NCBI GenBank assembly: GCA_030747505.1
Contig: JASLKQ010000025.1
Span: 1 to 38,540, forward strand
Direction of reading: 5' to 3'
From: Verrucomicrobiota bacterium
GTDB taxonomy: Bacteria; Verrucomicrobiota; Verrucomicrobiia; Limisphaerales; UBA1100
Length of the DNA stretch: 38,540 nucleotides
Position 1 is the first letter of the stretch. Each line of letters opens with the position of its first letter. Positions 1 to 38,540 of the stretch are shown here, one piece after another. Position numbers and translations under genes: made by a program. Under the pieces are notes generated by a model. The model ran no database searches and had not been told where the DNA came from. It worked only from the letters and a program-made list of their open reading frames with translations.

Positions 1-428
1 ATCCGGACAGCTCGCTGAATATCCTGAAAGGCATCTTTACGTTTTTTTGGGGCCCGGTATATCAAGACAAAGGCAAAGACTCCGTGTTGATTGAGCCACT
101 TGGCAATCGGTTCCATTTTCGTAGTTACAAGATGGCTGTATCCTCCCCCAGGACATAAAATGACCGCGGGTCCAGGCTTCTTCGTAGCGGGAGCCGGGAA
201 ATAGCGCATTGAAGGCTTGGTTACATCGGTGAGGCGTATATGTCCATCGCCACGATCGGGCTTGGGCGTTCCCATACCTGTGCCGTCTTGATTCGCTGTA
301 TCCTTGGGCCAGAGCATGATGGTACTGGTTGCCCTCTCCTCGTTCGCATTCGCGATCATTGCAGTGCTCCAAAAAGAAATGACGCATAAAATAAAGAACA
401 ATGGTCGGACTCTTTTTGAGGCATTCAT
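1..428 (-). CDS. Secreted alpha/beta hydrolase (esterase-like), 3' end cut by window edge
   Basis: The frame opens at an ATG at 428 and stays open for 142 codons to base 1, so the C-terminal part, with the catalytic Ser, Asp and His, lies outside the window. The start MNASKRVRPLFFILCVISFW looks like a signal peptide, with likely cleavage after about residue 28. After a polar stretch, residues 88-98 read AVILCPGGGYS, the strand and glycine-rich oxyanion-hole loop typical of the acetyl-xylan-esterase/lipase-like branch of alpha/beta hydrolases. It is followed by WLNQHGVFAFVLIYR, the next strand in that fold. A likely role is deacylation of polysaccharides outside the cytoplasm, but the substrate cannot be told from this fragment. 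It lies 127 bases downstream of the DUF1552 gene on the same strand and may be a separate unit. I see no Shine-Dalgarno sequence at its start. Confidence 0.75.
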   Translation of the reverse strand, partial: MNASKRVRPLFFILCVISFWSTAMIANANEERATSTIMLWPKDTANQDGTGMGTPKPDRGDGHIRLTDVTKPSMRYFPAPATKKPGPAVILCPGGGYSHLVTTKMEPIAKWLNQHGVFAFVLIYRAPKKRKDAFQDIQRAVR

Positions 429-555
429 AAGTTTATTTTTCATTCAATTTATCCCTTTTTCCCTTCGTAATCGGCACGTATGCCCTGATCGGCTTCTTTG
501 CTGTTGGGAGAAGAAATCATCTAGAGATTATTTTTCAGTAGGGAAAGACAGTATA

Positions 556-1782
556 TCAGCCCATCAACAAGCCCATGTCTTTAGTGCTGCTCCCAAAGCG
601 CTCGGCATCAATGTCGTTCTTGTGCAGTAGTTCCAGGTAGAGGTTACAGAGTGGCGTGGGCTTCTCGAGCATAGTGTGGGTCTGGTGCCGGTATCCACCG
701 CCAGCCACGATCATAGGCAGGTTGTTACAGGTGTGGTTTGAGGAATCACCAAAATTGCTACCCATCACCACAGTAGTATGATCAAGCAGTGTTCCTGCCC
801 CTTCCTTGATTTGATCCATTTCAATAAGGAACTGGTTAAAGTGCTTGAGGGTATCGATCTCGATCTTGCTTAGTCTGGCAATCATATCCGGCTTGCCTCC
901 ATGATGTGACAAGGTATGCCAGCCACCGGTGGCACCAGGCACCTTGATGGCACCGTAGATCCAGTCCATGGATAAGGTGATCACGCGCGTGGAGTCGGTT
1001 TGAAGGGCCAGCTTCGCCAGCTCAAACAGATTGTGGATCTTGGTGGAAAACGGGAAATCCGCATCCTCACTCAGGCTCTTGGCCACCTTCGGCTTTTTGG
1101 TGTTCAGCCAAAACTGTTCGTGCTCCAGCTGTGTTTCCAGTTCACCAATCACCTTTTGATAGCTCTCCAGCTTGCCGCGGTGCGAGCCTTGCTGGCGCAA
1201 CTGCGCCAGATCGCGCTGCAGGTTCCTGAGGATGTATTGGTCATTGCGCAGCCGCTGCTTGGTGGCCTGCAAATCCTCGTCCTTGAAGAGCAGATCAAAA
1301 ATCTTCGCCTCATCATGCATCGGCGGAATGGCCGCACCGCGATCATTCCACGAACAACCCCAGCCGCGATCATATATGCTAAAATTCAGGAACGGAAAAC
1401 GCGTATCGCTACCCATCTTACGGGCCAGAACCTGATCCAGCGAGATGCCGTTTACAAAGGTGGGCGACTCCGGGCTGGGGGTGCCGGTGAGAAACGATTT
1501 TTCCGAGTCGTGATTACTGGTGTCCATGCCGGGATGAAACAGGTTCTGGAACACCGTCATCTTCTCCAGCGTCTTCATCCCCTTCAAATAATCCGAGGAA
1601 CTCAGGTCACCGCGTTTCTTCGGGAAGAAGTAGGGCTCATAAAATCCCAGACAACTGTTGATGAAAATAATCCGCTTGGGCGGTGTCTCAACCTTTGCCT
1701 CGGCACGCTGGCTCAGCGACTGCAATGCCAACGGCAACGCCGCGCCGATTTTGAGGAAATCTTTTCGGCTAATATTTCTCAT
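556..1782 (-). CDS. DUF1552 (HxxSHH-motif) exported protein
   Basis: This 408-residue protein matches the DUF1552 family, found mainly in Planctomycetota and Verrucomicrobiota; its biochemical role is unknown. The family motif HTLSHH is at residues 289-294, and the later MGSNFGDSSNHTCNNLP block ending in AGGG is also typical. The N-terminus SRKDFLKIGAALPLAL resembles a Tat signal with Arg-Lys in place of Arg-Arg. Residues about 171-236 are Gln/Leu/Glu rich and probably form a coiled coil. The frame extends upstream to 1842, but the start at 1782 is preferred: it has a good Shine-Dalgarno sequence and forms an ATGA overlap with the stop of the DUF1592-type gene. That coupling agrees with the usual pairing of DUF1552 proteins with DUF1592-type cytochromes, so the two probably act together in the periplasm. 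Confidence 0.88.
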   Translation of the reverse strand: MRNISRKDFLKIGAALPLALQSLSQRAEAKVETPPKRIIFINSCLGFYEPYFFPKKRGDLSSSDYLKGMKTLEKMTVFQNLFHPGMDTSNHDSEKSFLTGTPSPESPTFVNGISLDQVLARKMGSDTRFPFLNFSIYDRGWGCSWNDRGAAIPPMHDEAKIFDLLFKDEDLQATKQRLRNDQYILRNLQRDLAQLRQQGSHRGKLESYQKVIGELETQLEHEQFWLNTKKPKVAKSLSEDADFPFSTKIHNLFELAKLALQTDSTRVITLSMDWIYGAIKVPGATGGWHTLSHHGGKPDMIARLSKIEIDTLKHFNQFLIEMDQIKEGAGTLLDHTTVVMGSNFGDSSNHTCNNLPMIVAGGGYRHQTHTMLEKPTPLCNLYLELLHKNDIDAERFGSSTKDMGLLMG

Positions 1783-4625
1783 TGCTGCTCTCCTTCCAGT
1801 GAATAGACCAATACCATTGTAATCAAGTCTTTCATCCGGCACGCCTCCGCTTCGGCAGGGATCATCGCGTACAATTCCAGGCGTTGCTCCAGGTTGGGCT
1901 TATAGCCGTTGGCATACTCAAAGAATTTCTTGGAAAAATTATAGGCGACCTTCCGGTGATCCGAGAGCAGGATTTTCTTGAGTCCAAACACATCCTCAAA
2001 CCTGGCCTTATCAATCTCCCCTGCCGAATCCACTTCCCCAGCCAGTTTATAATACCCTTTCGCCTGATAGGTGAACGTACCGCGATGCGGCCTTTTGATG
2101 CGATACTGGGTTCGCCATTGTCCCGTGGCATCAAAGTTCTCCAGCGCGAACCCGTAGGGATCAATACTCTTATGGCAGGCGTAACAGGCCGGGTTAGTTT
2201 TATGTTCCTCAATTTGCTCACGGAGAGTAGCAGCCTCCTTGCCATGTTCTGGTTCGATTGCCTTTACCTCTTCTGGAGGAGGTGAAAGTGTATTACCCGC
2301 AATATTCTTGGATACCCACGCGCCCCGCCGGATGGGTGAGGTGTCAAAACCATCCGCGGTAACCTTGAGGATACTCCCCATGGTTAAGAGCCCGCCGCGC
2401 GGCACTTCCGTCCCGAAGGGCACCTTGCGCAACTGCTGACCAATCACCCCTTCAACACCATAGTGTTGAGCCAGGCGCTGATTCAGGAAGGAAAAGTCCG
2501 CGTCAATCAAATGCCCAACCGGTAAATTCTCCTGAATCAAATGATTAAGATAAGCCTCGGTCTCTAAAGGCAGGTAATGATTCAAAAGATCGTTGTACAG
2601 TGGATACAGCTTGAGTGAAGGCGCCACCTTGTTGAAGGAGCGCAGGTTAAGCCACTGATCACAAAACGAATGAATCATACGCCCACTTTTCGGGTCCTGC
2701 AGCATGCGATCGATCTGAACTTCCAATACATTGCCATTAAGCCTATCGGTTGCCGATAAACCGAGAAGCTCCTTATCAGGAACCGAAAGCCAAAGGATTC
2801 GGGCAAGATCAGCGGCTGTCCCATAGGATCTATTCTTATGTTCCCCGGGCGCCATTAGAAACCGGTGGGAACAAATAATCGCCTTCAGGCCGACCTTGGC
2901 CGCCGCCACAAAGTCACCCTGCTCCTCCAGTGCCGTGAGGCTGGCGGCATAATACGGCGCCAATTCATCCTCCGGCAGGCTCGAGGCAAACGCCCGCTCG
3001 GCAAACCGCCCGATCACTTTTTTCAGGTCATCGGCTGATCCAGACAAAACCGAAACCCGAAGCGCCGACCCTCCTTTCGGCAACACAGTCATTACATCCA
3101 GTTTCCCAATCGAGGCGAGCGAGCGGCCATCCAAAGTAAAGGCATCAGTCACCAGAAACTTGATGAAGCGTTTGTTGGTTGGCTTGGGAAAGAGGATGGG
3201 CTGTTCACTGGCCAATCGAATTTCAAGCTCCCCTTCAATAATTGGATCACCCCAGAATTTGCCATCATTAGAAAGATGAATCGCATAGGCCTTTACCTGC
3301 CCATTGCCATTTCCACCCGACCAGGTTGCATACGAGAGCCCCTCGATTTGTTTGCCCTGCGGATTTTCCAGCACCACAAAGTGCGGTGGCTTGGCCAGAG
3401 TTGGCTTGAACCGTGTATGCCAGAAGGTTCGGTTGGAGCCATCCTGCATCTTCTCCTTTTCCATTCCCTTCTGGAAACTACTGACAGAAACCTTGCCGCC
3501 GATGGCCTTCAATTTGGTTTGTGTGACAGTCGCCGATTGCACCTCACGCGGCAGCGCCTGCAGCGGCAAGCCGGTAAACACATCGCGATAGGTTTGCGGC
3601 GGCCATTGCGCCAGCACCGGCCCGCGCACCTTCAACTGCTTGATATACGCGCCCACCTTACCGCCGCGCTGGCGGAAGTTATGCTTGGAATAGCAGTGTA
3701 CTGAAACGTTTTCGCCCGGATACAGGAAGACTCGCACGGTGTGGGATTTCATCTCACGATTACCCAGCGAGATTACGTCCAGCAATCGCTGCGGCTGTGG
3801 TCGATCATCGGCATAATAATATTTCCCGGCAAAAACCTCGATACTGACATCCTCCTTAAAGTCGCCCAGTTTCATCGCATCAAAAACCAATTCATACCAA
3901 CCCTTCACAGGCGGATCGAAGTTGTCGTAGAAGAAGGAATAACTGTTTCCGTTATTGGCTCGGGTCCAGGAAAAGAGAATGCCCTCCTTATATTTCCGGG
4001 TATAGATATTGTAGCTCTTGTGGCTGTCCTTAAGCTTGTTGGTCACCCAGATCCGTTCCTGGGCAAACCCTTTTTCAGGCAGGGCAAACTCAAGCATTTC
4101 ATCGGCTGCCACGAAATAGGAAGTGAGCATCTGCTTGGTTAGCTGAACCCTTCGGTCCGAATCAAAGTCGTGGGTGCCTCTGTCTTCCGGGATTTCCCCA
4201 GTCAGATCCAGCTTCACACCCAGCAGATCATTAACAGAATGAACAAACTCATGACGACTGATCCGGCGGTAATCCTTGGGGGCAACTTCAACCTGACGCT
4301 GCGCCAACCAATCCAGCATGAGTTGTTTCTCCTTGAGAGCTGGCTGCTTTTTGTTCTTGGGCGGCATCTTCGCCGTGATCAGATGCTCGAACACAAGAGA
4401 ACCATCAGTGTCACCTTTTCCCATCTGACCAACCAAATCAAGACCACCTTTCCTTGTCTCATCATCATGACAATCAAAACAGTGTTTCTCAAACTGCTCC
4501 AAAGCGGCTTCCTTTAGCTTTGTGGAAGTTACAGGATTTGCCTCTACAAGAAATACGGCAACAAAAAAGCTGACCAACATAGAAGCCGCCATGAGCGAAT
4601 ATTTGTGTCCGCACACCCTAACCAT
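1779..4625 (-). CDS. DUF1592/DUF1588/DUF1585-type diheme cytochrome protein
   Basis: About 948 residues. A signal peptide (MVRVCGHKYSLMAASMLVSFFVAVFLVEA) precedes a cytochrome-like domain with CFDCH at 49-53. Next comes a DUF1587-like segment (RRISRHEFVHSVNDLLG), then a long beta-rich, probably ligand-binding region. The C-terminal half follows the family order DUF1595, DUF1592 (FCDQWLNLRSF), DUF1588 with a second heme site CYACH at 814-818 followed by KSIDPYGFALENFD, and DUF1585 (KVAYNFSKKFFEYANG). Such proteins are thought to be periplasmic cytochromes of PVC bacteria, with unknown substrates. The start at 4625 gives a normal signal peptide; an in-frame ATG at 4691 would overlap the sulfatase stop and add 22 residues. 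It is coupled by ATGA to the DUF1552 gene and follows the sulfatase by 59 bases. Confidence 0.87.
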   Translation of the reverse strand: MVRVCGHKYSLMAASMLVSFFVAVFLVEANPVTSTKLKEAALEQFEKHCFDCHDDETRKGGLDLVGQMGKGDTDGSLVFEHLITAKMPPKNKKQPALKEKQLMLDWLAQRQVEVAPKDYRRISRHEFVHSVNDLLGVKLDLTGEIPEDRGTHDFDSDRRVQLTKQMLTSYFVAADEMLEFALPEKGFAQERIWVTNKLKDSHKSYNIYTRKYKEGILFSWTRANNGNSYSFFYDNFDPPVKGWYELVFDAMKLGDFKEDVSIEVFAGKYYYADDRPQPQRLLDVISLGNREMKSHTVRVFLYPGENVSVHCYSKHNFRQRGGKVGAYIKQLKVRGPVLAQWPPQTYRDVFTGLPLQALPREVQSATVTQTKLKAIGGKVSVSSFQKGMEKEKMQDGSNRTFWHTRFKPTLAKPPHFVVLENPQGKQIEGLSYATWSGGNGNGQVKAYAIHLSNDGKFWGDPIIEGELEIRLASEQPILFPKPTNKRFIKFLVTDAFTLDGRSLASIGKLDVMTVLPKGGSALRVSVLSGSADDLKKVIGRFAERAFASSLPEDELAPYYAASLTALEEQGDFVAAAKVGLKAIICSHRFLMAPGEHKNRSYGTAADLARILWLSVPDKELLGLSATDRLNGNVLEVQIDRMLQDPKSGRMIHSFCDQWLNLRSFNKVAPSLKLYPLYNDLLNHYLPLETEAYLNHLIQENLPVGHLIDADFSFLNQRLAQHYGVEGVIGQQLRKVPFGTEVPRGGLLTMGSILKVTADGFDTSPIRRGAWVSKNIAGNTLSPPPEEVKAIEPEHGKEAATLREQIEEHKTNPACYACHKSIDPYGFALENFDATGQWRTQYRIKRPHRGTFTYQAKGYYKLAGEVDSAGEIDKARFEDVFGLKKILLSDHRKVAYNFSKKFFEYANGYKPNLEQRLELYAMIPAEAEACRMKDLITMVLVYSLEGEQQ
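1788..1795 (-). promoter_or_regulatory. Shine-Dalgarno site of the DUF1552 gene
   Basis: On the minus strand AAGGAGAG occupies 1795-1788, with AGGAG seven bases before the ATG at 1782. It lies inside the last codons of the upstream gene. It fixes the DUF1552 start and is the strongest ribosome-binding site I see in the window; most other starts here have none that is obvious. Confidence 0.7.
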
Positions 4626-4684
4626 TTTTCTCTGACGGGAACACTGGGCAACTATATTCACGCAGGAGTAATTTCTTAGATAAA

Positions 4685-6046
4685 TTACCATTTTGGTTTC
4701 ACATCCTTGGCCCAAGCCGTGTGAAGGGTCCGCAACCGATCAACTACCTCCGGTTTTTCTTTTGCGTAATCCTTCACTTCAGGCTTGGCATCGGCAAGGT
4801 TATGCAAAGTCACCTTGGGCCGACCTTCCACCCCAATCAGTTTCCATTTCCCCTCCCGCACAGCCCATTTGTTACCCCAGGCAAAGTGCAGGGCTTTGTA
4901 TTTCGATTTCTCCCTGACATCATGGATAAGAGGCAAAAGATTAAACCCATCGAGCTTGGGCGATTTGGCCGGTTGCTTCACTCCGCAAAGATCGAGCACG
5001 GTGGGAAACCAATCCATGGCTGTCACCACCTGATTTCGCACCGATCCTTTTGGGAGCTTGTCCGGAAAGCTGATGATAGCGGGCACACGCACGCCTCCCT
5101 CAAGAAAAGTTCCTTTTTGCCCAATCCATTTGCCGGTGGACCCCCCTCCACTGGCACCATAAAAATGCCCTTTGGGGCAACCACTCTTATGATTATCCAC
5201 TCGAATTCGATTGCCGGTTTCTTCTGAGTGCCCGTTGTCGCTCATGAAAATCACAATGGTATTTTCACGCAGCTTGTGTTCCTCCAGTTTATCGATTACC
5301 TGACCGATATAATAATCGGTGGTTGTCATGATTGCCCCATAGGAACGGCGGGCGGGATCTTTCATGTCCTTGTACAAAGCCTCATGTTTTTTGAGTGCCT
5401 GCTCCGGGTAATGCGGGATATTAAAAGGCACATAGAGGAAAAAGGGGCGGCCCTTGTTTTGATCAATGAACTTCAGGGAACGCTGCACCATGAGCTCGGG
5501 AAAATACTTGCCGGGCGCCTTCACCGGTGTGGTGCCCTCGTACAGATCATGAAAGCCGGTGCCGTGCAGGAAGTAGTGGTTATAGTTGTCAATGAATCCA
5601 TCACGAATTCCAAAGAACTCATCAAAGCCCTGAATCTTGGGACCGTAATCGCGGTGCGCACCCAGGTGCCATTTGCCGAATAAGGCCGTACGGTACCCTG
5701 CCGGTTTCAGCGCCTCAGCCAGAGTCACTTCCTCCAGGGCCATATTAATCCCCTTGGCCGAATTCATGTCTCCTTGAGTCCAGTGCCGCACCCCACCGCG
5801 TTGCGGATGTCGGCCGGTTAATAACGCGGCCCGGGCCGGACAACAGACCGTGTGCGCATAGGCCTGGGTAAACCGCACCCCGGTGGCAGCCAGCCTGTCG
5901 ATATTGGGGGTAATCAAATCCTTGGAGCCATAACAGTTTACATCCAGCGTCCCCTGGTCATCGGTAAAAAGGATGACGACATTGGGTTGCTTGGCCTGCA
6001 AACCGTTGACAAATAGCAGAACCAAAAAAGTATAAATTCGGATCAT
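4685..6046 (-). CDS. Type I sulfatase (arylsulfatase A-like), secreted
   Basis: About 453 residues with signal peptide MIRIYTFLVLLFVNGLQA. The sulfatase signature C-x-P-x-R is C68-C69-P70-A71-R72, followed by AALLTGR; Cys68 is the residue expected to become formylglycine. Metal-ligand blocks are visible as LFTDDQG near the N-terminus and FMSDNGHS in the second half, and GKWHLG is the usual conserved lysine and histidine block. It would hydrolyse sulfate esters, probably on sulfated glycans, in the periplasm or outside the cell. The maturing enzyme (FGE or anSME) is not in the window. The frame is open upstream to 6172, but only the start at 6046 places a signal peptide at the N-terminus. It is probably transcribed with the DUF1592-type and DUF1552 genes downstream. 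Confidence 0.92.
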   Translation of the reverse strand: MIRIYTFLVLLFVNGLQAKQPNVVILFTDDQGTLDVNCYGSKDLITPNIDRLAATGVRFTQAYAHTVCCPARAALLTGRHPQRGGVRHWTQGDMNSAKGINMALEEVTLAEALKPAGYRTALFGKWHLGAHRDYGPKIQGFDEFFGIRDGFIDNYNHYFLHGTGFHDLYEGTTPVKAPGKYFPELMVQRSLKFIDQNKGRPFFLYVPFNIPHYPEQALKKHEALYKDMKDPARRSYGAIMTTTDYYIGQVIDKLEEHKLRENTIVIFMSDNGHSEETGNRIRVDNHKSGCPKGHFYGASGGGSTGKWIGQKGTFLEGGVRVPAIISFPDKLPKGSVRNQVVTAMDWFPTVLDLCGVKQPAKSPKLDGFNLLPLIHDVREKSKYKALHFAWGNKWAVREGKWKLIGVEGRPKVTLHNLADAKPEVKDYAKEKPEVVDRLRTLHTAWAKDVKPKW

Positions 6047-6249
6047 GGAAAGAAGAGCATTTCCCAGAGTGTTCGCGCGGTCAATCTTACTCGCTTGTTT
6101 AAGCAAAATCAGACGGCCACGCGCACGTTCCAGGTTGAACTTATTCCTGATGGCGTGACCAGATTGATCCAATACAGTGGCCGGCCGCTGGAGCTGAAGT
6201 TCTAGGATGCAGAAGTTATATGAAGCCGTCTAAAGTAAATAAAAGCATA
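6047..6249. other. Largest intergenic gap, with an orphan coding-like segment
   Basis: These 203 bases separate the propeller-EEP gene from the sulfatase. On the plus strand a frame without a start codon runs from 6017 to a TAG at 6203-6205 (62 codons). Its end looks protein-like (TFQVELIPDGVTRLIQYSG, then RPLELKF). It could be the tail of an older gene whose 5' part was lost, but I do not recognise the family and chance is possible. A near-perfect 16-base inverted repeat (CAGTGGCC/GGCCGCTG, one G-T mismatch) sits at 6175-6190. No clear promoter is seen for the sulfatase. Confidence 0.3.
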
Positions 6250-7713
6250 CTAATCGACCAACTCAATCACCGCAAAAATCGCCCGGTGATCCGAAGCCAC
6301 AGCCTCATCCAGTACTTTAGTTTCAACCACCTTCCACCGATCTTTTGGTCGCACCAAGATATAATCAATCTGGCGCACAGGTTTGGTTACCGGAACGGTC
6401 GGGGTAATTTCAGGATTGGTGCGCATCCATAATTTACCCAATTCCTTTAAGGTGGGGCTACTGGGCACATCATTAAAATCCCCGGCCAGAATGGCCGGTC
6501 TATTTTTTTGCTCACCCATCATTTCGTTGATGAATTTTGCCGAGGCACGCCGTTCTGCATCCGGCCGGCGGTGATCCAGATGCGTGGCCATAAAAAGAAT
6601 ACTCTCCTCTTTTGATACCTTGATAACCGATTCAAGCACCCCGCGTTGTTCGCCCATATCCACATTGGGCAGGTGATGGTTCTTGTGTCGGGTAATGGGA
6701 AAGCGCGAAAGGATGGCATTGCCATAATGGCCGCCCTGAAAGTCGATATTGGCCCCAAATACACTTTTCATTTTTGTCAGGCGCGCCAATTCAGCCACCT
6801 GATCCACCTTTTGGGTGCGCTTGGTTTTTTGATCCATCTCCTGCAAGGCTACCAAATCCGGTTTGACTGATAAAATCACCCGTGCAATCCGAGGCACATC
6901 AAGTTTGCCATCCACGCCTTGCGCGTGATGAATGTTATAACACAGGACCCGCAGCCGAATTGGTTCCGCCTTGGCAGAAGCAAAAATCACCTGCCGCTTG
7001 GCCCGGCTGATCCCTACCAACCCTCCAGTCACTGGATCATTGGCCAATCCCTGCCCGGTAAAGGGAACAGCGTGTTGACCCAAATATTCCAGTTCACTGC
7101 CTTCCTTGGGCAGACCCAGCCGAAAGGCCACCGGATCATCATGACCGGTCGTCCACAGTTCGTCCCCGCGCCAAATGCCACCTGACAAACTATGACGGCC
7201 GAGCTGACTGATGACTTTCTTTGGATAGGTCCAGCGGGCGACTTCCTGCCACTTTTCATCATACTTGACCAGGAACGTCTTGCGATTATCCGCTCCATAA
7301 AGAGCAAAGTTACACCACCAGAAACCGTCCTTATGCAATACCCACGTCAACGAACCCCCGGCACTGCCGAAATCCTTGAAGGTGGTCAGCTTCATGGAGT
7401 CAGTATCGAGCACCTTGACTTCACTGCGCTCGGGCTTGAGGGGATAGTTGGAATGCGCACACAACAGTTTGCCCTTCCAGAAAAAGCCACTATTCAAATG
7501 CTTGGCCGCGCCTTCGCTCGTTGCCACGCGTTTACCACTATTACGGTCGTACTTGGCAACCCCCCGGCTGGTAATCGCGTAAATGAACTTCCCTTCTGCC
7601 GCAGCCGCCTGGTGCGCTTCAGGCGCAGGCAGTTTTCGCTCCGCCTTCCACTGTGCCCCAACCCCAACCCATACCCCTTGAGCCAAAAGGAGGAACGCCA
7701 GCCAAAGCTTCAT
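6250..7713 (-). CDS. Propeller-like domain fused to endonuclease/exonuclease/phosphatase (EEP) domain
   Basis: 487 residues in two parts after signal peptide MKLWLAFLLLAQGVWVGVGA. Residues about 22-245 form short repeated beta motifs (IYAITSRGVAKYD, GFFWKGKLLCAHSN, GIWRGDELWTTGHD) that suggest a beta-propeller. Residues 254-487 are a complete EEP hydrolase domain: Asn260 in YNIHH, Glu292 in LQEMD, His378 in THLDHR, Asp412 and Asn414 in GDFND, Asp450 in QIDYILV and His476 in SDHRA. All the metal and catalytic positions of the family are present, so it should be an active phosphodiesterase or phosphomonoesterase. Its substrate (phosphosugar, phospholipid or nucleic acid) is not known. The start at 7713 lies one base after the stop of the preceding gene; an in-frame ATG at 7734 would spoil the signal peptide. 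It is the last gene of operon D. Confidence 0.85.
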   Translation of the reverse strand: MKLWLAFLLLAQGVWVGVGAQWKAERKLPAPEAHQAAAAEGKFIYAITSRGVAKYDRNSGKRVATSEGAAKHLNSGFFWKGKLLCAHSNYPLKPERSEVKVLDTDSMKLTTFKDFGSAGGSLTWVLHKDGFWWCNFALYGADNRKTFLVKYDEKWQEVARWTYPKKVISQLGRHSLSGGIWRGDELWTTGHDDPVAFRLGLPKEGSELEYLGQHAVPFTGQGLANDPVTGGLVGISRAKRQVIFASAKAEPIRLRVLCYNIHHAQGVDGKLDVPRIARVILSVKPDLVALQEMDQKTKRTQKVDQVAELARLTKMKSVFGANIDFQGGHYGNAILSRFPITRHKNHHLPNVDMGEQRGVLESVIKVSKEESILFMATHLDHRRPDAERRASAKFINEMMGEQKNRPAILAGDFNDVPSSPTLKELGKLWMRTNPEITPTVPVTKPVRQIDYILVRPKDRWKVVETKVLDEAVASDHRAIFAVIELVD

Positions 7714-7714
7714 G

Positions 7715-9202
7715 CTATTTCTTGGGGACTTCATTTACAGTGTAATAGGCGTGGCGATGAAGCAACTCCTCCTGATCGCGATCACGCAATAGGCCAAGGT
7801 CAAATTCATGCACATGGCCGCGCTTGAGTTCACTTAAAATAATCTGCGCACTCAAACCATCAGCCGCCAGCTTGGCGCTCTTCACCTGCGGCGTGGTCTG
7901 GTCCACCTCCGGGCCTCCATAGCCGCCGTGGTAAATGTGGGTAAAGGTGCTGAGCTTATAACTTTTGGGATCATTCCCCGCCCTGGCTTCCACGGGCTTG
8001 GTAAAGGTAATCCTAAAGCCATCAGAGGTAATGTTGATCCGCTTAATTTCGAAGGGCATACGCCCGGTCCAGTCCAGTCTTTCCAAAGCAAAGGGTTTAA
8101 TGCCACGCACCGGCCAGCCGCGGTTGGTACCTCCAGCCAATAACCGACCCTTTGGTGTAAACTGCACATTCAGGATTCCGGTAGACAACCCCTCACGAAA
8201 GGGATAACACGCACCCTGCCACACACCATTGATCTGTTCAGTGGTCGCGCGCATGATAATTGACTGGGTGTAGTCACCGAGAAATATTTGGTTTTCAAAC
8301 GGACCGAACTTGCCACCCGTACGATCCACCACATAACCGGTAATGGAACGCCCCATGCGAATGTAGGGAAAGATCACTGCATAAGGCACCAGTTCCTTGA
8401 CCTTTTCCTTCTCGGTAACAATGCGCGTGCCGCTTTCGGGCTTGGCGGGTTCCTTGAGGTGTGGCGCATATTTATACCAGTTAAAACTAACCGGGTGCCC
8501 CATGAAACCACCGGGCTTGAGAAACTTGAGGCTACAGGAGGAATTCCACGGGCCCTGGCTCTCAATATAAAAGAGTGCACCGTGTTCATTGGGGCCAATC
8601 CCACCGGGGCTCCGCAAGCCGCTGGCAATGGGAATGGATTTACCCTCAGGGGTAATCTTCATCGCCCAACCACGAAAGAGCGCACGCGAATGATAGGAAT
8701 TGGATAGGCCCAGTGCCACGTAGAGATTACCCTTCTCATCAAACTTGGAGCCAAAGGCATACTCATGATAATTCCCGTATCCCCACGCATCAGAAACCGT
8801 TTCAAACCGGTCAGCGCGACCATCATTATCAGAATCCACAACCCGTGTAAGCTCTGCACTGTGCGTGACATAAAGAGCCCCTTTTCGGTGAGCCAACCCG
8901 AAAATTTCATCCAACCCCTCAGCAAACTGATGGAACTGCGGCCTGGGCTTTTCCTCATCGATACCTTTGACAAAAAAGATATCTCCCCGACGGGTTCCCA
9001 CCGCCAACCGGTTATCAGGCATCAGTTCAAATGCCCCGGCCTCAATCACCTGACCCTTGGGCATGGGAATACTTACCACACGATAATATTCGCGTTCGCG
9101 CTTCTCGGTTCCCCATCGGTCCCCCACTTCCTCAGCAAGAACCGAAATGCTCAAGAACAGCCCCAGCACACTGGATAATTTTGTTTTAACGCAATAACTC
9201 AT
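7715..9202 (-). CDS. Sugar-dehydrogenase-like beta-propeller protein, secreted
   Basis: 495 residues with signal peptide MSYCVKTKLSSVLGLFLSISVLA. The body resembles the propeller of PVC glucose/sorbosone-dehydrogenase-like proteins: MPKGQVIEAGAFELMPDNRL, LAVGTRRGDIFFVKG, and a Ca-binding-like DSDNDGRADRFE loop followed by GYGNYHEYAFG. Later blocks are SGLRSPGGIGPNEHGALFY and VQFTPKGRLLAGGTNRGW. There is no CxxCH, so electrons would have to leave to a partner; the five-heme protein encoded just upstream is the obvious candidate, and the two genes overlap by 17 bases. The C-terminal 120 residues are a separate beta domain (FRITFTKPVEA). True dehydrogenase activity and PQQ binding are not shown by sequence; it could simply bind a ligand. 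Confidence 0.82.
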   Translation of the reverse strand: MSYCVKTKLSSVLGLFLSISVLAEEVGDRWGTEKREREYYRVVSIPMPKGQVIEAGAFELMPDNRLAVGTRRGDIFFVKGIDEEKPRPQFHQFAEGLDEIFGLAHRKGALYVTHSAELTRVVDSDNDGRADRFETVSDAWGYGNYHEYAFGSKFDEKGNLYVALGLSNSYHSRALFRGWAMKITPEGKSIPIASGLRSPGGIGPNEHGALFYIESQGPWNSSCSLKFLKPGGFMGHPVSFNWYKYAPHLKEPAKPESGTRIVTEKEKVKELVPYAVIFPYIRMGRSITGYVVDRTGGKFGPFENQIFLGDYTQSIIMRATTEQINGVWQGACYPFREGLSTGILNVQFTPKGRLLAGGTNRGWPVRGIKPFALERLDWTGRMPFEIKRINITSDGFRITFTKPVEARAGNDPKSYKLSTFTHIYHGGYGGPEVDQTTPQVKSAKLAADGLSAQIILSELKRGHVHEFDLGLLRDRDQEELLHRHAYYTVNEVPKK

Positions 9203-11417
9203 AACGGATTTGAATTCCGGATTTGCCCTTGGGTAGTTTCAGTTTCAGTAAAAGTTCCCGTACCTCGCCTTCACCCCGCAATAGCGCAGTCCCTTCAGGC
9301 ACCTGCAACTTCACCGCATCACTGGTAAATTCTGTTCCCGAGCGCTGCTGCAATCTGCCTGTAAGCGCGCGAAAATAAACTGTCTCAGGCTTCGGAGCTG
9401 TGAATTGAATTTTGCGCACCAGACCATCACGGATCGCCTCCGCCACCCCGGCAACTGAAGTGTCTTCAACCTCCACTTCTCCAGTCTGGTAGAAAAAAGT
9501 TGGCACACCATTCTTGTCGAGTCGGTAGCCCTTAAACTGGTAACCCCGATTGCGGGGATATAGCGGGTCTGGATTCACCGGATTATCCTTATCCATCCTG
9601 GGCCGCAGCGGCCACGAATCACCTTCCTTTTCCAAACGGTAAAACGCCACATCCTGTGCCAGTTCAATCGGTCGTCCCTTGGGATTAAAATTCCCGGCAC
9701 CCTGACCACCCCAGCCAACACTGACAAAATCCCCCTTCCATAAGCCACTCAATGAACCATACTCCGCATTGAAGGTGTAACTCACACCACCCGGAAAACC
9801 CACTGCAATACCACGGTATCCCGCAATCCGGCTTCGACCACGGTACACCCGCACCCGATCGGTGATCTTCAAATCCGTCCCCACTGAACGAATCCCTGAA
9901 GGGTCCCGCGCAGAACGACCCAGAGAAAAATAATACCACAAGGCGCGCATTTGTTCATCGGTGTCCCCTTCCAAAACATCCTTGCGAACTGCCTCATCTC
10001 CGGGCCAAAAATTAGGCATCACTATACCCGGCCTGTATTTTTGTGGGTTCTTCATGAAATGAACGAACCAACTGGGCTGCAACCGCTCAAAGGAATTGAG
10101 CAGATCAACCCCCTTCAACCCCGGAGAGGCTTTGCCATTGAAGTTGTGGCAGGCGATGCAGTTCAAACCCTTGTCACCCAATAGTAAATGGCCGCCATCA
10201 CGGTACTTGCGCCGGTCATTACGCTTGGGCTCGGGCAACTCCACCTTTGGCAATTGATCAACCTTCTCAAATAACCCCGGCAAATGACCAAGATTGGCTT
10301 CACCAAATTGCGGCATGCGCGTGTGCATATAGGGCCGCACGGTTTCTGCATCAAACAGAACCTTGCGCAACCATTCGGGCTTCAACTTTGCCCCCACCCC
10401 ATCCAATGTCGGAGGAATCCGCGCAGGATTTCCCAATCCATCCTCATCGGTACCGAAATATTGGAACATCGCATTACTCACCCCTCCTGCCCCATCACGC
10501 GTATGGCAGGCAATACAGTTGAAGGCAGCCAATGACTGGTGGATTTGCTCCTTATCTCCAAGTGGATCACCCAGTGCAGGAAGAGCTTGATTGATTACCT
10601 CTCGTTGTTTCTGAGATAAATGAAAATGAGGCGCGACCTTTGGCTTTGCAGACAAACAACCTCTATCCGGTCGCAGTTTTTCCAGTGCCAGGGAGGGGCT
10701 GCCCTTCAACCCATCAAGCTCATGACATGAGGCACAATTAAGCTGTCCAAAATATTTCCTGCCCGCTGCCACCTTGGCAGCAACGGGTTTAAATTCCGAA
10801 AGTTTAACGGCTTTAAATCCGATCAAGTAACTGGCAATCGATTTTGCCTCTTCACGCGTAAGATTCATATCAGGCATTCGCCCGGAGGGTCGTGTGTGAA
10901 GGGGCTGAAACAAAAATTCGGACAGTGAATCCACGCCATACTTCGATGGCAAATGTGATAACTGCACGCCTTTACCCGGCAGATGACAATTAATACACCC
11001 GATTTTTTCAAAAAGTTTTTTGCCCGGATCAACTTCCTCCTGCTTCACAACACCTTCAATAAAAGAATTTCCCGTACGACTGATTAAAAAGTGTGTTAAT
11101 GCCTCGGCAATCTCATTTCTTTTGGAGTTGCCCTCCAGGAGATCCGGCATTTGTGTCCCCGAATCCACGCTGTGGGGGCTGGCAATAAATCTCTGTATGA
11201 AATCTGGATTTAAACGCGAACCCACCAGCGATAAATCCGGCCCTTTCTTTTGCTTAACCGCTTCAGTGGCATGACAGGACGCGCAGCGCAACTCCGAAAA
11301 CAAAAGTCGGCCCTTCTGGGGTTCAGACAAACCCTGTTTACCTGTCAGCCCGGGAACAACTGGCGCAGCCATTACCCCGACCGCTGCCAAACACAATATG
11401 CCGACCGATTTTTTCAC
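9186..11417 (-). CDS. Pentaheme c-type cytochrome with C-terminal beta domain
   Basis: 743 residues starting at a GTG (11417) that overlaps the sulfatase stop as GTGA. After the signal peptide there are five c-heme sites: CASCH 45-49, CINCH 141-145, CASCH 228-232, CIACH 301-305 and CIACH 420-424. Methionines suited as distal ligands follow four of them (Met90 in TQMPDL, Met181 in GRMPDM, Met368 in TRMPQF, Met467 in IVMPNFW). None is obvious after the third, which may be bis-His or use another residue. The last 250 residues are beta-rich and heme-free (SYTFNAEYGSLSGLWKGDF) and resemble a carbohydrate- or partner-binding domain. It should be a periplasmic electron carrier, and its place between a sulfatase and a propeller dehydrogenase-like protein suggests it receives electrons from the latter. 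Cytochrome c maturation must be encoded elsewhere. Confidence 0.9.
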   Translation of the reverse strand: MKKSVGILCLAAVGVMAAPVVPGLTGKQGLSEPQKGRLLFSELRCASCHATEAVKQKKGPDLSLVGSRLNPDFIQRFIASPHSVDSGTQMPDLLEGNSKRNEIAEALTHFLISRTGNSFIEGVVKQEEVDPGKKLFEKIGCINCHLPGKGVQLSHLPSKYGVDSLSEFLFQPLHTRPSGRMPDMNLTREEAKSIASYLIGFKAVKLSEFKPVAAKVAAGRKYFGQLNCASCHELDGLKGSPSLALEKLRPDRGCLSAKPKVAPHFHLSQKQREVINQALPALGDPLGDKEQIHQSLAAFNCIACHTRDGAGGVSNAMFQYFGTDEDGLGNPARIPPTLDGVGAKLKPEWLRKVLFDAETVRPYMHTRMPQFGEANLGHLPGLFEKVDQLPKVELPEPKRNDRRKYRDGGHLLLGDKGLNCIACHNFNGKASPGLKGVDLLNSFERLQPSWFVHFMKNPQKYRPGIVMPNFWPGDEAVRKDVLEGDTDEQMRALWYYFSLGRSARDPSGIRSVGTDLKITDRVRVYRGRSRIAGYRGIAVGFPGGVSYTFNAEYGSLSGLWKGDFVSVGWGGQGAGNFNPKGRPIELAQDVAFYRLEKEGDSWPLRPRMDKDNPVNPDPLYPRNRGYQFKGYRLDKNGVPTFFYQTGEVEVEDTSVAGVAEAIRDGLVRKIQFTAPKPETVYFRALTGRLQQRSGTEFTSDAVKLQVPEGTALLRGEGEVRELLLKLKLPKGKSGIQIRYELLR

Positions 11418-13006
11418 TTTTTCTTTTTCTTTCCCCCCGCAGCCTTGCGGAGGGTTTCGAATACTTCATCATATCCACCCCCCGGAACCGCGTTCCCACC
11501 GGGAACAAATTCTCCATAAGGTCTCCCTGAAAATTTATTTAATTCGACGGCGAGTGTTTGCTTTAACTGCTTTAATGTCCGCGCATGTCCTGGATAGCCC
11601 GCAAGATTTTTTTGGGCATCCGGGTCACGTTTCAAATCATAAAGCTGATCACCTGTATAGGCACGCGGATGGGTGGCAATGGACCGGGAAACCCCGCCAC
11701 TTAGGCCTGTTAAAGTTTTTAAATACCTGCGGTGACTCTCCCTGACCCCGGCAACCTGTTCGCGGGTGTAACGCAGGGCGATGTAACTGTGGGTCTTGGT
11801 TTTAATGGACCGGGCCGCGCCAATCTCAGCATAAACATGTTTGCGTACAGGCTTATGGGGTTCCTGAAAGAGGGATACCAAACTCACACCGTCCATCCGG
11901 TACTTTGCCGCCGGTTTTGCCCCGGCCAACTCAAACCAGGTTGGGACAAAGTCGGTATTTTGAATGAGCTCTTGGCTGCGAATCCCCGCTTTCATGCCAG
12001 CTGGCCAGCGCATGATACAGGGCACTTCGGTGCCCTTGGCCTTGTACAGTGAACCCTTGTGACCGGATCCATGGTCGGCAATAAAAAGAACCACGGTATT
12101 TTCCGTTAATTTGAGTTCATCAAGCTTGTCCAGGATGAGCCCAAGTGAATCATCCATCCACAGGTAACCGGCCTGATCGGATGTTAAGCCAGCGGCCTCA
12201 ATCCGCTTCATCACCGAACCACGCGGGGGAAGCACGTTTAAATCCTCCTTAATGATTCCTTCTCCGGTGACCCTGGGTTTATCCAATGACTTATGCCAGG
12301 AGCCATTGGGCCCATGTAAAAGTGTGGTGCAGTAATGCATATAAAATGGCCCCTTTTTATGCTGCTCAATGAATTCCACTGCCGCCGCTGCGGTCCATTC
12401 TGGATTGTGACTTTGAAAGGGGGCCTTGGTGTTGTCCCAGTAAATATTCTTGGCCCAGGTGAACCCAAAATCCTTCACTGCTTTCCGGTAGCCCTTTTCA
12501 TTCTCAAATTTCCTACGATTGAGCGCTTCGGTAAAAGGGGCATTCTTTTCAATCTCATGTAAACCGTACTTTTTGCGAAACTTTGAATCACTGAGTGATG
12601 GGCCAACATGAAACTTTCCAACCATGCCGGTTGCATACCCCGCCTTGGCCAGCACGGCTGCCACATTCTGGTTGTCCGGCTCCAATTGAACATTAAAAGC
12701 AGGCAGGCTTTGCTGCCCTTTGGGAAACAATTCCAAAAAACCAGCCGAGTAGGCAGAACCCGCATAACGGCCGGTGAGAAATGTATACCGGGAAGGTGTA
12801 CATACGGTGCTGGTCACATGCGCATTCTCAAAAGTAATTCCCTCCTTTGCCAAGCGGTCAAGATTGGGCGTGAGAACCTTCCCGCCATAAACACTGGTCT
12901 CGTACTTGTCATAGTCATCAACCATGAAGACGATGATGTTCGGTCGAGACCCTGCATTCAGCAACTCAAGATATCCAAACATCATCACCATAAAACAACG
13001 TGTCAT
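11414..13006 (-). CDS. Type I sulfatase, secreted, with lysine tail
   Basis: About 530 residues with signal peptide MTRCFMVMMFGYLELLNAG. The active-site signature is C69-T-P-S-R followed by YTFLTGR, the classical C-x-P-S-R form, so Cys69 should be converted to formylglycine. FMVDDYDKYETSVYGG gives the N-terminal metal ligands, and LFIADHGSGHKGSLYK the C-terminal ones. Overall it resembles choline-sulfatase/heparan-N-sulfatase-like enzymes, but the substrate cannot be assigned. The protein ends in GGKKKKK. The lysine codons form a purine-rich stretch directly before the GTG start of the next gene and may serve as its ribosome-binding region. The start is uncertain: ATGs at 13027 and 13048 are in frame. 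It is the first gene of operon D and is divergent from the stand-alone EEP gene. Confidence 0.9.
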   Translation of the reverse strand: MTRCFMVMMFGYLELLNAGSRPNIIVFMVDDYDKYETSVYGGKVLTPNLDRLAKEGITFENAHVTSTVCTPSRYTFLTGRYAGSAYSAGFLELFPKGQQSLPAFNVQLEPDNQNVAAVLAKAGYATGMVGKFHVGPSLSDSKFRKKYGLHEIEKNAPFTEALNRRKFENEKGYRKAVKDFGFTWAKNIYWDNTKAPFQSHNPEWTAAAAVEFIEQHKKGPFYMHYCTTLLHGPNGSWHKSLDKPRVTGEGIIKEDLNVLPPRGSVMKRIEAAGLTSDQAGYLWMDDSLGLILDKLDELKLTENTVVLFIADHGSGHKGSLYKAKGTEVPCIMRWPAGMKAGIRSQELIQNTDFVPTWFELAGAKPAAKYRMDGVSLVSLFQEPHKPVRKHVYAEIGAARSIKTKTHSYIALRYTREQVAGVRESHRRYLKTLTGLSGGVSRSIATHPRAYTGDQLYDLKRDPDAQKNLAGYPGHARTLKQLKQTLAVELNKFSGRPYGEFVPGGNAVPGGGYDEVFETLRKAAGGKKKKK

Positions 13007-13109
13007 GGATTGAGGATTAAGTAGCATTGGATGAAGGTCAAACCTCAACGCAAATACACCCCATTATTCCAACTTGCCGAAAAAGGGCGTAACCCTTAAC
13101 ACTAAACAC
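13007..13109. promoter_or_regulatory. Divergent intergenic region between sulfatase operon D and the EEP gene
   Basis: These 103 bases must hold start signals for both directions, since the sulfatase operon leaves to the left and the EEP gene to the right. A weak plus-strand match (TTGCCG at 13074-13079, 17-base spacer, TAACAC at 13097-13102) is the best I can find and is not convincing. A short inverted repeat AAGGG/CCCTT lies at 13083-13097. Confidence 0.4.
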
Positions 13110-13973
13110 ATGGCCCACACAATTGTTCGCACCATATTACTGTTAGCTCTGGTGCTTTATTCCGAAGTCCAGGCCCAAAAACCGGTTGCGCCTTCAACCC
13201 TCAAGGTGATGAGCTTCAATATCCGCTACGCCAGTAATTTCGGGGCAAACTCCTGGCCCAAGCGACGCAGTGGCGTGGTTCAGGTGATCCGCGATAAAAA
13301 AGCCGACCTGATCGGCACGCAGGAAGGATTACATCACCAGTTGCTTTACATGGATAAGGAGCTAAAGAACCACAAATGGATTGGTGTTGGCCGCGAAGGC
13401 GGTAACAAAGGCGAATTCATGGCCATCTTCTACCGAACCGACCGGTTTAAGCCATTGGAAACAAGACACTTTTGGTTGTCCAACACTCCCGAAGTCGTCG
13501 GCTCAGCAAGCTGGGGCAACAGTGTAAAACGAATGGTTACCTGGGTGCGCTTTCGCGATCTCAAAACAAATAAAGAATTCTATTTCTGGAACACCCACTT
13601 TGACCACCGCTCACAACCCTCCCGTGAGAAATCAGCTCAATTAATCGTAAGCCGGGTGAACGCATTAAAAACCAAACTACCCGTCATTCTCGTTGGCGAT
13701 TTCAACGCAGTAGCCAAGGCTAACCGGGCTTACGACACACTCACCGATCAGGGTGCATTCACGGACTCATTTGACACAGCAAAGGAAAAAGTGAATGCAG
13801 GCTGGAATACCTTCAACAGTTTCAGAAAAACCGAAAAAGGCAAAAGACGCATCGACTGGGTTTTAACCAAGGGTCCACTAACAACAAAACGAACTGAGAT
13901 TGTGCTTTTTGATGAATCCAAACAACTTCCGAGTGACCATCAACCTGTCACTGCAATAGTTCAAATCAAGTAG
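13110..13973 (+). CDS. Secreted endonuclease/exonuclease/phosphatase (EEP) family protein
   Basis: 287 residues with signal peptide MAHTIVRTILLLALVLYSEVQAQ. The EEP motifs occur in order: MSFNIRYASN (Asn37), GTQEG (Glu72), FWNTHFDHR, LVGDFNA, RRIDWVLT and SDHQPVTAI at the end, so metal binding and catalysis should be intact. The length and the NIRYA/TQEG/TDSF pattern match the secreted group often annotated as sphingomyelinase-like or metal-dependent hydrolases of polysaccharide-degrading bacteria; the true substrate is unknown. The ATG at 13110 is chosen because it begins the signal peptide; an ATG at 13074 adds 12 charged residues. It is one of only two plus-strand genes, divergent from the sulfatase operon and ending 24 bases from the convergent formate dehydrogenase gene. 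The other EEP domain in the window is fused to a propeller. Confidence 0.88.
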   Translation: MAHTIVRTILLLALVLYSEVQAQKPVAPSTLKVMSFNIRYASNFGANSWPKRRSGVVQVIRDKKADLIGTQEGLHHQLLYMDKELKNHKWIGVGREGGNKGEFMAIFYRTDRFKPLETRHFWLSNTPEVVGSASWGNSVKRMVTWVRFRDLKTNKEFYFWNTHFDHRSQPSREKSAQLIVSRVNALKTKLPVILVGDFNAVAKANRAYDTLTDQGAFTDSFDTAKEKVNAGWNTFNSFRKTEKGKRRIDWVLTKGPLTTKRTEIVLFDESKQLPSDHQPVTAIVQIK

Positions 13974-13997
13974 TCCACCGGAAACAATGACTAAAGT

Positions 13998-16712
13998 TTA
14001 GGCGGGCTCCACGCGCACCGGACAAACTTTCAATTCAGCTGTCTCAGTAACCGGATCATATCCTGAACCTGTCAGAATATTCACCGGTACATCATTAAAG
14101 CTGAAGCTGCAGAACACAGTACCCAACGGAGACCGGCCTGAGGATTTAACCCGAATTTTTACGGTACCGCGTCGGCTGGTCAAATTAGCATAGCCTCCGT
14201 CAGTGAGGTTCCACTCGGCAAGGTTCTCCGGATTCACCTCCAGCGATTCCTCAGGTAATAGATAGTCTATCCCGGCTGCCCGGCCCGTTTGCGTACGCGT
14301 ATGATAGGCTTCCAGTCGGCGTCCAGTGGTAAGCCACACAGGATAATTCTCATCCACCACTTCGGCTGGATCACGGTAATGGATAAGACTGAACAGGCCC
14401 CGCCCGTTCTTAAATTCATCCACGTGCAGGATAGGGGTGCCAGGATGATCCTTCTCAGGCACTGGCCATTGGTACTCGGCTTTTTCAATCCGATCCCAAT
14501 CCAGTCCCGCGTAGATTGGAGAAAGGGAGCAAAGCTCATTAAAGACATCTTTTGCCGACTCAAACTCAAACCCAGGAACAGCCAGACGCTGAGCGATCTG
14601 CGAAATAATCCACCAGTCAGGCTTGGCTTCTCCGTGAGGCGGCACCGCTTGCCGCAATCGTTGCACACGCCGCTCAGTATTTACACAAACCCCATCGGTT
14701 TCGCCCCAGGCAGTGGCCGGCAATACCACGTCGGCCAGTTCAGCGGTTTCGGTGAGAAAAATATCTATGACCACCAAGTGCTCCAGGGATTCCAGAGAGC
14801 GCAAACAATGAGACCGGTCAGGATCTGACACCACTGTATTCTCCCCATCAATCAACATCGCATGAATTGATTTTCCGCATTCGTTGAGGGCACTGACTTT
14901 GGTAATGCCCTTTTCCGGATCCATTTCCCTGCCATAGAGCTGCTTGAATTTTTCCTGACTGAGAGGGTCGGTGACCGGTTGAAACCCGGGATAATTGGCG
15001 GGAACCGCACCCGCATCGCCCGCACCCTGAATGTTGTTCTGTCCCCGCATGGGATTGATTCCCGTTCCTTCGCGGCCAATATGACCGGTCATCAACGCTA
15101 GATTGCAAAGGCTCTGCACATTATCCACCCCGCAGATGTGTTCAGTAATCCCGAGGGTATAATAAATCGCACTGCGTTCAGCCTGAGCGTACCAGTGTGC
15201 CGCCTGTTCAATATCACACGGATTAAGGCCGGATATTTTAGCAGCCCACTGCGGCGTAAACTGCTGCACATGCTCAAGAAATGCCTCGCCCTTGTCGGTA
15301 CGGTCATTGATGAAACTCCGGTTAACGAGCCCGTCACGGGCAATAACGTGAGCCATACCAAGCAGCAGCGCGACATCAGAACCAACGCGAAGGGGCAGAT
15401 ACAAATTTGCCATGTTGGCCAGGGAGATTTTACGCGGGTCTGCTACAATCAACTTGGCTCCACGCTTGATTGCCTGCTTGATGCGGGTCGCGGCCACCGG
15501 ATGACACTCGGTCATATTGGTTCCGATACAGAAAATAACATCAGGCTTGTCCATGTCGGCAAGGGGATTGGACATGGCTCCCCGGCCGATGGTGGCCGCC
15601 AGACCGGCGACCGTGGGAGCGTGTCAAGCTCGACTACAGTTATCGATTTGATTGGTCCCAAACCCAGCCCGGATAAATTTCTGCATCGTGTAGGATGCCT
15701 CGGAAGGGGCGCGACCGGAAGCCACACCATAAATGGCATGATTACCGTGCTGTTGCCGCACCTTTTTGAATCCTTCAGCTGCCCGATCCAATGCTGTATC
15801 CCAATCCACCTCATGCAACTTGCCATCTTCTCCCCGAACCAATGGTTTACTTAAGCGATCCTCATGTTGCACAAAGTCAAAAGCAAACTGGCCCTTGATA
15901 CATAATGCTCCTTCGTTCGCAGGACCATCCATGGCGGGCTGGATACCGACCAACCGGTCCTCCTTGGAAAGCAAATCCACCTGGCATCCAACACCACAGT
16001 AAGGACACACGCTGCGGGTTTTCTTAAAATCCTCCTTCTGTGCCTCTGCACGCATGGCCTTGCGATCACCCAGTGCCCCGGTAGGACAGGTTTGCACACA
16101 TTGGCCGCAGAAGGTACAGGCGCTTTCCTTGAGGCGAATATCAAACTCTGCAGTGATCTGCTTTTCAAACCCCCGGTTCATCATTGTGATGGCATGATCG
16201 CCCTCCTGTTCAGCACAAACACGAACGCAACGGTAACAGGAAATGCAGTGATTGTAATCACGTAGAATGAATGGATTATCATCCTTATTTGATGTGCCAG
16301 AGTGTTTCCCCTGAAAACGGCCGGGCTGCACATCGTGCTTCTCCAGTAATTGATTTAATTCCTGCGATGCATACCCCCGGAGCGGATTGATATTCTCCTC
16401 TGGATTCTCTGAAGCCACCAACTCAAGCAATGTACGCCGATGTTTCTCGACAGCCTCAGTCTGCGTATGCACCACCATGCCCGCAACGGCGGGAGTCGTA
16501 CAAGAGGCTACCGGATTTCGTCCTCCTTCAACTTCCACTATGCATAGACGACAGGCACCGAAGGGCTCAAGCCGCGGGTCATAACAGAGGGTTGGCACCT
16601 CGATATTGGCGCGACGGGCCACCTCATAGATCGTCTCTCCCTCAGTATAAGTAACCTCCCTGCCATCCAGGGTCATCGTAGCGGTTACCACCGGCTTGGA
16701 TTCGGTAATCAT
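13998..16712 (-). CDS. fdhA: Formate dehydrogenase catalytic subunit, selenocysteine-containing (UGA at 15626-15624)
   Basis: Read through the in-frame TGA at 15626-15624, this is one 904-residue protein with selenocysteine at position 363 in the context DNCSRA-Sec-HAPTVAGL, the catalytic site of formate dehydrogenases. The domains are, in order: a 2Fe-2S ferredoxin domain (Cys43, 54, 57, 71); two 4Fe-4S clusters (Cys156/159/162/166 and 199/202/205/209); the Mo/W-domain 4Fe-4S cluster (Cys236/239/243/271); and molybdopterin regions with RGQNNIQGAGDAGA and a C-terminal dinucleotide-binding domain. The His-Cys3 cluster of NuoG-type subunits is missing, as in one branch of these enzymes. There is no signal peptide, so it is cytoplasmic. 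With the fused subunit encoded 31 bases upstream it should oxidise formate to CO2 and reduce NAD+. Annotation without selenocysteine would split it into 15624-16712 and 13998-15575. Confidence 0.93.
15577..15626 (-). promoter_or_regulatory. UGA selenocysteine codon and bacterial SECIS hairpin
   Basis: Directly after the UGA the mRNA can form a hairpin. The lower stem GCUCCC (15620-15615) pairs with GGGAGC (15582-15577). The upper stem GGUCGCC (15612-15606) pairs with GGCGGCC (15600-15594), seven base pairs including one U-G. The apical loop is GGUCU (15605-15601). The loop starts 18 bases after the UGA. From memory, both the GGUCU loop and this spacing equal those of the E. coli fdhF SECIS bound by SelB. 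The bulged U of the E. coli stem appears here as a U-G wobble at 15610. I found no selA, selB, selC or selD in the window. Confidence 0.9.
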
Positions 16713-16743
16713 CAGGACAAGTTTATATGCCAGAAATGGGTTC

Positions 16744-18408
16744 CTATTTCAAGTGTGCGGCAATTTGTTCAGGAAAATATTTCTGCAAGCTTCGGGTAAT
16801 GTTCGGTGCGGCAACACCAAGACCGCAGGCACTGGTGGCCATCATTGTTTTTTCAATATCAGCTACTTCTTCATGCCAAGAATCTGAATCATTGAAGAGA
16901 GCCGAACCATTAAGCCGCTCAGTTAAACGTTCGGTTCCGATACGGCACGGAAAACACTTTCCACAGGATTCCTCTGCAAAAAAGGCCATGGCGTTCTTCG
17001 CCACATCAACCATATTCCGACGCTCATCAAACACAATAATCCCTGCCGCGCCCAAAAAGGAACCCCTGGATCGAACGGAGGGCTCATCCAGGGTAACTTC
17101 ATCAAGATCACCACCGCCCAAGAACCCTCCGGATAACCCTGCCATACTCACTGCCTGAATGCTTTGACCTTCCCGAGGGCCACCAGCCCAGTCATAGAGC
17201 AGGGTTTTTAATGGCAATCCGATGGGGACTTCATAATTACCCGGGCACTGAATATCCCCGGACAAACTCACTACTTTGGTTCCAGCATGATCTCCAGATC
17301 CCAGCGACTGATACCAGTCAGCTCCATGATTCACAATCGGCGGAACCGCAGCGAAAGTTTCCACGTTGTTGACTGCCGTAGGCAAATCCTCGAAGCCGTT
17401 GGTAACCGGAAAAGGCGGGCGGTTGCGGGGGAATGGATGTTTTCCTTCAAGGCTATTTAGCAGGGAACCTTCTTCACCACAGATATAGGCCCCCGCTCCA
17501 CGACGAACAAATATATCAAAATCAAATCCCGCTTTACCACAGATAGACTGCCCCAGAAACCCGGCATCCAAGGCCTCAGCGACAGCATGCTCAAGGACCG
17601 CCTGTGCCTCAGGGTATTCATAACGCAGGTATATAAACCCGCGACTTGCTCCGGTGGCATACGCTGCCAAAATCATTCCCTCCAAGATGGCATGCGGATC
17701 ATAATTGAGCAGTACACGATCTTTAAAGCAACCCGGTTCCCCCTCATCTGCATTACATACAATTGTTTTGGGTTGCCCCGGTGCCTTAGCAACCATCGCC
17801 CATTTTTTCCCGGTGGAAAACCCAGCACCACCCCGGCCGGCCAACCGACTTTCCGTGATGACTGAAACTAAATGTTCAGGCGTTTCTGCGAGCACTCTTT
17901 TAAGACAATCGTATCCCCCGGTTTCCCGGTACCCCTTTAAAGTAGCCCTACCCGGTTCGCGAATATGAGCGAAGACACATTCCTCAATTGCCCCTGGATT
18001 GGGCGGTGGCAATGGTGAAGGATTGGTTTTAAGTTGATCAAATGATGTTCCCGTAAGGACTTCATCAGACTGCAATACAGGCACCGGACCATCACAGCGA
18101 CCTGCACAGGGCATGGGCTTGGCATTGAGCTTTTCAATGAGGTTGGGCGCACCCTGAAACCGGCAAACCGGCCCATCACAAACCCGGGGCAATTCCCGAC
18201 CGGGAGGTTCCTGTGAAAAGTGATGATAAAAAGTTACCGTGCCAAATAATTCAGCCAATGGAATATTCAGATCAGCTGAAACGGCACGCAGGACATCCTC
18301 AGTAAGCCAGCCATCGCGTTCCTGAAAAGCGTGGAGCAGCGGAAGTAATGGCGCGGGCTCTTCACGCCATTGATCAATCAAGACGCGATCGGTCGCGCGG
18401 TCATTCAT
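16744..18408 (-). CDS. Formate dehydrogenase NAD-linked subunit, NuoE-NuoF fusion
   Basis: 554 residues that fuse two subunits usually separate. Residues 1-120 are a NuoE-like thioredoxin-fold 2Fe-2S domain with Cys77, Cys82, Cys101 and Cys105; the 18-residue gap between the two pairs is shorter than the roughly 35 I recall for NuoE. Residues 135-554 are NuoF-like: the NAD/FMN loop GRGGAGFSTG (191-200), CNADEGEPGCFKDR (218-231), GAGAYICGEEGSLLNSLEGK (304-323), and the 4Fe-4S ligands Cys482, Cys485, Cys488 and Cys528. It would pass electrons from the catalytic subunit through FMN to NAD+ in the cytoplasm. The start at 18408 overlaps the PhoD-like stop as ATGA, so translation is coupled to that gene. 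The catalytic subunit follows after 31 bases. A hydrogenase diaphorase is excluded by the neighbouring selenocysteine subunit. Confidence 0.92.
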   Translation of the reverse strand: MNDRATDRVLIDQWREEPAPLLPLLHAFQERDGWLTEDVLRAVSADLNIPLAELFGTVTFYHHFSQEPPGRELPRVCDGPVCRFQGAPNLIEKLNAKPMPCAGRCDGPVPVLQSDEVLTGTSFDQLKTNPSPLPPPNPGAIEECVFAHIREPGRATLKGYRETGGYDCLKRVLAETPEHLVSVITESRLAGRGGAGFSTGKKWAMVAKAPGQPKTIVCNADEGEPGCFKDRVLLNYDPHAILEGMILAAYATGASRGFIYLRYEYPEAQAVLEHAVAEALDAGFLGQSICGKAGFDFDIFVRRGAGAYICGEEGSLLNSLEGKHPFPRNRPPFPVTNGFEDLPTAVNNVETFAAVPPIVNHGADWYQSLGSGDHAGTKVVSLSGDIQCPGNYEVPIGLPLKTLLYDWAGGPREGQSIQAVSMAGLSGGFLGGGDLDEVTLDEPSVRSRGSFLGAAGIIVFDERRNMVDVAKNAMAFFAEESCGKCFPCRIGTERLTERLNGSALFNDSDSWHEEVADIEKTMMATSACGLGVAAPNITRSLQKYFPEQIAAHLK

Positions 18409-20372
18409 TTTAGGTTCTTAACCATACGGCTCCCGGCATCCGATTTTTTCGCCACCGACTCGACTTCCTTCAATGTCCTGACATCAGGTTTTTGCAGGCC
18501 AACCTTCACGGTGTGCTTACCCTTTGAATAAACGCGCGGCTGAAAACGATTCCCCTGAACGCGGGTGGTGTAGAGCACCTCGCCTGTTGCCTCTTCAATC
18601 ACCTGTACCACCGGATTCACATCCTTATCGAATCTCAACTCGGGCAACCAGCCGGCAATCTTGCGTCCGTCATTGGAATCCTGATCAATGGTAATGGGCC
18701 AACCCGGGTACTGCACTTTATCTCCCTCGGTCACATCGCAGAAACGCGGCCAGCACTCCATGGTCACTTTACGGGTCTTTTTATTGAACCGAACGATGCC
18801 ATAACCATCACCACGTTTTTTCTCATCAGCACGATTTTCCGGGTTGGCATAGGCGAGCATGGAAATCTTGTTACCCAAACCGTCCTTAAAATCACCGGTC
18901 CATGGCAGGGGACTATTAGGCACCGGATTGGGGCCGGGCTTCTCATCCTCCGGATGCCACCAACGCCCATAGATGGTATTCACCAACGCTGGTCCCGTAA
19001 AACCGTAAGGACCATCCCCGTAATCACTGATGCCGTGTTTAACAACCACAGCCAAATGCTGGTCCCCGCACATGTGAACCGCCCATGCGCGGCGGATCAA
19101 ATTGAGTGCACGTCGACTGGGGGTTTGCGGCCAGCCATTGCAATCAAGATCAGCCAGTAAACGACTTTTTGGACCGCCATGCATATGCACCGCACCGCAA
19201 AAAGCCGTTTGGGAAAGAACCGCCTTCATTTCGGCTCCTGTCCAGTCAGCAGACCAATCCTCCAGAAATTTTTCCTGGCGCGGCCCAAGTAGTTCCAGAC
19301 CGGGTAAATCGATCTTCTTGGGATCATACTTTGGATCATTGATATGATCGGGCCGTGGACCCATCTTGGGAATCTTACCGGCCGGACCGCTCTTGAATTT
19401 GCGATCCTCTAATACGGCAAAATCCACTTCCCCTATGGTTAACCGGGTAAAGTAAACACCGATGTCACGGTTCACCGGATCAGGATCCACCGGATCAGGC
19501 AAACTTGAAGTCTGCTGCCGTTGCACTTGATTCACGTACTTGACCGGATACCGGTATCCTCCATCAGCATCACCGCGAATCCGTGAACGCTTGCCGCTTT
19601 CACCCCAAACATTGCCGTGCCCCACATCGTGATCATCAGGGATCGATACGGTCGGCCGATCGCGAATGATATCCCGGTACTGCAACCCAAACTCTATCCA
19701 GCCGGTGGTATGCTCGGTATGTCGATAGTGCTGGTCTCCCCCGAAAAAAAGCAGGTCCGGATCATGCCGCCTGAGATTATCCACAATCTCCTTGCGCGGA
19801 CCGTTTGTGCGACTGGAGTTACAAGACAGATTGGCGACTACAATCTCCTCCTTGTCTGACGGGTCACGACGCACCAACCCCTCAAATTTGGCTTTCTCTC
19901 CGTGCAAGACACGATAAGGCACATTCTTGGTGTTATCCCATTTTTCAATGCGGAAGTGGGCATCCCATCCGGGATAATGCACCTCGACCTTCGCCACCTC
20001 GGTCCATTTACCACCACGCTTGAGCTCCAGTCTCGCCTCACGTTTCTCTCCAGGCTTGAGCGGGAAAAGTTGAGCACTCAACTTGAGCACCCCATCCTGA
20101 TGAGTGTACAGGGCAAACGCCACCACTTCATCGCGCGGCACATTGAGATTGGGCGGAACGGATTTGCGCCCTTTTTTGAGTGGCGTCCCGTTATTCCCGG
20201 GGCGCTTCCACCATTCACCGGTCGTCAATAATTCCAGATTACCAAATTCATCCCCGAAAGGTTTGGTCTTTTCCTGAGCAGAAAGAAAATCCTTGGAGAT
20301 TACCAGCGTGCCCGCACCGGCAACCGCAGTTGCTTTAATTGCCGTCCGACGGTTCATCTTAACTTCGTTCAT
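18405..20372 (-). CDS. PhoD-like metallophosphatase, Tat-exported
   Basis: 655 residues beginning with MNEVKMNRRTAIKATAVAGAG, a twin-arginine signal. Metallophosphatase motifs typical of the PhoD-like family are visible: ANLSCNSS, FFGGDQHYRH, IPDDHDVGHGN and CGDQHLAVVV, giving the expected Asp, Asn and His metal ligands. An N-terminal beta domain of about 150 residues precedes the catalytic domain, and a C-terminal domain follows it. It probably cleaves phosphate esters or diesters in the periplasm; the exact substrate is not visible. It lies five bases after the DUF1080-ThuA gene and overlaps the formate dehydrogenase fusion gene by four bases, so all four genes should be co-transcribed. The start may instead be the ATG at 20357, directly before NRR. 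Confidence 0.86.
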   Translation of the reverse strand: MNEVKMNRRTAIKATAVAGAGTLVISKDFLSAQEKTKPFGDEFGNLELLTTGEWWKRPGNNGTPLKKGRKSVPPNLNVPRDEVVAFALYTHQDGVLKLSAQLFPLKPGEKREARLELKRGGKWTEVAKVEVHYPGWDAHFRIEKWDNTKNVPYRVLHGEKAKFEGLVRRDPSDKEEIVVANLSCNSSRTNGPRKEIVDNLRRHDPDLLFFGGDQHYRHTEHTTGWIEFGLQYRDIIRDRPTVSIPDDHDVGHGNVWGESGKRSRIRGDADGGYRYPVKYVNQVQRQQTSSLPDPVDPDPVNRDIGVYFTRLTIGEVDFAVLEDRKFKSGPAGKIPKMGPRPDHINDPKYDPKKIDLPGLELLGPRQEKFLEDWSADWTGAEMKAVLSQTAFCGAVHMHGGPKSRLLADLDCNGWPQTPSRRALNLIRRAWAVHMCGDQHLAVVVKHGISDYGDGPYGFTGPALVNTIYGRWWHPEDEKPGPNPVPNSPLPWTGDFKDGLGNKISMLAYANPENRADEKKRGDGYGIVRFNKKTRKVTMECWPRFCDVTEGDKVQYPGWPITIDQDSNDGRKIAGWLPELRFDKDVNPVVQVIEEATGEVLYTTRVQGNRFQPRVYSKGKHTVKVGLQKPDVRTLKEVESVAKKSDAGSRMVKNLK

Positions 20373-20377
20373 TTTGA

Positions 20378-22000
20378 TTACTTCTTCTGTTTATTTTTTT
20401 TCCTGGGCTTATTCTGCGTTTTATTCTCCTCACCCTGAGGCATGATGGGGCTGCTCCAACCGGCAAGATCCGACGGCCTCACTTGCTTGGCGCCTCCTCT
20501 AAACTTGAATGTTGTCGGTTTGTACGGACCCACAAAGGCAACGTCCATATCGGGCTTGATGCTTTCCTCAAGACCCATGCACCAAAAAACACCGTTGATG
20601 ATGCAGCGGCGAACTCCTTCACTAATAATGTCTTCAGAGGCACCTTGTGTACTGCAGAAAACCCGACCTTTTTTGCCGGAAGCAGACTGGTATTCGCGAA
20701 CCCAAATACTCGGGCTAGGAGGCTTGTCTGCCAGCGGCTTCCCATCGGGCTTCATGGAGTCAAGTACCTGATTTTTTCCGAGGATCACCGATCCTTCGAT
20801 CGGCACCGCACTGTAGGCCCCGGCCATGGCGTGCATGTCCTTTACCCCACGCATGACAGGATGATCCTTATGCTCCGGCACAGTAAACATACGTGTACTA
20901 AACTGATGATTGCGCCCGTAATGACCCGCTCCTTCGCGCGGTCGCCATGTTTCACCTAAAATCTGACGCCCAAACCCCCAGTCATAGTCCTTACTCCGGG
21001 AGTTATAGTTGTAATAGGCATACTTGCCCTTGAGACCGTTGAACCCGTGTGTGGTGGTTCGCAAGCCAAGGACGGGTCCGCCACGATTCAGATAATCGGT
21101 AAAGTGTTTCATCGAGGCATCATTTGGTTTTAGAAATCGTAGGAATAAAAACATCATGTCGGCCTTATCCAGAACCTCCATACCGGGAATATTGGAGGAA
21201 CCCGGCGTGATGTAGCCATCATTATCCAGACCAAAAAGGACGGTGCATTTAAAGCCATATCGCTTGGCCAGAATGCGGGCGATGGCCGGGCAGGTCTCCT
21301 CCCCGCGGTACTCATGATCGCTGGCAATAAATACAATGTGCTTCCCTTTGCCCAAGCCTTCGGTTCCCTCGTAAACCAAGGGTGCAGACACCGGGGCTGC
21401 CGTTTTGAGTTCGGCCAATTTTAGGTTACGATAGTCAATGGACATATTGCGGTTACCGTGCAGTTGAATCCCCAGAGGGCCTTCGGCAATGGCTGAAGCC
21501 GACTCATAGGTCATCACCTTTTCGCCCTGCAACCACACGGTGTACTCCTTGCCGATGGCCTGAATGCGCATGGTGTTCCAGTCCTTGGCCTTAAGCAGCT
21601 TCTTGATATTCCTGGCTTCCACCGGGTAGCCCTTGCCGGGAATGTAGGGTGAACAGGTCATATCACGCTTAAGCGAACCGGAGATGCCAATCTGAATCTG
21701 GTCCTGGTTGCGCACATGCACACCGCTGTCGACCACGCCTTCACCAAAACGAAAATCATACTCCATCACAAAGTTGCGGTATTTTTTTGTCGTCCAGAGA
21801 ATGGAGCCCTTCTTCTTGGGACCACTTTGAACTTTCAGCACCCCGTCAACCGCCTTGTACCAACCGGCATCTTCATTCCCCTTGGGAGCCTTCCAGCCAG
21901 TGAGATCTTTGCCATTAAAGATGGACTTGAGTTCGGGTTCAGCAAAAAGCCCCAAGGCGAGACCAAATAAAATAAGACTACCATGTAACCGGGTGTTCAT
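20378..22000 (-). CDS. DUF1080 (3-keto-glycoside hydrolase-like) fused to ThuA domain
   Basis: 540 residues with signal peptide MNTRLHGSLILFGLALGLFA. Residues about 24-205 are a DUF1080 domain, a jelly-roll fold in which some members hydrolyse or cleave 3-keto-glycosides: SIFNGKDLTGWKAPKG, GEGVVDSGVHVRN, WNTMRIQAIGKEYTVWLQG. Residues about 220-490 are a ThuA-like domain of the glutamine-amidotransferase fold: KHIVFIASDHEYRGEETCPA, FLFLRFLKPND, GPVLGLRTTTHGF, HPVMRGV. ThuA proteins are linked to use of trehalose and related keto-sugars. The tail is rich in lysine and arginine (NKPRKKNKQKK). A TTG at 22018 is in frame, but the ATG at 22000 begins the signal peptide. A hairpin abuts the start codon. 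It is the first gene of operon C. Confidence 0.88.
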   Translation of the reverse strand: MNTRLHGSLILFGLALGLFAEPELKSIFNGKDLTGWKAPKGNEDAGWYKAVDGVLKVQSGPKKKGSILWTTKKYRNFVMEYDFRFGEGVVDSGVHVRNQDQIQIGISGSLKRDMTCSPYIPGKGYPVEARNIKKLLKAKDWNTMRIQAIGKEYTVWLQGEKVMTYESASAIAEGPLGIQLHGNRNMSIDYRNLKLAELKTAAPVSAPLVYEGTEGLGKGKHIVFIASDHEYRGEETCPAIARILAKRYGFKCTVLFGLDNDGYITPGSSNIPGMEVLDKADMMFLFLRFLKPNDASMKHFTDYLNRGGPVLGLRTTTHGFNGLKGKYAYYNYNSRSKDYDWGFGRQILGETWRPREGAGHYGRNHQFSTRMFTVPEHKDHPVMRGVKDMHAMAGAYSAVPIEGSVILGKNQVLDSMKPDGKPLADKPPSPSIWVREYQSASGKKGRVFCSTQGASEDIISEGVRRCIINGVFWCMGLEESIKPDMDVAFVGPYKPTTFKFRGGAKQVRPSDLAGWSSPIMPQGEENKTQNKPRKKNKQKK

Positions 22001-22016
22001 GGGCACCAGTGTGCCC
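22001..22016 (-). promoter_or_regulatory. Perfect hairpin abutting the DUF1080-ThuA start codon
   Basis: GGGCAC and GTGCCC, six bases each, are separated by a four-base loop and end exactly at the ATG of operon C. In the mRNA this stem would occupy the place where a ribosome-binding site should be, so it may limit initiation. The rest of the 116-base divergent region (to 22116) must hold promoters for both directions. A TTGACA at 22083-22088 faces the hydrolase gene but has no -10 box at proper spacing. Confidence 0.4.
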
Positions 22017-22116
22017 AATCTCCCCTTTGAAGCAAGCCCTCAGCACAAACGTGTTTACAGGTTGACCCCAATCATTGGCACATTGACACTTGGGCCTCTT
22101 TAATACTCCAATTAAT

Positions 22117-23436
22117 ATGCGCACTTTATTACTTTGCCTCCTCACCCTCACTTTTTGCCTCACCGCCCAGGAGCCGCCCTATGATAAACCACCGACAGTC
22201 AAACCGCCCTACTACCGCGTGCGCTATGAGGCCTCCACCAAGCCGGGTGAACTGATCTTCCCGGTTCAATACACCGTGTGGATTCCCAAGGGCGTAACAA
22301 CCCTGCGGGGCGTGGTAGTACATCAACATGGTTGTGGAGAAGGCTCGTGCAAGTCCGGTCAGACCGGTGCCTTTGACCTGCACTGGCAGGCGTTGGCCAG
22401 AAAACATGATTGCGCCCTCCTGGCTCCCTCCTATGAACAACCCCAAAAGGCAAACTGCCAGATGTGGTGTGATCCACGAAACGGCTCCAGTGCGAAGTTT
22501 CAAAAGGCATTGACCGACCTGGGCAAACAATGCGCCCACCCGGAACTGGGCACCGTACCGTGGGCATTATGGGGTCACAGCGGTGGCGGCCACTGGGCAG
22601 GCGGTATGGTAATGTTGCATCCAGAGCGCGTAGTAGCCGCCTGGTTACGCTCAGGGGTTCCCTTGTTTAAGACCAATCCCGAGCGGCTCGTCATCAAGCC
22701 GCACACACTACCCAAGGCAGCTCTTGGTGTCCCCATGATGTGCAACCCGGGAACCAAGGAAGGCGTAACCCTAAAAACCGGAAAGTTTTCCAAGGTATGG
22801 CCAGCCAATGAAGCCTTCTTTCAAGCCGTACGAAGCCAGGGAGGATTACTCGGGGTTGCGGTCGATCCGCTTTCGGCTCACGAGTGTGGCAATCAGCGTT
22901 ACCTGGCCATTCCCTGGCTGGATGCCTGCCTTGCCGCGCGCCTACCTGCAAAGCCAACCCAACCTTTAAACCCCATGCCAACGGACAAAGCTTGGCTTGC
23001 CCCTCTGCTCGGGAAAACCGCCGTTCCTGAAAAAGTGCTTTCCATAAGCCCAAAACGGGCAATTTGGTTACCAAACGCAAAAATTGCCAAGCTATGGATG
23101 CAGTATGTGAAGGACACGAAAGTAACTGACACCACTCCTCCCCCGGCACCCTACAACATACGGATTAAAAACAACTTACTTACGTGGAAGTCCAAAGCCG
23201 ATCTCGAAAGTGGTCTGGCTTACTTCATCGTACAACGTAATGGCGTAACGATTGCTACGGTCCCCAAGGATCCCAAAAACCGATTTGGCCGCCCTCTCTT
23301 TCAGGGCCTGCAGTACAGTGACACTCCTGCTGCCCCACTTGTAGCCATGCAATTTACCGATACCACTGCCAAACCGAATACCAAGCACACTTATCAGGTG
23401 ATTGCCGTGAATACAGCCGGCTTGAAATCCAGATAA
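22117..23436 (+). CDS. Secreted alpha/beta hydrolase with C-terminal fibronectin type III-like domain
   Basis: 439 residues with signal peptide [18 protein letters not shown]. The hydrolase core shows the oxyanion strand and loop [11 protein letters not shown] and the nucleophile elbow WGHSGGGHW (Gly-His-Ser-Gly-Gly), with Ser as nucleophile. A later DPLSAHECG may carry the catalytic acid or His. Four cysteines near CGEGSC and CQMWCDP may form disulfides. After about residue 340 a Pro-rich linker ([10 protein letters not shown]) leads to a beta-sandwich typical of fibronectin type III domains ([33 protein letters not shown]). A secreted esterase or peptidase-like hydrolase acting on polymers is likely. 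The gene is divergent from operon C and ends 21 bases from the convergent sulfatase. The ATG at 22117 is chosen over one at 22090 because it begins the signal peptide. Confidence 0.8.
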
Positions 23437-23457
23437 AATAATCCTGATCCCAGTCAG

Positions 23458-24819
23458 CTACTTGTTCTTTTTATTGCGACGCTTGCCTCCCTGCCGTTCG
23501 CTGGCCTTCAGCTCGGTCTCCACGCCCTGATCGCCCTGATCCTTCATCCACGCCTTCAACTTGGTGCGCAGGCGGGAAACATGCTTCCGGTAATCACCGT
23601 GACCGGCCAGGTTATTCATTTCCAAGGGATCCTTTTCCATGTCGAATAACTCCACCGCAGGCCGGTGTTGATAGGCGTGCACCAGTCTTTTGGCTGTCTC
23701 GTCCCCTGCATTGGCCTTGGCGACCATCGACTGGAAGAGCGGCATCTTCGTGCAGGCATTGGTAAACTTGCTCTCATGGTTCAGGTTCAAGATCAGCTTG
23801 TAACGCGCATCACGCACCGAGCGAATGGCGTAGGCATCAGTTCCATTAATGATACCGCGCGTGGTCATGATCCCAAAGACATGTTCCTTGTGGGCATCAG
23901 CCTTGCCCCACAAAACCGGCAGAAAACTTTTTCCATCTACTGGAGCAATCGGCTTGCCGCCCGCCACATCGATAAAGGTCGGCGTCACATCCACGTACTC
24001 CACCATGGCGTCGGTTTCACTCCCAGCCTTTACCTTGCCCGGCCAGCGCACGATCATTGCTGACTGCAACCCGTGGTCGTAACAGGTCCATTTGGCAAAC
24101 GGAAACGCGTTCCCCTGCTCACTTACCACCATCACCATTGTATTGTCTTCCAGCTTGTGTTTTGCCAATAGCTCAATGATCTCGCCCACCTGGGAATCAT
24201 AGTAAGTAATCTCGGCCAGGTAATTGGAGAAATCTTCACGCACTCTTGGGGTATCCACCAGATAGGGCGGCAGCTTCACCTTGGCCGGAGGATAAACTGA
24301 TGCATCGCCCTTGTTCCACGGGCTGTGGGGCTCATTGGAGCAGGCAAAAAGACAGAAGGGTTTGCCTCCCTTGGCGGTTTCGGCAAAGAGCCGATCGATA
24401 TATTTCATGTCGGGATTCTTCCCTCCCCCCAGATTTTCAAATGGGAATACCTCACGGGGGTTGATGTGTGTCTTGCCCGTTTGCGTAACGCGATACCCCA
24501 AAGGCTTGAGGTGATGCACTATGCTCTTCACGTGCGGATAGGCCCGGGTGTGATTTGGCCAGGCTCCACTCTTCACCGGATAGAGACCGGTATAAATATT
24601 ATGACGCGTAGGCGAGCACATGGGTGCCGCCTGAAAACATCGGGTAAAACGCATTCCCTGCCTGGCCAGTTTATCGATATTCGGCGTATTAGCCTGCCCG
24701 CCATAGCACCCGATATCGCGAAAAGTGCAGTCATCGGCGATGATAAAAACCATGTTTGGCTTGGCCGCCCAGGATGCAGGCACCAGCATGAGTATCCACA
24801 AAAGAAATAAACGTTTCAT
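23458..24819 (-). CDS. Type I sulfatase (sulfamidase-like), secreted
   Basis: 453 residues with signal peptide MKRLFLLWILMLVPASWAA. The active site is C68-S-P-T-R followed by HNIYTGLYP, so Cys68 should become formylglycine. The N-terminal metal ligands are in FIIADDCTFRDIGCYGG. The second metal block is changed to VVSEQGNAFPFAKWTCYDHG, a form seen in heparan-N-sulfatase-like members that use Glu-Gln instead of Asp-Asn/His. This suggests a glycan N- or O-sulfatase, but it is not proof. The protein ends in the basic tail GGKRRNKKNK. It lies 147 bases after the PQQ-type propeller gene, across a segment with several symmetric elements, so it may be separately regulated. An ATG at 24894 is in frame but adds a non-signal leader. 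Confidence 0.9.
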   Translation of the reverse strand: MKRLFLLWILMLVPASWAAKPNMVFIIADDCTFRDIGCYGGQANTPNIDKLARQGMRFTRCFQAAPMCSPTRHNIYTGLYPVKSGAWPNHTRAYPHVKSIVHHLKPLGYRVTQTGKTHINPREVFPFENLGGGKNPDMKYIDRLFAETAKGGKPFCLFACSNEPHSPWNKGDASVYPPAKVKLPPYLVDTPRVREDFSNYLAEITYYDSQVGEIIELLAKHKLEDNTMVMVVSEQGNAFPFAKWTCYDHGLQSAMIVRWPGKVKAGSETDAMVEYVDVTPTFIDVAGGKPIAPVDGKSFLPVLWGKADAHKEHVFGIMTTRGIINGTDAYAIRSVRDARYKLILNLNHESKFTNACTKMPLFQSMVAKANAGDETAKRLVHAYQHRPAVELFDMEKDPLEMNNLAGHGDYRKHVSRLRTKLKAWMKDQGDQGVETELKASERQGGKRRNKKNK

Positions 24820-24828
24820 AATCCAGAG

Positions 24829-24860
24829 AGGCTGCAGCCTGAGGCTTTTCAAGCCTTCAG
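24829..24860 (-). promoter_or_regulatory. Tandem inverted repeats in the sulfatase leader
   Basis: A perfect 12-base palindrome AGGCTGCAGCCT (24829-24840) touches a second hairpin (24839-24860). In the latter CTG-AGGCTT pairs with AAGCCT-CAG around a three-base loop with one bulged base. Because both contain AGGCT or AGCCT, the arms can also pair with one another, giving mutually exclusive structures. They end ten bases before the sulfatase ATG. No U-run follows, so this is not a simple terminator. Confidence 0.4.
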
Positions 24861-24882
24861 GCAACTCATTCCATTTCCACAA

Positions 24883-24916
24883 AGTGCGTATCAATAAAAG
24901 CGCTTTTGGAGTGCGT
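24883..24916. promoter_or_regulatory. Palindrome flanked by direct repeats, possible operator
   Basis: The perfect palindrome AAAAGCGCTTTT (24896-24907) lies between two copies of AGTGCGT (24883-24889 and 24910-24916). It is upstream of the sulfatase and downstream of the PQQ-type propeller gene. Such symmetry suits a dimeric regulator, but no regulator gene is in the window. Confidence 0.35.
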
Positions 24917-24966
24917 TCCCCTGAAGAAATAATATTGCCTGCCAGATCGTCTTTAAAAGACCTCTA

Positions 24967-26496
24967 TCATCGGCCTTGCTCCTCAAGGCAAATCAGTTCT
25001 TTTAAAGTACGCGCATACATACGTGATGACGAATATGAAAGTGAAGATAACGTCCATGTCTTACCCGCAGGCCCGAGATCGCTGACCGATACAAGAGCAC
25101 TTTGATCCAACACTTTTGAACGCCAGTTAACCACATAGACAGTTCCCACCATCGTGGGAAAATAAATCTGATTTCCAACAACAATCGGACTGGCCGCGGA
25201 GACATGTCCCCATCCGTTGCCCGCATTGCGCTTATCCTGCGTTACCTGATAACCATCGGCGTTTTTCATGTCGTTAGGAAGAGTCTTTATCCAGAGCATT
25301 TCCTCTTTCACATTCTTATCACGCAAAACCTGTGCAGGAACCTGCAGATACTCGACTCTACCTGAAGAGAGTTCCACACGGCCGATCATCAGCCCACCGA
25401 ATGACCGGAAATAGTGATAACCACCAACGATCAAGTTCGTGAAATAAGTTATAGGTTTACGCGCTTTGGAAAGTGTTTGGTTTCTGCGCGTAACGTATCT
25501 TCCCTTTTCCCAACCCGTAACCGTAACTCCATCCACGAGCGAAACGGAACGCATCAATCTTCCCGTTTCTATATCTAATGAATGATGTTCCTTGCCCATA
25601 AAGAAATGGGCCGATCTGGAATCCCAATTCGCATTTTGAGCTGCCGGGTATTTTTGAATAACCGCATCCCAAACCTGCCGTCCGTTTCTGGCATTAAGAA
25701 ACGAGAGACCGTAGGGCTCTTCAGGCGGTTGATGCCCGCCCCCGCGACCAGTAAGAATGCCGTAGGATCCATTGGGTAATTGCCCGAGAATAGATGTAGA
25801 ATGAATACTTGTGGCGCTTTCTGCTTTCCAGACGCGCTTGCCAGTGGACAAATCGTACGCCTGTAAATAGGTCCAGTATTTTTTTGCCCGACCTAAGGAG
25901 CGCGAACCCGATTTTGTTGTGGCCGATTGAGGAAGATCATAACAAGGGGCATGCATTAGGATCACATTGCCGTCATAAAGAATCGGTTCGTGAGCCCGGG
26001 CGTGATGCCTCCCAAAAGGTGTCCAAGTGTGAGACCAAATCTCTTCACCTTGATAATCAAAACACTTGGCCGTGCCACCGACATTGGTAAAGACGACATA
26101 GCGACCGTCAGCCACAGGCGAAGCCGCTGTATTATCATTAAAGAGACTTGATAGATCCGTGACCCTCGTCCCGGGAATTACACGGCGCCAAAGCTCCTTC
26201 CCAGATTTCGCATCAAAGCAGAATCCAATTATTGAAGAACCCGTTTCGGTATCCTGATTAACAACTTCATGTGAAGTAACAAACACCCGCCCATTCGAAA
26301 CAATGGCCGCACCCTGCCCTGTGCTAGGCAAAGGAACTCGCCAGAGAACATTTTGATTTCTTGAAACACTAAATGTCTTGAGAGCCTCCCCTTTAACTTG
26401 AAAATTGTGATCGGGCCCTGCGGCCTGGGGCCAATCCGCAGACATGCCCCCAACGACGATAAGACATAGAAACATATAGGCGAACAACCTCTTCAT
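24967..26496 (-). CDS. PQQ-type beta-propeller protein, secreted
   Basis: 509 residues with signal peptide MKRLFAYMFLCLIVVGGMSA followed by DWPQAAGPDHNF, the usual opening of PVC PQQ-like propeller proteins. Repeated blades show the pattern of A-x-D-x-x-[ST]-G-x-x-x-W: FDAKSGKELWRR, YDLSTGKRVWKAE, LNARNGRQVWDA, LDIETGRLMRSV. There is no heme site and no clear set of PQQ-dehydrogenase catalytic residues, so it may be a non-enzymatic scaffold or a quinoprotein whose activity cannot be judged here. It is the last gene of the tight group ThuA, SGNH-like, large cytochrome protein, propeller, beginning 19 bases after the preceding stop. The in-frame ATG at 26526 would overlap that gene but weaken the signal peptide. 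A short inverted repeat (GTCTT/AAGAC) lies just after the stop at 24949-24961. Confidence 0.83.
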   Translation of the reverse strand: MKRLFAYMFLCLIVVGGMSADWPQAAGPDHNFQVKGEALKTFSVSRNQNVLWRVPLPSTGQGAAIVSNGRVFVTSHEVVNQDTETGSSIIGFCFDAKSGKELWRRVIPGTRVTDLSSLFNDNTAASPVADGRYVVFTNVGGTAKCFDYQGEEIWSHTWTPFGRHHARAHEPILYDGNVILMHAPCYDLPQSATTKSGSRSLGRAKKYWTYLQAYDLSTGKRVWKAESATSIHSTSILGQLPNGSYGILTGRGGGHQPPEEPYGLSFLNARNGRQVWDAVIQKYPAAQNANWDSRSAHFFMGKEHHSLDIETGRLMRSVSLVDGVTVTGWEKGRYVTRRNQTLSKARKPITYFTNLIVGGYHYFRSFGGLMIGRVELSSGRVEYLQVPAQVLRDKNVKEEMLWIKTLPNDMKNADGYQVTQDKRNAGNGWGHVSAASPIVVGNQIYFPTMVGTVYVVNWRSKVLDQSALVSVSDLGPAGKTWTLSSLSYSSSRMYARTLKELICLEEQGR

Positions 26497-26515
26497 TAGC
26501 CTCAATAGAATAAAT

Positions 26516-29500
26516 TCAAATACCACCCACGGGCTTGAACTTGCCGGATGACCCGGGAACTTGAATTAGTTCCACCCGCAGACCGGTTTCGCCCCGTTTG
26601 GCCCGGTCGATGGCGAAGGTCAGGGTTTTGCGCCCCTTACCCAGATGAATGGGTTGGGTGAGATCAGTCATCTCCCTGTCTCCAATCCAAAGACGGAGCC
26701 CCTTGGTATCATTAAGCTGCAGCTTTAGATTGCCAGGAACCAATATATCAATATATCCGCGGACGTAAACGACCCTGCCACGACCAAGATCAGCTGCAGG
26801 CAGCTCTCCATTAACCAAGCTATAGGCGGTCAACCAGGGAGCTTTCTCTCCGGGTATGGAACCGGCTCGCTCTTCGGGTGCGATACGCCACTTGCGAATG
26901 ATGGGGCTTTCATCGTTCGCATAGGGGCCAGGCCGGCCCAGTAACGAGACGAACTTGGCCAGATCCAGAAATTCCTGACGCGTCTTTAACTGGTCAACAA
27001 GTCCCGCAGGCATAAGTGAGGGCATTGGTTTCATTCTGCGGACCTTGTCCATCGGTATCCTGACCTCTTTGCCGCCCAGAGCGGAGTCCCTCAAGACAAC
27101 CTCCTTTTCGCTTTGGTAGGTGATTGCCCCCATGTGGATCGCCCCGTCAACAAGGGTGATCAATTTGTTTTCGTAATGCTGGGCAATGGCCTTGTTCGGC
27201 TGCAATATGGCCTCGATGACATAATCGGTCTGGGCAGCTGCCCCCACCGCAACCAGGTTAGGTCCGATGTGAGGGCCTACCGGGCCAATGGCATGACAAC
27301 TAATACAAGCAAGAGCCTTGCGGCGATACACCTTTTCGCCCCGGACCGGATCACCCAATTGGGCAACATCACTGGTGAGTGTCTTGCGGCTTTCTTTGAT
27401 CAAAAGAGCACTGAGCGACTTTGGGGTGGAAGTGTGAAAAATCTGCTCGAGTGATTTAGGCAACTGCCCGGTGCGGCGATGGTACTCAGCCAACTGGTCC
27501 ACCACCTGCGGATGTGGCTTTTTCCCCTCCAGAGCCTTGGTCAGGGCATTGCTTCCACCTGATTGCCGGGTAAAGGCTGAAACAAGAGCCACCGGATCAG
27601 ATTGGCTCAGGCCCTGAACAAGCAGGTCCGCCGAAGCTTCAGCCGCTTCATCCAGATCAGCCGCAATCAAACCAAACACAGCGAAGTAACGTTCTGAAAG
27701 GTTCCCCTCGCGGGCGAGCCTCCTCAGCGTATTGGCTGCTTCGCCTCCCTTTAGCTGGCCCAGGGAAACGGCGGCAGCTCGACGGACTGAAGCGACTCTC
27801 CTGGCATCGCGTAATATCCTGAATAAATCCGGGTCCGCCCCCTTCAGCTGCCAAACCCCAAGATTGGCTATGGCAGAAGCGGCCACTTCATCGTTCGGGT
27901 GTTTAAGTAATCCTTTCAGGGGAGAAATCCGTTGACCAAGGGAAAATTCACCCCGACGACCCACCTTCGTCAGGCCATCAAGCAGAGCCAGCGCAACCTC
28001 ATGCGAAGTTTCCGCACCTTTTTGGCCGAGGAAATCGACCACCATGCGAGCCTGCCGAATGGTCCCGTCAGAAACCAGACGATTTGCAATTAAGCGGGTT
28101 TCCTCAAGACCGGGAGTTTTCTTCTTTAAATAGGAACCCAACCGCTTGTCAAAACCAAGGCCTGCCTCCCGCTCGGCAAACTCCCGGTGGGACTCCTTGT
28201 CAAACTTCAACTCCCCCGCTTCAAGGGCTGGCCGCCAATAGCGCTCAAGGGCGGTCACCGCCTGCGGAAGGGCCAGGGAAATAAATTTATCCTGCTTATG
28301 ATCCAGCGCGTTCAAGGCGGCTGAAAAGGCCCGGGCATCGGGTATGAACCCGGCTGAAAGAACCGCTTCCATGCGTGCCCGGGCAAAATCATCCCTGGAA
28401 AGCTGGGCAATCATTGCCACCGGATCAGACAAGTCACCATGCCAGTAACGAATCACGCGAGCCCCCGCCGCACGAGCATGCCCATCCTTGGAATCAAGCA
28501 CCCTCTTCAATATTGGCTCGCTGGAACGTTCCACGTTTTGACAGGCCCACATCGCTTCCACCAAATGATGTGCATGCCCGGACCCGGAAGAATCCAGAGC
28601 CTTCACCCAAGTTTCGGTTGCCGCAAGCACCGCATCGGGTTCGCGTTCACTCAGTTCCTTGCGGGCCTGATGGCGTATCCACGCCTCCGGACTCTTAAGA
28701 TGCTGAAGCAATCCCTGAATTGAAGCATCGACCAATTCAGGTCGTTTTATAAGTGGACGATTCTTGGCGGTAATACGCCAGATACGCCCGTGATCATGGT
28801 CGCGCCTGGGATCGCGAAAATCGCGCTTGGCATGATTGATAATCGAGTTGTACCAGTCAGCCACATACACCGCTCCATCAGGACCCATCTTGCAATCCAC
28901 CGGCCGAAAGTTCGGGTGCTTGGAGGCAATCAATGGCTTAAGCACCTTGGCACTGTACCCGGCTCCGTCCTCAATCAATTCATAACGGACAATCGTGCGG
29001 CTCTTAAACCGGCACGTGAGCAGTTGCCCCCGAATGTCCGGTGGCAAATGGGTCCCGGTCGCCAAATCGCCGCCGCACTGTTTCTCCGTGCTGATCAATG
29101 GAGTAAGCCGAACGCTTTGACCGCTGTTGCCCGAGATCGGCGAAAGATACATGATACGCGGGTTGTTAACCATGAATGACTGGCCCCACCGGTCAAACAC
29201 ATGACCCCACGGGTTTCCCCCTGTGCCCCGGCAAAACATCTTTAGTTGTTGTGTCCGCGGGTTGTATTGGTAGACGCCGCCATTGAAGTTGCGCACAACC
29301 CCATACTGAGTCTCAACCTGGGTGTGCAGAAAAATGCCTTCCTGAAAATAAATCCAGCCGCCAGGCCCACGCCGCCAGGCGCTGATGGAATGGTGACTGT
29401 CTTCAATGCCAAAACCCGTCAGCGCCACCTTCTTCACGTCAGCGACATCATCGCCATCTGTATCCTTGAAAAAGAAAACATCCGGTGACTGCGCCACATA

Positions 29501-29917
29501 ACAGCCTCCATTGGCCAACTCAATGCCGGTGGGAAGATAGAGACCCTCGGCAAAAACAGTCGACTTGTCGGCTTTCCCATCCTGATCAGTATCCTCAAGA
29601 ATGATGATCTTGTCGTTGGCCTTCTGCCCGGGCTTGAGCTGCGGATAGGCCCATGAACAGGCGACCCACAGCCGGCCTTTCGAATCCCATACCATGTGAA
29701 TCGGGTTGGCAAACATGGGCTCAGAGGCGAAGAGATTGACCTCATAGCCCGGCATCAATTCAAAGTTGGCCTTTTCCACTGCCGGGTCATGATTGGTCAT
29801 GAGGGTTAAGTCCGCCCCCTGAAGATTGCGTTTATTCAGGCCTTCTGCGGGGTCTTGTGATTGGACGCCCCCGGCAAGGGCCAGAATCACCGTCGCTATT
29901 ATCAGTATTCGGTTCAT
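26516..29917 (-). CDS. PVC-type propeller dehydrogenase-like/HEAT/cytochrome c protein
   Basis: 1133 residues with signal peptide MNRILIIATVILALAGGVQS. The first 400 residues form the propeller of the PVC membrane-bound dehydrogenase-like family: FELMPGYEVNLFASEPMFAN, LEDTDQDGKADKSTVFAEGL, KDTDGDDVADVKK (Ca-binding-like loops), GFGIEDSHHSISAWRRGPGG. Residues about 430-830 are helical HEAT-like repeats. A heme domain follows with CISCH near 871-875, GPHIGPNLVAVG and a likely distal Met in SLMPAG. The last 110 residues are an extra beta domain. It could oxidise a sugar or other substrate with the propeller and pass electrons to its own heme, but the cofactor is not established. Its ATG overlaps the SGNH-like stop as ATGA. 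Confidence 0.9.
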   Translation of the reverse strand: MNRILIIATVILALAGGVQSQDPAEGLNKRNLQGADLTLMTNHDPAVEKANFELMPGYEVNLFASEPMFANPIHMVWDSKGRLWVACSWAYPQLKPGQKANDKIIILEDTDQDGKADKSTVFAEGLYLPTGIELANGGCYVAQSPDVFFFKDTDGDDVADVKKVALTGFGIEDSHHSISAWRRGPGGWIYFQEGIFLHTQVETQYGVVRNFNGGVYQYNPRTQQLKMFCRGTGGNPWGHVFDRWGQSFMVNNPRIMYLSPISGNSGQSVRLTPLISTEKQCGGDLATGTHLPPDIRGQLLTCRFKSRTIVRYELIEDGAGYSAKVLKPLIASKHPNFRPVDCKMGPDGAVYVADWYNSIINHAKRDFRDPRRDHDHGRIWRITAKNRPLIKRPELVDASIQGLLQHLKSPEAWIRHQARKELSEREPDAVLAATETWVKALDSSGSGHAHHLVEAMWACQNVERSSEPILKRVLDSKDGHARAAGARVIRYWHGDLSDPVAMIAQLSRDDFARARMEAVLSAGFIPDARAFSAALNALDHKQDKFISLALPQAVTALERYWRPALEAGELKFDKESHREFAEREAGLGFDKRLGSYLKKKTPGLEETRLIANRLVSDGTIRQARMVVDFLGQKGAETSHEVALALLDGLTKVGRRGEFSLGQRISPLKGLLKHPNDEVAASAIANLGVWQLKGADPDLFRILRDARRVASVRRAAAVSLGQLKGGEAANTLRRLAREGNLSERYFAVFGLIAADLDEAAEASADLLVQGLSQSDPVALVSAFTRQSGGSNALTKALEGKKPHPQVVDQLAEYHRRTGQLPKSLEQIFHTSTPKSLSALLIKESRKTLTSDVAQLGDPVRGEKVYRRKALACISCHAIGPVGPHIGPNLVAVGAAAQTDYVIEAILQPNKAIAQHYENKLITLVDGAIHMGAITYQSEKEVVLRDSALGGKEVRIPMDKVRRMKPMPSLMPAGLVDQLKTRQEFLDLAKFVSLLGRPGPYANDESPIIRKWRIAPEERAGSIPGEKAPWLTAYSLVNGELPAADLGRGRVVYVRGYIDILVPGNLKLQLNDTKGLRLWIGDREMTDLTQPIHLGKGRKTLTFAIDRAKRGETGLRVELIQVPGSSGKFKPVGGI

Positions 29918-31170
29918 GGAATCAGGGGAGCAGCAGGAACCAGTTGCCATTGCCGGGTTTTAAGCCGGATGCCTGAGCTGAGCGCCTCGTCTTTTTGGTT
30001 CGTGAGTTTGTTAAATTCAATGACTTCAGCAGGCAAGGCACGACCACTGGGCGACTTTCGCCGTTCTCCCACAATGTGCACCTGATTGAGCGCCTTCCAG
30101 CTATAAACAAAATGCGCGTTTTTATCGTAAATTGATTTACGGTAGGATTCCAAATCCGCGTGAGCCGGAGTTGAGTTAAGGCCTAGTCCCGCCGCCCACT
30201 GGATATGACTGGCCGTTGCCACCGGTTTACCATCCACCAAGAGACGATAATTGCCAGGCTTAAGATTCATTACCCTTAACTGGTCCAGACTGCGCTTGAG
30301 CTGCGGGTGCACCTGCCCTTTCACCGGCGCAGCAAGACTTGGCCAATTTAGTTCCTGCACGGTGAAAGCCATGGCTGCAGTCGTAAACTTTACCTGAGAA
30401 ACCCTCGCGCCACGCCCCAATGACTTGCCTGATTTTGCATCCACACTCAAAACCCAAGGCGCCGCACCCGGCAACAGGGCATCAGCCAGGGCACGGCTTA
30501 CACACCAGTAACCATAGGCATTCAGATTAATCCCGTTATCGGTCAGCTTTGGCGTATCTTTGCCTTCCATCAGTTCGGCGGTCGGCCCGTACAAATCTAT
30601 AAATGGCACACCCGTATTGGCAGCCGTCTCATTCATCAGCCGCCCATACGCAGAAATCTCCCGGTTGCGCTCCTGCCAACGGGGCGTCCGTGCTCCCAGG
30701 TTCTCATAGGCAATGGGCGAGACTAAAACCAGGCGCACCGCAGATCTCCCGTTATATTTTCTGGCGCGATGTGAGGCAATAAAGGCACTCAACTGTTTCT
30801 TGAACTCAGCCAGACCCGCCTTAGCTGCAAATGATTCACCCATGCCAAAACACGCAATAATCACATCGGTCTTATGTGCCTCAAGGGTTGATGCCTCGGT
30901 GGGAAAATTTGTCGGCCGATCACGGGCCGAGAGCATATCTCCGGCCCAACCGAGGTTGCGAATGGAAACCGGATTACCCGCTGAACGCTGCAGGAGCAAG
31001 GTTTCCAAATAACCGTGGGAGCGCAACTGGTCAGCGAAGGTGTTGCCCACAAACGCAACATGATCCCCGGGCCGAACCGGCGACTCGGCAGCATTTATTG
31101 AGGCTACGGTAATAAACAGCACCATGCACAGTATGGCTGTCAATCGAGATGAAAAAATATACTTTCCCAT
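29914..31170 (-). CDS. SGNH/GDSL-fold protein with degenerate active site, secreted
   Basis: 418 residues with signal peptide MGKYIFSSRLTAILCMVLFITVASINAA. The fold blocks of SGNH hydrolases are recognisable, but the catalytic residues are replaced. Block I reads FVGNTFAD (Gly42-Asn43-Thr44) instead of GDS. Block III reads FGMGESF (Gly111 where Asn is expected). Block V reads TDNGINLNAYGYW (Asn215 where His is expected). Block II NLGWAGD is kept. It is therefore probably not a normal esterase. From memory, related degenerate domains are common next to or fused with PVC cytochrome proteins and may be binding modules. A further 180 residues of unknown fold follow. It starts two bases after the ThuA stop and overlaps the large cytochrome gene, which supports joint action. 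Confidence 0.83.
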   Translation of the reverse strand: MGKYIFSSRLTAILCMVLFITVASINAAESPVRPGDHVAFVGNTFADQLRSHGYLETLLLQRSAGNPVSIRNLGWAGDMLSARDRPTNFPTEASTLEAHKTDVIIACFGMGESFAAKAGLAEFKKQLSAFIASHRARKYNGRSAVRLVLVSPIAYENLGARTPRWQERNREISAYGRLMNETAANTGVPFIDLYGPTAELMEGKDTPKLTDNGINLNAYGYWCVSRALADALLPGAAPWVLSVDAKSGKSLGRGARVSQVKFTTAAMAFTVQELNWPSLAAPVKGQVHPQLKRSLDQLRVMNLKPGNYRLLVDGKPVATASHIQWAAGLGLNSTPAHADLESYRKSIYDKNAHFVYSWKALNQVHIVGERRKSPSGRALPAEVIEFNKLTNQKDEALSSGIRLKTRQWQLVPAAPLIP

Positions 31171-31172
31171 GC

Positions 31173-32048
31173 CTACTGCTTCTTGCGCGGCTTCTTGTCC
31201 GCACGCTCGATCTTCCAGGTGGAAATCCTGTCACCGGCCTTGGGTAGGGGTTTATTGACTGCCCAGCACACACTGTTAAGAAGCATGCGGGTGAAGGATT
31301 GCTCGGCAAAATCACCGGGATGGCCCAGTGAAGTATAGAACGCCTTGCCTCCCCACTCGTTTTTCCAGGCATAGGCAACCGTTGCCGTCTCGAATTCCTT
31401 CACCTGGATTTCGCCAAAACGTTTTTTAACCAACCGCGCCCGCCCCTTACCACTACCGGTGACCAAAGGCAGGCAGCCTTTTTCCAGACGCGCCAAATAC
31501 AAGGTGCCCGGCGAGACCCATTGGGTTTTGGCCACATGAGTCATAATCGGGTGCTTGGCATTCTCAAGAGTTACCCTGATATCGGTTGCCCCGCCCTGAT
31601 GGACAATATAGGGGGTACCCAATGCGCGCCGTCCAAAGTCATCATTCCAATCATAGCGCGGGTGGTCTTTGGGATACTTGAAGGCATGGTTTGCTGTCCG
31701 TAAGCCAATCACCGGCTTGCCTGATTTAATGTAATCCTCAATCAGCTTCCATTCCTCATCGGGCAGTTTTAAAAAACGTACGAAAAAAATCGCCACATCA
31801 GCATCATTCAAGGCCTTGATTCCCGGTAGCACATTCTCGGTTTTTTTCTCCGGATTGCCCTGTCCCATAACCACCGTGGTTCGAAATCCAAATCGTTCGA
31901 GCTCTTTCGCAAAAACCGGCATCGTTAATTCCGGGGAATAATGCAGGGTACCCACAACCAGTACGGCGTGCGGTTTCTTTTCTTCAGCCTTGGCCAGAAC
32001 TGCGGGAAAAACCAAAAGGCAGCTAAATATGAGAAAAAAGTTTTTCAT
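31173..32048 (-). CDS. ThuA-domain protein, secreted
   Basis: 291 residues with signal peptide MKNFFLIFSCLLVFPAVLAKA and one ThuA-like domain: HAVLVVGTLHYSPELTMPVF, DADVAIFFVRFLKLPDEEW, GKPVIGLRTANHAF, HPIMTHV, and FYTSLGHPGDF near the end. ThuA proteins have a glutamine-amidotransferase-like fold and are linked to disaccharide and keto-sugar use, without a firmly known reaction for most members. The tail ADKKPRKKQ is basic, and its codons give a purine-rich stretch just before the next start. It is the first gene of group B, behind a 126-base gap. The second ThuA domain in the window is fused to DUF1080. Confidence 0.87.
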   Translation of the reverse strand: MKNFFLIFSCLLVFPAVLAKAEEKKPHAVLVVGTLHYSPELTMPVFAKELERFGFRTTVVMGQGNPEKKTENVLPGIKALNDADVAIFFVRFLKLPDEEWKLIEDYIKSGKPVIGLRTANHAFKYPKDHPRYDWNDDFGRRALGTPYIVHQGGATDIRVTLENAKHPIMTHVAKTQWVSPGTLYLARLEKGCLPLVTGSGKGRARLVKKRFGEIQVKEFETATVAYAWKNEWGGKAFYTSLGHPGDFAEQSFTRMLLNSVCWAVNKPLPKAGDRISTWKIERADKKPRKKQ

Positions 32049-32174
32049 ATAATCGGCAAAGACACAGCTTGGAGGATTTTAACCAAATAGACAATCACTT
32101 GATTCGACCAATGCGACTGGCATGAACATAGCCAGAAATACCGATTGAAGAAACTTAACGAACAAAGCTCACGG
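32049..32174. other. Intergenic gap before group B
   Basis: These 126 bases lie between the DUF1501 stop and the ThuA start, both on the minus strand. I see only a weak five-base-pair inverted repeat (CTGGC/GCCAG, 32117-32135, nine-base loop) and no U-run. A promoter for group B should be here, but no convincing hexamers are visible. Confidence 0.4.
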
Positions 32175-33557
32175 CTAGGCGATCAATTCCTTAATCACTT
32201 CCCCGCCGAATTGGCTGAGCTGCTTGTACCGCCCCCCATGGTAATAGGTGAGCTTGTTGTCATCCAAACCCAATAGGTGCAACAAAGTCACATGCAGATC
32301 ACGAATAGGATGAACAACTTGGGCAGCCTCAGCTCCTATCTCATCAGTGGCCCCAACGATTGCGCCTTTCTTCACTCCGCCACCGGCCATCAGCATGGTC
32401 ATGGCATCTACGTTATGGCCGCGGCCCAGTGCATAAACCCCACCGCGCCGATTGTTGTCCGGCGTACGACCAAATTCACCGGTCCAGATGACCAAAGTAT
32501 CATCGAGCATGCCGCGCTCCTTCAAATCCCTGATGAGCGCAGTCATCGGTTTGTCGACACTGCGAATCCGTGAGGAGTGACCACGTTCCAGATAATCGTG
32601 GCTATCCCAACCGCCCGAAAAAATCTGCACAAAGCGCACACCCTTTTCCACCATGCGGCGTGCCGTTAAACATTGCCGACCAAATTCAGCGGTTTCCTTC
32701 TGATTCATGCCGTAGGCTTCACGCACATGTTCCGGCTCACCTTTGAGATCAATCACACCAGGAACCTCTGCCTGCATCCGGTAAGCCAGTTCATAACTTT
32801 CCATCCGGGCAGCCAGATCGGCATGTCCGGAATGTTTTTTGGCATGATGTTGATTCAGGAAAGCCAGCTCATCCAAGGCGCGACGTTGATGCTCGCGGGT
32901 TTTGTGCTTGGGCGCGTGCAAATCAAGAATCGGCGAACCGGTTGGCCGCAGCCGCGTGCCTTGATAGTGGGCCGGCAAAAATCCATTACTCCAGTTACGC
33001 GACCCACCCTGCGGCAAAGCCAATTCGGTCATCACCACGTAACCGGGCAGATTTTGATTCTCGGTACCCAACCCGTAATTTATCCAGGAACCCACCGAGG
33101 GATCACCCCCCAAACGGCTGCCGGTATTCATGTGGAAGAGCGCTTCAGGGTGGTTTAAGGAATCAGCCTGACAACCCCGATAGTTACACAGCTCATCAGC
33201 CACCTTTGGCAGGTGCACCCACTGATCACTCATGTCCAAACCCGACTGACCCACCTTACGCGATTTAAATGGGCTGCCTACATAGAAACGAAAACCCGTC
33301 GCCAACCCCGCAGAACGTTTGGATTCGGCCTTGTGTTTGGCGTTGAGTTTTGGTTTCGGATCAAAGGTATCTACCTGGCTGGGCCCACCCTCCATGAAAA
33401 GCATAATCACCGCCTTTGCCTTGGCCACATGCATCGGCTTCTTGGGAGCCAAAGGCCCAAGCGTTTCCTTGGCCAAAAGATCAGTCATCGCCACAGCCCC
33501 AAGTGAACTCCCCAGTCCATAGAGAAAATCCCGGCGACGCAATGAAGCAAAGTTCAT
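32175..33557 (-). CDS. DUF1501 protein, Tat-exported (copy 1)
   Basis: 460 residues starting MNFASLRRRDFLYGLGSSLG, a clear twin-arginine signal. DUF1501 features are complete: LFMEGGPSQVDTFDPKPKL, GSWINYGLGTENQNLPGYV, SGGWDSHDYLERGHSSRI, VIWTGEFGRTPDNNRRGG, RGHNVDAMTMLMAGGGVK and HVTLLHLLGLDD. The His/Asp arrangement and the GEFGRTP block resemble the alkaline-phosphatase/sulfatase superfamily, to which I believe DUF1501 is distantly related; no activity is established. The ATG at 33557 lies one base after the stop of the DUF1549/DUF1553 cytochrome gene, the classic partner of DUF1501 in PVC genomes. A longer frame to 33620 lacks a reasonable start. The end of the protein is nearly identical to that of the DUF1501 copy at the right edge. 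Confidence 0.9.
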   Translation of the reverse strand: MNFASLRRRDFLYGLGSSLGAVAMTDLLAKETLGPLAPKKPMHVAKAKAVIMLFMEGGPSQVDTFDPKPKLNAKHKAESKRSAGLATGFRFYVGSPFKSRKVGQSGLDMSDQWVHLPKVADELCNYRGCQADSLNHPEALFHMNTGSRLGGDPSVGSWINYGLGTENQNLPGYVVMTELALPQGGSRNWSNGFLPAHYQGTRLRPTGSPILDLHAPKHKTREHQRRALDELAFLNQHHAKKHSGHADLAARMESYELAYRMQAEVPGVIDLKGEPEHVREAYGMNQKETAEFGRQCLTARRMVEKGVRFVQIFSGGWDSHDYLERGHSSRIRSVDKPMTALIRDLKERGMLDDTLVIWTGEFGRTPDNNRRGGVYALGRGHNVDAMTMLMAGGGVKKGAIVGATDEIGAEAAQVVHPIRDLHVTLLHLLGLDDNKLTYYHGGRYKQLSQFGGEVIKELIA

Positions 33558-33558
33558 G

Positions 33559-36372
33559 TTAGTAAACATAAATGAATTCGTTGGAATTGAAAAGCAGTAG
33601 GCACAAATCAGCCAAGGCACGCGTGTTTACGCCCACATCCGCTGGCTTCCTGTCCGGAAGATAATTTTCATAGACCGGCAGTATCTCCTCATAGTCAAAG
33701 GGTTGGCCGGTGAATTCCTCCACCAATGATCGGGTAATGGACGTGGGATAAACCACTTTCTCTGGCTGATGCCTTGCGTGATAAGCCCGCATCCTGGTGA
33801 CATACTGCTTGAGCCTTTCCCACTCCACCTTGTCGGGCACCCGACCAAAAGCCAGTTGCACCGCTCGTTTCACCTGAAGGTGCAGGGTATCAAATTCCTT
33901 TTCCACCCGCAGCGCCATGGCAATGGAACGGTCGCTCATCACTTCGCTATTAAGCAGGGTGAAGGCCTGCGGGGTTACTGCGGCACTGTCACGCTCTTCA
34001 CAGGAATCATTTGGATTGGGCTGATTAAAGAGTTCCAGAAAAGGATCAGCCTGACCACGAACACGGTAGGCATATATGGTGCGACGGTTGCGCTCAGCAG
34101 GCGTGCGTGAAGGCTGGTAGGCAGGCGCCAGTGAAAACTGGATCATGCGCGGCTGCAACGCCACTTCCATGTTAATTTCCGGCATCACCGGAAAGCCTCC
34201 CTGATCGCGATTGAGCTCGCCGGTTGCCATCAGCAAACTATCGCGCATTTCTTCAGCACTAAGGCGGCGTGGTGAACGATAGGCAAGGAGAATATTATTG
34301 GGATCCGTATTCCTGAGCTTATCAAGGTTCGGATGACTTCCTTTTTGCTGATAGGTGGCTGAACTCAAAATCAACCGGTGCAGCCTTTTGAACCTCCAAC
34401 CGTTCTCCACAAAATCAGCGGCCAACCAATCGAGTAACTCAGGATGAGTCGGCTTACCCCCTTTGGCTCCAAAGTTATTCGGGTTACCGGCCAAGGGTTT
34501 ACCGAAATGATGCTGCCAAACCCGGTTTACAATAGAACGGGCAGTGAGCGGATTCTTGGGGTTAGCAATCCACTTGGCCAAAGCCAGCCTCCGCCCCTGA
34601 AGCTTGTCATCAATAAGGTAGGGGTCCTCGCCATTGGTGGAAACAGGTACTTCCAAGGCACTTAATACTCCGGGACCGACTTTCTCGCCCGGCGCCTCCA
34701 AGGCTCCCCCCAAAAGGATATGGCTTACCGGGGAAACTTTTTGTCCAGGCTTATTGGGCATACGCATGGAACGGGCATTCAGGTTCTTGGGAGTTGGGCC
34801 ATTGTATACCCCTTGCACCATGGGTTGGTAGCGCTCCAAGCGGCGCTTCCAAATCCATTCATCCTGCATCCGGACCTTTAATCTTCCTTGTTCCTCAGGA
34901 CTCAAACCCACATGACGTGGAGGCTTCTCTTCATCGGGCAATTTCCGCCTCGCATTGGCATCCAGATAGTCCTTGCCGTTTTGAGCATACCACTTGCGGG
35001 CGGCGGCCTCCTGTTTCTGGTATAACTCATTATGCTTTGTCTTGGCAAAATCCCACAGGCTTTGGGTAATCGCCTTTTTCTGGTTAAGACCCGAACGGTT
35101 TTCCTGCTTTAGAAAGGGTGCTGCACGTTCGGCCAGCTGGGTTCCGGCAAAGGCGGCATACATGCGGTAATAATCGCGCGTGGGCACCGGATCGAACTTA
35201 TGATCATGACACTTCACACAGCGCATCGTGGTACTGAGAAAGGTCTGACCTACGGAGTTCACCACATCATCCAAATAAATCTGACGAGCTTGGGGCACAA
35301 GAGTCATGGCCGGATCCCAAGGCCCCATGCGCAAAAAAGAAGTCGCTATCAGCAACTCCGGATTGCGCTTATCTTTAGGTTGCTGATCCCACAATTCATC
35401 ACCGGCAATCTGTTCAACAATGAATTCGTTGTAGGGCTTGTCATTATTGAAGGCACGAATGACATAGTCCCGGTAGCGCCAGGCATTGGAACGCTCATAG
35501 TCATTGGAGTAGCCCCCGGTATCGGCATAACGCGCCACATCGAGCCAGTGTTGCCCCCAGCGTTCGCCATAGTGCGGACTGGCCAGTAGTTGATTAATGA
35601 GTTTATCCCACGCCTGATCCGGATTCTTGTCCCATGCCAGTCGGAATTGATATATCTGGTAGGGAGTCGGCGGCAACCCGGTAAGGCCATAGTAGGCGCG
35701 CTTGACCAGCGTGCGGAAATCAGCCTGAGGGGCGGGTGCAAACCCTGCCGTCTTGAGTTTACGATCCACAAAGGCGTCGATGGGATTATCTGCGCCCTTG
35801 GGCACCTCCGGCTTCTTTACCGGCCGGAAGGCCCACAAATCCGCTGGCTGATAACGGCGATGAGTCCAGTCATCGGACAAGCCCCCGCTGGTTCTGGCCA
35901 GGACTCCATCGGAAGTCACCGGCTTGGCGCGTTCCTCGGCAATATATCTGGCCTGTATTTTTGCATCCGGCCAGGGTGCCCCCAGCGCAACCCAGCGTTT
36001 AATGACATCAACCTGCAAGGCACTCAGCTTGTCATTCTCCTTGGGTGGCATGAGGAAATCATCATCCTTCCTTTCAATGGAAATCACTATTGGGCTGACG
36101 TGAGGCTTGCCCGGCACCACCCCCGGCTCCTCACTTTCCCCGCCCTTGAGCAGTCCTTCGCGGGTCGTTAAATCAAACTCGCCCTTGACCTTCCTGGGAT
36201 TCTCTCCGTGGCAGGCAAAACATTTGCTGCTGAAAATCTGCTTCACTTTCAGCGAGAAGAGCCGCTCACCCTCCTGTCTCGGGGTCGGTTTCTCTTCTGC
36301 TACGGCAATGACATGGGTAACAGAAAGGAACCCGAGAAGGAACAGCGGGGAAATATTAAAAAAGGCACTCAT
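33559..36372 (-). CDS. DUF1549/DUF1553 diheme cytochrome protein (PSCyt1-PSD1 type)
   Basis: 937 residues with a signal peptide (MSAFFNISPLFLLGFLSVTHVIAVA). A PSCyt1 heme domain has CFACH at 51-55 followed by GENPRKVKGEFDL and DDDFLMPPKE. DUF1549 follows at about 190-400 (NPIDAFVDRKL, HYGERWGQHWLDVARYADT), with a second heme motif CVKCH at 385-389 in the usual CHDHKFDPVPTRDYY block. DUF1553 is at about 600-900 (RRLALAKWIANPKNPLTARS, VNRVWQHHFGKPL, RLSAEEMRDSLL). The function is unknown; two hemes and the partner DUF1501 suggest a periplasmic redox complex. The frame extends to a TTG at 36384, but the ATG at 36372 is better. It lies 97 bases after the DUF1080 gene. Confidence 0.92.
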   Translation of the reverse strand: MSAFFNISPLFLLGFLSVTHVIAVAEEKPTPRQEGERLFSLKVKQIFSSKCFACHGENPRKVKGEFDLTTREGLLKGGESEEPGVVPGKPHVSPIVISIERKDDDFLMPPKENDKLSALQVDVIKRWVALGAPWPDAKIQARYIAEERAKPVTSDGVLARTSGGLSDDWTHRRYQPADLWAFRPVKKPEVPKGADNPIDAFVDRKLKTAGFAPAPQADFRTLVKRAYYGLTGLPPTPYQIYQFRLAWDKNPDQAWDKLINQLLASPHYGERWGQHWLDVARYADTGGYSNDYERSNAWRYRDYVIRAFNNDKPYNEFIVEQIAGDELWDQQPKDKRNPELLIATSFLRMGPWDPAMTLVPQARQIYLDDVVNSVGQTFLSTTMRCVKCHDHKFDPVPTRDYYRMYAAFAGTQLAERAAPFLKQENRSGLNQKKAITQSLWDFAKTKHNELYQKQEAAARKWYAQNGKDYLDANARRKLPDEEKPPRHVGLSPEEQGRLKVRMQDEWIWKRRLERYQPMVQGVYNGPTPKNLNARSMRMPNKPGQKVSPVSHILLGGALEAPGEKVGPGVLSALEVPVSTNGEDPYLIDDKLQGRRLALAKWIANPKNPLTARSIVNRVWQHHFGKPLAGNPNNFGAKGGKPTHPELLDWLAADFVENGWRFKRLHRLILSSATYQQKGSHPNLDKLRNTDPNNILLAYRSPRRLSAEEMRDSLLMATGELNRDQGGFPVMPEINMEVALQPRMIQFSLAPAYQPSRTPAERNRRTIYAYRVRGQADPFLELFNQPNPNDSCEERDSAAVTPQAFTLLNSEVMSDRSIAMALRVEKEFDTLHLQVKRAVQLAFGRVPDKVEWERLKQYVTRMRAYHARHQPEKVVYPTSITRSLVEEFTGQPFDYEEILPVYENYLPDRKPADVGVNTRALADLCLLLFNSNEFIYVY

Positions 36373-36469
36373 TAAGGTGACCAAAAGACTCTACCAAACA
36401 AACCAGCCAAAAGTCTATGTCATATCAGCCCCAGAAAATGACAAATCAGACGTTCCTTTCTTGTCCAAC

Positions 36470-37171
36470 TTACTTCAAAATTTTCAGGCGCAAATCCTTG
36501 AAGTGCACGATCATTCCCGGGTCATGAAGCTGAAGTTGAATCATGCCACTCTTAAGTCGCTTGGCCTCGGGCAGGTGCTCAGTGAATTCACTGGAAAGTT
36601 TCCCATTAATATAGAGCTTGAAATTGTTGCCCCTGGCAATGATGTACACGGAGTTCCAATCGCCCTTCTTTATGTTATCGGCACTCAGCGCATTTTTAAT
36701 GGGTGTGATGGTGGGTTTATCATCCTTACCGATCACCAGCCGGTCCCCACGGAAACAGCGATGTTCCTTTCGGCCGGGCGTATGAAAATCCCATGCCCCC
36801 ATTACGTTCTTACCAATTCCTAAGTGACCCAGGTCCGCGTGGTAACTTTGGAAATCACGCTTACGGGTTTTATCAACAATGGCCCGGATATTTACTCCGC
36901 TATTACCCTTACCGGGAAAGCGGTAGCTGAACTTCATTTCCAAATCAGCCACATTCTTATTTGGAATGTAGGTGAGATAACCGCGGCCCTTATCGCCGTT
37001 ACCCACAATCATGCCCTTCTTTACTGTCCAAGCCGGTGCAGTCTTAGCAGGTGTCGCTTCCCAACCCTTTAGTGTCTTGCCATCAAAAATGGAAATAAAC
37101 CCGTCTTTAACCGCGCCTTGTGCTGCACAAATAACAAATAGAAAAAATGAGCTAATGAAAAATATCTTCAT
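36470..37171 (-). CDS. DUF1080 (3-keto-glycoside hydrolase-like) protein, secreted
   Basis: 233 residues with signal peptide MKIFFISSFFLFVICAAQGA and a single DUF1080 domain: ISIFDGKTLKGWEATPAK, DLEMKFSYRFPGKGNSGVNI, GAWDFHTPGRKEHRCFRGD, WNSVYIIARGNNFKLYING and a closing GMIQLQLHDPGMIVHFKDLR. This jelly-roll domain is found in proteins that act on 3-keto-glycosides in some bacteria and is widespread in PVC genomes. It lies between two DUF1501-type modules, 42 bases after the right-edge DUF1501 stop and 97 bases before the DUF1549/DUF1553 gene, so it is probably in the same transcript. The other DUF1080 domain in the window is fused to ThuA. Confidence 0.9.
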   Translation of the reverse strand: MKIFFISSFFLFVICAAQGAVKDGFISIFDGKTLKGWEATPAKTAPAWTVKKGMIVGNGDKGRGYLTYIPNKNVADLEMKFSYRFPGKGNSGVNIRAIVDKTRKRDFQSYHADLGHLGIGKNVMGAWDFHTPGRKEHRCFRGDRLVIGKDDKPTITPIKNALSADNIKKGDWNSVYIIARGNNFKLYINGKLSSEFTEHLPEAKRLKSGMIQLQLHDPGMIVHFKDLRLKILK

Positions 37172-37213
37172 AATGAAGGCGGCGTGACTTCATTTAAAAA
37201 GACGCAATACCTT

Positions 37214-38540
37214 TTAGGCAATCAATTCCTTGATGACATTGCCGCCGAATTGACTGAGTTGCTTGTAGCGACCGGCGTGAAAGTAGGTGAGCTTGTTATC
37301 ATCCAATCCAAGTAGCCGCAACAGGGTAACGTGGAAATCGCGCAGTGGATGAACCACTTCAACGGCTTTGGCCCCAATCTCATCAGTGGCGCCAATCGTA
37401 TGACCAGCCTTAACGCCACCGCCAGCCATCCAAACATTCATGGCCTCGGGATTATGGTCACGACCGTATTTGATGCCGCCGCGAATTCCATTGTCGGGTG
37501 TTCGGCCAAACTCACCCATCCACACGACCAACGTCTCATCGAGCAAATCACGTTGCTTGAGGTCCTTGATCAAGGCGGCGATGGGTTGATCCACGTTATG
37601 AATCCGCGAGGCGTGTGCCTTGGCAATGTAATCGTGACTGTCCCAGGTGCTGGCATAGAGCTGCACAAACCGAACGCCCTTCTCCACCAACTTGCGGGCG
37701 AGCAGGCAACGGCGGGCAAAATTATCGGTGGGCTCCTTGCCGACACCGTACATCGCCTTGATTTGCTCCGTTTCCTTGTCGATGTTCACAATTTCGGGCA
37801 CCTGCATTTGCATGCGAAACGCCAGCTCGTAATTGCGCATGCGGGCCGTCAACTCTTCATGCTGCGGATGCCGCTTGGCGTGCCGTTCATTCAGCTTGGC
37901 CAGAAAGTCAAGATTACGGCGCTGTTGCGTGCGTGTTACCCCGGCTGGCGGATGGATATCGAGCAGTGGCGACCCTTTCGGCCGCAATGCCGTGGCCTGA
38001 TAACTTGTCGGCAAAAATCCGTTTGCCCAATTTGAGGGACCGCCCTGTGGATGGGACAACTCAGGTAACACCACAAAACCAGGCAGGTCAGTATTCTCAG
38101 TTCCCAAGCCGTAATTGACCCAGGAGCCAATGGCCGGGTCGCCGCCAAAACGGTTGCCGGTATTCACATGATAGTTTGCGGTGGGATGATTCACCGATTC
38201 CACTTGCAGCCCACGATAAAAGCACAAGTCATCGGCCACCCCGGCCAGATTTTTCCAGAGCTTATTCATGTCCGCCCCGCTCTGACCGGCTTTGTGAAAT
38301 TCAAAGGGACTCTTCACGTAATACCGCTTACCCGAACTCATGGCGCTCTGTTCCTTACCTGAGCGCTGGAACTCCTTCAGGTGCAACTTGTCCAGCATTG
38401 GCTTGGGATCAAAGGTATCGACGTGCGAAGGACCTCCGCGCATACAGGCAAAGATCACGCGCTTGGCTCGGGGTGCGAAATGCGGGCTCTTGGGACCGAG
38501 CGGATTTCGGTAGCTTTGAGCGGCCATTGTGCTTAGACCC
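37214..38540 (-). CDS. DUF1501 protein (copy 2), 5' end cut by window edge
   Basis: At least 441 residues of a DUF1501 protein. The ATG at 38527 is not the real start. The frame stays open to the window end, and the codons before it read Gly-Leu-Ser-Thr, joining into GLSTMAAQSYRNPLG, which looks like the end of a Tat signal sequence. All family blocks are present: FACMRGGPSHVDTFDPKPML, GSWVNYGLGTENTDLPGFV, STWDSHDYIAKAHASRI, VVWMGEFGRTPDNGIRGG, RDHNPEAMNVWMAGGGVK. The C-terminus, from HVTLLRLLGLDDNKLTYF onward, almost matches copy 1 (32175-33557) in protein and DNA, so the two are paralogues. By analogy, a DUF1549/DUF1553 gene is expected just beyond the right edge. Confidence 0.88.
   Translation of the reverse strand, partial: GLSTMAAQSYRNPLGPKSPHFAPRAKRVIFACMRGGPSHVDTFDPKPMLDKLHLKEFQRSGKEQSAMSSGKRYYVKSPFEFHKAGQSGADMNKLWKNLAGVADDLCFYRGLQVESVNHPTANYHVNTGNRFGGDPAIGSWVNYGLGTENTDLPGFVVLPELSHPQGGPSNWANGFLPTSYQATALRPKGSPLLDIHPPAGVTRTQQRRNLDFLAKLNERHAKRHPQHEELTARMRNYELAFRMQMQVPEIVNIDKETEQIKAMYGVGKEPTDNFARRCLLARKLVEKGVRFVQLYASTWDSHDYIAKAHASRIHNVDQPIAALIKDLKQRDLLDETLVVWMGEFGRTPDNGIRGGIKYGRDHNPEAMNVWMAGGGVKAGHTIGATDEIGAKAVEVVHPLRDFHVTLLRLLGLDDNKLTYFHAGRYKQLSQFGGNVIKELIA

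Follow-up and report, generated by a model that had tools for sequence, protein, structure and literature searches.

GSDH-type, PQQ-dependent sugar dehydrogenases (PF07995; 3a9g, 2ism, 2g8s, and 1c9u) are propeller proteins in which residues of the RNPQG and GGDELN motifs have roles in PQQ and Ca binding. Other dehydrogenases, such as those with chains 8hdd_B and 9x0q_B, combine a catalytic subunit with a multiheme cytochrome c subunit. PVC-type CxxCH proteins (TIGR02604/TIGR02603, DUF7133) combine a propeller with heme c. In PVC bacteria, PSCyt genes are reported to lie often beside sulfatases, their function being left open (PMC5615132). SoxA and TsdA are described as His/Cys-ligated cytochromes (PMC4423706), and OpSulf1 (9FVT) as a sulfatase acting on C6-sulfated alpha-1,3-mannan, whose counterpart PbSulf1 belongs to S1 subfamily 51 (PMC13063451).

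We analyzed a 38,540-nucleotide stretch of DNA from a Verrucomicrobiota bacterium (the window). Open reading frame calls place four genes on the minus strand, in the order sulfatase (SULFA; 11414..13006, ATG at 13006), pentaheme c-type cytochrome of 743 amino acids (CYT; 9186..11417, GTG at 11417), heme-free propeller protein of 495 amino acids (PROP; 7715..9202, ATG at 9202), and endonuclease/exonuclease/phosphatase-family protein (EEP; 6250..7713). The junctions given in the original prediction were all recovered: SULFA and CYT share a GTGA stop/start overlap (11414..11417), CYT and PROP overlap by 17 bases (9186..9202), and a 1-base gap follows PROP if EEP starts at ATG 7713. The alternative EEP start, ATG 7734, would give a 20-base overlap. 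Also as predicted, a five-heme protein adjoins a heme-free propeller, as CYT has CXXCH motifs at amino acids 45, 141, 228, 301, and 420 and PROP has none. By eye, the N-termini of CYT and PROP each contain a signal-like stretch. Downstream, another sulfatase (4685..6046, same strand), read from its ATG, starts 203 bases after EEP.

The CYT-PROP pair is a real, widespread module. The original prediction had proposed a gene-order search; in our genome scan, which gave at least 574 confirmed matches, we examined the best 80 loci, which are not a random sample and are titled mainly Verrucomicrobiota or Planctomycetota. Leaving out five loci without upstream room, PROP was immediately preceded by a CYT homologue in 73 of 75, the exceptions without an adjacent CYT being L131 and L142. 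Of these partners, 47 have five CXXCH motifs, 22 have six, and 4 are truncated or split. Estimated from the alignment, the gap between the two genes lies between -35 and +273 in these pairs; the value seen most often is -17. By clustering, at most 22 of the 80 loci share any other neighbor family. Beside other PROP paralogues, partners with one CXXCH retain the CYT-type C-terminal domain. Of 58 genomes from close relatives and relatives at the order level, 48 had PROP matches. In an even phylum sample, the CYT segment containing heme 3 was matched at E 1e-6 in 4 of 145 genomes, the window's own included, making the pentaheme type rare within this sample.

PROP passes one Pfam model, PF23500, narrowly (31.6 bits; cut-off, 27). 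Its AlphaFold2 model (pLDDT 91.4) contains a propeller, confirmed by structural matches, and a C-terminal beta domain. The best PDB matches are six GSDH-type sugar/glucose dehydrogenases (Z 26.9-28.7, 286-301 residues, amino acids 33-381), led by 3a9g (Z 28.7), with the next fold at Z 23.6. From the aligned range of the best match, the propeller domain spans about amino acids 35-381 (8060..9100). Since lactonases, phosphotriesterases, and binding proteins also resemble PROP (Z 21-23.6), it may not be redox-active. Searching the PDB with PROP sequence profile A1 gave no match; profile A4 found mainly short designed-propeller repeats, with a quinoprotein glucose dehydrogenase at E 0.58, and L060 matched mainly through its CBM. 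Alignment A2 contained 60 PROP sequences, from the window and 59 of the 80 loci; the other 21 were left out by eye and comprised partial or split loci and others removed without a strict rule. His146, Glu147, Arg197, Gln216, Trp219, Asn220, and Lys226 are invariant in all 60 and are candidates for active-face residues. PROP shares the narrowly passed PF23500 with PVC-type CxxCH proteins, as well as the combination of propeller and heme c, but the five or six hemes are encoded by a separate gene, PROP itself lacks CXXCH, and its TIGR02604 score (31.8 bits) is below the cut-off of 122.2. A fused DUF7133-HEAT-CXXCH protein is encoded elsewhere in the window (26516-29950).

With the GSDH enzymes, PROP shares the propeller fold, a His, an Arg, and a GP turn: His146 is at most one column from the conserved GSDH His, Arg197 is retained, and QGP occurs where GSDH has HGP. 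In contrast to these enzymes, PROP has an extra C-terminal domain and a regular multiheme partner, and its RNPQG and GGDELN residues are replaced. Both motifs are present in L153-L155 and, in full or almost in full, in the PDB entries compared, while their residues are replaced in 60 of 60 PROP sequences. The RNPQG Asn is Ser in all 60, its Gln position holds Gly, Cys, or Ala, and a WN..CSLK stretch occupies the GGDELN position. For the basic residues of RxRD in the last blade, where the alignment is uncertain, MAFFT places R336, and reading by eye without gaps points to G342/L344. PROP did not match PF07995 at E 0.001, and the fused paralogue L059 barely passes (27.8; cut-off, 25). No PqqE over the cut-off was found in the window's genome, which is 90.66% complete; 3 of 58 genomes contain one, and 2 of these 3 have no PROP match. 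Given the replaced motifs and the scarcity of PqqE, we rejected canonical PQQ dependence; as judged from the aligned residues, the cofactor of PROP would not be canonically bound PQQ.

CYT matches PF00034/PF13442, and its AlphaFold2 model has a pLDDT of 88.8. We rejected CYT as a PSCyt protein, since no PSCyt1-3 or PSD domain was found in it at E 0.001. The Cys pair and His of the heme 3 motif (CASCH, amino acids 228-232, 10722..10736) are kept in 93 of 93 aligned CYT sequences. Met-Pro is conserved at the other four hemes, while heme 3 is without a conserved Met, and Met is wholly absent between amino acids 233 and 285 in 56 of the 93. Cys254 (10656..10658) is invariant in all 93, with a His-to-Cys spacing of 19-31, mostly 22-25. 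The lack of a conserved Met, together with the invariant Cys254, suggests that heme 3 is a candidate His/Cys heme with Cys254 as its candidate sixth ligand; the remaining four hemes are predicted to be His/Met. Alignment A3 comprised 36 rows, the window's CYT and 35 others drawn from the 69 in the 80 loci that carry five or more CXXCH, and A6 comprised 35 of these 36. Like the dehydrogenases with multiheme cytochrome c subunits, whose catalytic folds differ from PROP, the pair joins a putative catalytic subunit to a multiheme c subunit, and the heme 3 segment profile matches 8hdd_B and 9x0q_B weakly. CYT differs from them in its five hemes, super-sandwich domain, and candidate His/Cys heme. 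CYT resembles SoxA and TsdA in that one of its several hemes may take Cys as the sixth ligand, which is an analogy only. Neither occurs among the best 60 of 242 PDB matches to the heme 3 segment. The heme 5 segment falls just under the cut-off for SoxX, another subunit (60.4 versus 61 bits).

The C-terminal domain of CYT (amino acids 515-743, 9189..9875) is a galactose-mutarotase-like super-sandwich, as VIA-align gave super-sandwich matches at Z 10.0-11.7. The non-sugar super-sandwich of YidC also matches (Z 11.4), DUF6797 matches weakly, under the cut-off (E 0.047), and Foldseek with the whole CYT returned mainly polysaccharide lyases and glycosidases. One chain, L084, carries heme c, a CYT-C-like domain, and a propeller, and is the only chain bearing both the CYT C-domain and a propeller at E < 1e-3. 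Singly, the other fused chains matched the CYT C-domain profile at E 0.0037 to 8.2 or gave no match. Since these matches were weak, we compared profiles with each other, using the N-terminal regions of 23 fused propeller chains, out of 27 propeller chains considered (the four with fewer than about 230 amino acids before the propeller were left out). The hhalign probability was 96.9% (E 1.5e-10), or 95.9% without L084, compared with 4.3% for a reversed profile and at most 0.1% for five column permutations. That paralogues carry remote relatives of the CYT C-domain on the propeller chain itself argues for one CYT-PROP complex, in which the two proteins would touch. The idea of a dehydrogenase-carrier pair survives in part: the pairing is genuine, the propeller has the sugar-dehydrogenase fold, and the fused relatives argue for contact, while a canonical PQQ dehydrogenase is disfavored. 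Any dehydrogenase activity of CYT-PROP is putative.

SULFA has PF00884 (6e-43) and CTPSR, the CxPSR formylglycine motif, and is an S1-type sulfatase. Its best solved relative is OpSulf1 (266.6 bits, versus 102.9 for the next), with the difference that no GH92 was found in the window's genome, where a single GH99-like frame is present on a different contig. EEP matches PF03372 (1.1e-26) and contains all of the QEMD, HLDH, GDFN, DYI, and SDH motifs. The original prediction treated the four genes as one system, and an operon for desulfation, oxidation, and dephosphorylation working as a unit fits the window's own family: SULFA is upstream of CYT in all six loci with room, the 4-base overlap recurs in L034, L035, and L038, EEP adjoins PROP downstream in five of six, and a second, divergent EEP gene lies upstream of SULFA in five of six. 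In L117, L119, and L052, CYT is immediately preceded on its strand by a sulfatase of another kind. However, among the loci scanned the full order occurs only in this family and is interrupted even there, as L033 and L037 have a separate open frame between SULFA and CYT and two opposite-strand genes separate PROP from EEP in L034. Among the 80 loci, any EEP match is confined to L115, of the window's family, and only L115, L117, and L119 have a same-strand sulfatase no more than 300 bases ahead of CYT. A sulfatase anywhere in the locus was found in 25 of 80 by BLAST and 22 of 80 by clustering; about 29 of 80 would be expected from how densely sulfatases occur in the window's own genome. We conclude that SULFA and EEP are local additions outside the conserved CYT-PROP module, reject the idea that the four-gene order is a general system, and consider an operon working as a unit very unlikely.

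For the pair itself, PROP could be a GSDH-type enzyme that scavenges its PQQ and works with CYT as the cytochrome subunit. Its closest folds are GSDH-type, 3a9g and 3das are named PQQ-dependent, the retained His, Arg, and GP features fit, and PQQ can be imported; but given the substituted motifs, the missing PF07995 match, and PqqE in so few genomes, we think this very unlikely. Alternatively, PROP may be a hydrolase or lactonase built on a propeller, or a scaffold that binds carbohydrate and presents substrate to CYT or to neighboring hydrolases. SMP30, DFPase, and gluconolactonase folds match PROP at Z 21.7-23.3, and one paralogue in the window's own genome carries CBM6, but a hydrolase would not readily account for so strict an association with a multiheme cytochrome, nor for the heme domain fused to the propeller in L084, and we regard a non-redox PROP as unlikely. 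Starting from the observed pairing, model folds, fusions, and conserved residues, we favor, with roughly even confidence, a single periplasmic complex of CYT and PROP that would be an oxidoreductase of two subunits, conserved in PVC bacteria and probably directed at carbohydrates. On this reading, which infers that the proteins are exported, join in a complex, and are redox-active, and also infers the class of substrate and the path of the electrons, PROP would bind the substrate, probably a carbohydrate, and CYT would accept electrons and relay them through four predicted His/Met hemes and one predicted His/Cys heme toward a terminal oxidase. The C-terminal super-sandwich of CYT would dock PROP and may hold glycan. 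In the window's family, the pair has a sulfatase on one side and an EEP enzyme on the other, presumably since one sulfated glycan induces them all. More speculatively, and quite improbably, the pair could represent a new heme-based, PQQ-free class of periplasmic glycan dehydrogenase, in which PROP presents the sugar, the His/Cys heme 3 is the catalytic or low-potential entry, the four His/Met hemes are the wire, and the super-sandwich holds the glycan chain.

Among the papers listed by searches that covered few subscription journals, we recognized no description of the CYT-PROP pair, which is a weak negative; the main text of PMC8857213 does not mention cytochrome, heme, or propeller. What is new here is the PROP fold with key PQQ motif residues replaced, the CYT C-domain with its fused remote relatives, and the heme 3 Cys. 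PVC bacteria have many cytochrome and propeller genes without an assigned function, often near sulfatases. The regular two-gene pairing in two phyla, together with a homologue in which the parts are fused, a fold like that of sugar dehydrogenases, and a heme-domain Cys that never varies, gives this vague association the form of one defined, putative complex open to expression and assay.

All four genes at 6250-13006 lie on the minus strand, with starts and stops as in the original prediction, which had read them as one operon containing a dehydrogenase-carrier pair. They encode a sulfatase with a CTPSR motif (SULFA, 11414..13006), a 743-aa cytochrome with five CXXCH motifs (CYT, 9186..11417), a 495-aa propeller in which the heme motif is absent (PROP, 7715..9202), and an endonuclease/exonuclease/phosphatase-family protein in which all five catalytic motif patterns are present (EEP, 6250..7713). 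The EEP start codon is at 7713, leaving a 1-base gap to PROP, or at 7734, giving a 20-base overlap. Downstream of the operon, at 556-4715, a DUF1552 gene overlaps the gene for a two-CXXCH PSCyt3/PSD protein, and this arrangement recurs in L112, L121, and L124.

CYT and PROP form a genuine and widespread pair. When genome contigs were scanned with a propeller profile, at least 574 relatives were confirmed, and we analysed the best 80 loci, whose titles are mainly Verrucomicrobiota or Planctomycetota. Of the 75 loci with room upstream of the propeller, 73 carry a CYT homologue directly upstream on the same strand. The exceptions have a prolyl oligopeptidase (L131) and a DUF1501 protein (L142, judged from L046, apparently the same contig) in that place. 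Alignment-estimated gaps run from -35 to +273 bases, most commonly -17, and the 73 partners have five (47) or six (22) CXXCH motifs or are truncated or split (4). No neighbour family was as common as CYT among the 80 best loci; the runner-up, sulfatase, occurred in 22 by clustering and 25 by BLAST. With 116 sulfatase matches in the 3.46 Mb of the window's own genome, chance would place a sulfatase in ~29 of 80 loci, a rough Poisson estimate, as fragments and clustered matches are counted and the density comes from this genome alone.

SULFA and EEP are local neighbours of the pair. Close PROP orthologues (86-100% identity) were found in 7 of 20 genomes of the window's family (58 genomes searched). 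When the window was compared with family loci L033, L034, L035, L036, L037, and L038, SULFA preceded CYT in all six loci with room, with the 4-base overlap confined to the window, L034, L035, and L038. Two relatives, L033 (6431-6930) and L037 (12112-12662), carry a separate ~500-base open frame between SULFA and CYT that the window lacks and that resembles DUF1801 by eye. EEP directly follows PROP in 5/6 family loci, L034 having two opposite-strand genes between them, and a divergent EEP gene (window 13074-13973) lies upstream of SULFA in 5/6, L037 being the exception. Among the 80 loci, the only EEP match was in L115, apparently the same contig as L038, and CYT has a same-strand sulfatase no more than 300 bases upstream in L115, L117, and L119, as also in L052 of the whole-genome set. 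The dehydrogenase-carrier idea is strengthened for CYT and PROP and weakened for the four-gene operon as a whole.

Fused chains argue that CYT and PROP should touch. In locus L084, the gene directly upstream of an ordinary split pair encodes a single chain that joins heme c, a propeller, and a domain like the CYT C-domain (aa 515-743; E 2.8e-9). No other chain in the searched set has both C-domain and propeller at E <1e-3. In 22 further chains, an N-terminal extension precedes the propeller, including L059 and L061 from the window's own genome, which match Pfam DUF6797 at 6.4e-5 (slightly short of the cut-off) and 2.1e-23. The 23 fused N-terminal regions matched the C-domain profile in hhalign at 96.9% with E 1.5e-10 (95.9% minus L084). 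The reversed comparison reached 4.3%, none of five column permutations exceeded 0.1%, and the C-domain compared with the PROP alignment scored 0.3%. Taken singly, the chains other than L084 gave values of 0.0037 to 8.2 or nothing. Domain order in the fused chains equals the gene order of CYT and PROP. Weighing against contact, identity in the hhalign match is 13% over 141 columns, and the E-value is that of a single comparison.

An AlphaFold2 model of PROP (60 sequences, pLDDT 91.4) was closest to PQQ-dependent soluble sugar dehydrogenases (GSDH, PF07995), the six best entries scoring Z 26.9-28.7 over 286-301 residues and the next fold Z 23.6. We aligned PROP with three GSDH proteins encoded by related genomes, L153-L155, which score 385-408 bits against PF07995 (L153 also 258.6 bits against 7cdy). 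His146, at most one column from the conserved GSDH His, and Arg197 are each conserved in 60/60 sequences. The GSDH motifs RNPQG and GGDELN contribute residues that bind PQQ and Ca. In PROP, Ser replaces the RNPQG Asn in 60/60 and Gly, Cys, or Ala replaces the Gln, while a WN..CSLK stretch occupies the GGDELN position; placement of the last-blade basic pair in the alignment is uncertain. PqqE exceeded the cut-off in 3 of 58 genomes, two of which (G027 and G029) lack a PROP match, and none did so in the window's own genome. From the fold match, the motif replacements, and the PqqE distribution, PROP is predicted to have a PQQ-enzyme fold but not the usual PQQ site. Three other GSDH matches at E 1e-15 in the window's own genome leave room for PQQ import. 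In favour of a link to carbohydrates, a PROP paralogue in the same genome (L060, 7462-9438) carries a fused CBM6 domain.

The CYT model (36 sequences, pLDDT 88.8, pTM 0.71) has helical heme segments over roughly the first 500 residues, then a beta domain (~515-743) resembling the mutarotase-like super-sandwiches found in glycosidases, polysaccharide lyases, and GalM, but also YidC (Z 10.0-11.7). We aligned 93 CYT sequences, a few of which may share a contig (the window, 69 from named loci, and 23 from whole genomes). Hemes 1, 2, 4, and 5 have a Met-Pro, at Met90 (91/93), Met181, Met368, and Met467 (each 93/93). At heme 3 no Met is conserved, and 56/93 sequences have none whatever across residues 233-285. 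Cys254 is invariant (93/93), and exactly one non-heme Cys follows the first heme motif in 56/93. Because Cys254 is invariant and a conserved Met is missing, we infer that heme 3 is a candidate His/Cys heme. The spacing from its His to Cys254, mostly 22-25 residues (75/93), is shorter than CYT's own Met spacings. His/Cys ligation is described for the SoxA family, where the ligating Cys contributes to catalysis (PMC4423706). At G000:C176:83421-83933, in the window's own genome, a 658-aa open frame has two tandem segments resembling heme 3. A second lineage of the pair (L056 at 2808-4454, L062, L064, and L070) has a partner with one CXXCH that keeps the CYT C-domain; the L056 partner also has PA14.

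The best solved relative of SULFA by far is OpSulf1 (9FVT; 266.6 bits, next 102.9), described as active on C6-sulfated alpha-1,3-mannan, with its counterpart PbSulf1 placed in S1 subfamily 51 (PMC13063451). Since GH92 was not detected in the window's own genome and the one GH99-like frame there is on another contig, mannan as a putative substrate is only a lead. That GH99-like stretch (PF16317; G000:C34:868-3186) adjoins a sulfatase, and the site could be the real sulfated-mannan locus.

Elsewhere in the window, a PVC-type fused protein (26516-29950) combines a DUF7133 propeller, HEAT repeats, and one CXXCH, and is a single-chain cousin of the split CYT-PROP pair. Near PSCyt/DUF1501 genes lie a 3-keto-disaccharide hydrolase (PF06439, 36470-37171) and a ThuA protein (31173-32048), hinting at 3-keto-sugar chemistry on the same contig.
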